A stretch of 64,000 nt of DNA from positions 5,001 through 69,000 of the forward strand of contig NZ_JATAAF010000004.1 of NCBI RefSeq assembly GCF_030341905.1. Direction: 5' to 3'. A program made the position numbers and the translations under genes. This DNA is from Porticoccus sp. W117. Its GTDB lineage: Bacteria; Pseudomonadota; Gammaproteobacteria; Pseudomonadales; Porticoccaceae. Positions 1 through 64,000 of the stretch are shown here, piece after piece. The notes under the pieces are model-generated. The model ran no database searches. It saw nothing but the letters and a program-made list of their open reading frames with translations, and was not told the origin of the DNA. The first letter of the stretch is position 1; each line of letters begins with the position of its first letter.

Positions 1-1188
<1,188 letters not shown>

Positions 1189-1352
1189 ATAACTGAGGCT
1201 GCTGATTGCAGTGACGTTCGGACAAGCATGTAGAAAAGTAAGAAACACACTTGAACAAAGCATTAGAAAGAGCTTAAGAATCTGCCACCCTATTTGGACA
1301 TGGCACAACGCAGTCACACAGACATAAGACGACAGCCAATCCAAACCCGTTT

Positions 1353-1469
1353 TCCTGGCGACCATAGAGCATTGGAACCACCTGATCCCATCCCGAACTC
1401 AGTAGTGAAACGATGTATCGCCGATGGTAGTGTGGGGTTTCCCCATGTGAGAGTAGGTCATCGCCAGGA
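1353..1469 (+). rRNA. rrf: 5S ribosomal RNA
   Basis: A typical gammaproteobacterial 5S gene, recognised by CCTGGCGACCATAGAGCATT at the 5' end, the CCCATCCCGAACTCAGTAGT segment in the middle and TAGGTCATCGCCAGG at the 3' end. The CCTGGCG and CGCCAGG termini pair as helix I. It is the last stable RNA of the operon and is followed after about ten bases by a terminator hairpin. Exact ends are uncertain by one or two bases. Confidence 0.96.
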
Positions 1470-1480
1470 TTTAAATACAA

Positions 1481-1512
1481 ACCCCCAGTCGCACAGCGGC
1501 TGGGGGTTTTTA
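1481..1512 (+). terminator. rrn operon terminator
   Basis: A GC-rich inverted repeat (arms ACCCCCAG at 1481-1488 and CTGGGGGT at 1500-1507 around a short loop) is followed by a T-rich tract. It lies directly after the 5S gene, so it most likely ends the rRNA operon by intrinsic termination. Confidence 0.9.
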
Positions 1513-1549
1513 TTTATAGACCTTACGGCCTATTGTTACGGAAAATGGG

Positions 1550-1657
1550 CCCCATGTGACAAAATCGTCGGGAACGATTTTGGGCGCTGTAGCGAAGCGT
1601 AGGCGGGCGTAGCCCGAAGGCCGGGATGGCCTGAGTCACTGTAGGTCATCGCCAGGG
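1550..1657 (+). pseudogene. 5S rRNA 3' fragment interrupted by a hairpin element
   Basis: CCCCATGTG at 1550-1558 and GTAGGTCATCGCCAGG at 1641-1656 are the two halves of a contiguous stretch in the intact 5S gene, where only two or three bases lie between them. Here they are separated by about 80 bases containing a multi-hairpin repeat. A second terminator follows, as after the intact gene. The simplest reading is a partial tandem copy of the 5S 3' end, or a decayed second 5S gene, into which the element inserted. No 5' part of 5S is visible. Confidence 0.75.
1559..1636 (+). repeat. Multi-hairpin palindromic element, copy A
   Basis: This copy runs from ACAAAATCG to the terminal GAGT. Hairpin 1 pairs CAAAATCG (1560-1567) with CGATTTTG (1575-1582). 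A GGGC-GTA-GCCC hairpin lies at 1605-1615. The core CCCGAAGG follows at 1613-1620, and hairpin 3 pairs GGCC (1619-1622) with GGCC (1628-1631) around a GGGAT loop. It has about 20 extra bases between the first two hairpins compared with the copies at 1757-1827 and 6593-6664. It sits inside a broken copy of the 5S 3' end. Family assignment rests on the shared order of hairpins, core and ends. Confidence 0.7.
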
Positions 1658-1664
1658 TTTATTT

Positions 1665-1700
1665 AAAACGCCCTGATTCGAGAGAGTCAGGGCGTTTTGC
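1665..1700 (+). terminator. Second intrinsic terminator after the 5S fragment
   Basis: AAAACGCCCTGA pairs with TCAGGGCGTTTT across a short GA-rich loop, and the T-rich right arm forms the tail. It follows the broken 5S fragment at nearly the same distance that the first terminator follows the intact 5S gene, which suggests the two were duplicated as a unit and then diverged. Confidence 0.85.
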
Positions 1701-1756
1701 TTTTGTGCTCCGAATACTCTCACACGGGGAAACCCGCTCTATATGTGTGGGGGTTC

Positions 1757-1827
1757 ACTCGGTGCATCCATGCACCTCGCCCTTCGGGCAGCCTGCGGCT
1801 GTGCAAAAAGGCTTCCTGCCTTTTTGT
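1757..1827 (-). repeat. Multi-hairpin palindromic element, copy C (reverse)
   Basis: Read on the minus strand this copy starts with ACAAAAAGG and ends with GAGT. Hairpin 1 pairs CAAAAAGGC with GCCTTTTTG around an AGGAA loop (plus-strand arms 1804-1812 and 1818-1826). Hairpin 2 is CAGCC-GCA-GGCTG (1789-1801). The conserved core CCCGAAGGGCG occupies 1778-1788, and hairpin 3 has GGTGCA/TGCACC arms (1761-1776) with GGA in its loop. The arms differ from the other copies but remain paired, so it is structure rather than sequence that is kept. Confidence 0.7.
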
Positions 1828-1869
1828 CCCAATGTGATGCACGTTGTGGCTAGAAACTTAAAAAGACAA

Positions 1870-1911
1870 CGTCATTGCGAGGAGCCCATAGGGCGACGCG
1901 GCAATCTCTCT
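1870..1911 (+). repeat. Intergenic repeat of the GTCATTGCGAGGAGC type
   Basis: The stretch carries CGTCATTGCGAGGAGC followed by GACGCGGCAATCTC. The inner segments ATTGC and GCAAT pair, giving an imperfect hairpin. Repeats of this wording are widespread in intergenic DNA of many bacteria. It lies about 60 bases before the start of the following gene and shows no coding potential. Confidence 0.6.
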
Positions 1912-1969
1912 TGACGGGATGAACACCGAACTACAGAATCATGGCGTCTCGAAATAACTCGGATGGTCT

Positions 1970-3115
1970 ATGAAAAAGCTCATTTCTGCTGTCGCCTTAT
2001 CGGTGACGATGCCAATGATTTGTTTTGCTGAATCTACGGTTGAGGAGCTGCGAATCGAAAAAGCCAGAAAGGTTATTCCTTCTGTTGTCGATCGCTGGGA
2101 AAAAGACCTGAATGGCTTTAAAAGGATGTGGTCTTCCCAAACTAGTAGCTATGCTGGTGCCAAAGCTCTTGCGGAAACTATTGGCGATTACCTATGGACT
2201 GAAAGTAAAGCTAATATGCAAGACTTTGACGATCGTCCTCTTTACTGGGCCAGACTTCAGGCTGCAGAAATCTTTCGCATTATAAATCCAAATTTTGCTT
2301 TATCGGAAAAACAGCGTCTTGAGTTAGTGGAGATTCTGGAAAACTCAAGCCGCGGCCGCCACGACCTGGAATACCTCACCGATGCCCCATTGAAAATCCT
2401 TATCACCGGTTTCGATCCGTTCTTGTTGGATCGAAATATTGAACAGGGCAATCCCTCTGGCATCGCTGCATTGTTGCTAGACGATCAGGTGATCGAATAT
2501 CAGGGTCGCAGGGCGGAAATAAACAGCGTTATCTTCCCCGTGCGCTTTGAGGATTTCGATCGTGGCGAGGTGGAGACCTTACTGGCCCCGTTCTATGCCC
2601 TCAATTCTGTCGACATGGTGGTTACCATCAGTCAGGGGCGCAGCGATTTTGATTTGGAGCGCTTTCCTGGGCGTCGCCGCAGCTCTCAGGCGCCAGATAA
2701 TCTCAACAAGTATATCGAAGGTGATAAGGCCAGGCCGGTGATTTCCAATGTGGGCCGCTATGGCCTGCAGGGGCCGGAGTTTGTGGAATTCAGTTTACCG
2801 GTCAAGGCCATGCAGCAGGCCAAGGGCAAGTACCAAATTAATGATAACCACGGCGTTGAAACTCTTGAGAAGGGTGAATTCGATGCTCGTACACTCAATG
2901 AGCTGGCAGGCTCAACCGCTGTGCAGGGCGGTGGCGGCGGTTACCTGTCTAACGAAATTTCCTATCGCAGTATTCGCCTTCGCAATATGTTGGGCTCACA
3001 AATTCCCACTGGCCATATACATACTCCGGTTCTGAAAAAGGCATCGCCGGAACAGGCCAGGCCGATTTTCGAACAGATTAAAGCCATGCTGGAGCGGGCA
3101 CTGCCAACCCTTTAA
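1970..3115 (+). CDS. Exported pyroglutamyl-peptidase-like protein lacking the catalytic Cys
   Basis: A 381-residue protein with a signal peptide (lysines at 2-3, hydrophobic stretch, cleavage expected after the FA at 19-20). Residues 142-355 resemble pyroglutamyl peptidase I (clan CF cysteine peptidases, which remove N-terminal pyroglutamate). ILITGFDPF at 143-151 matches the family's opening motif, and GHIHTP at 348-353 matches the block holding the catalytic histidine. At the nucleophile block the family has Y-L-C-N; this protein has Y-L-S-N, with Ser327 in place of Cys. The predicted mature protein contains no cysteine at all. A roughly 120-residue N-terminal extension is not part of the usual enzyme, and export is also unusual for this family. 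It may be a pseudo-enzyme or may have a changed mechanism. Its stop overlaps the next start by one base. Confidence 0.75.
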   Translation: MKKLISAVALSVTMPMICFAESTVEELRIEKARKVIPSVVDRWEKDLNGFKRMWSSQTSSYAGAKALAETIGDYLWTESKANMQDFDDRPLYWARLQAAEIFRIINPNFALSEKQRLELVEILENSSRGRHDLEYLTDAPLKILITGFDPFLLDRNIEQGNPSGIAALLLDDQVIEYQGRRAEINSVIFPVRFEDFDRGEVETLLAPFYALNSVDMVVTISQGRSDFDLERFPGRRRSSQAPDNLNKYIEGDKARPVISNVGRYGLQGPEFVEFSLPVKAMQQAKGKYQINDNHGVETLEKGEFDARTLNELAGSTAVQGGGGGYLSNEISYRSIRLRNMLGSQIPTGHIHTPVLKKASPEQARPIFEQIKAMLERALPTL

Positions 3116-3930
3116 TGGAAATATATACCCTTTACTTGTTGTTAGGCGTACTGGCTGGCTTTGTGGGCGGTTTGCTTGGCTTGGGCGGTGGTGTTGTTAT
3201 TGTGCCACTTTTGATTATTGCGTTTACCGCCCAGGGGTTTGATGACAGCACTCTTACCCACTTGGCCATTGGTACCTCATTGGCAACCATTGTAGTGACT
3301 TCCATCAGTGCCACCTGGGTACACCACTGCAAGAAAGCGGTGCTTTGGTCAGCGTTTGTTCAGCTGGCGCCGGGGGTTGCTCTGGGTGCGGTGCTGGGAG
3401 GAGTGATTGCCGCGCTGTTGTCTGGCGCTGTTTTGCAGCTGATCTTTGGTGTCTTGATGGTGGCCGTGTCCATACAGTTTGGCTTGGGAGTGAAACCTGC
3501 TGCCCACCGCAATTTACCCGGCGCTTTTGGCAATACTTCGGCAGGCTCTATTATTGGCGTGCTCTCGGCGCTTTTTGGCATAGGCGGAGGCTCACTGACC
3601 ACACCCTACTTGTTGTGGTGTAACGTTTCCATTCATCGCGCCATTGCCACCAGCGCCGCTTGTGGTCTGCCAATTGGGCTTTTCTCTGCGGCCAGCTTTA
3701 TGGCTGCCGGTTGGGAAAAAGAGTTACCAGCGGGGTCTCTGGGTTTTGTGTATATGCCGGCATTTCTGGGCATCGCCATTGCGGCAACTCTCAGCGCCCG
3801 CTGGGGCGCTGCATTGGCACACAGGCTTCCGGCGCAATTGCTAAAGCGCTTGTTTGCCTTGGTGATACTGGCATTTGGCATACGTTTTATCTGGCTTAAT
3901 GCTGCGGACCTGTGGGGGAATAGTGTCTGA
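3115..3930 (+). CDS. TSUP-family (TauE/SafE-type) membrane permease
   Basis: A 271-residue integral membrane protein with about eight hydrophobic segments. The glycine-rich GGLLGLGGGVVIVPLL near residue 18 and its internal repeat LFGIGGGSLTTPYLL near residue 155 are the hallmark paired motifs of the TauE/SafE (DUF81) family, whose members carry sulfite, sulfonates or other organic anions across the inner membrane. The substrate cannot be told from sequence. The start codon shares a base with the stop of the upstream gene, and the 3' end overlaps birA, so the genes are probably co-transcribed. Confidence 0.88.
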   Translation: MEIYTLYLLLGVLAGFVGGLLGLGGGVVIVPLLIIAFTAQGFDDSTLTHLAIGTSLATIVVTSISATWVHHCKKAVLWSAFVQLAPGVALGAVLGGVIAALLSGAVLQLIFGVLMVAVSIQFGLGVKPAAHRNLPGAFGNTSAGSIIGVLSALFGIGGGSLTTPYLLWCNVSIHRAIATSAACGLPIGLFSAASFMAAGWEKELPAGSLGFVYMPAFLGIAIAATLSARWGAALAHRLPAQLLKRLFALVILAFGIRFIWLNAADLWGNSV

Positions 3931-4903
3931 TTCAAGCGTTAAATTGATCGATGCTCTGGCGGATGGTCAGTTCCACTCCGGAGAGGAGCTGGGTGCGTTG
4001 CTGGGCATTAGCCGTACTGCGGTCTGGAAACAGGTGCAAAAGCTCGTTGAGCTGGGGCTTGAGGTGGACAAAATCAAAGGCCGGGGTTACTGCGTTCCTG
4101 GCGGTATTGAACTGTTCTCCGGCGAGCGTATCCGCTCTGATTTGTTACCCGCTGCGGAGCCACTGCTTGCCAGGCTGGATATTTTGACCACCACGGATTC
4201 TACCAACAGCGTTGTTCGCCAGCTGGCAGAGGAAGCTGATGCCAGCGGTTGTGTTGTTCTCGCAGAGCAGCAGACAGCGGGCCGGGGCAGGCGCGGGCGC
4301 CAGTGGGTAAGTCCCTTTGCCCGCAACCTCTATCTATCTGTTGCCTGGGGTTTTGAGGGTGGCGCTGCGGCATTGGAAGGCCTGAGCTTGGCTGTGGGTG
4401 TTGCGGTAAAGCGTGCAGTGGCCAGCCTGGGTATTTCCGGGGCGCAACTGAAGTGGCCCAACGATATTCTGTTTAATGGAAAGAAAGTGGCGGGCATTTT
4501 GTTGGAGATGATCGGTGACCCGGCGGGCTTCTGTCAGGTTGTGGTGGGCATCGGTATTAATATTGATATGCCTGAGAGTAAAGGCGCCGATATTGACCAG
4601 AGTTGGACTGACCTCAGGCGGGTCAGTGGCCAGAGTGTTTCCCGCAACCAGGTTGTCGTTGCCTTGTTGAATGAGTTATTACCCATGCTGGCCAGTTATC
4701 AGAAAAAAGGCTTTTGCCATTACCGGGAAGAGTGGCAGGGCAGCGATGCGTTTCGCGGTCAGCCGGTGGAGCTGGTCATGGCGAAAAACTCGATTAGCGG
4801 TATTGCCAATGGGGTTTCTGAAACCGGTGCTATCGGCTTGTTAGTGGAAGGAGAGCAGCGTTATTTCAATGGCGGAGAAATTTCCTTGAGGGGCGCGCAG
4901 TGA
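3923..4903 (+). CDS. birA: Bifunctional biotin-protein ligase / biotin operon repressor
   Basis: Attaches biotin to biotin carboxyl carrier protein through biotinyl-AMP and, in relatives with an N-terminal winged helix, represses biotin genes. The first 65 residues form that helix-turn-helix (ISRTAVWKQVQKL). The ligase domain shows the biotin/ATP loop GRGRRGRQW and the KWPND motif followed by KVAGILLE. A GTG start at 3923 is chosen: it follows a GGGGGAA ribosome-binding site and gives the usual N-terminus (326 residues). Upstream in-frame ATGs lie deep inside the permease gene. It overlaps the permease by 8 bases and coaX by 4. Confidence 0.95.
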   Translation: MSDSSVKLIDALADGQFHSGEELGALLGISRTAVWKQVQKLVELGLEVDKIKGRGYCVPGGIELFSGERIRSDLLPAAEPLLARLDILTTTDSTNSVVRQLAEEADASGCVVLAEQQTAGRGRRGRQWVSPFARNLYLSVAWGFEGGAAALEGLSLAVGVAVKRAVASLGISGAQLKWPNDILFNGKKVAGILLEMIGDPAGFCQVVVGIGINIDMPESKGADIDQSWTDLRRVSGQSVSRNQVVVALLNELLPMLASYQKKGFCHYREEWQGSDAFRGQPVELVMAKNSISGIANGVSETGAIGLLVEGEQRYFNGGEISLRGAQ

Positions 4904-5607
4904 CAGCAATACTGGATATTGATATTGGCAATACCCGGACGAAATGGCGCTGTGGTGAACAGCGTGGGGTTGTGGCCCGTGATGAGAGTTGGGGGGCTGG
5001 CCTGGCGGCACTGAAGGTTTGCCCCGGTCGTGTTCGCGTGGCCAATGTAGCAGGCCCGGATATTGAAGCTAATTTGGCTCGCTGGGTGTCGGATAACTGG
5101 GGCCTGCCCCTGGAGTTGGCAGTTACCAGCCACTCTGCTGCTGGAGTAGGGTGCGGCTATCCGGATCCAACGCAATTAGGCATTGATCGCTGGTTGGCGA
5201 TATTGGCGGCTTCACTGAGAGTTTCTGGTGGCGTAGTAGTAGTCAGTGCCGGCAGTGCTGTGACAGTGGATATTCTGACAGACGCAGGCAACCACTTGGG
5301 AGGTTATATCGTCCCTGGTTTGGAGATGCAGCGCAGAGCTCTGTATGCCGGTACCAGCCAGGTAAAAGTCGCCGGCCAGTGGCAAGGGGCGAGGCGTATG
5401 CCGGGTAGTAGTACGGTCGATGCGGTGCTCAATGGTTGCTTGGCGATGGTGGTTGAATTGGTTAGCTGTGCTCGCAAGGAGCTGTCTGATAAGGCTCCGG
5501 TGCTGCTCAGTGGCGGAGATGCAGAATACCTGCTGCCCCATTTGGGTGGTGAGGTTGAATGGGTGCCTGAATTGGTGCTGGATGGTTTGGCTGTTCTGAT
5601 GCCCTGA
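4900..5607 (+). CDS. coaX: Type III pantothenate kinase
   Basis: Phosphorylates pantothenate in the first step of coenzyme A synthesis. The 235-residue protein has the acetate/sugar-kinase-fold signatures of CoaX: DIGNTRTKWR near the N-terminus, the DRWLAILAA segment, SAGSAVTVDI and GGYIVPGLEMQ. The GTG start overlaps the birA stop as GTGA, indicating translational coupling. The birA-coaX pair directly after an rrn operon matches the Pseudomonas arrangement. Confidence 0.95.
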   Translation: MTAILDIDIGNTRTKWRCGEQRGVVARDESWGAGLAALKVCPGRVRVANVAGPDIEANLARWVSDNWGLPLELAVTSHSAAGVGCGYPDPTQLGIDRWLAILAASLRVSGGVVVVSAGSAVTVDILTDAGNHLGGYIVPGLEMQRRALYAGTSQVKVAGQWQGARRMPGSSTVDAVLNGCLAMVVELVSCARKELSDKAPVLLSGGDAEYLLPHLGGEVEWVPELVLDGLAVLMP

Positions 5608-5642
5608 GTTGTTTTCGGGCAATATCTATAAAGGAAGACTCT

Positions 5643-6071
5643 ATGCGCTGGTTTTTGGCCGTGCTGCTGTTGGCAAATGCAGTGGCGTTTTACTGGTTTG
5701 TGTCGCAGCCGGAGGAACTTGACTCACCTGTGGTCCCTGTTGATAAAAATGTGTCGCAGCTAATCTTGCTGTCTGAACGTGCTGTAGCGGAAGTGCCTAC
5801 GGGCGAGTGTGTAGTGGTGGGGCCGGTTACCGATTTGGCTTTGATCGAGCCTCTTTCCGCTGGCCTCACGGCACGAAATGTGGCTCATCAGCGCTGGTCA
5901 CAAAGTGCTGGAACTGATATCGATAGCCAGGTTTACTGGCTGCAATTCGCTGTTTCGCTGGAATCTCGATTGCCGCGGCGTTTTTGGTTCGAACTCCTCT
6001 CCCAAAGCCCAGATACGGAAATTTCCCAAAAAAGCTGTACAGCGGTTGCGTCCACGAGCGACTTCCCCTAG
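5643..6071 (+). CDS. Small inner-membrane-anchored protein, possible SPOR-like domain
   Basis: A 142-residue protein with one N-terminal hydrophobic segment (residues 3-20), a short proline-rich linker and a C-terminal part of about 90 residues. The CVVVGPV segment near residue 58 resembles the opening strand of SPOR peptidoglycan-binding domains, and the gene occupies the slot after coaX where Pseudomonas has a SPOR-type protein. The domain match is weak and rests partly on position. Its last codons overlap the promoter of the tRNA cluster. Confidence 0.7.
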   Translation: MRWFLAVLLLANAVAFYWFVSQPEELDSPVVPVDKNVSQLILLSERAVAEVPTGECVVVGPVTDLALIEPLSAGLTARNVAHQRWSQSAGTDIDSQVYWLQFAVSLESRLPRRFWFELLSQSPDTEISQKSCTAVASTSDFP

Positions 6072-6074
6072 AAT
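6046..6074 (+). promoter_or_regulatory. Sigma70 promoter for the tRNA cluster
   Basis: TTGCGT (6046-6051), a 17-base spacer and TAGAAT (6069-6074) make a good sigma70 promoter. The following CCCGCC gives the GC-rich discriminator typical of stringently controlled stable-RNA promoters. It starts inside the upstream gene, whose stop codon overlaps the -10 box, and lies 55 bases before tRNA-Thr. The same arrangement recurs before rpsL. Confidence 0.75.
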
Positions 6075-6128
6075 CCCGCCTCCGTTTAATCGCAAGCCCT
6101 TTTGAAGGGATGTTTGCAAGCGGTAAAA

Positions 6129-6204
6129 GCTGGTGTAGCTCAGTTGGCAGAGCAGCTGACTTGTAATCAGCAGGTCGTAGGTTCGACTCCTATCACCAGC
6201 TCCA
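6129..6204 (+). tRNA. tRNA-Thr (anticodon UGU)
   Basis: A 76-base cloverleaf: acceptor arms GCTGGTG and CACCAGC, anticodon loop CTTGTAA with anticodon TGT, T-loop GGTTCGACTCC, and an encoded CCA end. It is the first tRNA of the cluster behind the promoter at 6046. Confidence 0.97.
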
Positions 6205-6349
6205 TTTTTTGTAGCCCTTTGAAGCACTTAGATGTTGACAGGGCGAGGTTGGATAAAGAAAATGTCCGGCCGTTTTTGCTGGGCTTCCTTGGGTTTGAGT
6301 GACCAAAAGGGCTTGCTTGGCATTGAAGCAGTTTTTTTGAAGTAAGTTT

Positions 6350-6433
6350 GCTGGGGTTCCCGAGTGGCCAAAGGGATCAGACTGTAAATCTGACGCGAAA
6401 GCTTCGGTGGTTCGAATCCACCCCCCAGCACCA
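6350..6433 (+). tRNA. tRNA-Tyr (anticodon GUA)
   Basis: An 84-base class II tRNA: acceptor arms GCTGGGG and CCCCAGC, anticodon arm CAGACTGTAAATCTG with anticodon GTA, a long variable arm (CGCGAAAGCTTCG), T-loop GGTTCGAATCC and an encoded CCA. A broken second copy lies directly downstream. Confidence 0.97.
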
Positions 6434-6436
6434 TAT

Positions 6437-6460
6437 TCGAAGGGCAGGATGCCCGAAGTA
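6437..6460 (+). repeat. Partial multi-hairpin element (hairpin 3 only)
   Basis: GGGC-AGGAT-GCCC followed by GAAGTAG matches the 3' hairpin and end (GGGC-AGGAA-GCCC, then GGAGTAA) of the full element at 6593-6664. The GGA-containing loop is kept. It lies just after the CCA end of tRNA-Tyr. Confidence 0.5.
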
Positions 6461-6544
6461 GTTCGCCCCAGGTAGGGGTTGGTAAAAACAGTTTTGCGCC
6501 GGGCTTTCTCGTAATAAAAGCGAGTGGCCAAAGGGATCAGACTG

Positions 6545-6566
6545 GCTTTTTATGCGCCGCAGGCGC
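6545..6566 (+). repeat. Partial multi-hairpin element in the anticodon loop of the tRNA-Tyr copy
   Basis: GGCTTTTTAT followed by GCGCC-GCA-GGCGC resembles the junction of hairpins 1 and 2 in the copy at 1757-1827, which reads GCCTTTTTGCA then CAGCC-GCA-GGCTG. The same GCA loop and preceding T-run are kept. It interrupts the tRNA-Tyr copy exactly between the two anticodon stem halves. Confidence 0.5.
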
Positions 6567-6592
6567 TCTGACGCGAAAGCTTCGGTGGTTCA

Positions 6593-6664
6593 ACAAATTT
6601 GCAGGAGCAAATTTGAGCAGCGCGTAGCGCTGACCCGAAGGGCGGAGGGCAGGAAGCCCGGAGT
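6593..6664 (+). repeat. Multi-hairpin palindromic element, copy B
   Basis: The best-formed copy. Hairpin 1 pairs CAAATTTGC with GCAAATTTG (6594-6602 and 6607-6615) around an AGGA loop. Hairpin 2 is CAGCGC-GTA-GCGCTG (6618-6632). The core CCCGAAGGGCGGA lies at 6634-6646, hairpin 3 is GGGC-AGGAA-GCCC (6647-6659), and the end is GGAGT. It lies within the T-loop of the broken tRNA-Tyr. Length and layout match the copy on the minus strand at 1757-1827. Confidence 0.75.
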
Positions 6665-6696
6665 AATCGAGCCCAGCACCATTTTAAGTAAGTTCG

Positions 6697-6770
6697 GCGG
6701 GTATAGTTCAGTGGTAGAACGTCAGCCTTCCAAGCTGAATATGCGGGTTCGATTCCCGCTACCCGCTCCA
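6697..6770 (+). tRNA. tRNA-Gly (anticodon UCC)
   Basis: A 74-base cloverleaf with acceptor arms GCGGGTA and TACCCGC, anticodon loop CTTCCAA (anticodon TCC), T-loop GGTTCGATTCC and an encoded CCA. Confidence 0.97.
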
Positions 6771-6802
6771 GCTTTTGCTGGGGCTGTTTGTTAAAAGTTA
6801 GC

Positions 6803-6878
6803 GCTCTTGTAGCTCAGTTGGTAGAGCACACCCTTGGTAAGGGTGAGGTCGGCAGTTCAAATCTGCTCAAGAGCTCCA
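6803..6878 (+). tRNA. tRNA-Thr (anticodon GGU)
   Basis: A 76-base cloverleaf with acceptor arms GCTCTTG and CAAGAGC, anticodon GGT in the TTGGTAA loop, T-loop AGTTCAAATCT and an encoded CCA. In Pseudomonas a tuf gene follows this tRNA; here only about 135 bases without coding sequence lead to tRNA-Trp. Confidence 0.97.
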
Positions 6879-7015
6879 GATTTTCCCGCGGAACTGCTTG
6901 TTTCGCCGGGATTTTTTGGCATTTAAAAATCCGCCAGGCGTTGCGAGAAGTTGCTCAAGTGGCTGATTTTTAAAGAAGTAAGCCCGGTTGGTGGAAGATT
7001 GGGTGATTGATTTAC

Positions 7016-7091
7016 AGGCCAGTAGTTCAATTGGTAGAGCGTCGGTCTCCAAAACCGAAAGTTGGGGGTTCGAGTCCCTCCTGGCCTGCCA
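7016..7091 (+). tRNA. tRNA-Trp (anticodon CCA)
   Basis: A 76-base cloverleaf with acceptor arms AGGCCAG and CTGGCCT, anticodon CCA in the CTCCAAA loop, T-loop GGTTCGAGTCC and an encoded CCA. It stands 40 bases before secE, the usual gammaproteobacterial position. Confidence 0.97.
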
Positions 7092-7131
7092 TTTACGGTA
7101 GTGAAGCAGTTAGCAGAGTAGGAAAGCGTTG

Positions 7132-7515
7132 ATGAGCGCGGTAAGCGAAGAGAAAGAATATCAGCTGGATGGTTTGAAGTGGCTGCTGGTGGTTGTACTG
7201 CTGGTTGCTGGCATCGGCGGTAACTATTACTTCGCCAATATGGCGGAGAGCGACCCCGGCCTGTTGTACCGCGTACTGGGTGTTCTGGCTCTGTTTGCCA
7301 TGGCTGCTTTCGTGGCGGCCAAAACGGCCAAAGGCGCAGGTTTTGTTGCTCTGTTTCGCGGTGCCCGTACCGAGCTGCGCAAAGTGGTGTGGCCCACTGC
7401 TCAGGAACGCAACCAAACCACATTGATGGTGCTGGCCGTTGTGATTGTTATGGCACTGCTGTTGTGGGGTTTGGATGCACTGTTTGGTGCGTTGGCCAAG
7501 TTGGTGATCGGTTAA
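7132..7515 (+). CDS. secE: Preprotein translocase subunit SecE
   Basis: A 127-residue component of the inner-membrane SecYEG channel. It has the three-transmembrane gammaproteobacterial form: hydrophobic segments near residues 14-32, 42-60 and 95-118, with the conserved cytoplasmic stretch ELRKVVWPTAQERNQTT before the last segment. The ATG at 7132 sits behind an AGGAAAG ribosome-binding site; a TTG one codon upstream is less likely. The secE-nusG order is universal in this group. Confidence 0.95.
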   Translation: MSAVSEEKEYQLDGLKWLLVVVLLVAGIGGNYYFANMAESDPGLLYRVLGVLALFAMAAFVAAKTAKGAGFVALFRGARTELRKVVWPTAQERNQTTLMVLAVVIVMALLLWGLDALFGALAKLVIG

Positions 7516-7536
7516 GTCTGTTAATAGGGTTTGAGA

Positions 7537-8070
7537 ATGGCCAAGCGTTGGTATGTGGTACACGCCTATTCGGGCTACGAAAAGAAAGTTGCCGCCAGCC
7601 TGCTGGAGCGTATTGCCCTGCACGGTATGGAAGAGCAGTTTGGCGAAGTGCTGGTGCCCACTGAGGAAGTGGTGGAAATGCGCGCCGGCCAGAAGCGCAA
7701 GAGTGAGCGCAAGTTTTTCCCCGGTTATGTGCTGGTGCAGATGGAGCTCAGCGATGACAGCTGGCACTTGGTAAAAGAAACCCCTCGTGTGATGGGTTTT
7801 ATCGGTGGTAAGGCGGACAAACCCGCTCCGATTACTGAGCGTGAAGCGGAAGCCATTCTGCAGCGTATGCACGATTCGGAAGAAAAGCCGAAGCCCAAGA
7901 CCATGTTCGAGCCGGGCGAAGTTGTGCGTGTTATCGATGGCCCTTTCAACGACTTCAATGGCGTTGTGGAAGAGGTCAATTACGAGAAGAGCCGCCTGCA
8001 CGTGGCAGTGTCCATCTTTGGTCGCACCACGCCGGTTGAGCTGGAATTTACCCAGGTCGAGAAAACCTGA
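7537..8070 (+). CDS. nusG: Transcription termination/antitermination factor NusG
   Basis: A 177-residue RNA polymerase-associated elongation factor that links transcription to Rho and to the ribosome. The N-terminal NGN domain begins [16 protein letters not shown], with FPGYVLVQM in its second half. The C-terminal KOW domain carries [21 protein letters not shown]. The ATG at 7537 gives the standard N-terminus. The next gene, rplK, is 200 bases away, a gap enlarged by a palindromic repeat. Confidence 0.97.
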
Positions 8071-8072
8071 GT

Positions 8073-8155
8073 GTAGGGTGGGTTAGCGTAGCGTAACCCA
8101 CAATGCTGTACGGAAGCGGAGCGCTGGCGGATTACGCTGCGCTAATCCGCCCTAC
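8073..8155 (+). repeat. Paired palindromic repeat between nusG and rplK
   Basis: Two palindromes face each other: GGGTTA-GCGTAGCG-TAACCC (8081-8098) and GGCGGATTA-CGCTGCGC-TAATCCGCC (8127-8151). The outer ends GTAGGG and CCCTAC also pair, giving a nested structure. The wording (GTAGGGTGGGTTAGCG) is that of a widespread REP-like intergenic repeat. In the transcript it would fold between nusG and the ribosomal protein genes. Confidence 0.7.
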
Positions 8156-8272
8156 GAAGATAAAATTTTAAGTGCCTTGCCGAATGGGTCGGCAGGGCGG
8201 GGAGCCTGAGACGGTAACTGTTGCCACGGCAGCATTTATCTGAGGCGCTAACCACCCATCTGGAGTGAAACC

Positions 8273-8704
8273 ATGGCTAAAAAAGTCGAAGCTTATATCA
8301 AGCTGCAAGTGAAGGCCGGTCAGGCCAACCCAAGTCCCCCTGTTGGTCCCGCGTTGGGTCAGCACGGCGTAAACATCATGGAATTTTGTAAGGCGTTCAA
8401 CGCCCAGACTCAAGGCATCGAGCCCGGTCTGCCGGTTCCTGTTGTGATCACTGTTTACAGTGACCGCAGTTTCACCTTCATTATGAAGTCGCCGCCTGCC
8501 GCTGTACTGCTGCGCAAGGCCGCTGGCATCAAGAAGGGTAGTGGTCGCCCCAATACCGACAAGGTAGGCAAAGTGACCCGTGCCCAGCTGGAAGAAATTG
8601 TAAAAACTAAAGAAGCCGACTTGACGGCTGCTGATATGGACGCCGCTGTGCGCACCATCGCTGGCAGCGCCCGCAGTGCCGGTATCGAAGTGGAGGGTGT
8701 GTAA
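8273..8704 (+). CDS. rplK: 50S ribosomal protein L11
   Basis: A 143-residue component of the GTPase-associated centre of the large subunit, contacting 23S rRNA and elongation factors. The N-terminal domain shows [20 protein letters not shown] and the C-terminal RNA-binding domain KTPPA-like [20 protein letters not shown]. Length is standard. The start follows a CTGGAG ribosome-binding site, and its stop abuts the rplA start. The preceding 115 bases probably hold the leader where L1 represses this operon in relatives, but no specific site was resolved. Confidence 0.97.
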
Positions 8705-9400
8705 ATGGCCAAGTTGTCCAAGCGCCAACGCGCTATCCGTGAAAAAGTAGAAGCTGGCAAGCAGTACCCAATGGCTGACGCTGTTTCCCTGCTGAAAGAG
8801 CTGTCTACTGTGAAGTTTGCCGAAACTGTTGATGTGGCGGTAAATCTGGGTATCGACCCCCGTAAATCCGACCAGGCTGTACGCGGCGCTACCACCCTGC
8901 CCAACGGCACTGGTAAAGACGTTCGCGTTGCCGTGTTCACCCAGGGCGATGCTGCTGAAGCGGCCAAGGCTGCCGGTGCCGATATCGTCGGTATGGAAGA
9001 CCTGGCTGAGCAAGTGAAAGGCGGCAACCTGGATTTTGACGTGGTGATTGCCGACCCCGCCGCTATGCGTGTTGTTGGTGCTCTGGGTCAGATCCTCGGC
9101 CCTCGCGGCCTGATGCCGAACCCGAAAACCGGCACCGTAACCCCTGATGTGGCCACTGCGGTGAAGAACGCCAAAGCCGGTCAGGTTCGCTACCGCGCTG
9201 ACAAAGCCGGTATCGTTCACGGCGGCATTGGTCGCGTCAGCTTTGAAGAAGGTGCTCTGAAAGAGAATCTGGAAGCGCTGATCGCTGACCTGAAAAAGGC
9301 CAAGCCGGCATCCGCCAAAGGTGTGTATTTAAAGAAAGTGACCCTGTCCACCACCATGGGCCCGGGCATCGCTATCGACCAGTCTTCTCTGGATATCTGA
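8705..9400 (+). CDS. rplA: 50S ribosomal protein L1
   Basis: A 231-residue L1-stalk protein of the large subunit that also represses its own operon by binding the mRNA leader in studied gammaproteobacteria. Recognised by the N-terminal [17 protein letters not shown], the [14 protein letters not shown] loop and the signature [19 protein letters not shown]. It starts directly after the rplK stop without a gap. Confidence 0.97.
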
Positions 9401-9469
9401 TCCGGTAAAGACGAAAAGAACTTTGGGGTCTGCCTTGTATTTTGCAGTTGCAGGCAGGCCGTCAAAGAC

Positions 9470-9602
9470 CGTAGGTGAGGCGCAGATCAGCAGTAACTTC
9501 TTTATGAGGAGTTTGAACCGCAACTCTTAATTCCCTACGCAGACGTGTGACCCAAATCAGCATTCTTGTAACGTAAGTTGCAGTTTAAGAACGCTGGATT
9601 TG
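9470..9602 (+). promoter_or_regulatory. Probable L10-type leader before rplJ
   Basis: The 263-base gap between rplA and rplJ holds nested pairing. CGTAGG (9470-9475) pairs with CCTACG (9534-9539), enclosing a GAGTT-loop-AACTC hairpin (about 9509-9527). A separate long hairpin has arms CAAATCAGCATTCTT (9553-9567) and AAGAACGCTGGATTTG (9587-9602) with two interruptions. Position and nesting fit the autoregulatory leader bound by the L10-L7/L12 complex in gammaproteobacteria. The assignment is by context; no kink-turn was verified. Confidence 0.55.
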
Positions 9603-9663
9603 ATCACCGAAAACGGGTTGGGAATGTTCCCAATCTTTAACTTCAAATCCAGGAGAGAAATAA

Positions 9664-10191
9664 GTGGCTATTGGACTCGAAGACAAAAAAGCGATCGTCG
9701 CTGATGTTAACGAGACTGCAGCTAACGCGCTGTCACTGGTAATTGCCGACGCACGTGGTGTGACTGTCGGCGCTATGGACGCCTTGCGCAAGCAAGCTCG
9801 CGAGAATGGTATCCACCTGCGTGTGGTACGTAACACTCTGGCGAAGCGCGCTATCGAAGGCACCGAGTTTGAATGTGTATCTGAATCACTGAAAGGCCCC
9901 AGCCTGTTTGGATTTTCTATGGAAGATCCAGGCGCTGCTGCTCGACTCTTTAAAGACTTCGCTAAAGAAGAAAAAGAGTTCGAGGTTAAGGCTCTGTCTG
10001 TGGGTGGCAAGATGCTGGACGCCGGTCAAATCGACGTTCTGGCGAAAATGCCTACCCTTGAGCAGGCCCTCGGCATGCTGGCCAACGTTATGTTGGCGCC
10101 GGTTACCAAAGTGGTTCGCACCTTCAACGAAGTGCCCAGCAAGGTTACTCGTGTTGTTGCAGCTGTTCGCGACCAAAAAGAAGCGGCCTAA
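9664..10191 (+). CDS. rplJ: 50S ribosomal protein L10
   Basis: A 175-residue base of the L7/L12 stalk. It carries the L10 pattern [14 protein letters not shown] at the start, [23 protein letters not shown] and [12 protein letters not shown], then an alpha-helical C-terminus that binds L7/L12 dimers. The start is GTG at 9664 behind AGGAGAG. In relatives the protein represses its own leader, and a structured leader is visible upstream. Confidence 0.97.
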
Positions 10192-10256
10192 CTTACGTAA
10201 AAGTAAGCAGGCAGCTTTTTGTTACTAAACTTTTTAATTTGTTAGGAGAATGAGTA

Positions 10257-10637
10257 ATGGCTCTTTCTAAAGACGACATCCTGAATGCAATCGCCGAAAT
10301 GTCCGTAATGGACGTTGTTGAGCTGGTTGAAGCCATGGAAGAAAAATTTGGCGTTTCTGCCCAAGCCGCTGTTGCAGTTGCTGCTGCTCCTGCCGCTGGT
10401 GGTGAAGCTGCCGCTGCTGCTGAACAAACTGAATTCGACGTTGTTCTGTCTTCCGCTGGCGACAAGAAAGTAAACGTGATCAAAGCCGTTCGCGCTATCA
10501 CCGGTCTGGGCCTGAAAGAAGCCAAGGCTATGGTTGACGGTGCACCTTCTGCGGTTAAAGAAGGCGTTTCCAAAGACGACGCTGAAGAAGCCAAGAAGCA
10601 GCTGGAAGAAGCTGGCGCAGTTGTCGAGCTTAAGTAA
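10257..10637 (+). CDS. rplL: 50S ribosomal protein L7/L12
   Basis: A 126-residue acidic stalk protein that recruits translation GTPases. The N-terminal dimerisation domain ([20 protein letters not shown]), an alanine-rich hinge (residues 37-57) and the C-terminal domain ([19 protein letters not shown]) are all present. Start follows a TTAGGAG ribosome-binding site. Codon use is strongly biased, as expected for one of the most abundant proteins. Confidence 0.98.
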
Positions 10638-10678
10638 GTTCGATTCTGTGTACGCGGCCTAACTTGTTTTAGGCGCGA

Positions 10679-10709
10679 GGCTGGTGGGCATTTTGCCCAC
10701 CGGCCTTTT
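10679..10709 (+). terminator. Attenuator hairpin between rplL and rpoB
   Basis: GGCTGGTGGGC pairs with GCCCACCGGCC across a TTTT-containing loop and is followed by TTTTC. A partial terminator at this point is known in E. coli, where it lets only part of the transcripts continue into rpoB. A second small hairpin (CCGGCC/GGCCGG, 10804-10820) lies nearer the rpoB start. Confidence 0.7.
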
Positions 10710-10858
10710 CCCGCTTCAGGCGTTGTACTTTTTTGCAGCACTTTTTCAAGCCCGAAGCGGCGATATTCAAGACGTTATGGCAGTGATGCGGTAACGAATG
10801 GGCCCGGCCACTGAGGCCGGACTCTACACAAGCACAGTAGTACGTACGGGGAATGCAG

Positions 10859-14938
<4,080 letters not shown>

Positions 14939-14970
14939 GCCCTGGGCTTGATCGCATAAGAAATAGCAAA

Positions 14971-14993
14971 CCCCGCTACTTTACGTAGCGGGG
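14971..14993 (+). other. Stable hairpin between rpoB and rpoC
   Basis: A perfect 9-base-pair stem, CCCCGCTAC and GTAGCGGGG, with a TTTAC loop. No T-tract follows, so it is unlikely to be a terminator. It may affect mRNA processing or relative yield of the two subunits. It lies 29 bases before the rpoC start. Confidence 0.6.
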
Positions 14994-15022
14994 CAACTAG
15001 ACTACCCACTGGAGGAAAGACC

Positions 15023-18000
15023 TTGAAAGACTTACTGAATCTTTTGAAGTCTCAGGACCAAACTGGCGAATTCGACGCAATCCGTATCGGCTTGGCGTCA
15101 CCGGACATGATTCGCTCCTGGTCGTTTGGCGAAGTCAAAAAGCCGGAAACCATCAACTACCGTACCTTCAAGCCAGAGCGCGAAGGCCTGTTCTGCGCCA
15201 AGATTTTTGGCCCGGTAAAAGACTACGAGTGCCTGTGCGGCAAATACAAACGCATGAAGCACCGCGGTATCGTGTGCGAGAAGTGTGGCGTTGAAGTCAC
15301 CCTCGCCAAAGTGCGTCGCGACCGTATGGGCCACATTGAACTGGCTTGCCCGGTTGCCCACATCTGGTTCCTGAAATCCCTGCCGTCCCGTATCGGCCTG
15401 CTGCTGGATATGACCCTGCGCGAAATCGAGCGGGTGCTGTACTTTGAATCCTACGTGGTTGTCGATCCCGGCATGACCACTCTGGAGCGCGGTCAGCTGC
15501 TCAACGACGAGCAATACTTCGAAGCTCTGGAAGAATTTGGCGACGAGTTCACCGCTCTGATGGGTGCGGAAGCCATCCAGCAGCTGATGAAAGACATCAG
15601 CCTGGAAGACGATATCGCTGAGCTGCGTGAAGCGATTCCCGCCACCAACTCCGAAACCAAGATCAAGAAGTACTCCAAGCGCCTCAAGCTGCTGGAAGCC
15701 TTCTACAACTCCGGCAACAACCCGGAGTGGATGGTGATGGAGGCGCTGCCGGTTCTGCCGCCAGATCTGCGCCCGCTGGTACCGCTGGACGGTGGCCGTT
15801 TTGCCACATCCGATCTGAACGACCTGTACCGTCGCGTGATCAACCGTAACAACCGACTGAAAAGGTTGTTGGAGCTGAACGCCCCCGACATCATCGTGCG
15901 CAACGAAAAGCGCATGCTGCAGGAATCTGTGGATGCATTGCTGGATAACGGTCGTCGCGGCCGCGCCATCACTGGTTCCAATAAGCGTCCGCTGAAATCT
16001 CTGGCCGACATGATCAAAGGTAAGCAAGGTCGCTTCCGTCAGAACCTGCTGGGTAAGCGTGTTGACTACTCCGGTCGTTCCGTGATCGTGGTTGGCCCCA
16101 CCCTGCGCTTGCACCAGTGCGGTCTGCCCAAGCGCATGGCTCTGGAACTGTTCAAGCCGTTTATTTTCGCCAAGCTGGAAGGTCGTGGCCTGGCCACCAC
16201 CATCAAGGCCTCCAAGAAAATGGTGGAGCGCGAAGAGCCGGTTGTTTGGGACATCCTTGATGAAGTGATTCGCGAGCACCCGGTACTGCTCAACCGTGCA
16301 CCGACCCTGCACCGTTTGGGTATTCAGGCGTTTGAGCCGGTACTGATTGAAGGTAAAGCCATTCAACTGCATCCGCTGGTGTGTGCTGCGTACAACGCCG
16401 ACTTCGACGGCGACCAGATGGCGGTACACGTGCCGCTGACTCTGGAAGCCCAGCTGGAAGCCCGCGCGTTGATGATGTCGACCAACAACATCCTCTCGCC
16501 TGCCAACGGTGAGCCCATTATCGTGCCGTCGCAAGACGTGGTTCTGGGTCTGTACTACATGACTCGCGAGCGCATTAACGCCAAGGGCGAAGGCACTCTG
16601 TTCACCGACGTGAAAGAAGTGTCTCGTGCTTTCTACAGCAAGCAGGCTGACCTGCAAGCTCGTGTAAAAGTGCGCATCGACGAAGTAACCTTCGACGAAG
16701 ACGGCGAGCGCCAGGAGCGCAGCTTTGTAGCCGACACCACCGTAGGTCGTGCCCTGCTGTGGGACATCGTGCCCCAAGGCCTGCCGTTTGAGTTGGTGAA
16801 CAAGGCGATGGTGAAGAAAGCTATCTCCAGCATTATCAACGAGTGCTACCGTCAGGTTGGCCTGAAAGATACTGTTATCTTCGCCGACCAGCTGATGTAC
16901 ACCGGTTTTGATTTCTCCACTAAGTCCGGCGCCTCCATCGGCGTGAACGACTTTATGATTCCCGACGCCAAAGCGGAAATCATTGGCCGTGCCGAAGACG
17001 AAGTAAAAGAAATCGAAGCCCAGTTTGCTTCCGGTCTGGTAACTCAGGGCGAGAAGTACAACAAGGTGGTGGATATCTGGTCTCGCGCCAACGACCTGGT
17101 GGCCAAGGCGATGATGGAAGGCATTTCTTCTGAAACCGTCACCAACCGCGATGGCGACGATGAAGATCAAGATTCCTTCAACTCCGTATTTATGATGGCC
17201 GACTCTGGCGCCCGGGGTTCACCCGCGCAGATTCGTCAGTTGGCGGGTATGCGTGGCCTGATGGCCCGCCCGGATGGTTCTATTATCGAAACGCCCATTA
17301 CCGCCAACTTCCGTGAAGGCCTGAACGTACTGCAGTACTTCATCTCCACCCACGGTGCTCGTAAAGGTCTGGCGGATACCGCCCTGAAGACCGCCAACTC
17401 CGGTTACCTGACCCGCCGTCTTGTAGACGTGGCTCAGGACGTGGTTGTGGTGGAAGACGACTGTGGCACCAACAAAGGCCTGTTGATGACGCCAGTGATT
17501 GAAGGTGGCGACATCATCGAGTCCCTGGGTGATCGTATTCTGGGCCGTGTTGTGGCTCAGGATGTACTCAAACCCGGCAGTGACGAAATCGCTCTGCCCG
17601 CTGGCACCATCATCGATGAGAAGTGGGTGGAGCGCATCGAAGCACTGGGTATCGACGAAGTTCTGGTTCGCTCTCCGATTACCTGTGACACCCGCTACGG
17701 CATCTGTGCCGAGTGTTACGGTCGCGACCTGGCCCGTGGTCACAAGGTTAACTCCGGTGAAGCAGTGGGCGTTATTGCCGCTCAGTCCATCGGTGAACCC
17801 GGTACCCAGCTGACCATGCGTACCTTCCACATCGGTGGTGCGGCGTCCCGTGCTTCGGCAGTGGACAGCATCCAGGTGAAGCAGGAAGGTGTGGTTCGCC
17901 TGGTGAACGCCAAGGTGGTTGAGCGCGAAACCGGCGAGCTGGTTTCCGTATCCCGCTCCGGTGAGCTGGCGCTGGCAGACAAGAACGGTCGTGAGCGCGA

Positions 18001-19249
18001 GCGTTACAAGCTGCCTTACGGTGCCGTTATCAAGGTTAAAGAGGGCGCTTCCGTTGCCGCTGGTGATGTAGTGGCCAACTGGGATCCGCACACTCACCCG
18101 ATTATCTCGGAAGTATCCGGTAAGGTGCAGTTCTCTGGTATGGAAGATGGCCTCTCTGTTCGTCGCACTACCGATGATATGACCGGTTTGACTAGCACCG
18201 AAGTACTGGACCCCAACGAGCGCCCGGCGGCCGGTAAAGACCTGAAGCCTTTGGTGACTCTGCTGGACGACAAAGGCAAAGAGCTGTGCTTCCCGAACTC
18301 CACGGTTCCGGCGCACTATGCACTGCCCGCCAAGGCGATTGTGATGTCCACCGACGGTGGTCAGATCGGCGTTGGTGAGGTGATTGCCCGTATCCCGCAA
18401 GAAAGCGGCGGTACCAAGGACATCACCGGTGGTCTGCCCCGCGTGGCCGACCTGTTCGAAGCCCGTAAGCCGAAAGACCCAGCCATCTTGGCAGAAATCT
18501 CCGGTACCGTGAGCTTCGGTAAAGAGACCAAAGGCAAAAATCGTCTGGTTATCACACCTAAGGACGGTCAGCCGTTGCCCGATGGCAGCACCCACTACGA
18601 AGCACTGATTCCCAAGTGGCGTCAGCTGGGCGTGTTCGAAGGTGAGCACGTGGAGAAGGGTGAGGTGATCTCTGAAGGTCCGGATAACCCCCACGATATT
18701 CTGCGCCTGCTGGGTGTGGACGCGCTGGCCAAGTACATCGCCAACGAGGTGCAAGACGTTTACCGCCTGCAAGGTGTGGGCATTAACGACAAGCACATCG
18801 AAGTGATTGTTCGCCAGATGCTGCGCAAGGTAGAAATCACCGATATGGGTGACTCTCCGTTCGTGAAAGGCGAGCAGGTGGAGTTCAACCGGGTGATGGA
18901 AGTGAACGAGCAGCTGGAGCTGGACGGCAAGATTCCCGCCAAGTTCGAGCGCCTGTTGCTGGGTATCACCAAAGCGTCGCTGGCCACTGAGTCGTTTATC
19001 TCTGCGGCCTCCTTCCAGGAGACCACCCGTGTACTGACCGAAGCTGCTGTTACCGGCAAGCAAGACGGTCTACGCGGTCTGAAAGAGAACGTGGTGGTTG
19101 GCCGCCTGATTCCGGCGGGTACCGGTCTGGCGCACCACAAACAACGTCGTGCCGAGCGCGAAGCGGAGCAGGCCGAAGGTCTGGCCGTAACCGCCAGCGA
19201 TGTGGAAGCAGCGCTGAGCGAAGCCCTGAGTTCCAGCGGCGAAGAGTGA
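15023..19249 (+). CDS. rpoC: DNA-directed RNA polymerase subunit beta'
   Basis: A 1408-residue catalytic core subunit. The zinc ribbon shows [20 protein letters not shown], the active-site magnesium motif NADFDGDQM is intact, and the second zinc site ([16 protein letters not shown]) and the bridge-helix region are present. Translation starts at a TTG (15023) eight bases behind a strong GGAGGA ribosome-binding site; no ATG or GTG gives the standard N-terminus KDLLNLLK. Confidence 0.98.
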
Positions 19250-19258
19250 TAAAAACAC

Positions 19259-19300
19259 TGTCATCCTGAGGGAGCGGAGCGACCGCGAGGATCTCGTTCC
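19259..19300 (+). repeat. Intergenic repeat of the TGTCATCCTGAGGGAGCGGAG type
   Basis: The wording TGTCATCCTGAGGGAGCGG followed by CGAGGATCTCG is that of a repeat seen in intergenic DNA of many bacteria. The ATCCTGAG and CGAGGATC parts pair imperfectly. It lies ten bases after the rpoC stop. Confidence 0.6.
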
Positions 19301-19305
19301 GCACC

Positions 19306-19411
19306 GGTGACAGCGCTTTCAGAACACGCCGTGCTTTTTTGCATAAGAAAGTGTCCATGTAGGCTCGTTGTCAGCGTCCCTGCTGACAACGGTTCTGAAA
19401 GCGCTCTCACC
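19306..19411 (+). repeat. Large nested inverted repeat between rpoC and rpsL
   Basis: A 20-base outer arm starting GGTGACAGCGC (19306-19325) pairs with 19392-19411 with one mismatch. Directly inside the right arm lies a perfect 10-base-pair hairpin (CGTTGTCAGC at 19366-19375, GCTGACAACG at 19382-19391). The left interior contains a T-run (19335-19340). The whole may act as the rpoBC terminator region, be a mobile palindrome, or both. Confidence 0.65.
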
Positions 19412-19446
19412 GCTGCTCTGCAGCTTTGGGAGGCTTTGTAATTCGC

Positions 19447-19475
19447 TTGACGTCCGGTAGCGGTGTCATTAGAAT
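19447..19475 (+). promoter_or_regulatory. Sigma70 promoter of the str operon
   Basis: TTGACG (19447-19452), a 17-base spacer and TAGAAT (19470-19475) form a near-consensus promoter followed by a GC-rich discriminator (GCCGCTCCCGCC). It lies about 115 bases before rpsL and is the only strong candidate in the gap. The -10 box and discriminator closely resemble the tRNA promoter at 6046-6074. Confidence 0.8.
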
Positions 19476-19588
19476 GCCGCTCCCGCCTATAGCCCCCCCA
19501 AAGTTTTGTGGGGTCAGGGGTTATTTGTGTTGGGTTTTTAAGATAGTCCGTTTTACGGATGTGAAATTAAGGTTTTGGAGTTTATTTA

Positions 19589-19963
19589 ATGGCAACGATC
19601 AACCAGTTGGTTCGTAAGCCGAGAAAACGCAAAGTAGCCAAGAGCGACGTACCGGCCCTGCAGGCCTGCCCGCAGCGCCGCGGTGTGTGCACTCGCGTCT
19701 ACACCACTACCCCGAAAAAACCAAACTCTGCACTGCGTAAGGTGTGCCGTGTTCGTCTGACCAATGGTTTCGAAGTAACTTCGTACATTGGCGGTGAAGG
19801 CCACAACCTGCAGGAGCACAGCGTGGTATTGATTCGCGGTGGTCGTGTTAAAGACTTGCCGGGTGTTCGCTATCACACCGTTCGTGGCGCCCTGGACACC
19901 TCCGGTGTTGAAGGACGTCGTCGCGGCCGTTCCAAGTACGGAGCCAAGCGTCCTAAGTCTTAA
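19589..19963 (+). CDS. rpsL: 30S ribosomal protein S12
   Basis: A 124-residue decoding-centre protein. Recognised by [34 protein letters not shown] and [17 protein letters not shown]. The lysines whose change gives streptomycin resistance (in the PKKPNS and GGRVKDLPG motifs) are wild type. First gene of the str operon, behind a TTTGGAG ribosome-binding site. Confidence 0.98.
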
Positions 19964-20062
19964 TTGACTTGAACGGATAGCTACTAAATTTGCGTACCTC
20001 GTGTACGAACTGAGAGTAAGGCCGAGTCATAAGTACTCGGGCCACCTGAAGAGAGCAAAGAC

Positions 20063-20533
20063 ATGCCAAGAAGAAGAGTTGTCGCCAAACGCGAAATTCT
20101 GCCGGATCCCAAATTCGGCAACGTAACCCTGGCGAAATTTATGAACCACGTAATGGTCAGCGGCAAGAAGTCCCTGGCTGAGCGCATCGTATACGGCGCG
20201 CTGGACACCGTGGAAAGCCGCGCCAAGAAAGACCCCATCGAGGTGTTTGAAGAGGCGCTGGAAAACATCGCTCCATCGGTTGAGGTTAAATCCCGCCGTG
20301 TGGGTGGTGCTACCTACCAGGTTCCCGTAGAAGTGCGTCCTGCCCGTCGCACTGCACTGGCCATGCGTTGGCTGGTGGACTACGCGCGCAACCGCAGCGA
20401 AAAATCCATGGCTCAACGTCTGGCTGGCGAAATTGTAGACGCCTCCCAGAACAAGGGCGCCGCGGTGAAGAAGCGTGAAGACGTTCACCGTATGGCCGAG
20501 GCCAACAAGGCCTTCTCCCACTTCCGGTTCTGA
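20063..20533 (+). CDS. rpsG: 30S ribosomal protein S7
   Basis: A 156-residue primary 16S rRNA-binding protein of the small-subunit head. The N-terminus [18 protein letters not shown] and the segment [16 protein letters not shown] are diagnostic. Length is standard. It lies 99 bases after rpsL and before fusA. Confidence 0.98.
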
Positions 20534-20563
20534 CGACTGTTATCGAACAGGTTTTGGGCTTTT

Positions 20564-20597
20564 CACAAAAAGGTGGCTATTTAGCTGCCTTTTTGTG
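20564..20597 (+). other. Long hairpin between rpsG and fusA
   Basis: Arms CACAAAAAGG and CCTTTTTGTG pair perfectly over 10 bases, with a short inner GCT/AGC stem. The right arm supplies a T-run, so it could act as a weak attenuator before fusA. The A-rich arm resembles hairpin 1 of the multi-hairpin element family, but the rest of that element is missing. Confidence 0.55.
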
Positions 20598-20628
20598 ACT
20601 TAAGAATCCACAGAAATAGAGAAAAATA

Positions 20629-22734
20629 GTGGCTCGTCAAACTCCAATCAGTCGTTATCGCAATATCGGTATTTGCGCGCATGTGGATGCGGGCAAAACC
20701 ACGACGACTGAGCGTGTGTTGTTCTACACCGGCTTGTCTCACAAGATCGGTGAAGTTCACGACGGTGCCGCTACCATGGACTGGATGGAACAGGAGCAGG
20801 AGCGGGGGATTACCATTACCTCGGCTGCAACAACTTGCTTCTGGGCTGGTATGCAGCAGCAGTTTGACCAGCACCGCATCAATATTATTGATACGCCGGG
20901 GCACGTGGATTTCACCATTGAGGTGGAGCGTTCTCTGCGGGTTCTCGACGGTGCGGTGGTTGTGCTTTGCGGTTCCTCCGGTGTACAGCCGCAGACGGAA
21001 ACCGTATGGCGCCAGGCCAACAAGTACGAAGTGCCGCGCATGGTGTTCGTCAACAAGATGGATCGTGCTGGCGCCGATTTTATGATGGTGGTAGACCAGC
21101 TCAAAGAGCGTTTGGGTGCCACCCCCGTGCCGTTGCAAATGACCATTGGTGCGGAAGACGAATTTAAAGGCGTAGTCGATCTCGTCAAGATGAAGGCCAT
21201 TCTGTGGAACGAAAGTGACATGGGTATGACTTTCGACTACGCCGATGTGCCTGCTGACCTTGTGGATCAGTGCGAGGAGATGCGCGAATTCCTGGTGGAA
21301 TCCGCCGCAGAAGCCAGCGATGAGCTGATGGATAAGTACCTGGAAGGGGAAACCCTGACAGAGGAAGAAATCAAAGCCGGCATTCGCCAGCGCACCCTGG
21401 CCAATGAAATTGTGCCGGTGCTGGGCGGTTCTGCCTTTAAGAACAAAGGCGTGCAGGCAGTGTTGGACGCGGTGATTGAGTACTTGCCGTCGCCGGAAGA
21501 AGTAAAAGCCATTGAAGGCGTGTTGGACGATAAAGCAGAAACGGTCGCTACCCGTGAAGCGGATGACAGTGCGCCTTTTGCGGCACTGGCGTTTAAAATC
21601 GCCACCGATCCCTTTGTGGGTACGCTGACTTTCTTCCGGGTCTACTCCGGCACCTTGAAATCCGGGGATATGGTTTATAACCCGGTGAAGGGCAAGAAAG
21701 AGCGCGTTGGCCGCATGGTGCAAATGCACTCCAACAACCGCGAAGAAATTAAAGAAGTACTGGCGGGCGACATCGCCGCTGGTATTGGCCTGAAGGACGT
21801 CACCACCGGTGACACCTTATGCGCTTCAGAATCGGTGATCACTCTGGAACGTATGGAGTTCCCGGAGCCGGTGATCTCGGTGGCGGTAGAGCCGCGTTCC
21901 AAGGCAGACCAGGAAAAAATGGGTGTTGCTTTGGGCAAATTGGCTCAGGAAGACCCGTCATTCCGCGTCAAAACTGACGAGGAAACCGGCCAGACCATTA
22001 TTTCTGGTATGGGCGAATTGCACCTGGATATTTTGGTGGATCGTATGCGCCGGGAATTCAGTGTCGAGGCCAATATCGGTAAGCCGCAAGTGGCCTACCG
22101 TGAAATGATTAAAAACACCTGCGAGATTGAAGGCAAGTTTGTTCGTCAATCTGGCGGCCGCGGCCAATACGGCCACGTGTGGGTGAAATTTGAGCCAGGC
22201 ACCGAAGGTGCCGAAGAGCTGGAGTTCGTCAACGAGATTGTTGGCGGTGTGGTACCCCGGGAATATATTCCGGCGGTGGAGAAGGGCATCAGCGAACAGA
22301 TGAAGAATGGCGTGCTGGCGGGTTACCCCCTGCTGGGCCTGAAAGCCACTCTGTACGATGGGTCTTTCCACGATGTTGACTCCAACGAAATGGCCTTTAA
22401 GATCGCTGCATCAATGGCAACCAAGAAGCTGGCCCAGGATGGTGGTGCTGTGCTGATGGAGCCAATGATGAAAGTGGAAGTCGTTACTCCGGAAGAGAAC
22501 ATGGGCGATGTTGTGGGTGACCTCAACCGTCGTCGTGGTCTGATCCTGGGTATGGACGATGGCACTATGGGCAAAGTAGTAAATGCCGAGGTGCCTCTGG
22601 CGGAGATGTTCGGTTACGCGACCGATCTGCGCTCTGCAACTCAGGGTCGTGCGACCTTTACCATGGAGTTTGAGAAGTACGCCGAAGCTCCAAACAATAT
22701 CGCTGAAGAAGTGATTGCCCGCACCCAGCGCTAG
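20629..22734 (+). CDS. fusA: Elongation factor G
   Basis: A 701-residue translocation GTPase. The G1 motif [12 protein letters not shown], switch [10 protein letters not shown] and NKMD at the guanine-binding site are in place, and domain IV carries the conserved [11 protein letters not shown] segment. Start is GTG at 20629. Position between rpsG and tuf is standard. Confidence 0.98.
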
Positions 22735-22804
22735 CTGGTCAGGGTGAAAGCTTGTGAGGCTGTTTTTTTCAATCCTAAAAATCTGAAGCTAAGAGGATAT
22801 TACA

Positions 22805-24028
22805 GTGGCTAAAGAGAAGTTCGAACGGAACAAGCCCCACGTAAACGTGGGCACCATCGGTCACGTTGACCACGGTAAAACTACCCTGACTGCAGCCCTG
22901 ACTCGCGTTTGTGCTGAAGTATTCGGCGGTGAAATGAAAGACTTCGGTGAGATCGACAACGCACCGGAAGAGCGTGAGCGCGGTATTACCATCGCTACTT
23001 CTCACGTTGAGTACGATTCCAACGATCGTCACTACGCGCACGTTGACTGCCCAGGGCACGCCGACTACGTGAAAAACATGATCACCGGTGCCGCCCAGAT
23101 GGACGGCGCTATCCTGGTTTGTGGCGCCACCGACGGCCCCATGCCTCAAACTCGCGAGCACATCCTGCTGTCTCGCCAGGTAGGTGTACCTTACATCGTT
23201 GTATTCCTGAACAAAGCCGACCTGCTGGCTGAAGACTGTGGCGGCGTTGACTCTGAAGAATACGCCGAAATGCTGGAACTGGTTGAAATGGAACTGCGCG
23301 AGCTGCTGGACACTTACGAGTTCCCAGGCGACGACACTCCAATCATCGCTGGTTCTGCTCTGATGGCTCTGGAAGGCAAAGACGACAACGAGCTGGGCAC
23401 CACTGCCGTTAAGAAGCTGGTTGAAGCTCTGGACAGCTACATCCCTGAGCCCGAGCGCGCCATTGACCAACCGTTCCTGATGCCTGTGGAAGACGTATTC
23501 TCCATCTCTGGCCGTGGTACTGTTGTAACTGGTCGTGTTGAGCGCGGTATCGTTACCGTTGGTGACGAAATCGAAATCGTTGGTATCAAAGAAACCACCA
23601 AAACCACTTGTACTGGTGTTGAAATGTTCCGCAAACTGCTGGACGAAGGCCGTGCCGGTGAGAACGTTGGTGTTCTGTTGCGTGGTACCAAGCGTGACGA
23701 AGTTGAGCGTGGACAAGTTCTGGCCGTACCTGGCTCCGTAAACCCGCACACCAAGTTTGAAGCGGAAGTTTACGTACTGTCCAAAGACGAAGGCGGCCGT
23801 CACACTCCGTTTTTCAAAGGCTACCGCCCTCAGTTCTACTTCCGTACTACTGACGTGACTGGTAATGTTGAACTGCCTGCTGGCACCGAAATGGTAATGC
23901 CTGGCGACAACGTTCAAATGACCGTTACCCTGATCGCCCCGATCGCTATGGAAGACGGCCTGCGCTTCGCCATCCGTGAAGGTGGCCGTACCGTAGGTGC
24001 TGGTGTTGTTGCTAAGATTATTGAGTGA
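22805..24028 (+). CDS. tuf: Elongation factor Tu
   Basis: A 407-residue GTPase delivering aminoacyl-tRNA. G1 GHVDHGKTT, switch [14 protein letters not shown] and NKAD are present, and domains 2 and 3 are complete to the AKIIE end. It is about ten residues longer than the E. coli protein, the extra residues lying around the [13 protein letters not shown] segment. Start is GTG. A strong terminator follows, and the S10 operon that normally comes next is absent; a polysaccharide locus begins instead. No second tuf gene is visible in the window. Confidence 0.98.
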
Positions 24029-24065
24029 TCGATAGCTTAGTTAACAGCTGAAGCATTGCTTCGAT

Positions 24066-24100
24066 AAAAAACCCCGCATTGAGAGATGCGGGGTTTTTTT
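24066..24100 (+). terminator. Terminator of the str operon
   Basis: CCCCGCAT (24072-24079) and ATGCGGGG (24086-24093) form a strong hairpin flanked by an A-run on the left and seven or more T on the right. It can work in both directions and marks the border between the core genes and the polysaccharide locus. Confidence 0.92.
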
Positions 24101-24194
24101 ATATCCGGATGGTTTGTATTTGCTTCTGTGTGTGAGCAAAACAGAAGAAGAGTTATGTTAATGTAGAAACATCATAGCAGTGGAAAATAACAAG

Positions 24195-25265
24195 ATGAAA
24201 ATATTAGTTACGGGGGGAGCTGGTTTTATTGGTAGCGCTGTTGTTAGGCATATACTTTCAGATACTGATTATAGTGTTATCAATGTAGACAACCTAACCT
24301 ACGCGGGGAATCTTGATTCAATCCCTAAAGACTTTCACTCAGAGCGCTATGTGTTTGAGTGTGTGGATATTTGTAATGCAGAGCAGCTAAAAAGAGTTTT
24401 TTTTCAGCACATGCCGGATGTTGTTATGCACTTGGCTGCAGAGTCGCATGTAGACCGCTCTATTGATGGCCCGGCCGCATTTATTCAGACCAATCTGGTG
24501 GGTACGTTCTCTTTGCTGGAAGTGGCCAGAGAGCACTGGGCGAGGTTGCCGGAGGAAAAGCAGAAAAAATTTCGTTTTCATCATATATCTACTGACGAAG
24601 TGTATGGCGACCTTTCACTAAATGACGAGCTATTTACTGAACAGACTAAATATGATCCCAGCTCCCCTTATTCCGCTAGTAAGGCTGGCTCAGATCATTT
24701 GGTGAGGGCATGGGGAAGAACTTACAACTTGCCCATAGTGATAACCAACTGTTCAAATAATTATGGCCCATATCACTTCCCAGAAAAGCTAATCCCCCAC
24801 ATGATATTAAATGCTTTGTCTGGAAAGCCGTTGCCGGTTTATGGTGATGGGCAGCAGGTGAGGGACTGGTTGTACGTGGAAGATCACGCGAGAGCTTTAA
24901 CAAAAGTTGCCACAGAAGGACGTGTTAGCGAAACCTATAACATCGGCGGTCACAATGAGAAAAAAAATATTGAAGTAGTGGAAGCTATTTGCGCCCTTTT
25001 GGAAGAGTTGGCTCCTGAAAAGCCTGAAGGTGTTGATAGATACAGCGATTTGATTACCTATGTTACTGATCGGCCAGGACATGATGTGCGCTATGCAATT
25101 GATGCTTCAAAGATTGATCGAGAGTTGGGTTGGAGGCCTGAGGAGAACTTTGAATCAGGCATTCGAAAAACAGTTTTATGGTACTTGGAAAATCGTAACT
25201 GGTGGCAGCGAGTTCTGAACGGCAGCTACCGACTGGAGCGAATCGGTGTCGATAGTGAAAACTGA
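24195..25265 (+). CDS. rfbB: dTDP-glucose 4,6-dehydratase
   Basis: Makes dTDP-4-keto-6-deoxyglucose, second step of dTDP-L-rhamnose synthesis. An extended SDR enzyme of about 356 residues with the NAD motif [11 protein letters not shown], the [10 protein letters not shown]-type segment [24 protein letters not shown] with the catalytic Tyr-x-x-x-Lys, and [17 protein letters not shown]. The ATG at 24195 gives the standard N-terminus KILVTGG; a GTG five codons upstream (24180) is possible. First gene of an rfbBACD set. Base composition is visibly more AT-rich than in the ribosomal genes. Confidence 0.93.
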
Positions 25266-25305
25266 TGTTTTTTTTACGTATTTGTGACGACTGGATGTTT
25301 TTGAA

Positions 25306-26190
25306 ATGAGTATGAATAAGTATAAAGGAATTATTTTGGCTGGAGGGTCTGGAACCCGATTGCACCCGTTAACGCTGGGTGCCTCCAAGCAACTAATGCC
25401 AGTTTACGATAAGCCGATGATTTATTATCCCCTGTCAGTATTAATGCTGGCGGGGATCCGTGATGTGTTAATTATTACAACGCCTGATGATTTGGAAAGC
25501 TTTCGGAAGGTGCTTGGAGATGGCTCAAAATATGGTATTGAGCTCAGATATGAAATTCAGCCATCACCTGATGGCCTTGCCCAAGCATTTCTTATAGGAA
25601 GCAAATTTATAGGTGAGGATAATGTTGCTCTGGTTTTGGGGGACAACATATTTTTTGGTCAGCACTTCAGTGATAAATTGGTTGCGGCTGCTAATAGAGC
25701 CAGTGGGGCTACTATTTTTGGTTATCATGTGACAGACCCTGAGCGTTTTGGTGTGGTTGAATTTGATTCAAAAGGAATGGCTTTAAGTATTGAAGAAAAA
25801 CCAGCCCAGCCTAAATCAAATTACGCGGTAACAGGTTTGTATTTTTACGACAATGATGTGGTTGATATTGCTTGCTCAATTAAGCCGTCCCCTCGTGGCG
25901 AGCTTGAAATTACAGATGTAAATAACGCCTACTTACAGCGGGGAGATTTGAACGTCGCTGTACTGGGAAGGGGGTTTGCTTGGTTGGATACAGGAACTCA
26001 TGATTCATTGTTAGATGCTGGAAAATTTATTCAGACCGTGGAGCATCGACAAGGCTTCAAAATTGGTTGCCTAGAAGAAATTGCTTTTCGAAACCAGTGG
26101 ATCGATCAGTCGTCTTTGATGAAACAGGCAGAAGTTCTTGGGAAAACCGGTTATGGCGCTTATCTAAGGCGAGTGGCAGAAGGGTATTAA
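25306..26190 (+). CDS. rfbA: Glucose-1-phosphate thymidylyltransferase
   Basis: Joins glucose-1-phosphate and dTTP to dTDP-glucose. The 294-residue protein has the nucleotidyltransferase signature [16 protein letters not shown] followed by [18 protein letters not shown], the [10 protein letters not shown] segment and the [15 protein letters not shown] block typical of RmlA. It follows rfbB after 40 bases and is followed at once by rfbC. Confidence 0.96.
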
Positions 26191-26191
26191 T

Positions 26192-26728
26192 GTGATTGTG
26201 ACGGCGACATCAGTCGACGGTGTACTGATTATCCAACCCAAAGTTTTTGGGGATGATCGTGGCTTCTTTTTAGAAACCTTTCAGGCGGAAAGGTATAAAA
26301 AAGCGTTGAATATTAATTTTGATTTTGTTCAGGATAACCACTCTCGTTCCGCGAAAGGAGTGTTGAGAGGGTTGCACTTTCAAAAAAAACGGCCACAAGG
26401 AAAACTGGTGCGTGTGGTTAAAGGTGAGGTGTTTGATGTGGCTGTGGATGTTCGGCCGGGCTCATCGACTTTTGGCCACTGGGCGGGTGTTACGTTAACT
26501 GAAGAAAATAAAAAGCAACTTTGGGTTCCACCAGGTATGGCTCATGGCTTTGTGGTGCTATCAGAAAGTGCTGATTTCGAATATAAGTGTACAGATTACT
26601 ATGACCCCAATGATGAATGCTGCCTGGCTTGGGATGATAAAAGCTTGGCAATTGATTGGCCTGTTGAACATCCGGTTCTTTCTGAAAAGGACAGTTTAGG
26701 GAAAACTCTTAAGGAGTTGTTTCCTTGA
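26192..26728 (+). CDS. rfbC: dTDP-4-dehydrorhamnose 3,5-epimerase
   Basis: A 178-residue cupin-fold epimerase acting on the rfbB product. The stretch DDRGFFLETFQAERY, the LRGLHFQ active-site segment with its histidine, and WVPPGMAHGFVVLSE are characteristic. Start is a GTG one base after the rfbA stop, and the stop overlaps the rfbD start. Confidence 0.95.
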   Translation: MIVTATSVDGVLIIQPKVFGDDRGFFLETFQAERYKKALNINFDFVQDNHSRSAKGVLRGLHFQKKRPQGKLVRVVKGEVFDVAVDVRPGSSTFGHWAGVTLTEENKKQLWVPPGMAHGFVVLSESADFEYKCTDYYDPNDECCLAWDDKSLAIDWPVEHPVLSEKDSLGKTLKELFP

Positions 26729-27594
26729 AAGTGTTAATAGTCGGTGCTGGCGGCCAACTTGGTCGCTGTTTGTGTGATGAGCTGACCAGACGACTCACGG
26801 TGTTCTCTTCCTATAGTTCCAAAGAACTGGACGTCACAGATTTAGAATCTGTGCAAAATGTTATTTCGCTAGAATGCCCTGCTGTTGTCATAAATGCGGC
26901 AGCTTACACTGCTGTTGATCAGGCGGAAGAACAAAAGGAGCAGGCCTTTTCGGTAAATGCAACTGGTGCTGAAAATCTTGCCCGTGCCTGCGAAGGTGTT
27001 GGGGCTGTTCTTGTGCATGTATCTACCGACTATGTTTTTCATGGTAAGTCGGAACGCCCTTACACAGAAGTGGATGCAGTCAATCCGATTAATGTGTACG
27101 GGAGCTCAAAATTATTGGGTGAGGAGCTGATCGCTCAGAGAATAGGGCGGTACATTATTGTTCGAACTTCATGGGTCTTTAGCGAATACGGAAGTAATTT
27201 TTTTAAGACTATGAGCCGACTGGCTCTAGAAAAAGAACAAGTCTCAGTGGTTGATGACCAATATGGTTGCCCTACTTATGCGGGTGACTTGGCTTCTGCA
27301 CTGTTAAAGTTTTCTGAACTTTCCGTAGATAAAAGTTTCGATGGCTGGGGTATATATCACTATTGTGGGAGTGAGCAAACCAGCTGGTATGAGTTTGCTA
27401 AATGTATATTTCAGTTGCATGCCACACAGTCTTCCAAAAGTGTTGCAAAGTTGTCGCCACTAGCTAGTAAAAATTACCCGACGCCTGCTAAGCGCCCGCA
27501 ATATTCTGTGATGAGTACTCAAAAAGCAACTGAGTTGGGTATAAAGGCGGCCGACTGGAAGACCGCCATCAAAAAACTGATAAGTGCTAGTTAA
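26725..27594 (+). CDS. rfbD: dTDP-4-dehydrorhamnose reductase
   Basis: The last step to dTDP-L-rhamnose. The 289-residue SDR enzyme has GAGGQLGRCLCDEL, VSTDYVFHG, YGSSKLLGEE with the Tyr-x-x-x-Lys pair, and VDDQYGCPTYAGDLA. The start is TTG at 26725, overlapping the rfbC stop as TTGA behind an AAGGAG ribosome-binding site. The 3' end overlaps the convergent outer-membrane protein gene by 8 bases, leaving no room for a terminator between them. Confidence 0.95.
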   Translation: MKVLIVGAGGQLGRCLCDELTRRLTVFSSYSSKELDVTDLESVQNVISLECPAVVINAAAYTAVDQAEEQKEQAFSVNATGAENLARACEGVGAVLVHVSTDYVFHGKSERPYTEVDAVNPINVYGSSKLLGEELIAQRIGRYIIVRTSWVFSEYGSNFFKTMSRLALEKEQVSVVDDQYGCPTYAGDLASALLKFSELSVDKSFDGWGIYHYCGSEQTSWYEFAKCIFQLHATQSSKSVAKLSPLASKNYPTPAKRPQYSVMSTQKATELGIKAADWKTAIKKLISAS

Positions 27595-28891
27595 TTCGGT
27601 ATGTAATCCCCAGTACAGCTCGTTTTTCATCAAAGCTGTCTTGAGTAGTTGATCCTGTACGCTCGTTTTGGCTGATTAGAAATGAGATATCCAAATTTCT
27701 GTTTAGCTCTTTGTTGTAATGCAGTGACACGATGTCTGCGTCAAAACTGGATAGTGTGCTTCCAGGTTCATACGTTGCTTCTTGGCGAGATAAGCTAATG
27801 CCTATTTCAGAAGAGCGGCTAAGCTGGTAGGAACCGCCTAATGTAATAAAGAGCTCATCATTGTCTTCTTGTGTTTGAACGTTGTATTCCTCTTCCGATG
27901 CACTGATTGTGAAGGATACATTGCACAATTTGCATAGACTTGAGGTGCTGTACGATAGGGTGTGTGCAGTGCGGTTGTACTGGTCTACGATGGCCGTAAA
28001 GCCATTGCCCAGTGCGACTTGGTCCAGGCCATCCTGAAGGATTGAATTTTGGTTGCCACGAGATGGGTCAGTTAGGTATGACTCGCTTAAAAACGTGACC
28101 TGATGAACCCCATTATCGAAAGCAGCCGACAGTTCCCACTGAATAGCGTTATCTTTTGGCCCAATAGAAGGATCGACAGAGTTATAACCAATGGCGATAG
28201 AATAATCCAGTTGCCTTAAGTCTGTTGAATAGCGAAGTAAGGCACTTTGGTAGTCGTATTCAACAGAGATGTCGTCATATTCAACTTCCAGTTGCTGTAT
28301 TACTGCGCTAATAGTGTCAACACGACTTATGTTCCTTGAATACAGTAATTCAACGCCTGTACTAGTACTGTCAAATGAATCTTGTGTCGATTGGTTTTGA
28401 TCAAAATTAACAGCACTGTATATGCCGGCGATAGAGAGCTGGTCCGCTTGGTTTTGTATGATATTGAAGCGTGGAAGGATCGAGGTAACATCGCGGGTTT
28501 GTTGGTTGTCAGCACTTGGTGTTTCGCTGGCATTTCCCAACACTTGCCGCTTAGAGTTGTTGATGGCGACATTGAAGCGCCCGTTTTCAGCACCCAATAA
28601 TATATTTGCGGTGCCATCTAGTTCAATGCGATTATCTTGAGAGTCTTTATTAAAAAGTAGCTGACTTATACGGTAGTCAATATCGCTGCTCAGCCAGGTG
28701 TTTTTATATTTTCCGGTTGCTCTCGCAGTTAGGCGGTCTTGCCGCTCAGAGAGCTTATTGGAAAAGCTAAAATTTGCATTATTTGTGTAAGCCGTTTCGA
28801 GCCCCAGTTCAATGTCAAGCCGATTTGCAGAAGCATTGGTTGCTAACAGTATGCTTGGGAGCAATATTAGAGTTATTTGATTTTTCTTCAC
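27587..28891 (-). CDS. Outer-membrane beta-barrel protein of the polysaccharide locus
   Basis: A 434-residue protein with a signal peptide (KKNQITLILLPSILLATNASA) and a long series of alternating polar/hydrophobic strands ending in TYRIN. It lacks catalytic motifs. Together with the upstream OPX, chain-length and BY-kinase-like genes it matches the barrel component seen in exosortase-associated exopolysaccharide loci (TIGR03016-like); that family name is from context and overall character. Two cysteines close together (SLCKLCN, near residue 315) are unusual for a barrel and may form a surface disulfide. Start is GTG. Last gene of a four-gene minus-strand operon. Confidence 0.72.
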   Translation of the reverse strand: MKKNQITLILLPSILLATNASANRLDIELGLETAYTNNANFSFSNKLSERQDRLTARATGKYKNTWLSSDIDYRISQLLFNKDSQDNRIELDGTANILLGAENGRFNVAINNSKRQVLGNASETPSADNQQTRDVTSILPRFNIIQNQADQLSIAGIYSAVNFDQNQSTQDSFDSTSTGVELLYSRNISRVDTISAVIQQLEVEYDDISVEYDYQSALLRYSTDLRQLDYSIAIGYNSVDPSIGPKDNAIQWELSAAFDNGVHQVTFLSESYLTDPSRGNQNSILQDGLDQVALGNGFTAIVDQYNRTAHTLSYSTSSLCKLCNVSFTISASEEEYNVQTQEDNDELFITLGGSYQLSRSSEIGISLSRQEATYEPGSTLSSFDADIVSLHYNKELNRNLDISFLISQNERTGSTTQDSFDEKRAVLGITYRIN

Positions 28892-28942
28892 GATGAGCTC
28901 TCTTTATTGTCATGTCTCTTGGGGGGCTCTCTTTGGTAATAA

Positions 28943-29737
28943 TCAGCTGTTAAAAACCACCCCGGCCACTTTTTCCTCTCCAATGATTTGTATTGCTTCC
29001 TGAAGATCTTTTTGCGTAATTTTCTTGGCAGGCACAACTAAAATGACCATGTCGACCTTCTCTGCCAGTATAGCTGTCTCTGGGTAATGTCTTACTGGAG
29101 GAGTATTCATAATAACAAAGGCATTGGGCATAGAGCACTTTATGCTACTGATGATTACTTCCATTTTAGGGTGGTTGTAATGCTCTGCGGCACTTTCTGT
29201 GGTGTTTCCTGTGGGTATCAGTTTTAGACGGTTTATGCCGGAAGGATAGGTAATATCTGATAAGGATACACTGGAGCTAGTTAGATAGTCTGTAAGGCCA
29301 AATTGCATATCACGAATCGATAGTGTGTCGGTATCCCCTGCATTTGGATTGCAGTCTATAAAAAGTGCAGTTTTACTCTCATCTAGGGCAAAACATGTAG
29401 CAATATTGAAAGAAATCATTGTGTTATGATCCGTAGCTTGTCCTACCGACGTCACAGCAATTACAGCTCCAGAGCCTTGAGACTTTTTCACAATTTTGGT
29501 GCGAATGCCACGATATGCGGACAAAATGTCACTTTGTTTCATGCTTGGATAAATAATCTCTTTTTGCTGACATGTGTCAGGCAGCCAAAGTTTTTTTTGT
29601 TCTTCTTCGTTGAGTGTAAACGTTAAGCTTCGCTCAACATATTGATTGATTTGGTTGATTTTGGAGCGTGTATCTGAGTCGGCTAAGCGAATAACCGATG
29701 GCTTCGCACTAGTGATTCTGCTTGATGAGTCAGCCAT
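28943..29737 (-). CDS. BY-kinase-like protein with a degenerate ATP site
   Basis: A cytoplasmic protein of about 264 residues related to the CpsD/CapB/Wzc-C-terminal family of bacterial tyrosine kinases, which partner the chain-length protein encoded just upstream. The fold is recognisable (SAYRGIRTKIV, AVTS, ALFIDCNPN, FVIMNTPPV, VDMVILVVPA). The Walker A segment reads VGQATDHNT instead of PGEGKST, so the lysine is lost. The aspartate of Walker B (IDTPP in the family) is Asn. No tyrosine-rich tail is present. A regulatory role without kinase activity is likely. An alternative TTG start at 29746 would overlap the upstream stop. Confidence 0.78.
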   Translation of the reverse strand: MADSSSRITSAKPSVIRLADSDTRSKINQINQYVERSLTFTLNEEEQKKLWLPDTCQQKEIIYPSMKQSDILSAYRGIRTKIVKKSQGSGAVIAVTSVGQATDHNTMISFNIATCFALDESKTALFIDCNPNAGDTDTLSIRDMQFGLTDYLTSSSVSLSDITYPSGINRLKLIPTGNTTESAAEHYNHPKMEVIISSIKCSMPNAFVIMNTPPVRHYPETAILAEKVDMVILVVPAKKITQKDLQEAIQIIGEEKVAGVVFNS

Positions 29738-29742
29738 GAGAT

Positions 29743-31257
29743 TCAATCCATGATAAGAAGAAATGAACTATAACCGTAAGCTAGTATCGCAACGGCCGCA
29801 ATGATGATGACAGGTGTATTGGCCTGAAACCAGCTCGTTTCGGTTCCCTGTGCTTGATAAGCAGGGATACTGCCAAGCAGCTCAATACCTTCTGGCAGTT
29901 GAGTGCTAAGTGTCTCGCCATTTCTGATTCTTGGATCCAGGTAAACATAAACAAGCATTAGCCCTATTGGAGCGAATATTGCCAGTAGAGGGCCAATAAA
30001 AATAAAATGACGAGCTTGTAGCCCGGATGGTCGCAGAGGTAGTACAGGACTCTCGCGCAGCCGGTAAGTCATCCCTTTGCCTTCGCGACTTATTGAAGCA
30101 GATAAATCGGCGTTTTGCCGTCTTTCGAGCATTTCCTCATAAATTTGCTTGGTAGTGTCATAATCACGCGTCAGTTCAGCGAGTTCAGCTTGGTTGGAGG
30201 CGATTCTTTCTGCCCGCCGTTGCTCGTTAGTCAATAGGGTTTTCAGCGATCGCTGTCGCTGCTGCATGCCCTGGAGATTCACTTCGGCTTCGGCCTGTTG
30301 CCGTCTGAGAACTTCAAATAAGGCCACTTCTTCGCTGGCATTACCACTATTAAAGCTGCCTGGAACTGTTTTTTGCAGTTGAGTGATTTGTTCATCTAGT
30401 GTGGCCAGTTGGCTGCGGAGCAAGATGATGTCTGGATGTTTTTCGGTACCAATCAGCAAGAGCTCGTCCAGGTCTCGCTGCATTTCAGTTCGTTGCTCAG
30501 CCAGAGCAGCAAGCTTTACTTTTGCTTTTTGATATTCTCTTTCTTTGTTCAGCTTTCCCTTAATAGTGCGAACTTTAGTTTTGGTCTCATCAATATCAAT
30601 AACAAGTGTATCCAGGTCAGCACGCAATTCATTGATGCTGTCGCTGACGCCAGATTCTGTGCCATCCATGTTTTGTTTTTTAAAATTGGATAGCTTTTTT
30701 TCTGCCGCTTCTAGCTCTGCTTTATACTTTTGGGCTTCGCTATTAATGAAATTATAGGCATCAAGACTTTCGTTTTGCTTTTGTTGAGAAGCACTGTTAA
30801 TGAAGGAGTCAATCAATGTATTCAGTGAAGAATAAGACCGTTGGGGGTCTTGGCTCTTTAAGCTAATTCTTAAGAGGTTATTGTTAAGTGGCTCAGTTTC
30901 AAAGGAGGCAGACAGCCCATTGATAGCTTCGTCAATGTCGTACTGAGAACTTTTTTCATCGATAATGCCGAGCTCCTTGGCTGCTCCAGTCAATATAAGG
31001 CGAGAACGTATAATGTCTTCTGCAATATTTACAGGAGCGATTTCTTGTATTGCTGCCCGGCCGCGCAACAAGTCGGTTGTTACGCTTTTCCGGTCAGCTT
31101 GGATTAACGCAGTAGTTTTATAGGTATTGGGCCATTTAGCGGCTAGCAGTAGGCACACACTCATAACGACAACAGACAGTGCCAAGCACAGCTTAATGTT
31201 AGCTTTTAGCTCCTCCAAAGTAGAGAGTACGATTTGCCGAATAAAGTCTAAGTTCAT
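29743..31257 (-). CDS. Polysaccharide chain-length determinant (PCP, Wzz/GNVR type)
   Basis: A 504-residue inner-membrane protein controlling polymer length. An N-terminal transmembrane segment (residues 22-39) precedes the Wzz domain, a long coiled-coil periplasmic part follows (about 170-360, rich in Glu, Lys, Gln), then the GNVR-type region and a second membrane segment near 415-435. A further hydrophobic C-terminal segment (about 480-500) is present. Layout and neighbours resemble the exosortase-associated family TIGR03007. It has no fused kinase domain; the separate kinase-like gene follows directly. Confidence 0.85.
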   Translation of the reverse strand: MNLDFIRQIVLSTLEELKANIKLCLALSVVVMSVCLLLAAKWPNTYKTTALIQADRKSVTTDLLRGRAAIQEIAPVNIAEDIIRSRLILTGAAKELGIIDEKSSQYDIDEAINGLSASFETEPLNNNLLRISLKSQDPQRSYSSLNTLIDSFINSASQQKQNESLDAYNFINSEAQKYKAELEAAEKKLSNFKKQNMDGTESGVSDSINELRADLDTLVIDIDETKTKVRTIKGKLNKEREYQKAKVKLAALAEQRTEMQRDLDELLLIGTEKHPDIILLRSQLATLDEQITQLQKTVPGSFNSGNASEEVALFEVLRRQQAEAEVNLQGMQQRQRSLKTLLTNEQRRAERIASNQAELAELTRDYDTTKQIYEEMLERRQNADLSASISREGKGMTYRLRESPVLPLRPSGLQARHFIFIGPLLAIFAPIGLMLVYVYLDPRIRNGETLSTQLPEGIELLGSIPAYQAQGTETSWFQANTPVIIIAAVAILAYGYSSFLLIMD

Positions 31258-31272
31258 GGTGCTGTGCCTACT

Positions 31273-31917
31273 TTAAAAGCGTCGCTCTGGTACTGTTATT
31301 TGGTCTGAGGGTTGTAGAGGGTAGTTCGCTTCAAGCTTGCCTCTGTTTAGCAAGTCGTCAAGGTTTATGTCGTAAACCTCGACCCCGCTTCCAGTGCGGC
31401 GATAAAGTTTTGCTCTGCTGAGTGCCGCATAGTCGTTAGGGCCTTCGGCCAGTAATACCAGATCGAGTACAGTCATGCCGTCTCTAAAGGCGATAGATTG
31501 CGGTGAGTTGACTGCACCTGTAATACGAACACGCCGTTGAAAATCAGTGCTGCCAGGGTTACTGACAATAACCGTTACCTTGGGTGTTTTAAGGTATGTA
31601 GCCAATATTTCAGTGATGTTGCTGGCAAGTTGTTCGGCCGTTAAGCCGGCGGCAATAACATCTCCAGCCAATGGTGTAGATATCATGCCGTCGGGCCTAA
31701 CAGGTACCGTTCCAGACAGCTCTTCATTGCGCCACACATTAATCTCTAACTGATCCCCTACGCCAATCTTGTACACTTCTGTAATGGTAGGTGCTTTGCG
31801 AATTTGTTTTTGTACTGGAGTCGATGTTGAACAAGACGCCAGAATTAGACATAAAGGTACAAATGCTAGCCTGCTAATGAGGTGCAACAATGATGAATTA
31901 GGGAGTAGCTGCCGCAT
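31273..31917 (-). CDS. Polysaccharide export lipoprotein (OPX, Wza-like)
   Basis: A 214-residue periplasm-facing lipoprotein: signal sequence ending in the lipobox LASC with Cys29, then the Poly_export domain (YKIGVGDQLEINVWRNEELSGTVPVRPDGMISTPLAGDV) and a SLBB-type domain (RVRITGAVNSPQSI). It lacks the C-terminal amphipathic helix of full-length Wza, in line with the short OPX class that works with a separate outer-membrane barrel; such a barrel is encoded two genes downstream. First gene of the minus-strand operon. Confidence 0.88.
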   Translation of the reverse strand: MRQLLPNSSLLHLISRLAFVPLCLILASCSTSTPVQKQIRKAPTITEVYKIGVGDQLEINVWRNEELSGTVPVRPDGMISTPLAGDVIAAGLTAEQLASNITEILATYLKTPKVTVIVSNPGSTDFQRRVRITGAVNSPQSIAFRDGMTVLDLVLLAEGPNDYAALSRAKLYRRTGSGVEVYDINLDDLLNRGKLEANYPLQPSDQITVPERRF

Positions 31918-32297
31918 GGTTTATAACCTTTTTCTATACACTTGGCGGGGTTTGCCAGTTTTTTGGTCTCTTGATTGGTAAAGTTAGTGTGACCCAGTAG
32001 ACAATTTTAGCCCACTACAGAGGGTGTATATAGGCTGGATTGATCCTGACGTATCCTGTTTTTGGGTGACGCGAACTGTTAGAACCTAATGTCTGGATGC
32101 TTGGATTTTTTATAAGGTTTTGATTTTAATGGAGTTATTGGTTTTTTTTCGTCGTAAGTGGGCTGCTTTCTGTAGTAGTGGTCGTTGAAGTAGTTCGCCT
32201 GCAAACATTATGTGTAGGATAGACGGCTGCTTTTGGTGATGCTTGGTGTGGGCTCTGGTGAAGTCTATAGGGAAATATGACGGGTGATTGGTATTAG
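31918..32297. other. Divergent intergenic region
   Basis: The 380 bases between the minus-strand export operon and the plus-strand biosynthesis array must hold promoters for both. The sequence is T-rich with several runs of T on the plus strand. I could not assign convincing -35/-10 pairs, a sigma54 site or a JUMPstart/ops element, and saw no long inverted repeat. Confidence 0.5.
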
Positions 32298-33500
32298 GTG
32301 GTGACATTGGACGGAATAGTATGGTGGTTTTTGTGTCTTGTAGGGGCATGCTTGGCGGTGCTCTTTTTGCACGTATTGCTGTTGGTGGCGGCGTCTTGGT
32401 GGCGCCGGTATAGGCCCATAATGCCAGTCATGGACGATGCTGCTGCCGCGATTGCCATTTTGATTCCTGCCCATAACGAAGAGGCTTCCATAGTTGCCAC
32501 TATCAACTCCATTCAGCAGGCTGATTACAGTGGGTGCTTTGAGGTTTTCGTTATTGCTGACAACTGTACAGATGCCACTGCCAGTCTGGCGTTGAGTCGA
32601 GGTGCGCATGTTTGGAAGCGGTTCGATACATTAAATCCTGGTAAGGGGCAGGCTATTCAGTGGGCGGTTTCAAATCATCAGGAGGTTTTGGACGGTTTTG
32701 ACTACGTGGCTTTTGTGGATGCGGATACGCAGGTGGATCAGCAATTTTTGTCCAAAGTGAATTCTGCACTCAGTATTCAGGGGGTTGATGTGATTCAGGG
32801 GTTTCACGGTGTGCTCAATGGTGAAGATAATTGGCGTGCCTCATTCACTTATCTGGGGTTTGCTGGGGTAAATCACGTGCGCCCCTGTGGCCAGTACGCT
32901 TTAGGGGGGAGTGCAGGCATTAAAGGTAATGGCATGGCTTTTCGACGAGAGTTGTTGCAGCAATTTGGGTGGCCAGCTCATTCGATAGTGGAAGATTTAG
33001 AGATGACTTTGAGATTATTGCTGTCAGGTCATCGAGTAGCTTATGTGGGCGATGCTGTTGTTCGTTCAGAAATGCCCTTGACAGCAGGTCAGGCATATTC
33101 CCAGCGGGAGCGTTGGGAAGGGGGGCGCCATCAAGTGGCTAAGCAGTACTTACCACAATTGCTGAAGCGCTTTTTTACAACCGGTCAATGGCGATATTTT
33201 GATGCGGTACTTGATCTCATGGTGCCCCCCTTTACCTTAATGCTGTTGTTGGCTTGTTGTGTACTATTGGTTGGTTTATGGGCTGCTCATGGGGTATTGG
33301 TGTACGTAGGTGTTGTAGGTATTTTGTGCGTAATGGCCTATTCCTGTAGCGCCCTCCTGCAGACGGGAGCTTCGCTGAAAGTGTGGCGAAATTTGTTGGC
33401 TGCACCCCTATTTTTGCTATGGAAGGTGCCGTTGTCCTTGCGGTTGTTGGGTAGTCGCCAGCGTGCCTGGAAGCGTACCTCTAGAAATTCTGAGCAATAA
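32298..33500 (+). CDS. Membrane glycosyltransferase, family 2
   Basis: A 400-residue inverting glycosyltransferase. An N-terminal membrane segment (residues 8-32) is followed by the GT-A domain: AILIPAHNEEASIVATI, the VIADNCTDAT segment, FVDADTQV as metal site, IVEDLEMTLRL as catalytic region and QRERW as the acceptor-side motif of processive-type GT2 enzymes. Two hydrophobic segments follow near 310-360. Sugar and acceptor are unknown. Start is GTG, either 32298 or one codon later. First gene of the long plus-strand array. Confidence 0.85.
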   Translation: MVTLDGIVWWFLCLVGACLAVLFLHVLLLVAASWWRRYRPIMPVMDDAAAAIAILIPAHNEEASIVATINSIQQADYSGCFEVFVIADNCTDATASLALSRGAHVWKRFDTLNPGKGQAIQWAVSNHQEVLDGFDYVAFVDADTQVDQQFLSKVNSALSIQGVDVIQGFHGVLNGEDNWRASFTYLGFAGVNHVRPCGQYALGGSAGIKGNGMAFRRELLQQFGWPAHSIVEDLEMTLRLLLSGHRVAYVGDAVVRSEMPLTAGQAYSQRERWEGGRHQVAKQYLPQLLKRFFTTGQWRYFDAVLDLMVPPFTLMLLLACCVLLVGLWAAHGVLVYVGVVGILCVMAYSCSALLQTGASLKVWRNLLAAPLFLLWKVPLSLRLLGSRQRAWKRTSRNSEQ

Positions 33501-33646
33501 CAACGAGTTAATTGGCGCTTCGTTTTGCGATTGTATGCCTCTTATCGATCGATTAGCGGCCTGTGTCGCGTTGTTATTGCATGTCATCCCCCCTTCCTTT
33601 GTGATTGACTTCAATTTGCTTATTAAAACTAATGGTTCTCAATAAA

Positions 33647-36600
33647 ATGAATGCTGAAGGTACATTCAGTTGCTTCCTTATCGGGGGCGATACGCTGCTG
33701 CTGGAGTGCGGTGATCTACTCATTGAATCAGGTCACTCTGTTTTGGGTATTATCACAAGGGCTCCGCGCATTGCAGATTGGGCTAATGACCGATCTATCC
33801 CTGTTATCCCTCTGGACTCGGACTATGAAGTCGAGTTGTCGAAGCAGCCGTTCGATTACCTGTTTAGCATTACCCACCTAGAAATGATCTCTGAGAGTGT
33901 GCTTGCGTTGCCCAAGCAGCTGGCCATCAACTTCCACGATGGCCCATTGCCTCGATATGCGGGCCTGAATACCCCAGCTTGGGCGTTGATGAATGGTGAA
34001 TCTGAATACGGAATCAGTTGGCATGTAATGGCTCCTGGGGTGGATCAGGGGGATTTGCTCAAGCAACAAATGTTTGGCGTCTCTGCCAATGAGACATCGC
34101 TGTCTATCAATACCAAGTGCTTTGCGGCTGCCTTGGAGAGTTTCCCAAAATTGGTGAACGAACTGGTATCCGGCACGGTTCAGTGCACAGCGCAAGACCT
34201 TTCAAAAAGAAGCTATTTTGGAAAATACCAGCGCCCCGCTGGGGCCGGCGTATTGGATTGGCAGCGCTCGGCACAGGTGTTGGAGGCGCAAATTCGTGCC
34301 TTGGATTTTGGCAGTTATCTCAATTCGTTGAACTGTGCTAAAGCAGTCATTGGTAGTCAGATATTTGTGGTGGCTTCCGCCACGGCTGTAGACGTTGAAG
34401 CCACTTCGGCGGTTGGCACTGTATTGGCTATTAGTGATGAGTCTATCCAGGTTGCTTGTAGTCAGGGCGCGTTGAGCCTGACGGGCTTCAGTAGTGTGGG
34501 TGGAGAAGAGCTGTCTCCTGCGCAAGTGGCAGAACAGTGCCGGCTTGAGCCGGGCTGTGTTCTGGCTGTACCAAACATGGACGCCTTGGATAGTGTGAAT
34601 GCCAAGTGTAGTCGAGCAGAAGCCTTTTGGCTTAACCGTTTAGTATCCCTGGAGTCGACTCCAGCGCCTTATGCCTCTGAGGTTTCTAGCCATCAAGCAG
34701 CAAACAGTCAATCCCTGGCCATTGATGTGCCTGCTGGATTGGTGGCAGGTGATGCCCGTGATTACGCTATCGCCGCTTTTGTGTTGTTGCTGGGTCGTCT
34801 TGCTGGCCGAGAGCAGGTCGATATTGCCTTTTCCAATGAGCAACTGCGGGCTGATGCACTGATTGCCCCTGGTTTGATGAGTGCCAATTCAATACTTCGG
34901 GCTACTGCTGAAAGTAATGGCAGCTGCCATCAGCTGATTGAGCGCGTTGGGCGGGAAATGTCTGAAACTGCCTCTCAGGGAAGTTGGTTACATGAGGTGG
35001 CAGTACGTTATCCGGAATTGCGCACCGCTGCTGAATTGAAATTGCCAGGTTTGTTGCCAGTGGGTGTTTCAGTTGGTAATGACGGTGCCGATGTGGTGCT
35101 GGAGCAGGGCAGGGTGCTGACGTTGCTTTGCACGTCATCTGGGCGGGTGCATCTGGCTTATGACGAAAACCGACTTGCCAGTGATATGGCCAGCAAGCTG
35201 GCGGGGCAGTTGGCAGCATTGATTAACAGTATGGCTGCCAACCCTGAACAGCTTGTCGCCAGTTTGGAACTGCTGTCACAGGAAGAGAAAAATCGAGTAT
35301 TGGTGGAGTGGAATGATACCGAGGCGTCTTATGATAAGACCGCCTGTGTCCACCAATTGTTTGAACAGCAGGTGCAGCGCAAGCCAGAGGCCGCTGCGTT
35401 GGTGTTTGAAGATAAAGAGCTCAGCTACAGTGAACTCAACCAACGCGCCAATCAGCTTGCTCATCACTTGATGGCATTGGGTGTTGGGCCAGACACCATG
35501 GTGGGAGTGCATATAGAGCGCTCTTTGGATTTGATGGTAGCGACCCTGGGGGTGATGAAGGCCGGTGGTGCCTATGTGCCGCTGGACCCGGCGTTCCCGG
35601 CAGATCGTATTCGCTTTATGATCGAGGATTCCGCTATGCCGGTGATCCTCACCCAGTCGGCCATTGAGTCTCAGTTGCCCGCACATCAAGCGAAAACCAT
35701 ATCTATCGACTCCGACTGGCCGCAAATAGCGGGGTGTCCCGCTACTGCGCCGGCTGTTGATATCACGTCATCAAATCTGGCGTATGTGATTTATACCTCC
35801 GGATCCACCGGCAAGCCCAAAGGCGTCATGGTGGAACACCGCAATGCGGTGAATTTCTTTGTTGGGATGGATCGAGTCATCCCTCACGATGACAACAGTA
35901 CCTGGTTGGCTGTCACCAGCCTCTCTTTCGATATATCCGTGTTGGAGCTGTTTTGGACGCTCACCCGTGGCCTGAAAGTAGTCATCTACCTGGATCGTGA
36001 TAAGAAGCTATCGATGCCAGATGCGTCTTCAGTACCTATATCGGTGAGTGGGCGCCCAATGTCCTTTGGCCTATTTATGTGGGGCAATGATGATGGCCCC
36101 GGTGAAGCCAAATACCGCCTGATGATGGAGGGCTCCAAGTACTTTGACGAGAACGGCTTTAATGCGGTTTGGACGCCAGAGCGCCACTTTGGCGCCTTTG
36201 GTGGGCCTTACCCCAACCCGGCGGTAACCAGTGCGGCCATTGCCGCTGTCACCAAGAATATCTCTATTCGCTCTGGCAGTTGTGTCTCTCCGTTGCACCA
36301 CCCTATTCGTATTGCTGAAGACTGGGCGGTTGTCGATAACCTCTCCAACGGGCGAGTGGCGCTGTCTTTTGCTGCTGGCTGGCAGCCGAACGATTTTGTG
36401 ATCAAACCTGAAAACCACAAAAACAATAAACAGGTGATGATGGAGCAGATCGAAACCGTGAAGAAGCTCTGGCGCGGTGAAAAGGTGGCTTTCGAGAACC
36501 CCATGGGACAAATGGTAGATATCGAGACTCTGCCACGCCCGGTGCAAAAAGAGTTGCCGGTTTGGTTTACCACAGCGGGTAATCCGGAGTCCTACCGCCA

Positions 36601-38320
36601 GGCTGGCGAGCTGGGCGTTAATGTGCTCACCCACCTGCTGGGGCAGTCAGTAGAAGAGTTGGCAGAAAAGGTCAAAATTTATCGCGAGGCCAGAGCCAAA
36701 GCAGGCCACGATCCGGCTGCGGGCAAGGTCTCCCTGATGCTGCATACGCTGGTGGGTGATAACACCGATGAGGTTCGCGAGTTAGTCCGTCAACCCATGA
36801 AGGACTACCTGAGCTCGGCCATGAAACTGGTGCTGGATTTTGCCTGGGCGTTTCCGGCCTTCAAGCGCCCTGGCGGTGCAGACAGCAACCCGGAAGATAT
36901 CGACATCAAGAACCTCAGTGCTGAGGATACCGACGCTATTTTGGAATTCGCCTTTGAACGCTATTTTGAAACCAGCGGACTGTTTGGCGACGTGGCCACT
37001 TGTGAAGCGATGATTAATCGTTGTAAGGCAGCGGATATCGACGAAATTGCCTGCTTGATGGACTTTGGTGTGGATACCAATGTGGTGATGGACAGCCTGC
37101 CATTATTGAAGCAGGTCAGGGACTTAACCAACCCATCTGTCGATACGAAAAACGCCACTGCCGATCAGTCTCTGGCAGCACAGATTCGCAGGCACGGAGT
37201 GACGCACTTCCAGTGCACGCCCTCAATGGCACGTATGCTGACCTTCGATGACGATGCCAAACAGGCGTTGGGAGAGATCGATTACATGATGGTGGGTGGC
37301 GAAGCACTACCTACCAGCCTTGCCCAAGAGTTGAACGGCATTGTTAAACGCCGCGTGACCAATATGTATGGCCCGACGGAAACCACGATTTGGTCGACCA
37401 CTCAGGTTATTGGTGACACAGAGTCTGTCGCTATTGGGCGGCCTATTGCCAATACCCAGATCTATATTCTGGATGAACATCGCCGCCCGGTGCCTCCAGG
37501 GGTGCCAGGGGATCTGTTTATTGGTGGCGATGGTGTGGTGCGCGGCTACTTGAATCGGCCGGATTTGACCTCGGAACGTTTTATCACCAACCCCTTTATG
37601 GAACAGGGCACTATTTACTGGACGGGCGATATGGCTCGCTACCAGGAAGATGGTGTTATCGATTTCCTTGGCCGTGTTGACCACCAGGTGAAAATTCGTG
37701 GCTATCGCATTGAGTTGGGCGAAATCGAGACGCGCATAGGCCAGTACGCTGGCGTTCGCGAAAATGTAATGCTACTGCGGGAAGATAGTCCCGGAGACCA
37801 ACGCTTGGTGGCCTACTTGATGGTGGGGGATCCTGCTTTTGACATAGCAGCGCTGAAATCCCATTTGCGGGAAAAACTGCCGGAATATATGGTGCCCAAT
37901 GATGTGGTGATTCTGGACGCCTTTCCGCAAACCCCCAATGGCAAGATCGACCGCAAGGCACTGCCATCACCGCAATCTTTGCAGAAGGCTCAGGTTGCAG
38001 AGTATGTGGCACCGGAAGATGGCATTGAAAAAACCATCGCCAAAGTCTGGCAGGAGACGCTACAGCTGGACAAGGTGGGTATTAACGACAACTTCTTTGA
38101 CCTCGGTGGCCATTCGCTGTTGATTGTGAAAGTGCACTCGCAGCTGAAAGCAGAGCTGGATCAGCCTGTATCGCTGACGGATCTGTACCGTTGCCCGACC
38201 ATCAAGTCGTTGACCGCCTTCCTCAATACAGATGGGGCAGGGGAGTCGATGAAGAAAAGCTCCGATCGTGCCCAGCGTCGACGTGCCATGATGGGTGGTA
38301 GGCGGCGTCGTGCCAGGTAG
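33647..38320 (+). CDS. NRPS: formyltransferase - half C domain - A domain split by luciferase-like monooxygenase - PCP
   Basis: A 1557-residue nonribosomal peptide synthetase module. Residues 1-195 are a methionyl-tRNA-formyltransferase-like domain with the catalytic Asn95, His97 and Asp132, followed by the matching C-terminal subdomain (to about 315). Residues 330-560 resemble only the second half of a condensation domain; no HHxxxDG is present. The adenylation domain has A1-A4, then a TIGR04020-type luciferase-like monooxygenase (about 800-1160), then A5-A10. The ten code residues read DILQMGMIWK by hand alignment, close to the known glycine code DILQLGLIWK. The carrier domain has Ser1490, and the protein ends in an Arg-rich tail. 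The ATG at 33647 is chosen; in-frame starts at 33605 and 33632 exist. The PKS gene follows after 91 bases. Confidence 0.92.
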   Translation: MNAEGTFSCFLIGGDTLLLECGDLLIESGHSVLGIITRAPRIADWANDRSIPVIPLDSDYEVELSKQPFDYLFSITHLEMISESVLALPKQLAINFHDGPLPRYAGLNTPAWALMNGESEYGISWHVMAPGVDQGDLLKQQMFGVSANETSLSINTKCFAAALESFPKLVNELVSGTVQCTAQDLSKRSYFGKYQRPAGAGVLDWQRSAQVLEAQIRALDFGSYLNSLNCAKAVIGSQIFVVASATAVDVEATSAVGTVLAISDESIQVACSQGALSLTGFSSVGGEELSPAQVAEQCRLEPGCVLAVPNMDALDSVNAKCSRAEAFWLNRLVSLESTPAPYASEVSSHQAANSQSLAIDVPAGLVAGDARDYAIAAFVLLLGRLAGREQVDIAFSNEQLRADALIAPGLMSANSILRATAESNGSCHQLIERVGREMSETASQGSWLHEVAVRYPELRTAAELKLPGLLPVGVSVGNDGADVVLEQGRVLTLLCTSSGRVHLAYDENRLASDMASKLAGQLAALINSMAANPEQLVASLELLSQEEKNRVLVEWNDTEASYDKTACVHQLFEQQVQRKPEAAALVFEDKELSYSELNQRANQLAHHLMALGVGPDTMVGVHIERSLDLMVATLGVMKAGGAYVPLDPAFPADRIRFMIEDSAMPVILTQSAIESQLPAHQAKTISIDSDWPQIAGCPATAPAVDITSSNLAYVIYTSGSTGKPKGVMVEHRNAVNFFVGMDRVIPHDDNSTWLAVTSLSFDISVLELFWTLTRGLKVVIYLDRDKKLSMPDASSVPISVSGRPMSFGLFMWGNDDGPGEAKYRLMMEGSKYFDENGFNAVWTPERHFGAFGGPYPNPAVTSAAIAAVTKNISIRSGSCVSPLHHPIRIAEDWAVVDNLSNGRVALSFAAGWQPNDFVIKPENHKNNKQVMMEQIETVKKLWRGEKVAFENPMGQMVDIETLPRPVQKELPVWFTTAGNPESYRQAGELGVNVLTHLLGQSVEELAEKVKIYREARAKAGHDPAAGKVSLMLHTLVGDNTDEVRELVRQPMKDYLSSAMKLVLDFAWAFPAFKRPGGADSNPEDIDIKNLSAEDTDAILEFAFERYFETSGLFGDVATCEAMINRCKAADIDEIACLMDFGVDTNVVMDSLPLLKQVRDLTNPSVDTKNATADQSLAAQIRRHGVTHFQCTPSMARMLTFDDDAKQALGEIDYMMVGGEALPTSLAQELNGIVKRRVTNMYGPTETTIWSTTQVIGDTESVAIGRPIANTQIYILDEHRRPVPPGVPGDLFIGGDGVVRGYLNRPDLTSERFITNPFMEQGTIYWTGDMARYQEDGVIDFLGRVDHQVKIRGYRIELGEIETRIGQYAGVRENVMLLREDSPGDQRLVAYLMVGDPAFDIAALKSHLREKLPEYMVPNDVVILDAFPQTPNGKIDRKALPSPQSLQKAQVAEYVAPEDGIEKTIAKVWQETLQLDKVGINDNFFDLGGHSLLIVKVHSQLKAELDQPVSLTDLYRCPTIKSLTAFLNTDGAGESMKKSSDRAQRRRAMMGGRRRRAR

Positions 38321-38411
38321 TCCTAAAAGGTAACGTAACAGGACAATAATAATAAAATAGGGATTCAACAGCGGCTTGCTTCCGCGGTAACTCAGTAAGT
38401 GATTGATACAA

Positions 38412-41400
38412 ATGGCTAATACAGAAGAAACAACGGGCTACGATATCGCCATCGTGGGGATGGCATTGCGTGTACCTGGAGCAAACACCCCGGAAGCGTT
38501 TTGGAACAACCTACGCAATGGCGTGGAGTCAGTGGAGTTTTATGACGAAGCTGAGTTGGCGGAGCGCGGCGTTAATCCGGCGCAGCTGAAAAACCCCCAT
38601 TACATTCGTGCCGGGGCGCCGTTAGACAACATGAAAGGATTTGATCCGGAATTCTTTGGTTTTAGCCCCAAAGAAGCCGGTATTTTGGACCCTCAGCATC
38701 GTCAGTTTTACGAGTGCGCCTGGGAAGCATTGGAGCGCTCTGGGCATATGCCAGGCAGTGATCAAAACGCTTTCGATGGCGCCATAGGGGTTTTTGCGGG
38801 TTGTGGCATGGGGGCCTATTTTGCCCAGAATATTCTGACCAATCAGGACTTGTTGGATTCTGTGGGCCTATTCTTGTTGCGCCATACAGGCAATGACAAA
38901 GACTTTCTTTCTACCCGAGTCTCCTACAGTTTTGACCTGAAAGGCCCCAGCGTCAACGTACAAACCGCTTGTTCCACGTCATCAGTAGCCACTCATATGG
39001 CCTGCCAGAGCTTGATTAGTGGCGAGTGCGATATGGCATTGGCTGGTGGCGTGACCATTGAGCTGCCTCATAGAGTGGGCTACCTCTACAAAGAAGGGGA
39101 AATCCTCTCTCCAGACGGGCACTGCCGTGCTTTTGATCACCGCTCCAAAGGTACGATATTTGGTAGTGGCACAGGCGTCATTGTGTTGCGCCGCTTGGAA
39201 GATGCCCTTGATGACGGCGATCACATCCACGCAGTCATTTCTGCTTCTGCGGTGAACAACGATGGCTCTGGCAAGGTGGGCTATTTGGCTCCCAGCGTCG
39301 AAGGCCAGGCCGAAGCGATTAACGAAGCACTGGCGATGGCGGATCTGTCGGCGGACGATATCGACTACGTGGAGTGTCACGGCACGGGCACGCCAGTAGG
39401 TGACCCCATTGAAGTATCTGCCTTGACGCAAGCATTTCGTGAATCATCTGAGCGCAATGGCTATTGTGGTATTGGCTCGGTAAAAACCAATATCGGCCAC
39501 TTGGATACCGCTGCCGGTGTTGCCGGTATTATTAAAGCGGCGTTGGCCATTGAACACGGCGAAATACCGCCCAGCCTGAACTACGAGGCGCCGAACCCCA
39601 CCATCGACTTCGACAGCAGCCCATTTTATGTCAACGACAAGCTGCGCCCCTGGCCAAAGAAAGACGGTTTGCGTCGGGCGGCAGTCAATTCGTTGGGGGT
39701 GGGAGGTACGAACGCTTTTGTGTTGCTGGAGCAAGCCCCGGAGCCCGACCCCGCCAGCGAGCCGGCCCGTGATTGCCAACTGCTGGTTATGTCTGCTCGC
39801 AACCGTAAGGCCCTGGATGGGGCCAGCGAAAAACTGGCTAACTGTTTTCAAACTGGCGCTAACGACTCTTTGGCAGATATAGCCCATACGTTGTTCGTTG
39901 GCAGAAAGCCTTTTGAACATCGCCGAGTGCTTGCGAGTGGTAGTTTGGCTGAAGCATCCCGTTTGTTGCAGGATAATGACCCCCGCCGCGTATTTACCCA
40001 TATCGCCGATGAAGACGATAAATCGGTTGTCTTTATGTTCCCAGGTGGCGGTGCTCAGTACCTCAATATGGGGCGAGACCTGTATGACACCGAAGCCGTA
40101 TTCCGAGAGCATTTGGATAAAGGCTTTGAGTTGCTGAAACAACGCAATGGTATCGATTTAAAACCATTGTTATTTGTTGATGAGGCAGACCAGCAGCAAG
40201 CGGCGATAGAGTTGCAAAAACCGTCCATTCAGCTGCCGGCCATCTTTATGGTGGAATATGCACTGGCCCAGTTGTGGATAAGCTTGGGGATCGAGCCCAA
40301 AGCGTTAATTGGTCACAGCATGGGCGAAAATACTGCCGCTTGTGTGGCAGGTGTGCTTTCTTTTGAAGATGCGCTGGGCTTGGTGGCACTTCGTGGCAAA
40401 CTGATGGATGGCGTGCCAGAAGGGGGGATGCTGAGTGTACCTCTGTCTGCGGATGAGCTGCGACCTTACCTGTCTGATGAGCGGTTGGAGAATAAACTAG
40501 AGCTGGCTTGTATCAACAGCCCTATGCTGTCCATTGTATCTGGCCCGGTTCATTGGTTGGAGCAGCTATCACAAATTTTGGCGGCTGATGATGTAGAAGC
40601 CAAGCGTGTGCCCATCAATATTGCCGCTCATTCATCGATGCTGGATGGGATTCTTGATGTGTTTGGCGATTACCTGAAGGGTATTGGCCTGAGCAAGCCA
40701 CAACTGCCTTTTGTGTCCAATAGAACGGGCACCTGGATTACGGATGAGCAGGCCACAAGCCCACAATACTGGGTAGAACACCTGCGTAATACCGTGTTGT
40801 TTGCTGCGGGCATCGATACTTTACTGGAACAGCCCGGCCGAGTATTTTTGGAAGTAGGGCCGGGTAATATCCTTGGCTCCCTGACTCGGCAAAACAGCAA
40901 CGCCCCGGCACAGCGAGTGTTTTCATCGCTCAGGCACCCAGACGAAGAAGTGAGTGACGATGCCTACTTCTTAACCGTGCTTGGCCGCCTGTGGGCGGTT
41001 GGTGTTGATGTGGATAAAAGTAGTCTGTGGCCTGATGAGCATCGCCACAGGGTGCCTTTACCGACTTACGCTTTCCAGCATAAAGATTACTGGATTGAGC
41101 CAGGCAAGCTGGCTGATACCTCCCAGCGCGCGTTTGCTCAGCTGGAAAAAATCGATAATTTTGAGCAGTGGTTCAGCCAACCGGTTTGGGTTCAGCAGGG
41201 GTTGATGCCTTCCTCTCAAATTGAGCCCAGCACCTATTTAGTATTTGCTGATGACGGGCCAGTGTGCCAGCCATTGATTGCTCGGCTGCAAAACGCTGGC
41301 CACGAAGTCGTGACTGTACGCGAAGGTGATGCTTACTACCAAATAAGCCCTACGGAGTATCGCCTTTCACCAGAAGCGGGTGGTGAAGGTTATAAAGCGC

Positions 41401-44400
41401 TGGTCAATGATTTGGTGGCCAGTGGGAAGGTGCCTAACCGCATTGTTCACCTGTGGCTGGTAACTCAGGACGAAGTATTTCGGCCCGGCTCCAGCTTCTT
41501 CCACCGCAACCAGGAATATGGTTTTTATAGCCTGTTTTTCCTAGCCAGGGCGCTGAGCGAGCAGGGCGTGGCTGATCGTGAGATACATATGATTGTTGCG
41601 TCTAGTGGGATGCAGCAAGTACAGGGCGAGGAGCTGCCTTACCCTGAAAAATCCACAGTGCTTGGCCCCTGTAAAGTAATCCCTCGTGAGTTTCCCGGCG
41701 TCACTTGCAGTAGTGTCGATGTTTTGCTGCCCCAAGCTAAGTCGCAGCGTTTTACTTTGCTGGGCAATGGTGAGCAGGGCCGCGATGGAGAAATCGAAAA
41801 TCTGGCAGAGCGGCTATTTGCCGAGGCGCAGGCTCCGGCCACTAATGGAGTGTTTGCCTATCGGAATGATAGCCGTTGGCAACAACACTACGATCACTTG
41901 CCAGCGAAGGGGGCAGAAGCTCCGGCATCCCGGGTTAAACAGGAAGGTGTCTACCTGATTACCGGTGGTTTGGGTGGTATTGGCTTTGAAATGGCCAAGT
42001 ACCTGGCGGTAAATGCCAATGCACGCTTGGTTTTGGTTAACCGCAAGCCCCTGCCTGCGCAGGAAGAGTGGGCGCAATGGCTGACAACACACCCACATGA
42101 CGATGCAATCAGTGTCGGTATTCGCCGAGTAAAAGAGTTGCAAGGCAGTGGTGCAGAAGTACTTGCGTTGAGTGCGGATGTAACTGATGTAGACGGCATG
42201 AGGCGAGTGTTAACAGAAGCCAAAGAGCATTTTGGTTCTATTAATGGCGTGATTCACGCTGCCGGTGTGGTGAAAGACAACCTGATTCCTGTTAAGACTC
42301 AAACTGAAATTGAAGACGTCTTTGCGCCCAAGGTTTATGGCACCTTGATATTGGATGAATTATTCCGTGATGAACCATTGGAATTTATGGTGCTGTTTTC
42401 TTCCACAAGTACCGCCATTGCGCCAGTTGGACAAACAGATTATGTGGCTGCAAATGCTTTCCTCAATGCCTACGCACAAAGCCGCAATAGTGGTAGCCAA
42501 TATACGGTTGCCATTAATTGGGGAATCTGGAATGAAGTTGGCATGGCGGCAGCAACCGCTCGGGATATGGGCTTTGCCCCACAAAAGGCGGAGTCGCACA
42601 GTGAGTCGGCGAGCCACCCATTATTTGAACAGCGTGTTGCTGTTATTGATGGTGGTCAAGAAACGCAAATTCTTCTCGGCCACTTTTCACCCAAAACAGA
42701 CTGGTTTCTGGATGAACATCGAACGGCTGATGGGCAGGCTATTCTTCCCGGTACGGCCTATATCGAGCTGGCAAGGGCGGCGTTGGCAGAGTGTGGCGAG
42801 CAAGCGCCTTTTGAAATTCGTGAGCTAATGTTCTTTCGGGCTCTTTACATTGCCGATGAAGAGTCTCGTCAAGTGCGTGTGAAGTTGCAAAAAACTGAGC
42901 GCGGTTACCAGTTTGAAGTACAGAGTGAGCAGACTCAAAACGATGGGGCCAAAGGTTGGCAACGCCATGCCCAGGGCGCAATTGTTTTTAAATCTGTCAT
43001 GCAGCCACAATCAGTTGTGCTTGAAGATATTCTGGCACGCTGTAATTTACAGCCTGGTAACAACAATGCTCCTGCGATACGCAGCCGACAGCAAGATCAT
43101 TTGGATTTTGGCCCTCGTTGGCATGTGATACGCCAACAGGCTTATGGTGATAACGAAGCTGTAGCACAGTTGAGTCTGGACTCTGAATACAGCAGTGACT
43201 TAGAGCATTTTAAATTGCATCCAGCCTTGCTGGATCTGGCTACTGGCCATGCCATGGAATTGATTTCCGGCTACGCCAGCGGTGACAAAGCAGAGAATTT
43301 GTGGGTGCCAGTTTCCTATGGCAGCTTCCGGTATTTCCGCCCTCTCGGTGACAGTTTATTTAGCTGGGTGCGTACCCCGCGCCCAGTTAGTGTGGATGAC
43401 GATTTTGCCAGTTTTGACGTCACCTTGCTGGACGCAGCGGGTCAGGTACTGGCGGAAGTATCACAGTTGACCATTAAAAGGCTGGAAGGGAAGGTGGATT
43501 TTTCTGCCACAGAGTCGCTGTCTTCTGAAGAATTAGAGCTGGAGCCTGATGCAAGTGCTGCCAGTGAAGTGCGCCAGTTGTCTCCCGCAGAGATGGCTTT
43601 TCAACACAACCTTTCCCAGGGGATTTTGCCGGCGGAAGGCACTCGGGCACTGTCGAACATATTGCAGTCGCACAGTGCTCCGCAGGTTATTGTCAGTTCT
43701 TTGGATATCGAGGGTTTGGTGGAAGAAGCTGGAGCCGCTGCTGCGTCTTTGCAGGCTGATGGTGATGCGACCAAATTCGCTCGTCCGGACCTCGACAACG
43801 ACTACGTGGAGGCGAGAGACGAAATTGAGCGCACCCTGGTTGGCTTCTGGGAAGAGCTCCTGGGTGTTGATCAGGTTGGCGTAGAGGACAATTTCTTTGA
43901 CCTTGGCGGCCACTCGTTGGTAGCCGTGCGACTGTTTTCAAAAATTCAGCAAACCTTCGATTTGGATTATCCGATTTCGGTGCTGTTTGAAGCGCCAACG
44001 ATTGCCGGTTGTGCAGAGATGATACGACAGGTAATTGGGGATGTGCCTGGCAGTGATTCCACCGAGGCAAAAGAGCCCAAACACCAGACCCGTTATACCC
44101 ATTTGGTGCCTATGCATTCTGGTAAAGCCGGAGAAAAAACGCCGTTCTTCCTGGTTGCAGGCATGTTCGGCAACGTTCTTAACCTTCGTCACCTAGCACA
44201 TCTAGTTGGTCAAGATCGAGCCTTTTACGGTTTGCAGGCGCGTGGCCTCTATGGAGACCACGAGCCACATGAAACCTTTGAGGAAATGGCGAGAGATTAC
44301 ATTGCCGAAATGAAAGCGGTGCAACCTCGCGGCCCCTATATGCTGGGTGGATTCTCTGGTGGTGGCATAACAGCATTCGAAATGGCCAGGCAATTGATGG

Positions 44401-44912
44401 ATCAAGGGGAGGAGGTGGAAAAGCTTATCCTCCTTGATACTCCTCTGCCTTGGATGCCAGCATTGAGCTCCGTGGATCGCGTGGCTATTCATTGGCAGAA
44501 GCTTAAATCCAAAGGACCTGCTTATTTTGCTGAGTGGGCTGTAAGCCGCTACAAATGGGAATTGGATAAGTTCCGGAAGCGTTACGACTCTCCGCAAGAA
44601 ACGCAAACCCCTACAGGCGATTTCCAGTCGGAAAGAATCGCTGTCGCATTTTATGAAGCGCTGGATCGCTACGATTTGAAACCCTTGGACCTTGACATCG
44701 TATTGTTCAGGCCCAAACCAGAAAAAGCTTTTGATCTGCCTGGTGGCCGTGTATTGAAATCTGACATGAGATTGGCAATTCATGATAACGGTTGGAATGA
44801 CTACGTAAAAAGCGTAGAAGTGCACGAAGTGCCTGGAGATCACGACGGTATGGTTTTGGAACCAAGTGTTAGAGTTCTTGCAGCGAAATTTCAACAGTGT
44901 CTAGGCGCTTAA
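38412..44912 (+). CDS. Type I PKS module: KS-AT-KR-DH-ACP-TE
   Basis: A 2166-residue polyketide synthase. The ketosynthase has the triad Cys187 (TACSTSS), His323 (CHGTGTP) and His363 (NIGHLD). The acyltransferase has Ser636 in GHSMGE and IAAHS at 737-741, which is not the HAFH of typical malonyl-specific domains, so the extender is uncertain. A ketoreductase follows with GGLGGIG near 1183 and DYVAAN. After it comes a dehydratase hot-dog domain (His1436 in the HxxxGxxxxP pattern). The carrier has Ser1835, and a type I thioesterase has Ser1982 (GFSGG) and His2144. KR before DH is the reverse of the usual order. The in-frame TTG upstream (38403) is a weaker start. As a terminal module it would extend the NRPS product by one unit and release it as an acid, ester or amide. 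Confidence 0.93.
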   Translation: MANTEETTGYDIAIVGMALRVPGANTPEAFWNNLRNGVESVEFYDEAELAERGVNPAQLKNPHYIRAGAPLDNMKGFDPEFFGFSPKEAGILDPQHRQFYECAWEALERSGHMPGSDQNAFDGAIGVFAGCGMGAYFAQNILTNQDLLDSVGLFLLRHTGNDKDFLSTRVSYSFDLKGPSVNVQTACSTSSVATHMACQSLISGECDMALAGGVTIELPHRVGYLYKEGEILSPDGHCRAFDHRSKGTIFGSGTGVIVLRRLEDALDDGDHIHAVISASAVNNDGSGKVGYLAPSVEGQAEAINEALAMADLSADDIDYVECHGTGTPVGDPIEVSALTQAFRESSERNGYCGIGSVKTNIGHLDTAAGVAGIIKAALAIEHGEIPPSLNYEAPNPTIDFDSSPFYVNDKLRPWPKKDGLRRAAVNSLGVGGTNAFVLLEQAPEPDPASEPARDCQLLVMSARNRKALDGASEKLANCFQTGANDSLADIAHTLFVGRKPFEHRRVLASGSLAEASRLLQDNDPRRVFTHIADEDDKSVVFMFPGGGAQYLNMGRDLYDTEAVFREHLDKGFELLKQRNGIDLKPLLFVDEADQQQAAIELQKPSIQLPAIFMVEYALAQLWISLGIEPKALIGHSMGENTAACVAGVLSFEDALGLVALRGKLMDGVPEGGMLSVPLSADELRPYLSDERLENKLELACINSPMLSIVSGPVHWLEQLSQILAADDVEAKRVPINIAAHSSMLDGILDVFGDYLKGIGLSKPQLPFVSNRTGTWITDEQATSPQYWVEHLRNTVLFAAGIDTLLEQPGRVFLEVGPGNILGSLTRQNSNAPAQRVFSSLRHPDEEVSDDAYFLTVLGRLWAVGVDVDKSSLWPDEHRHRVPLPTYAFQHKDYWIEPGKLADTSQRAFAQLEKIDNFEQWFSQPVWVQQGLMPSSQIEPSTYLVFADDGPVCQPLIARLQNAGHEVVTVREGDAYYQISPTEYRLSPEAGGEGYKALVNDLVASGKVPNRIVHLWLVTQDEVFRPGSSFFHRNQEYGFYSLFFLARALSEQGVADREIHMIVASSGMQQVQGEELPYPEKSTVLGPCKVIPREFPGVTCSSVDVLLPQAKSQRFTLLGNGEQGRDGEIENLAERLFAEAQAPATNGVFAYRNDSRWQQHYDHLPAKGAEAPASRVKQEGVYLITGGLGGIGFEMAKYLAVNANARLVLVNRKPLPAQEEWAQWLTTHPHDDAISVGIRRVKELQGSGAEVLALSADVTDVDGMRRVLTEAKEHFGSINGVIHAAGVVKDNLIPVKTQTEIEDVFAPKVYGTLILDELFRDEPLEFMVLFSSTSTAIAPVGQTDYVAANAFLNAYAQSRNSGSQYTVAINWGIWNEVGMAAATARDMGFAPQKAESHSESASHPLFEQRVAVIDGGQETQILLGHFSPKTDWFLDEHRTADGQAILPGTAYIELARAALAECGEQAPFEIRELMFFRALYIADEESRQVRVKLQKTERGYQFEVQSEQTQNDGAKGWQRHAQGAIVFKSVMQPQSVVLEDILARCNLQPGNNNAPAIRSRQQDHLDFGPRWHVIRQQAYGDNEAVAQLSLDSEYSSDLEHFKLHPALLDLATGHAMELISGYASGDKAENLWVPVSYGSFRYFRPLGDSLFSWVRTPRPVSVDDDFASFDVTLLDAAGQVLAEVSQLTIKRLEGKVDFSATESLSSEELELEPDASAASEVRQLSPAEMAFQHNLSQGILPAEGTRALSNILQSHSAPQVIVSSLDIEGLVEEAGAAAASLQADGDATKFARPDLDNDYVEARDEIERTLVGFWEELLGVDQVGVEDNFFDLGGHSLVAVRLFSKIQQTFDLDYPISVLFEAPTIAGCAEMIRQVIGDVPGSDSTEAKEPKHQTRYTHLVPMHSGKAGEKTPFFLVAGMFGNVLNLRHLAHLVGQDRAFYGLQARGLYGDHEPHETFEEMARDYIAEMKAVQPRGPYMLGGFSGGGITAFEMARQLMDQGEEVEKLILLDTPLPWMPALSSVDRVAIHWQKLKSKGPAYFAEWAVSRYKWELDKFRKRYDSPQETQTPTGDFQSERIAVAFYEALDRYDLKPLDLDIVLFRPKPEKAFDLPGGRVLKSDMRLAIHDNGWNDYVKSVEVHEVPGDHDGMVLEPSVRVLAAKFQQCLGA

Positions 44913-44951
44913 AAGTATGATGAAAACTTTTGCTTCAAAAAGGGACGAGCA

Positions 44952-45935
44952 ATGAAAGTTGCGGTTGTCACTGTAAACTACAAGACCGCCGATATGACGC
45001 TTGAGGCCGTAAGTGCAGCAATTGGGGCGCTAGGTCATATTGATGATGAGTGGTCGATAACCATTGTCGATAATGACTCAGGCGACGGCAGCTACGAGAA
45101 AATGAAAAATGCTGTCGATCAAAGACGCTCTGATGGATTGGCTGGCTGGGAATCGGTTTTTGTTCTGCAATCCGGCAATAACGGGGGTTTTGGTGCGGGA
45201 AATAATTTTGCGATAAAAAAATACCTCGACTCAAAAAATCCACCTGAGTACTTTTATCTGCTGAACTCTGATGCTTTCCCAGATTCCGACGCTATCCAGA
45301 GATTGCTGGACTATATGGATGAAAACCATAAGCTTGGAATGGCAGGTAGCTATATTTACGGTGTTGATGGAAAACCACATATTACCGCATTCCGGTTTCC
45401 ATCTATTTGGGGAGAGCTCGAAGGCGGAGCCTGTCTTGGCATAATTACCAAGCTGCTAAAAAACTATACAGTGCCTATTGGAATTCCAGATCAACCAGCC
45501 CAGGTTGATTGGGTTGCGGGGGCCAGCTTGATGATGCGCAGAGAAATGCTGGAAAAGGTGGGTTTGTTTGATGAAACTTTTTTCTTGTATTTTGAAGAAA
45601 CCGATCTGTGCCGGCAGGCGGCGTTAAAAGGCTGGAAGACTCACTACGTGCCTGCGAGTAAGGTGGCACATATAGGATCTGCATCCACCAAAATTAAAGA
45701 GTCATCAGATGATGCCCAGGAAGGGCGCGCCAATACTGTTCGGCTACCTTCATATTGGTTTGAATCAAGAACACACTACTTCAAAAAAAATCATGGCAAG
45801 CTATATACAATCGTAGCGACTGTATTCCGTGTTTTGGGATGTGGTATTTGGTTTTGTAAACGCTTGATTTCCAAAGATCGAAATCACGTGCCGCCGCACT
45901 TTGTTCGCGATCTCATTGCTCACACTAAGGTTTAG
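44952..45935 (+). CDS. Glycosyltransferase family 2, rhamnosyltransferase-like
   Basis: A 327-residue GT-A enzyme without an N-terminal membrane anchor. It has VAVVTVNYKTADMTLEAV at the start, the IVDNDSGDGS nucleotide-sugar segment, the SGNNGGFGAGNNFAI block typical of WbbL/rhamnosyltransferase-type GT2 proteins, YLLNSDAFP in place of DxD, and a FYFEETDLCRQAALKGW catalytic region. Given rfbBACD in the same locus, dTDP-rhamnose is a plausible donor, but this is inference. It starts 39 bases after the PKS gene. Confidence 0.85.
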   Translation: MKVAVVTVNYKTADMTLEAVSAAIGALGHIDDEWSITIVDNDSGDGSYEKMKNAVDQRRSDGLAGWESVFVLQSGNNGGFGAGNNFAIKKYLDSKNPPEYFYLLNSDAFPDSDAIQRLLDYMDENHKLGMAGSYIYGVDGKPHITAFRFPSIWGELEGGACLGIITKLLKNYTVPIGIPDQPAQVDWVAGASLMMRREMLEKVGLFDETFFLYFEETDLCRQAALKGWKTHYVPASKVAHIGSASTKIKESSDDAQEGRANTVRLPSYWFESRTHYFKKNHGKLYTIVATVFRVLGCGIWFCKRLISKDRNHVPPHFVRDLIAHTKV

Positions 45936-45938
45936 CTT

Positions 45939-46970
45939 ATGTCGGAGCCAAGCGTATCAATGAGTAGCTCTGTGAACACACCTAATGCCCTGGGCTTTGT
46001 TGCTATCGGCCGCAATGAAGGCGAGCGTTTAAAAAACAGCCTCTTGGCAATGCGTAAATATGCGGTTAACTCACCGATTGTGTATGTTGACTCAGGCTCA
46101 GATGATGGCAGTGTAGCTTTCGCGTTATCACTGGGCGTTTTAGTGGTAGAGCTAGACACCTCGATACCATTTACTGCAGCTCGAGCCAGAAATGCAGGCT
46201 TTGAAAAGTTGCTGTCTGCATTTCCAGAGCTGGAGTTTGTTCAGTTTATGGATGGTGACTGTGAGCTTGAGCCTGGTTGGATCGAGTACGCTTTAGCTGA
46301 ATTTTCCAGGAGTACAGACATGGCCATTGCCAGCGGCCGTCGTTCTGAAAAAAACCAAGATGTTTCTGTTTACAACCGGCTAATGGATGTGGAGTGGAAT
46401 ACGGCTATAGGAGAAGCTAAGGCTGTGTTGGGAGATATGATGGTTAAAGTCGATATCTTTCGGGAAGTGGGCGGGTTTTCAGATGAAATTATTGCTGCTG
46501 AAGATGATGACTTCTGTATACGTACACGTGCGCAGGGATACAAAGTGTACCGACTGGACTGTCCGATGAGTCGGCACGATGCAAATATTCTTCGCATACG
46601 CCAATGGTATAAACGCGCTGTGCGCGGGGGTTACGGCTTTGCCAATATCTGGCATCTACATGGTCGTGGGCCAGAGAAGTATTTTTTCAGAGAAGTGTTA
46701 AGCGCTTTATTCTGGGGCGCATTAATACCATTGTTGTTATTAAGCTCCTTGTTTTTATCCCCATTTTTCACCCTATGTGTATTGTTCTTATACGGTATAT
46801 CCATTGGCAAAATGCTGCTAGGGAATCTTAGAAAGAAATTGGGGTTTCGTACGACTTTTGTTTATGGGTTTTTAATTTTAACTGCGAAAATCAGTGAGTT
46901 TGCCGGAATGGCCAACTATATGGTGGGGCAGTTGTCTCGCCGCCGGCAAGAGCTGATTGAGTACAAGTAA
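45939..46970 (+). CDS. Glycosyltransferase family 2 with C-terminal membrane segments
   Basis: A 343-residue GT-A protein. FVAIGRNEGERLKNSL and YVDSGSDDGSV form the nucleotide-binding part, FMDGDCELEPGW the metal site and AEDDDFCIRTRAQGY the catalytic region. Two hydrophobic segments near 255-290 anchor it. The stop is shared with the start of the next gene (TAATG), so the two are translationally coupled. Confidence 0.85.
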   Translation: MSEPSVSMSSSVNTPNALGFVAIGRNEGERLKNSLLAMRKYAVNSPIVYVDSGSDDGSVAFALSLGVLVVELDTSIPFTAARARNAGFEKLLSAFPELEFVQFMDGDCELEPGWIEYALAEFSRSTDMAIASGRRSEKNQDVSVYNRLMDVEWNTAIGEAKAVLGDMMVKVDIFREVGGFSDEIIAAEDDDFCIRTRAQGYKVYRLDCPMSRHDANILRIRQWYKRAVRGGYGFANIWHLHGRGPEKYFFREVLSALFWGALIPLLLLSSLFLSPFFTLCVLFLYGISIGKMLLGNLRKKLGFRTTFVYGFLILTAKISEFAGMANYMVGQLSRRRQELIEYK

Positions 46971-49168
46971 TGGATGCTAAAGAAAATAAGTTAAGGGTTG
47001 GCTTTATTGGCGTAGGTAATATATCTAGCCATCACAAGCGAACCGTTACGATGCTGGAGAATGTTGATCTGGTTGCGGTCTGTGACTTCAATAACCATGC
47101 TGCTAACCAATTTATATCCGATTGCCAGAGTGTCCAGGTTTTCGATGATGCCGATAAAATGCTGGCAGAAGCAAACCTGGATGTTGTGCATGTACTTACT
47201 CAGCCAGATAGCCATTATCTTTTGGCTAAGAAAGTACTTGAGGCGGGGTGTCATGCGGTAGTGGAAAAGCCTATCGCACTCAATTGTGAAGATGCTCGTG
47301 AGCTAATTGAAGTCGCAGAGAATAATAGCGTCACTATTAGTGTTAATCACAACTTTATTTATTCCACGCCCTATAAAAAACTGCAAAAAATTGTAAGCAG
47401 TGGAGATATTGGGCCAATAAAATCCATTCGCGTGGTATGGAAAAAACATCTGCCACCGATTGATACTGGCCCTTGGAATTTATGGATGCTAAGGCAGCCA
47501 GATAACTTGTTGTATGAAACAGCAGTGCATACTGTGTCGGAGTTGCTTGGGGTTCTTGGTGGCGACTCCAGCGAAACAATGGATATCGAGTTTGTTGACC
47601 TGTTTGGGCGCAAGAAATTCCCCACGGGAGGTTTGTACTATAGCCGTTGGAGTATTGCCGGTAGACAGAAGCAAACGGCCATTAAAATAGATATTGCCGT
47701 CGATCAGGGTTATGAAGAGCACTATGTAGAAGTGGAAGGTTTATTCGGCGTAGCTCGAGCTGATATAGAGAAAGATATTTGCACCCTTGATCGACACTCA
47801 GGTAAATCTATAGATGGTGAGCGTTTGGCCGTTAACTGGCGCTCGGCGTTTAGCCGCTTAGCGCAATCGACACAAACCTATTTTCGTTATGCAGTCTCGA
47901 GAGTTATTAAGTCTATTGGGGGTGGGCCATACGAGATATGTATGAGTAGTGGTATCAAAGCTTGCTACGAAACGATTCGATCTAACACGCATGATTACCA
48001 AGGATCGACAGGTTTATTTGCTCTTCAAGTTATTACTATGCTCGAGCGAATTCGAAAGTTCGCTAATCCGACCATTCAAGCAGATGAAAAAATCTTTCTG
48101 GAAGCGCTTTCGCAGAGTGTGGTAGATCAGAACTCTGCTTCAGGTACTACTCCGACGGTTTTGGTTATTGGTGCTACAGGTTTTATTGGTAAGGCACTTT
48201 TAAAAAGCTTTGTTCGCCAGAAAATATCTGCACGGACCTTGGTGAGAAATCCATCTGCTCTAACTGGCGTAGTGCCTCAGGAAAGTATTGACGTTGTTGT
48301 TGGGGATTACAGGGATGAAAGTATTTTACGAACAGCCCTCGAGGGAGTTGAGAGTGTTATTCATCTTGCGGTTACCCCTGCAAATAGCTATCCAGGTTAT
48401 GTTGCAAATAATGTTGACCCCACTAAAAAATTGATTGATCTGTGCCAAAAATTAGGGATAAAACGATTTATCTACTCAGGAACGATTGACTCTCTGCACC
48501 TTGGTCCTTCAGCCGGTTTAATTAGTGAGAACGACGGTATTGATAAGCAAATTCAACGCCGCAACAACTATGCGCGCAGTAAAGCTGATATAGAGCAGTA
48601 CCTAGCTAAGAAGTACCGTGATGAAGGGTTTCCCGCAGTGGTAGTTCGGCCTGCAATAGTTATTGGCGAAGGTGGAGCGATAACACACTTGGGTGTTGCG
48701 AATTGGTTTGGCCTCGGCGTTTGTCGTTACTGGGGTAAAGGCGAAAATCTTCTTCCCTTTGTTTTGGTTGATGATGTGGCGAATGCCATCGCTGCAACCC
48801 TCCATGCGGAAGGAGTAGTGGGGAAAAGCTACAATTTGTCTGCAGAGCCAAGCCTCAGTGCGCGTGATTATGTTCAACAAGTAGAGGTAATGCTGAAGAG
48901 CCGCATTGATGCTAAATCCAGTCGGGCTTGGTTGTTGTATACCCAAGATATGATCAGATGGGCCGTTAAGCGTTTGGTGGGTCATCCGGATGGTGAACGA
49001 ACGCCTTCACTACATGATTGGCAATGTCGTGGCCAATACGCTCACTTTGATACCAGCAATGCTCGCCAAGATTTGAATTGGCAGCCCGAAAGCCGTCGTG
49101 AAGAGCTGATTCGTAAAGGAATTGAAGAGCCTTTGTCTCAGCAATACGGTGAAAAACAGTGGTCGTAA
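46970..49168 (+). CDS. Fusion of Gfo/Idh/MocA oxidoreductase and SDR epimerase/dehydratase
   Basis: A 732-residue two-domain protein. Residues 8-380 form a Gfo/Idh/MocA oxidoreductase: Rossmann motif GFIGVGNISSHH and the EKP catalytic motif in VVEKPIALN. Residues 394-732 form an extended SDR: VLVIGATGFIGKALL, YSGTIDSLHLG and YARSK with the catalytic Tyr-x-x-x-Lys. The join is in frame with no sign of a frameshift, so this is a real fusion. It probably carries out two consecutive steps on one nucleotide sugar, such as oxidation at one carbon and epimerisation or reduction at another; the substrate is unknown. Confidence 0.85.
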   Translation: MDAKENKLRVGFIGVGNISSHHKRTVTMLENVDLVAVCDFNNHAANQFISDCQSVQVFDDADKMLAEANLDVVHVLTQPDSHYLLAKKVLEAGCHAVVEKPIALNCEDARELIEVAENNSVTISVNHNFIYSTPYKKLQKIVSSGDIGPIKSIRVVWKKHLPPIDTGPWNLWMLRQPDNLLYETAVHTVSELLGVLGGDSSETMDIEFVDLFGRKKFPTGGLYYSRWSIAGRQKQTAIKIDIAVDQGYEEHYVEVEGLFGVARADIEKDICTLDRHSGKSIDGERLAVNWRSAFSRLAQSTQTYFRYAVSRVIKSIGGGPYEICMSSGIKACYETIRSNTHDYQGSTGLFALQVITMLERIRKFANPTIQADEKIFLEALSQSVVDQNSASGTTPTVLVIGATGFIGKALLKSFVRQKISARTLVRNPSALTGVVPQESIDVVVGDYRDESILRTALEGVESVIHLAVTPANSYPGYVANNVDPTKKLIDLCQKLGIKRFIYSGTIDSLHLGPSAGLISENDGIDKQIQRRNNYARSKADIEQYLAKKYRDEGFPAVVVRPAIVIGEGGAITHLGVANWFGLGVCRYWGKGENLLPFVLVDDVANAIAATLHAEGVVGKSYNLSAEPSLSARDYVQQVEVMLKSRIDAKSSRAWLLYTQDMIRWAVKRLVGHPDGERTPSLHDWQCRGQYAHFDTSNARQDLNWQPESRREELIRKGIEEPLSQQYGEKQWS

Positions 49169-49226
49169 GTATTCCTTGTCTCAATATGTTTTCTGAAAAA
49201 GCAGTAATGCTTCGAGTATTTGCTTC

Positions 49227-50132
49227 GTGAATATACTTATAACCGGTGCAGCAGGCTTTATAGGTCAGAGAGTGGTGAGAAAGGCATTGAATGCTGGCCA
49301 TGGTGTTATTGGTGTGAGCCGAAGGGATGTGTCTCAACTTCCCCAGCATGGAAATTTGCAGTGGATAAACGCTGATCTAAAAACGGAGTTGTTGGATGTT
49401 TCGGGCAAGAACCTGGATGTTGTTATCCACTTGGCTGCTGACCTGTCCAGCAACCAGGAACAGAGTGATGTTGTAAACTCTGCAATCACTAAAAATATAT
49501 TGGCTTCCATGGATAAGGCTGACCTAAAAAAATTAGTGCTAATGGGAAGCCTCTCTGTCCTGGATTACAAAAAGTTGCCAGTGCTTTTTACGGTCGATGA
49601 GAATATTCCCATATGTGAAACTGATGAGAATTTAGGAGATTACGCTTTGATGAAGCGTAACGAAGAGTTGACTGTAAAAAAGTGGGTGAGTGGCGATAAA
49701 CGCGTAACGGTACTTCGGGCTGGGTTGGTTTATGACGCAGAGAATTTATCCACAGCTCATGCTGGTCTGTTAGCCGGTAGACTTGGAATAGTCGTTTCTC
49801 ATAAAGGGCAGGTTCCGCTGATAAATGTTGAGAGGTTAGCCTCCGTAACAATCGCTGCTGCAGAAAACACAAGAGTGACACAGTGTGAAGCTTTGCACGT
49901 CTTGGATGATGAACTGCCGAACCAGAAGCAATATCTCTATGAACTCAAGAAAAGAGGTTTGCTATCTCGCTTCATAATACCTTTACCATGGTGGCTATTC
50001 TCTACATTTTGTGCATTTGTTAGGTGTGCTTTAGGCTTTTCTGGGCGCAAAAAATTACCCGATAGTTTTTGTGGGAATAGCGTTAGTGGTCGTTATAAAC
50101 CATTGCAGTTTTCTTCCCAGAAAGAGGCATAA
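49227..50132 (+). CDS. NAD-dependent epimerase/dehydratase family protein
   Basis: A 301-residue extended SDR protein. NILITGAAGFIGQRVV is the NAD-binding motif, VVIHLAADLSS the following strand, GDYALMKRNEEL holds the Tyr-x-x-x-Lys pair. The C-terminal part has a hydrophobic stretch (PLPWWLFSTFCAFV) that may touch the membrane, seen in UDP-sugar 4-ketoreductase-like relatives. Start is GTG. Probably a 4-keto-sugar reductase or epimerase in the same sugar pathway as the fusion upstream; not certain. Confidence 0.82.
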   Translation: MNILITGAAGFIGQRVVRKALNAGHGVIGVSRRDVSQLPQHGNLQWINADLKTELLDVSGKNLDVVIHLAADLSSNQEQSDVVNSAITKNILASMDKADLKKLVLMGSLSVLDYKKLPVLFTVDENIPICETDENLGDYALMKRNEELTVKKWVSGDKRVTVLRAGLVYDAENLSTAHAGLLAGRLGIVVSHKGQVPLINVERLASVTIAAAENTRVTQCEALHVLDDELPNQKQYLYELKKRGLLSRFIIPLPWWLFSTFCAFVRCALGFSGRKKLPDSFCGNSVSGRYKPLQFSSQKEA

Positions 50133-50215
50133 TTTTTGGATGGTTTCGGTTGCAGTAATACAAATATTAATTCTTGATCAAGAATTTAAAGTTTTTATAA
50201 AGTGAAGGTGGCTTA

Positions 50216-51415
50216 GTGCGTCTAGCGTATTTTACCAATAGTTACCCAAGAGCAACCGACACATTTATTCGTCGAGAAGTTGTTGGTCTGCGTGAAAGGG
50301 GCTTTTCTGTAAGCACATTCTCTGTCCATAAGGTGGGGCTGGCCCACGATGTGGATGAAGAAGTTGTCAAAGAAAAATCCAATACACACTATTTATTCCC
50401 TACTAATTATTTATTTTTATTATTAAAAAATATTAAGCTGTTGGTTTGTTCTCCAGTGCGTTACTTATCAACAATATTGTTAGGCCTGAAAACCGCTCGA
50501 CCAGGGGCGAAAGGTTTTTTGTTGCAAGTTTTTTACTTTCAAGAAGCTGTTCTGTTGGCTTGCGAACTCCGAAAAGGCGGCATAGAGCACCTGCATAATC
50601 ATTTGGGTGATAATAGTGGAACAGTAACGCTACTGGCATCAAAAATGACCGGAATACCATACAGCATCAGTATTCACGGCCCGCACATTTTTTTTGATGC
50701 TCTTCATTGGGCTTTGGCTGAAAAATTAGCTAATTCAGAATTTGTTTCTTGTATAGGGCATTTTTGCAAGAGCCAAATGATGCTTTATACGCAGGAAGAT
50801 TCTTGGAATAAACTAAAGATAGTTCGCTGTGGTATACGCCCGGCAGAATTTCCTTTTTTGCCTCCAGAGACCAGTGCTAAAAAGATGTTGTATGTCGGAC
50901 GGCTTTCTTCTGAGAAGGGACTGCCAATTCTTTTCGAGAGTATGGTTTCTCTGCTGAAGTCGGGGCGCGACTTTGAACTGCATATTCTTGGCGATGGTGA
51001 GGAGCGTGCAGGTCTTGAGACTTTGGCGATTGAGTTGGGCTTGTCGGAAAGGGTTATATTTCATGGCTTTGCCAATCGATCGCAGGTGAGAGAGTGGCTG
51101 TCCATGGCGGATATTTTTGTGCTACCCAGTTTTGCAGAAGGGATACCGGTTGCTCTTATGGAGGCAATGGCCTGTGGAACTCCGGTGATTGCTACATACG
51201 TAGGCGGAGTGATTGAACTTGTGAGAGACCGAGAAACAGGTCTTGTTGTATCGCCATCAGATGTTTCTGGCCTGTCAGAGGCAATTGCCAGCTATCTGGA
51301 TGATGATGAGCTTTGCCTACACGTAGCAAGCAACGCCAGACGAGTAGTCTGTGAAAAATTTGATATAGATAAGCAAGTAGATAAATTGGCTGCGCTATTT
51401 AAAAAGTATGAATAA
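50216..51415 (+). CDS. Glycosyltransferase family 4
   Basis: A 399-residue GT-B retaining enzyme. The N-terminal domain begins LAYFTNSYPRATDTFIRREV, close to the FPxxSETFI pattern of colanic-acid-type transferases such as WcaL. The C-terminal domain shows LYVGRLSSEKGL, ILGDGEER and the EX7E-type motif in PSFAEGIPVALMEAMACGTPVI. Start is GTG behind GAAGGTGG. The 3' end overlaps the next gene by 8 bases. Confidence 0.88.
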   Translation: MRLAYFTNSYPRATDTFIRREVVGLRERGFSVSTFSVHKVGLAHDVDEEVVKEKSNTHYLFPTNYLFLLLKNIKLLVCSPVRYLSTILLGLKTARPGAKGFLLQVFYFQEAVLLACELRKGGIEHLHNHLGDNSGTVTLLASKMTGIPYSISIHGPHIFFDALHWALAEKLANSEFVSCIGHFCKSQMMLYTQEDSWNKLKIVRCGIRPAEFPFLPPETSAKKMLYVGRLSSEKGLPILFESMVSLLKSGRDFELHILGDGEERAGLETLAIELGLSERVIFHGFANRSQVREWLSMADIFVLPSFAEGIPVALMEAMACGTPVIATYVGGVIELVRDRETGLVVSPSDVSGLSEAIASYLDDDELCLHVASNARRVVCEKFDIDKQVDKLAALFKKYE

Positions 51416-52541
51416 TTCTGAAGAAATGTCAGTAGCTATTGTTGGTTGTGGTTTTGTGGCTGACTACTATATGGCAACCATTGAACATTATCCACACATC
51501 AATATAGCGGGCGTGTTTGATATTGATGCCAAGCGTTTGAAGACGTTCTGTGATTTTTACCAGCTAGATGCTTATGAAAGCTTTGAAGCCATTCTCGCTA
51601 ATTCGAATATCAATATTGTTTTAAACTTGACAGATCCTCGATCTCACTACGAAGTGTCTAAGCAATGCTTAGAAAAAGGTAAAAATGTATACAGTGAAAA
51701 ACCCCTGGCTATGTCCTATGAGGATGCCAAAGAGCTTGTTTGTTTGGCAGAAAAAAAAGGGCTTCATATACATTCTGCTCCCTGTAGTTTGTTTGGTAAT
51801 TTGGCACAGACGCTGAAATCTGCGGTGTCTGGAAAGGTTTGTGGTGATATTCGCTTGGTTTATGCTGAGTTAGATGACGGAATGATCCACAAGCAGCCTT
51901 ATAAAATGTGGGTTAGCAAAAGTGGTGCTCCCTGGCCTTATAAAGATGAATTTGAGGTGGGTTGCACCCTTGAGCATGCAGGGTACTACCTGGCATGGTT
52001 GGTTGCTATGTTTGGCCGTGTCGAAAAAGTTATTGCCTTTTCAGATTGCCTCATAAAAGAAAAAGTGCATGACCAAGAATTAACTCCCAAATACACGGCA
52101 GATACATCGCTAGCAACTCTGGTGTTTTCTGAGGGCGTTGTTGCTCGATTGAGCACTACAATTGTTGCTCCTAGCAAGCGTTCTCTGCAGGTGATTGGTG
52201 AAAAAGGAGTTCTGGAGGTGGATGATTGCTGGAATAATAATGGATCAGTCTATTTTAGGCGCCTAATAACTATTCGTCGAAAAACATTTCTTTCTCCGAT
52301 TCGCAAAAAACTGAAGAGTGTGTGCGGAGAGAAAATGCCGACCACGTCTGGCGGGAAAACTAAAATGGATTTTTTGTTGGGCGTTGACGGCCTGAGAAAA
52401 ACCGTTTTAGGCGAGAAAAGTAAGGCCGATAGTCAGTTTGCTCTTCACGTGAATGAAGTCGCGCTTGCGCTTCAATATTCAGGGCGGGATGGCGTGCTGT
52501 ATCGCCCTGAAAGTGAATTATCTTCTCATTGTAAGAAATAA
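51408..52541 (+). CDS. Gfo/Idh/MocA family oxidoreductase
   Basis: A 377-residue NAD(P)-dependent sugar oxidoreductase with VAIVGCGFVADYYMA as the Rossmann motif and YSEKPLAMSYEDAKEL carrying the EKP motif. A short basic stretch near 285-310 (RRKTFLSPIRKKLK) is unusual for the family. It overlaps the preceding glycosyltransferase, so it is in the same operon. It probably acts on a nucleotide sugar; exact substrate unknown. Confidence 0.87.
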   Translation: MNNSEEMSVAIVGCGFVADYYMATIEHYPHINIAGVFDIDAKRLKTFCDFYQLDAYESFEAILANSNINIVLNLTDPRSHYEVSKQCLEKGKNVYSEKPLAMSYEDAKELVCLAEKKGLHIHSAPCSLFGNLAQTLKSAVSGKVCGDIRLVYAELDDGMIHKQPYKMWVSKSGAPWPYKDEFEVGCTLEHAGYYLAWLVAMFGRVEKVIAFSDCLIKEKVHDQELTPKYTADTSLATLVFSEGVVARLSTTIVAPSKRSLQVIGEKGVLEVDDCWNNNGSVYFRRLITIRRKTFLSPIRKKLKSVCGEKMPTTSGGKTKMDFLLGVDGLRKTVLGEKSKADSQFALHVNEVALALQYSGRDGVLYRPESELSSHCKK

Positions 52542-52550
52542 GGAAAAAAT

Positions 52551-53846
52551 GTGGCTGAAGCACGACTAAAAGTCTTACTAATTGTGGAGCAGTGTAACCC
52601 TGATTGGTTTTCAGCTCCACTCGTTGGCTATCGGCTTTATGAGTCGATTAGGCAGCATGTTGATGTAACCTTGGTGACCCATGAAAGGAATCGAGAAGCG
52701 CTTGAGAAAGCATGTCCAGATGCGAATGTTTTTTTTATTAAGGAAAGTCGACTAATTAGTGCTTACGAACGAATTGTTAAGCGTATTAGTACAATAAGGG
52801 ATCGAATTATATGGCCGATTTACAACTCCTTTGGTTATTTTATATACGGTGATTTCGACAATAAAGTGTATCGCACCTTTAAGCGTGATATCGAAAAAGG
52901 CAAGTATGACGTTGTTCATTCATTAACTCCAGTGATGCCTCGCTACCCAGTGAAAATAGCGAAAGTGTGCGATGAAACACCATTTGTTATTGGCCCAGTA
53001 AATGGCGGCGTTCCCTTCCCTAAAGGATTCAAAAAAGTAGCGAGTCAAGAATTTGCCTATTTTAATTTTATTCGTATTTTTGGCCGATTTCTGATTCCCG
53101 GATATAAGAGAACCTATAAAAAAGCTCGTTATGTGCTTTCCGGGTCTAGTTATACCAAAGGATTGGTTGAGAGGACCTTCGATTTAAACCCAAAGAAGGT
53201 TGGGCTGTTTTTTGAAAATGGTGTAACGGAAGAGTTCTTGTCGCAAGGGAGGAAGAATTTATCTGAGAGAAGCTTGAACCCCGAAAAGGTTACCTTAATA
53301 TTTGTTGGCCGCCTAGTGCCATATAAAGGTGCAGATATGCTGCTAGAAGCGGTCGGTCAGTTAGATTCAGCAGTTAAAGAAAAGATTAACTTACTGATTG
53401 TGGGTGATGGGCCAGAGATGCCGAAACTGCGTGAAATGGTTAGGGAGCTAGGTCTTGAAGAACTTGTTGAGCTGTGTGGTTGGGTATCACAAAGCCAGAC
53501 GCTGGATTACTACCGAAGGTCGGATATTTTTTGTTTCCCCTCTGTTCGAGAATTTGGCGGCGCAGTTGTGTTAGAGGCAATGGCGAATGCTCTTCCTTGC
53601 ATTGTTGTAAATAACGGGGGTATCGGAGAGTTTGTTAACGAAAAAGTAGGCTTTAAGGTAGAGCCTAAGTCGAGGGAGTATGTGATTAGTGAAACAGCAG
53701 CTTCTATAGAGGTATTAGTTAGAGACGCTGAAATGAGGCTGTCGATGTCTCGTGAGGCGATGCGTTATGCTGAAGATCAGTCATGGAATAAAAAGTCTAG
53801 GTTTGTAGCTGATGTGTATAAGTCGGTTGTAACGGAAACGGTATGA
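52551..53846 (+). CDS. Glycosyltransferase family 4 (paralog of the gene at 59563)
   Basis: A 431-residue GT-B enzyme. The opening KVLLIVEQCNPDWFSAPLVGY and the block PFVIGPVNGGVPFPKGFKK are shared, with changes, by the protein encoded at 59563-60825, showing paralogy. The C-terminal domain has FVGRLVPYKGADMLLEA, VGDGPEMPKL and REFGGAVVLEAMANALP. Start is GTG behind AAGGA. Confidence 0.87.
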   Translation: MAEARLKVLLIVEQCNPDWFSAPLVGYRLYESIRQHVDVTLVTHERNREALEKACPDANVFFIKESRLISAYERIVKRISTIRDRIIWPIYNSFGYFIYGDFDNKVYRTFKRDIEKGKYDVVHSLTPVMPRYPVKIAKVCDETPFVIGPVNGGVPFPKGFKKVASQEFAYFNFIRIFGRFLIPGYKRTYKKARYVLSGSSYTKGLVERTFDLNPKKVGLFFENGVTEEFLSQGRKNLSERSLNPEKVTLIFVGRLVPYKGADMLLEAVGQLDSAVKEKINLLIVGDGPEMPKLREMVRELGLEELVELCGWVSQSQTLDYYRRSDIFCFPSVREFGGAVVLEAMANALPCIVVNNGGIGEFVNEKVGFKVEPKSREYVISETAASIEVLVRDAEMRLSMSREAMRYAEDQSWNKKSRFVADVYKSVVTETV

Positions 53847-53854
53847 GTCTCTAA

Positions 53855-55360
53855 ATGTTGGTGTATATAAAAGCTTTTGTTGTTCTTTCCGGGTTTTTTG
53901 TTATTGCATCAACTCTTAATCGATTCTTTCATGGAAAAGATCTGGATGAGTTGGGATTCTTTGGTGTCAACACTAAAAAGATAATAATTGTTTGGCTGTC
54001 AATTACGGCTTGTGTCTTTGTTTTGCAAAGTATTTGGTTGTTATACATTGGTGTAATTGTTGCTTCGCTTTCCTTAAGAAAAAACCCAGATAATGATGTT
54101 TTGTGGTTTGTATTCTTCCTGCTAATCATGCCACTTTATGAGGCTCATATACCAGGTTTTGCCGGAATTGAGTATCTACTAGGGGTTAGTTATCTATCGA
54201 TAGTCTCTCTTTGTTTCTTATTTCCGAAGTTCTTGGAGTTCAAGAACGATAAGTCAAAAAACCCATTCGGCCAGCTATTTCAAGATAAATGCATCGTCAT
54301 ATTATATCTCTTGGTTATTTTTCAAGGGTTTAGAGATAATGCCAGTGTCACAGGTTCTGTGAAGCTGGCGCTTGTCGCATTTTTTGAAGTTATTGTTCCG
54401 TACGCTGTTATCAGTAGATTGTCTATTGATAAAAAAATTCTGGACTCTGTATTCGTTGTGATCCTTTTAACAGGGTTGTTTGGGGCTCTAGTAAATGTCT
54501 TTGAGTTTCTAAGAGGATGGCAGCTGTATCGAGGAACAAGCTTTATTGTTGGATCTTCATCAATTACAGAGTCAACTTTCATGTACCGGGGAGGGTATTT
54601 AAGAGCATCTTCCTTGTTTGTTCATTCCATTGTTAATGGCTATTTTATGGTGGTTTCACTGGGTGCTTGGTACTTTTGTGCCAAACGATTCTCGCCCAGT
54701 TTCTTATTCAAATACGGAACGCTCTTTTTACTATTAGCAGGCTTGTACTGTACCTCTTCTCGAGGTCCCTGGGTTGGGGCGGCATTGTTCTTTGTTGTAG
54801 TCACTGTATTTCTTGGTAAGAATAGGTTCAGAAACTTAGCTTATTTAGGTGTGTTTGGTCTGGTTTCTGTATTTGGCCTGATTCTTTTGGGACAGAAAGA
54901 GCGTTTTTTAGAGTTGCTCCCGTTTATTGGTAAGGAAGGTGTGGATTCATATCGATCCAAGCTTATTGAGAATGGGTTAGAGGTCTTTTACAGGAATCCA
55001 CTTCTGGGGCAATCAAGTGGGAAATACTTAAATGAACCCGAAATGTTGGCGCTGATTCAGGGGGAAGGCATTATCGATATTGTCAACAATTACATAGCTC
55101 TTCTTTTGGATTATGGGCTTTTCGGGTTCCTTCCCTACGTGCTTTTGTTTTTATCTTTGATGATCGCAGTTAACCGTGTGAGAAAAAATTCTGATGATAG
55201 AACTTTTTTGGTTTCTTCAGTGCTCATAGGGTTGTCAATTTCCCACCTTTTTATTATGGGAACGGTTAAGGATCTTGGGCATATCAAACCATTGTCTTAC
55301 ATGATACTTGCGATGATGGTTGGTGTTGGGGTGCTTCCAAAATTAAGAGGTGCAAAGTGA
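53855..55360 (+). CDS. O-antigen polymerase/ligase-like membrane protein (Wzy/WaaL type)
   Basis: A 501-residue polytopic inner-membrane protein with about eleven hydrophobic segments and one large periplasmic loop in the C-terminal half (about 320-405). The TSSRGPWVGAALFF segment matches the conserved region of the O-antigen ligase/polymerase family. Within this locus a polymerase of repeat units is the natural role. Ligase function cannot be excluded by sequence. Its stop overlaps the next start as GTGA. Confidence 0.8.
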   Translation: MLVYIKAFVVLSGFFVIASTLNRFFHGKDLDELGFFGVNTKKIIIVWLSITACVFVLQSIWLLYIGVIVASLSLRKNPDNDVLWFVFFLLIMPLYEAHIPGFAGIEYLLGVSYLSIVSLCFLFPKFLEFKNDKSKNPFGQLFQDKCIVILYLLVIFQGFRDNASVTGSVKLALVAFFEVIVPYAVISRLSIDKKILDSVFVVILLTGLFGALVNVFEFLRGWQLYRGTSFIVGSSSITESTFMYRGGYLRASSLFVHSIVNGYFMVVSLGAWYFCAKRFSPSFLFKYGTLFLLLAGLYCTSSRGPWVGAALFFVVVTVFLGKNRFRNLAYLGVFGLVSVFGLILLGQKERFLELLPFIGKEGVDSYRSKLIENGLEVFYRNPLLGQSSGKYLNEPEMLALIQGEGIIDIVNNYIALLLDYGLFGFLPYVLLFLSLMIAVNRVRKNSDDRTFLVSSVLIGLSISHLFIMGTVKDLGHIKPLSYMILAMMVGVGVLPKLRGAK

Positions 55361-56994
55361 AATCTGCTGCTGAGAGATTGTTTAGGGCCCTATTGTTGCT
55401 TGTTTCTGCAATGGGGCTTTTTGCTATGCAGTCTGCAGCAAACCCCTCGCTCAAAGATCAGAGTTCGATAGGGATGGGGTTGAGCGGGATTGCAGATTGG
55501 TCAACACAGTTTCCTTTTCTGAATATTATGCGATCCTCTAGAGAGTGGTATGACTGGGATAGGAATAGCCCTGAAGGGATTGTTGTAGACGAGTATGGTG
55601 AGTTGGTTAGTGTAGAAGCAGGGGTTCGGCCGGCTGTTGTTTTTTTAACAAATATAGAAGAGCACCCAATTGTTTATGACAGATACATTGTTCGCTGGAA
55701 AGGTGCTGGAGGTATAGAGTATGACTGGTGTGCAAAGAAAGTAGGGGAGTCGAATGGTGGAGATGTTATTGAAACTAGAGAAGATAGCTGCCTGATTCGT
55801 GTTTCAAGCTTTGATCCTTCAGACCCGATTAGAGAGATAGAGGTTGTTCCAGCAAAATTTATAGAAAACTATGACAGAGGCGAGGTTTTCAACCCTGATT
55901 TTCTGGCAAATATTGGAAGATTTCGCGCATTGCGTTTTATGGACTGGATGATCACGAATGGCTCTACTCAGAACCTGTGGTCCGACAGGCCGACACCTAA
56001 ACACAGGAGCTTTGCGCAAAAAGGTGTTCCGATTGAATATATGGTGCGATTAGCTAACGAACTTGGTTCAGATCCATGGTTCAACATGCCGCATTTGGCT
56101 ACTGACCAGTACATCAAAAATTTTGCCGAAGTTGTTCAAAATAGCCTAGATAAAAATCTGACGGCTTATGTCGAATACTCAAATGAGGTTTGGAATTGGT
56201 TATTTCCCCAGTCTCAATACGCATTAAAGGCATCTAGGGAGCTTTGGGATAAAGAAGGTGATGCCTACATGCAGTGGCATGGTATGAAAACAGCAAACAT
56301 ATGCAAGATCTGGAAAAACGAAGTATTTCTAGAGGAAAAGCATCGAGTCAATTGTGTCTTAGGTGCACATGCTACATGGCCTGGTCTTGAAACATCCTCT
56401 TTGGATTGCCCTTTGTGGAAGGAAAATAAAGGCTCTTGCCAAGATCATGGTATAGATTCTGTCGCGATAGCTGCATATTTCACGGGTTGTATCAATACTT
56501 ATGAGAATGACTTGGGTCAACGCAAAGTAGAGGAGTGGCTCAATGAAAGCGATGGTGGCTTGCAAAAGGCATTTGAACAAGCGTTTGATAGCCGTCATTT
56601 TCCCTGTGAGTTCAGTGCTGCAGAGATGGAGAAAGTATATGCCTACCATGTTGGTGTTGCCAGGAGTCGTGGGTTGCAAGTACTAGCTTATGAGGGGGGG
56701 CAACACATCACTGGTAATTTTGAAGAAACACAGACAGATCAGCGCTTTATTGCACTCCATATCGGTTTAAATAGAGATGAACGGATGCGTCGTCTTTATG
56801 AGAGAAATTTTAAGAGTTGGAGAGATGCTGGTGGAGGGCTGTTTTTCCATTTTGTTGATGTTTCGGTGCCAGGCCAATATGGCAGTTGGGGAGCTTTAGA
56901 ATACGTCACCCAGCCTACATCACCTAAGTGGGAGGCCCTACTAAATATGAACGCTCAGCCTTGCTGGTGGGATCACTGCGTAGAGAATAAATAG
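55357..56994 (+). CDS. Exported clan GH-A-like protein, putative polysaccharide-active
   Basis: A 545-residue protein with an N-terminal signal/anchor (hydrophobic residues 10-28). The body resembles a TIM-barrel glycoside hydrolase: Asn276-Glu277 in VEYSNEVWNW fits the Asn-Glu acid/base pair of clan GH-A, and Glu446 in LAYEGGQH is a fitting nucleophile 169 residues later. Relatives are often labelled cellulose-binding proteins. Overlap with the polymerase gene suggests it trims, releases or transfers the locus polymer in the periplasm. Family assignment is by motif, not by full alignment. Confidence 0.65.
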   Translation: MKSAAERLFRALLLLVSAMGLFAMQSAANPSLKDQSSIGMGLSGIADWSTQFPFLNIMRSSREWYDWDRNSPEGIVVDEYGELVSVEAGVRPAVVFLTNIEEHPIVYDRYIVRWKGAGGIEYDWCAKKVGESNGGDVIETREDSCLIRVSSFDPSDPIREIEVVPAKFIENYDRGEVFNPDFLANIGRFRALRFMDWMITNGSTQNLWSDRPTPKHRSFAQKGVPIEYMVRLANELGSDPWFNMPHLATDQYIKNFAEVVQNSLDKNLTAYVEYSNEVWNWLFPQSQYALKASRELWDKEGDAYMQWHGMKTANICKIWKNEVFLEEKHRVNCVLGAHATWPGLETSSLDCPLWKENKGSCQDHGIDSVAIAAYFTGCINTYENDLGQRKVEEWLNESDGGLQKAFEQAFDSRHFPCEFSAAEMEKVYAYHVGVARSRGLQVLAYEGGQHITGNFEETQTDQRFIALHIGLNRDERMRRLYERNFKSWRDAGGGLFFHFVDVSVPGQYGSWGALEYVTQPTSPKWEALLNMNAQPCWWDHCVENK

Positions 56995-57032
56995 TCGGGT
57001 AATGAGTGATAGGGGTGGTCTGGGAATAAATA

Positions 57033-58133
57033 ATGAGAATTGAAGAGTTAACTTTTTTTAGATTTCTGGCAGCTTCTATCGTAGTTATCTTTCATTTTGG
57101 GAAAGACTTGGAGGGTATACCTGGTTTTTTAAGATCAGGCCCAGAGATGGTGACCTTTTTCTTCGTGCTTTCTGGTTTTGTTATGGGGATATCTTATTTC
57201 AATAAGCCGGTGGTTGCTACGAAGTATTTGTGGGCTCGGTTTTCTCGTATTACACCAGTATATTTCTTAGCCCTTGGGCTTGTTTTGGCATCAATGGTGC
57301 TATCTCATCAAAGCATTAACCCTATCGCACTATTGCTTAACGTTACTTTTCTACAGTCTTGGGTTTCGCCTTTTCCTCTTTCATTGAATGGGCCTGGTTG
57401 GTCTTTGTCGGTTGAGGCGTTTTTCTATTGTGCCTTTCCCTTAATTTTGATTTGCATTAAACAGTTATCTCTCACTTCAAAGGCGGTTCTTGGGATTGGA
57501 TTGGGTTTTTGGGTGGCTGTGCATTTGGCGACAACCTATGTTTTATCGAGTGACGGGTATGAAGGCTACCCATCCTTTTCTCATGACATGATTTACTATT
57601 TTCCGCCCACTCACCTGTGTAGCTTTATCTTGGGAATTGCTGGTGCTATTTGGATTTATGAACAGAAAAGTACGGTCAATAAAAATTCATGGTTAACAAT
57701 AGCTGTTGTAGTGGTGTGTTTTTCTATTGTTGTCATATTGAATAATAAGCGACCTATAGAGGAATATTTTGGCCTAAGCTTGGCTTTTGGATCGAGTCTT
57801 CTGTCACCACTATTTTTGCTCTTTATTGTTTTAATCGCTTGGTGTGATTCAAGGCTAATTGCTCTTTTTAGAAGCTACCCTTTGGTGCTTCTGGGGGAGG
57901 CCAGTTATGCGTTTTATATTTTACAAAAGCCAGTGCACATACTGTACGAAAAATACATGCCGAGAGAGATTTTGACGAATGAATGGATAAGCTTTAGCGT
58001 CTTCTTTTTATTGTTAACAGGAGTATCCATTTGTGTATTTTACTTTTTTGAAAAACCAATGAATAATTTTTTACGACATAGGGTTCCCGCCTGGTTTTCA
58101 AAGCAGAAAAGTGTGCTTACTGAAGCACCTTAA
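57033..58133 (+). CDS. Acyltransferase family 3 membrane protein
   Basis: A 366-residue polytopic membrane protein (about ten segments) of the family that O-acylates surface sugars. Motifs: LTFFRFLAASIVVIFHF with the conserved histidine, FFFVLSGFVMG, ARFSRITPVYFLAL and GPGWSLSVEAFFYCAFP. It could use acetyl-CoA or another acyl donor. It lies 38 bases after the GH-like gene. Confidence 0.88.
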   Translation: MRIEELTFFRFLAASIVVIFHFGKDLEGIPGFLRSGPEMVTFFFVLSGFVMGISYFNKPVVATKYLWARFSRITPVYFLALGLVLASMVLSHQSINPIALLLNVTFLQSWVSPFPLSLNGPGWSLSVEAFFYCAFPLILICIKQLSLTSKAVLGIGLGFWVAVHLATTYVLSSDGYEGYPSFSHDMIYYFPPTHLCSFILGIAGAIWIYEQKSTVNKNSWLTIAVVVVCFSIVVILNNKRPIEEYFGLSLAFGSSLLSPLFLLFIVLIAWCDSRLIALFRSYPLVLLGEASYAFYILQKPVHILYEKYMPREILTNEWISFSVFFLLLTGVSICVFYFFEKPMNNFLRHRVPAWFSKQKSVLTEAP

Positions 58134-58410
58134 ACCGCGTAGTTGTCTATGTCCTGATAGCCTTAAAGTGGGCTATACTTCTAGCCGCATTTTTCAGTGC
58201 TGAAGTGGTGTTGCCTCACGCTTATGGTCTGGGAAATAGTTAAAATAAGAGAGCAGCCAAGATCACATGGTGCTTCATGGTGTCCAGATAAGCATATAGC
58301 TGCTATTTATCATTAAGTTCTTATCCAATCTTCCGGGTGATAACGGCGGGAGATTCAGTGTGGTTTATCTTTAAATCACACTAGTTAGCTTTTATGGGGA
58401 ATAATTAGAT
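58134..58410. other. Intergenic region with hairpins, possible internal promoter
   Basis: A 277-base gap, the largest within the plus-strand array. It holds a small hairpin GGCTA/TAGCC (58171-58186) overlapping a TATACT box (58174-58179) without a good -35, and an 11-base-pair hairpin (AGTGTGGTTTA and TAAATCACACT, 58357-58382) just before the next gene. No T-tract follows the latter. A separate promoter for the downstream genes is plausible but not shown. Confidence 0.45.
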
Positions 58411-59523
58411 ATGGCTGACAAGGGTGTTGGTGTTGTACGCGCGCCGGTATGTAATAAAAAACCTGCTTTAAAAACAATGAGTAATGATGGGTTGGCTGGT
58501 AAGGATCTACGTTATGTAGAGAGTAAGCGTGTTGATATAGAAGCAGTCAAAGGTTATCTAGAGATTAGCTGCGAGCATAACCACTGGTCTAACTTTGGCC
58601 CGGTCTCCCTGCTGTTGGAAGAATACATCGCTGAGTTACTCGGGCTAGAAAGTGGTTTGAAAGTTGTTATGTGCGCTAATGCAACAGCTGCTATGCACGC
58701 TTTGGTGACCTTAGAGGAAGTTAAGCAAGGGAGTAGCCAGCGATGGGGGGTATCTTCGTTTGGTTTTTACAGCTGCATTCAAGGGCCACTTCAGAAAGCA
58801 GTCGTTTATGATTGTGATGAGGCGGGCCTTCTTGATTTGAATATGGTGGGAGCAGATTCCGTTGACGCTCTCATCATGACTAATATGTTTGGTGCGCATA
58901 GAGATATTGAAAAATATCATAAATACGCTAATGATAATAATAAATTTTTATTGATAGATTCTGCACTGGCCTTTGGTTCACATAAGCACGTAGCGAATGA
59001 ATGTATAAGTTTTCACCATACAAAGCCGTGGGGATTTGGAGAGGGTGGCTGCGCGATTGTTCTGGCCGATGACGAAAAACTGTTTCGCTCGTTGATTAAC
59101 TTCGGATCCGGCTTGGAGTCATCCCTGAGCCGCCATGCTGGCAATGGCAAAATATCAGATGTTTCTTGCGCATATATACTAGCCAGGTTAAGGCAGATGG
59201 AAGTGCTTTCGCCACTTTACCAAGCTGAATATGAAAGGATCAAAGCTATTGGAACGGATCTTGGTCTGCAGGTCTTAGGTGGTAATGTTCAGCACCCAGG
59301 CATACCTTCGAATGTTCCCTTTATATCGCAGGCACCTTTAGGTGATATAGAACACCCGGTATTGCCGACAGCTCGCTATTATCAACCATTGGAAAATACG
59401 CCAGTCGCCTCTTCTATATACGAGCGTATACTGAATATTCCATGCCACCCTCAAATGGCGACGCTTTCTGACGATGCAATATATTCTTCCTTAGAAGGAA
59501 TTCTAGAGAAATCAAATGGTTGA
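58411..59523 (+). CDS. DegT/DnrJ/EryC1/StrS-family aminotransferase
   Basis: A 370-residue PLP enzyme. The segment SFHHTKPWGFGEGG carries Lys205 at the position of the PLP-binding lysine in the family's SFxxxKxxxxGEGG motif; LLIDSALAFGS is the aspartate strand. Members usually transaminate 3- or 4-keto nucleotide sugars. An N-terminal extension of about 30 residues precedes the fold. Protein is slightly diverged (VMCANATAAMHALV in place of the usual NGTxALxxAL). Probably makes an amino sugar for the polymer, which would offer an amine to acylate. Confidence 0.82.
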   Translation: MADKGVGVVRAPVCNKKPALKTMSNDGLAGKDLRYVESKRVDIEAVKGYLEISCEHNHWSNFGPVSLLLEEYIAELLGLESGLKVVMCANATAAMHALVTLEEVKQGSSQRWGVSSFGFYSCIQGPLQKAVVYDCDEAGLLDLNMVGADSVDALIMTNMFGAHRDIEKYHKYANDNNKFLLIDSALAFGSHKHVANECISFHHTKPWGFGEGGCAIVLADDEKLFRSLINFGSGLESSLSRHAGNGKISDVSCAYILARLRQMEVLSPLYQAEYERIKAIGTDLGLQVLGGNVQHPGIPSNVPFISQAPLGDIEHPVLPTARYYQPLENTPVASSIYERILNIPCHPQMATLSDDAIYSSLEGILEKSNG

Positions 59524-59562
59524 TGTTTGGTTTTTGATCGGTATGGAAAAGTTAATAATAAA

Positions 59563-60825
59563 ATGAAAGTTCTAATGCTCGCTGCTGAGTGCAACCCTCA
59601 ATGGCACTCGTTACCAGCCCTAATATATGAATATTACTGTGCCCTCAATAAGTTAGTAGATATTACACTCGTTACACATATTCGTAATAAAGAACACTTG
59701 CAACCTTGCCTGCCTAAAAATGCTTGTGTGACATATATAGATACAGAGGTGATTTCCAAGCCCCTTCACAAGTTATCAATGGCTCTTAGCGGTGAAGAAA
59801 ATAAATCGATGACGTTGCAAGTAGCTATGGGTTATCCGGGTTATATATATTTTGAGCATCTAGTATGGAAAAAATTTGGCAAGGCCATTCGATCCGGTGA
59901 GTACAGCCTGGTTCATCGTGCAAGTCCGATGTCGCCTACGTTGCCAAGTTATATAGCAAAGCGCTTGCCGGTACCATTTGTTATTGGTCCAATCTTAGGT
60001 GGTTTGCCCTGGCCTAAAGCTTTTCGTCGAGAAATGCTGCGTGAAGGAGAGTGGATGAATTTTTTCCGATGGCTGCATCGCTGGATGCCCTACTATCGGT
60101 CGACCTATAAAAAAGCATCAGCAGTTTTGGCGGCCTACGAGCACACTATAAGTGACTTGCCCTGTGCTGATGCTGAAAAAATTATTGATTTTAGCGAAGG
60201 CGGAATCCACAAGTCAGACTACCCAGTGCGCCGCTTTGTCGAAAATGAAACGAAAAAGGTGCTTTTTGTGGGTCGATTAGTACCCTTCAAACAGCCAGAA
60301 GTGCTCATTCAAGCTTTCGCCGAAAGTGATCTGTTGCAGAAGCATCAACTGATTATTGTGGGGGATGGCCCAGATGCAGAGCGCCTAAAGTCGTTGGTTA
60401 AAGGCTTGAATATGGAGCACTGTATAAAGCTAACAGGTCGGATTCCCCATCAAGAAGTTGTTAGTTTGATGTATGAGTCCGATATCTTTGCATTTCCGTC
60501 AATACGAGAGCAGGGTGGTGGTGTTCTAACTATGGCTTCGATGGCATCTATGCCGAGTGTCGTTGTTGAATATGGTGGGCCGTCTTTTAGGGTTCCAGAT
60601 TCTTGCGGCATGAGGGTTCCTATGGGAGAGCAGGAGAATTTGGTTGAAGGGTTTATTAAGAGCTTGGAGTATCTGATCTTAAATCCAGATGAGATAAAAC
60701 GTAGAGGCATCAAAGCGCGTGAGTTTGCTGAAGGGCACTATCGTTGGTCTTATAAGGCGGAAAAAACAGCAGAAATATACGATTGGGTTCTGGGCAATAG
60801 GTCAGAAAAGCCATTGTGTCGGTAA
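59563..60825 (+). CDS. Glycosyltransferase family 4 (paralog of the gene at 52551)
   Basis: A 420-residue GT-B enzyme. Shared features with the protein encoded at 52551-53846 include VLMLAAECNPQWHSLPALIYEYY at the start, PFVIGPILGGLPWPKAF in the middle and FVGRLVPFKQPEVLIQAF with REQGGGVLTMASMASMP in the donor domain. The family's usual EAMA segment is changed to TMASMA. The ATG at 59563 gives the paralog-like N-terminus; a TTG at 59527 is less likely. Confidence 0.86.
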   Translation: MKVLMLAAECNPQWHSLPALIYEYYCALNKLVDITLVTHIRNKEHLQPCLPKNACVTYIDTEVISKPLHKLSMALSGEENKSMTLQVAMGYPGYIYFEHLVWKKFGKAIRSGEYSLVHRASPMSPTLPSYIAKRLPVPFVIGPILGGLPWPKAFRREMLREGEWMNFFRWLHRWMPYYRSTYKKASAVLAAYEHTISDLPCADAEKIIDFSEGGIHKSDYPVRRFVENETKKVLFVGRLVPFKQPEVLIQAFAESDLLQKHQLIIVGDGPDAERLKSLVKGLNMEHCIKLTGRIPHQEVVSLMYESDIFAFPSIREQGGGVLTMASMASMPSVVVEYGGPSFRVPDSCGMRVPMGEQENLVEGFIKSLEYLILNPDEIKRRGIKAREFAEGHYRWSYKAEKTAEIYDWVLGNRSEKPLCR

Positions 60826-60860
60826 AGTGATATCAATAACAAGTGCAGACTTTAGCGAAT

Positions 60861-62909
60861 ATGAAATATAGGTTAGACATCGATGGTTTGAGAGCCTTGG
60901 CTGTTTTGCTGGTCGTTTTTTTTCACTATGAGATCAGTGGATTTTCTGGCGGATATATAGGTGTCGATGTATTTTTTACATTGTCAGGATATTTGATAGG
61001 CGGGATCGTTTTTTCACAGTTAGAGAAGAATAGATTTTCTTTCTCGGAATTCTATATGCGCCGTGTGAGACGTTTGTTTCCTGCGTATTTTGTCGTCATG
61101 TTGGTGGCAGCAATTGGTGCATACTACTTACTGCTGCCTTCGGATTTAAAGGATTTTGGGCAAAGTTTAGCATCATCAACACTGTATGTTTCAAACATGC
61201 TTTTCTATATAGAAGCAGGATATTTTGATACAGCTTCCCACACAAAGCCTTTACTTCATACGTGGTCATTATCTGTAGAAGAGCAATTCTATTTATTCTT
61301 CCCTGCCATTGCTTGGATTTGTTATAAATTCGGTAAAAAAATAGTTATAGGCAGCTTTTTCACGCTGACAGTCCTGTCATTTATAGGGGCTGTCCTAATG
61401 ATGAAACATGATACAAGTGCAGCATTCTTCCTTTATCCATTTCGTGCCTGGGAATTATTTATAGGTGTTATTCTTGCAATGAGAATTGCCCCGCAGTCAG
61501 AGAGCCCATCGACTATAAATACACTTTCTGTACTGGGCTTGCTGATGATTCTCTTCTCGGCGATTTTTTATGAGCAGTCCACCGACTTTCCAGGCGCTTC
61601 TGCACTGGTTCCATGTTTTGGTACGGTGCTCTTGCTGTATGCCGGTCAGTTGGCGACAAGAGATTGCTATGTTCAGAAATTTCTGTCACTAAAGCCTTTT
61701 GTCTTCTTAGGGAAAATATCTTATTCGCTATACTTGTGGCATTGGCCACTTCTGGCATTTTACAGCTACTCTTTTCATGAACTGCCCAATGGATGGACGA
61801 AAGTTTTCATTTTGTTGATTACAGTGGGTCTTTCTATCCTGTCGTGGCGTTATGTTGAGCAGCCGATTCGGGAAGTAAATCTGCCTCTTGTTAAAAAGAA
61901 GAGCGCAGTTTTTGTTGCGACATCAGCTTTATCAGTTGTTTGTATACTTTTTGGTTACAACCTGCATCGTACGAATGGGATGCCAGATCGGCTAGATGAC
62001 AATGTTGCAACATTTGCGAGTGTGGCCAACGATTTTATTGGGTGGGACGGAAACTGCCATGATAAAAACAATAGCATCCTGAATGGTATTCGACACTGTA
62101 CAGCAGGCGACCCATATGTCAGCGATAATATCATGGTTGTTTGGGGTGACTCTCATGCTGCTGCACTGCAAAGAGGACTGGTTTCTGCCATAGAGGAGCA
62201 AGGTGTAAACGCAGTTATATTGTGGGAAGCTGGCTGCCCACCGGTATTTGGCGTGTTGAAGGAGGAAAACTCTTATGGGTTTTCTGATACCGAAAACTGC
62301 CGTAAACATATAGAGAGTGTTAAGGAATACCTGAGTAATAATAAACACCGGATATCAAGCTTTATGTGGATTGCCAGATGGAGTTATTACTTCTCTGGAG
62401 AGGGCTATGGCATAGATAGAAAAAATACGATACAGGTTTGGCCTGAAGATGGAAGCTATGATAGAGAGCCCCAGAGTATAGTGCTTAGAAACGCTATGCT
62501 TGATACAGCGAAATTCTTAAAAGAGCTGAGTGTGCCCATTTATCTTCTGGAGCAATTTCCAGAGTATAAAAATTACCATTCGAAAAGAGCTGCCATATCT
62601 CTGCTCAATAATCAGAGAGAGTTGTTAGAGATAGAGAGTAATGAATCTATAGAAGACTATCGGGATGTTGAACTGCGCCAACGTTTTGTTCAGGATTCTT
62701 TCGAATCGCTATTAGATCATGATGACTTTCGTATTCTAAAAACTCACACCATCTTTTGCGATACAAAAAATTGTTCGGCGTTTTATCGTGGAGTTCCTGC
62801 TTATGCCGACAATAATCATTTGTCGACTGAAGCATCCAAAAAAGTGAGCTTTGTATTTCAACCAGCGATAGACGCAGCCAAGCATCATAGAGCGGTAAGT
62901 CAAGAATGA
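60861..62909 (+). CDS. OafA/YrhL-type acyltransferase with C-terminal SGNH domain
   Basis: A protein of about 682 residues combining a ten-helix acyltransferase-3 membrane domain (YRLDIDGLRALAVLLVVFFHY, GYIGVDVFFTLSGYLIG, HTWSLSVEEQFY, YSLYLWHWPLLAF) with a periplasmic SGNH hydrolase-fold domain (VVWGDSHAAAL for the serine block and DNNHLS for the Asp-His pair). This fusion type transfers acyl groups to O-antigens and other surface glycans. The ATG at 60861 yields the standard N-terminus; GTG at 60843 is possible. The stop overlaps the next start as ATGA. Confidence 0.9.
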   Translation: MKYRLDIDGLRALAVLLVVFFHYEISGFSGGYIGVDVFFTLSGYLIGGIVFSQLEKNRFSFSEFYMRRVRRLFPAYFVVMLVAAIGAYYLLLPSDLKDFGQSLASSTLYVSNMLFYIEAGYFDTASHTKPLLHTWSLSVEEQFYLFFPAIAWICYKFGKKIVIGSFFTLTVLSFIGAVLMMKHDTSAAFFLYPFRAWELFIGVILAMRIAPQSESPSTINTLSVLGLLMILFSAIFYEQSTDFPGASALVPCFGTVLLLYAGQLATRDCYVQKFLSLKPFVFLGKISYSLYLWHWPLLAFYSYSFHELPNGWTKVFILLITVGLSILSWRYVEQPIREVNLPLVKKKSAVFVATSALSVVCILFGYNLHRTNGMPDRLDDNVATFASVANDFIGWDGNCHDKNNSILNGIRHCTAGDPYVSDNIMVVWGDSHAAALQRGLVSAIEEQGVNAVILWEAGCPPVFGVLKEENSYGFSDTENCRKHIESVKEYLSNNKHRISSFMWIARWSYYFSGEGYGIDRKNTIQVWPEDGSYDREPQSIVLRNAMLDTAKFLKELSVPIYLLEQFPEYKNYHSKRAAISLLNNQRELLEIESNESIEDYRDVELRQRFVQDSFESLLDHDDFRILKTHTIFCDTKNCSAFYRGVPAYADNNHLSTEASKKVSFVFQPAIDAAKHHRAVSQE

Positions 62910-64000
62910 ATCATGTTGATGCGAAGATCGTTACTCTTGATGAGTGTGTAGAGAAACAATGGGATTTTGTGATAGCCGGCTCTGGTATAGGGGGTGGGGC
63001 AGCAGCCTATGCGTTAACGAAAAAAGGTTTTCGTGTGCTTATGCTGGAAAAGGGGTGCTTTAACTTATTAAGCGGCGATGTCTCAAAAGAGCAAGAGAGT
63101 CCCAACGAAAGGGTCAAGCATGGAAAATGGCCTTATCAAATCAAGAGTATTATTGATGGTTCAGAAAGCCATACTTGGCCGCCGCTAGGATGTGGAGTCG
63201 GAGGAACAAGTCAGCTATATGCGGCTGCTTTGCAGCGATTTGAAGCGGTTGATTTTAAACAAACTTGCCGTGACGGAAAGGCATTATTATGGCCCTTTGG
63301 GTATTCAGATATAGAGCCTTATTACCAGCAGGCTGAAGCTCTTTTCTCCGTTAGTGGTACCAAAAACCCCCTCAGTCCTGATGAATCTTATGATCTTAAT
63401 GACCCTCAAGCTATGTCTGAGGTAGATAGTTGCTTTTTCCAGATGTTCAGGGAAAAAGGATTAAACCCTTACAGACTGCATGTTGGGATTGATTATAAAG
63501 ATCAGTGCTTCGAATGTGGTGGAAAAGTTTGTTTAAAAGACTGCAAGAAAAATTCATACAATAGTTGTATAGAGCCTGCGATGAATACCGGCAACCTATG
63601 GTTGGCGACAGAGTGTGAAGTGTCTACTGTTTCCGCAAATGCAAAGTCTGCCGAGAGTCTTGATGTTGTTCAGAATGGAAAATTATTTAAGATTCATTCG
63701 AAAAATATAATTCTATCCTGTGGGGCCTACATGTCACCGGTCATTCTGAGGCGCTCCAAAAATAAAAGCTGGCCCAGTGGTATTGGGAATGATCATGATC
63801 TGGTTGGTCGAAATTTAATGTTTCACGTTTCTGATTTTATTGCTATTTGGAGCGGGTCGAAAAAATCGAAAAGCGGTGCGAGAAAAACAATCGCTATTAG
63901 AGACTTCTATCAGCATGGCGATCTTAAACTTGGTGAACTTCAATCTTCAGGCTTGGATGCAGATTATGGAAATATCTTGTATTCACTCATAATGAAATTT
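62906..64000 (+). CDS. GMC-type FAD oxidoreductase, cut by the right edge
   Basis: The first 365 residues of a flavoprotein. The FAD-binding GSGIGGGAAAYAL motif near residue 26 is followed by VLMLEKG, and the CGVGGTSQLYAAALQRF segment matches the flavin-attachment region of glucose-methanol-choline oxidoreductases. LSCGAYMSPVILRRS is the second family signature. A cluster CFECGGKVCLKDC near 201-213 recalls the cysteine-rich insert of membrane-bound sugar dehydrogenases. It overlaps the acyltransferase gene by four bases. Substrate unknown; it may oxidise a sugar of the polymer. The C-terminus lies outside the window. Confidence 0.85.
   Translation, partial: MNHVDAKIVTLDECVEKQWDFVIAGSGIGGGAAAYALTKKGFRVLMLEKGCFNLLSGDVSKEQESPNERVKHGKWPYQIKSIIDGSESHTWPPLGCGVGGTSQLYAAALQRFEAVDFKQTCRDGKALLWPFGYSDIEPYYQQAEALFSVSGTKNPLSPDESYDLNDPQAMSEVDSCFFQMFREKGLNPYRLHVGIDYKDQCFECGGKVCLKDCKKNSYNSCIEPAMNTGNLWLATECEVSTVSANAKSAESLDVVQNGKLFKIHSKNIILSCGAYMSPVILRRSKNKSWPSGIGNDHDLVGRNLMFHVSDFIAIWSGSKKSKSGARKTIAIRDFYQHGDLKLGELQSSGLDADYGNILYSLIMKF

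Follow-up and report, generated by a model that had tools for sequence, protein, structure and literature searches.

The locus described here raises the question of why a two-gene NRPS-PKS assembly line should lie among the genes of a surface polysaccharide pathway, and what it may contribute there. The window, the whole stretch of DNA analysed, comprised 64,000 nt from Porticoccus sp. W117 (GCF_030341905.1, contig NZ_JATAAF010000004.1, positions 5,001-69,000, forward strand). An earlier note on this DNA had described a same-strand line with short gaps between glycosyltransferase genes, and the ORFs, the gaps and the GT2 neighbours were all confirmed. Both genes were intact single ORFs on the + strand; the longest ORF of gene 1 began at 33605, with 33647 an in-frame ATG at residue 15, and that of gene 2 began at 38403, with the start at 38412 inside it. 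The intervals ran from 33500, the end of the preceding GT2 gene, to 33647, from 38320 to 38412, and from 44912 to the next GT2 gene at 44952.

32298..33500, + strand, GT2 glycosyltransferase, EpsU/PgaC-like (homologs in 9/80 loci)
33647..38320, + strand, gene 1, loading protein P0001, FT - C-lobe remnant - A(MOx) - PCP with a basic C-terminal tail (homologs across 80 loci)
38412..44912, + strand, gene 2, polyketide synthase P0002, KS-AT-KR-DH-ACP-TE (Pfam/NCBIfam)
44952..45935, + strand, GT2 glycosyltransferase (PF00535), the commonest polysaccharide-type neighbour of the pair

A second species of the genus carries the pair at 96%/99% identity, and gene 2 was the sole large type I KS protein in the W117 genome.

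Pfam/NCBIfam matches in gene 1 followed the order formyltransferase N and C, AMP-binding split by TIGR04020, AMP-binding C and PP-binding. The formyltransferase and the embedded monooxygenase had been overlooked in the earlier reading.

33662..34579, + strand, formyltransferase domain (PF00551/PF02911; catalytic Asn109/His111/Asp147)
34610..35320, + strand, condensation-domain remnant, C-terminal lobe only (profile match to residues ~200-467 of C-domain structures, e.g. 8hlk)
35360..37945, + strand, adenylation domain, code DILQMGMIW(K), glycine/MOx type (motif alignment)
36065..37120, + strand, luciferase-like (FMN) monooxygenase, inserted between motifs A4 and A5 of the adenylation domain
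38033..38224, + strand, peptidyl carrier protein (PF00550; Ser in 79/79 complete homologs)

The AlphaFold model of the formyltransferase (pLDDT 91.5) matched the ArnA/Fmt fold, and its catalytic residues were retained in nearly all homologs (N and H in 82/83, D in 80/83); the Formyl_trans fold, the catalytic Asn/His/Asp and the fused A domain are those of an NRPS formyltransferase loading module. Such modules also occur in oxazolomycin-type lines. Linear gramicidin LgrA, which was among the formyltransferase profile matches, shares the N-terminal domain with Asn/His/Asp beside an A domain, but the W117 protein differs from it in the C-lobe remnant between these two domains, in the embedded monooxygenase and in its polysaccharide setting, and by sequence its formyltransferase resembles ArnA/Fmt more than LgrA.

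The monooxygenase insert matched the full TIGR04020 model (1-341) at 496.7 bits, against a curated cut-off of 244.45 bits, and so belongs to the MupA/Atu3671 family; PuwE (6ket, E 1.7e-142) is a solved relative, and the chemistry of MOx domains is treated in PMC11342130. The adenylation code was kept among homologs as DILQ[M/L/F]GM[I/V]W, compared with DILQLGMIWK in four known MOx-bearing Gly domains (PMC12283262). With a Gly code and a MOx insert, the adenylation domain is, as judged from sequence, of the Gly-activating MOx type. A monooxygenase within the A domain is common to this protein and to the glycine domains of myxothiazol, melithiazol and some corallorazine-like clusters. In those systems, however, the MOx module comes last and cuts the chain back to an amide, whereas in W117 it occupies the loading position of a two-protein line, with a formyltransferase before it and a PKS module after it.

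Gene 1 residues about 336-572 resembled solely the C-terminal half of C domains, and the HHxxxDG motif was missing from this remnant and from all 83 homologs. Since no condensation domain (PF00668) was found in the whole W117 genome, "NRPS" here denotes a loading module and canonical NRPS peptide synthesis was ruled out.

Gene 2 encoded a complete cis-AT type I PKS module with intact KS, AT, KR, DH and ACP sites, followed by a thioesterase.

38442..39728, + strand, ketosynthase (C190, H326, H366)
40029..40889, + strand, acyltransferase (S639, H743)
41946..42536, + strand, ketoreductase (K1310, S1334, Y1347, N1351)
42615..43493, + strand, dehydratase (H1439, D1611)
43833..44024, + strand, acyl carrier protein (S1838)
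44142..44909, + strand, thioesterase (S1985, D2012, H2147), resembling that of Pks13, in 62/66 homologs

The catalytic residues of KS, AT, KR, DH and ACP were essentially invariant among 66 PKS homologs, and the acyltransferase is probably malonyl-specific. The closest full-length structural relative of the TE, at a weak E of about 1e-11, was that of Pks13, which transfers a mycolic precursor to trehalose. Both proteins are type I PKSs ending in a TE; they differ in starter, length and chemistry.

The pair sits in a polysaccharide island of ~60 kb whose insertion separates tuf from the S10 operon; this island was present in sister species G002 and absent from sister species G001, where rmlBACD was likewise missing between the tuf and S10 genes. 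GC content was 0.52-0.53 in the pair, compared with 0.43-0.44 for most of the island. Flanking polysaccharide families identified by Pfam were OPX (PF02563), Wzy_C, Acyl_transf_3 twice, DegT and GT2.

24180..27594, + strand, rmlBACD for dTDP-rhamnose synthesis, at the island's left end (sequence inspection)
29743..31257, - strand, Wzc-type chain-length protein (sequence inspection; no Pfam match; weak homologs at other loci)
31273..31917, - strand, OPX/Wza-type export protein (PF02563)
53855..55360, + strand, Wzy-type polymerase (PF04932)
55357..56994, + strand, clan GH-A-like glycoside hydrolase, accompanying the pair at 17 other loci

The OPX gene was the only one in the genome and lay about 2 kb from gene 1. 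The model of the GH-A-like protein resembled GH5/GH26/GH51-type barrels (E about 1e-4) at a mean pLDDT of only 70, and the protein gave no PHROGs match. Two membrane acyltransferases and an aminotransferase had also been put forward in support of an acyl group for the polymer; the genes are present (AT3 at 57033 and 60843, DegT at 58411), but they are weak evidence and were rejected as conserved partners, because they had no homologs near the pair in 80 loci.

The distribution of the pair was assessed in a scan of 84,980 genomes, from which the 80 nearest loci of more than 589 candidates were analysed; counts over these loci are non-independent because the sample is a nearest set, mostly Alphaproteobacteria. 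Polysaccharide families lay within about 10 kb of the pair in 66/80 loci, and OPX genes within 60 kb in 14/40 genomes against 2.4 expected (Poisson tail about 3e-7, uncorrected for relatedness). The pair that the earlier note had suggested seeking beside OPX/Wzy genes elsewhere was thus found there. Linked loci occurred in Pseudomonadota, Myxococcota and Planctomycetota, in three gene orders varying by lineage (NRPS-PKS, PKS-GT2-NRPS and divergent). Alongside the GT2 at 44952, a PPTase and a protein tentatively assigned as SGNH-like were conserved partners. Homologs of this GT2 were found near the pair in 43 loci, 41 of them with both genes, and in the majority of Rhodobacterales loci the GT2 gene separates the PKS gene from the NRPS gene; a PPTase (PF17837/PF01648) was near the pair in 51 loci. 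Further recurrent neighbours over the 80 loci were GT1 (35), Wzc (33), Wzx flippase (24) and GH (18), and further out from the pair in Myxococcota L067/L069 and in Planctomycetota L074 there were Wzx, sugar-phosphate transferase, WecG/TagA-type GT and Wzc/CpsD-type genes.

Nearer to W117 the genes were sporadic. PKS homologs at E<=1e-300 occurred in 10/392 genomes of the order, and TIGR04020 exceeded its cut-off in 4/369 genomes of the class, W117 included; only one of the other three (G102) was of the formyltransferase-loading type, with saccharide genes near. Relatives away from polysaccharide genes had been named in advance as a refutation, and some exist: Acanthopleuribacter L068 carries a complete pair, TE included, and the flanks seen there contained no polysaccharide genes, which means that the line can occur without such a locus. 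Early-branching and mostly TE-less relatives (G054, G057, L093) lie outside polysaccharide loci, and basal relatives as a whole (G054, G057, L088, L093, L098) occupy other genomic settings. The refutation is thus borne out in part.

The domain anatomy, the intact and conserved active sites, the conserved specificity code and the recurrent polysaccharide linkage are direct outputs of the tools. These observations are best explained by acyl supply to the glycan, with the pair probably forming a dedicated two-protein line of a surface-polysaccharide pathway that makes one small C4-type acyl group. The earlier suggestion of an unusual acyl group for the polymer gained partial support from both the linkage and a domain set that predicts one small acyl product. 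The near-complete invariance of the catalytic residues in KS, AT, KR, DH, ACP and formyltransferase makes a single conserved product likely, predicted as a C4 unit from glycine and malonate. In the proposed sequence, a phosphopantetheinyl transferase would activate the carriers and the A domain, given its conserved code, would place glycine on the PCP. By analogy with known FT and MOx domains, the formyltransferase would formylate the glycine nitrogen and the monooxygenase would hydroxylate the alpha carbon; the N-C bond may then break, by precedent, leaving glyoxylyl on the carrier. The KS would join this glycine-derived unit to malonate, and KR and DH would give an alpha,beta-unsaturated acyl-ACP, e.g. 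4-oxo- or 4-formamido-but-2-enoyl. The TE might then release the acyl group, most likely onto a hydroxyl or amine group on a sugar, either in the repeat unit or in a precursor of it, or else as free acid. A 5-substituted oxazole starter, as occurs in oxazolomycin-type lines, is disfavoured: it needs a beta-keto group, which would be lost through the action of the conserved KR and DH.

The pair could instead make a small molecule that is secreted in free form (a signal, a metallophore or an antibiotic), the linkage arising from surface-colonisation genes travelling together in islands. The loci outside polysaccharide settings (L068; G054, G057, L093, L098), the mobility of the island and the GC of the pair are in keeping with this, as is the flavin monooxygenase FbnE, presumably of the TIGR04020 family, which was proposed to form the alpha-hydroxycarboxylates of fabrubactin siderophores (PMC12971057). 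It is nevertheless unlikely, given linkage across phyla in differing gene orders, with the GT2 between or beside the two genes in many loci. Recurrent neighbours in the 80 loci included no transporter, receptor or resistance gene of the kinds common in siderophore or antibiotic clusters and no uptake or modification genes of a fabrubactin-like pathway, and the recurrent exporters were the glycan flippase and Wzc/OPX. That an acquired secondary-metabolite pair merely happens to lie in the W117 island would suit its sporadic occurrence in the order and the GC contrast, but is highly improbable, and already disfavoured because the linkage recurs, with polysaccharide families at 66/80 loci, a conserved GT2 partner and OPX proximity (the tail of about 3e-7 being uncorrected for relatedness).

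A starter, primer or anchor role has been considered for the capsule-locus synthases RkpA/WcbR. These are type I PKSs encoded within loci for making and exporting capsule (PMC3908369), a trait shared by W117, where OPX, Wzy and GT genes surround the PKS. The available part of that paper describes a single PKS gene and no NRPS-type partner; by description, the W117 PKS is set apart by having KR and DH but not ER, by its TE and by a loading protein of the glycine type. Were the line to supply a starter or primer on which the glycan is built, or a lipid-like anchor that keeps it at the surface, rather than a repeat-unit substituent, this would agree with the precedent and with a TE whose acceptor may be an alcohol; such a role is very unlikely, however, since the domain set predicts a short, polar, glycine-started unit, not a lipid, and several loci have ordinary sugar-phosphate transferase (PST) initiators.

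No paper connecting the pair to polysaccharide was found in the open-licence PMC literature. The type is probably already on record in Phaeobacter inhibens as Inhi_1972/Inhi_1974, a PKS and an NRPS gene whose locus tags differ by two, a spacing that fits the PKS-GT2-NRPS order of many Roseobacteraceae; in the part of PMC4062626 available they are recorded solely as orphan secondary-metabolism PKS/NRPS genes, with no polysaccharide link.

To return to acyl supply to the glycan, these data raise the possibility, put forward tentatively, of a previously unrecognised and widespread polysaccharide-pathway class, in which an NRPS-PKS line starting from glycine, with formyltransferase, Gly-MOx loading, a single reducing PKS module and TE transfer to sugar, would make one conserved substituent, possibly a reactive 4-oxo-/4-formamido-butenoyl group with the potential to cross-link the polymer or to cap it. 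NRPS/PKS genes are by routine assigned to secondary metabolism. If the pair decorates a glycan, bacterial polysaccharides would bear a substituent class derived from assembly-line chemistry, and many orphan NRPS-PKS clusters of marine and plant-associated Alphaproteobacteria (roseobacters, rhizobia, Devosia, Aureimonas, Hyphomicrobium), Myxococcota and Planctomycetota would be parts of biofilm or capsule pathways.

The two genes of the pair, encoding a loading protein (gene 1) and a polyketide synthase (PKS, gene 2), occupy the following longest open reading frames in the window.

33605–38320, + strand, gene 1, likely start ATG at 33647
38403–44912, + strand, gene 2, likely start ATG at 38412

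The earlier note also placed the gene 1 start at 33647 and labelled its product an NRPS. Gene 1 encodes a formyltransferase (FT; PF00551, PF02911), a degenerate piece of a condensation domain, an adenylation domain interrupted by a luciferase-like monooxygenase (MOx; TIGR04020), and a carrier domain. The label was narrowed to a non-condensing loading module because no PF00668 condensation domain was found in the whole genome (3.28 Mb, 99.85% complete). Gene 2 has the domain order KS-AT-KR-DH-ACP-TE (TE, thioesterase), and the genome contains no further large type I KS protein. A single protein genome-wide, on a different contig, carries a PF01648-type phosphopantetheinyl transferase (PPTase) domain, and the only OPX export protein is encoded ∼2 kb from gene 1.

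The monooxygenase region was searched for homologs against 84,980 species genomes, and the nearest 80 of >589 candidate loci were kept; domains in related loci were mapped by tblastn and neighbours were clustered. KS Cys/His/His, AT Ser/His, KR Lys/Ser/Tyr/Asn, DH His/Asp and ACP Ser were invariant in all 66 PKS homologs, and the TE triad was intact in 61–62 of them. FT Asn and His occurred in 82 of 83 loading proteins, invariant where present, and FT Asp in 80; none of the 83 had an HHxxxDG motif. Their adenylation code was D-I-L-Q-[M/L/F]-G-M-[I/V]-W with few exceptions, and the code DILQLGMIWK was found in all four MOx-bearing glycine domains surveyed elsewhere (PMC12283262). In myxothiazol/melithiazol biosynthesis, alpha-hydroxylation of glycine by the MOx is followed by breakage of the N–C bond, leaving glyoxylate on the carrier (PMC11342130). 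The monooxygenase of gene 1 is a close relative of PuwE 6ket, the TE of gene 2 shows full-length similarity to that of Pks13, and the FT region is predicted to have an ArnA/Fmt-like fold.

Domain anatomy, intact active sites, a conserved code and recurrent polysaccharide linkage were directly established. In the chemistry proposed here, gene 1 would load glycine, which would be formylated by the FT and alpha-hydroxylated, perhaps with subsequent loss of formamide to give a glyoxylyl unit. A single malonyl extension, reduction and dehydration would then yield a C4 enoyl unit for release by the TE, which, more speculatively, might pass it straight to a sugar.

The two genes lay ≤3 kb apart in 69 of 84 loci examined, in 56 of these on the same strand. 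The NRPS-PKS order of the window recurred in Myxococcota and Planctomycetota, most Rhodobacterales had PKS-GT2-NRPS-PPTase, and Rhizobiales had a divergent PKS/NRPS arrangement. Of the Gemmatimonadota loci L062 and L063, L062 held the monooxygenase region nearest in identity (67%); this region is part of an FT-A(MOx)-carrier protein whose gene has no PKS gene less than 10 kb away, the PKS match of L062 being on a separate contig.

Polysaccharide families lay within ∼10 kb of the pair in 66 of the 80 nearest loci. Counting the window where itself a member, these included homologs of the GT2 of 44952 (43 loci), the GT1 of 50216 (35), Wzc (33), Wzx flippase (24), the GH of 55357 and the GT2 of 45939 (18 each) and a sugar-phosphate transferase (11), among others; a Pfam-supported PPTase was near the pair in 51 loci. 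Five of the 14 loci lacking such families within ∼10 kb were on contigs <10 kb, and in another of the 14, L074, OPX adjoins the pair, and the wider flanks carry Wzx, GT2, sugar-phosphate transferase and WecG/TagA-type genes. Fourteen of 40 genomes had OPX ≤60 kb from the pair, where 2.4 would be expected (Poisson tail ∼3e-7, ignoring relatedness of the genomes). The membrane (AT3) acyltransferases and DegT aminotransferase named in the earlier note are poor evidence for the acceptor, since tblastn found no counterparts near the pair in relatives.

Other neighbours were also observed. A GFO/IDH-type sugar dehydrogenase fused to an NAD-dependent epimerase (46970–49168) was also conserved close to the pair in 11 further loci, and a gene for a GMC-type oxidoreductase at the window's right edge (62906–64000; 67906–69477 on contig C34, which holds the window) had homologs near the pair in six others (e.g. 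L070, L072, L087). In many Rhodobacterales (L084:13972–16533 and homologs) the GH-like protein of 55357 has an extra ∼320 aa N-terminal domain, SGNH-like by motif and with no Pfam match, and a second SGNH-like protein follows the PPTase, adjoining the GH-like protein. These could be esterases or acyltransferases acting on the polymer.

The polysaccharide island begins with rmlBACD at 24180, directly after tuf, and ends beyond the window at contig position ∼89,000, where S10-operon ribosomal genes resume. Among sister species, the complete genome G001 lacks the island, its S10-operon genes directly following tuf; G002 carries it, with pair identities of 96% and 99%. GC content is 0.546 in the backbone, 0.43–0.44 in most of the island and 0.52–0.53 in the pair, and among the 392 genomes examined from the order only 10 had PKS homologs at E≤1e-300. 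These data point to lateral spread, although high GC is common anyway in megasynthases of this kind. Of three species in the genus, two have the otherwise conserved tuf/S10-operon junction split by the ∼60 kb island (window 24028–24180 to ∼89,000 on C34), and insertion at a ribosomal operon is unusual.

Capsule loci with PKS genes are already known, as for rkpA/wcbR (PMC3908369). No paper tying a pair of the present kind to polysaccharide was found in the open-licence PMC library. Inhi_1972/Inhi_1974 of Phaeobacter inhibens, recorded as orphan secondary metabolism (PMC4062626), are probably the same pair type, judging by gene order.

In a midpoint-rooted FastTree of 84 loading proteins, that of the window grouped with L066, also a gammaproteobacterial polysaccharide locus (support 98), and the polysaccharide loci fell within a set of 75. 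The main counter-example to polysaccharide linkage is L068 (Acanthopleuribacter), inside this set at a position not exactly settled, where the pair has a TE and no polysaccharide genes were found across ∼60 kb. L121 and L125, both with incomplete surroundings, fell outside; L121 has a GT1 gene and, by inspection, a UDP-GlcNAc-2-epimerase-like gene. Also outside were G054, G057, G102, L088, L093 and L098, from other settings; G102 lacks the exact pair, yet saccharide-type genes adjoin. A pair of alpha/beta hydrolases beside the line is common to L093 (18153–19873), which also has an asparagine synthase-like gene, and the joined loci of G057 (15443–17164) and G102 (23388–25062). These hydrolases, which resemble exosortase-A-associated hydrolases, may substitute for the TE. 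Because the relatives from other settings lie outside the set of 75, and G054, G057 and L093 also lack a TE, the polysaccharide-linked form appears, under midpoint rooting, to be a derived branch with a TE within a broader FT-A(MOx) loader family.
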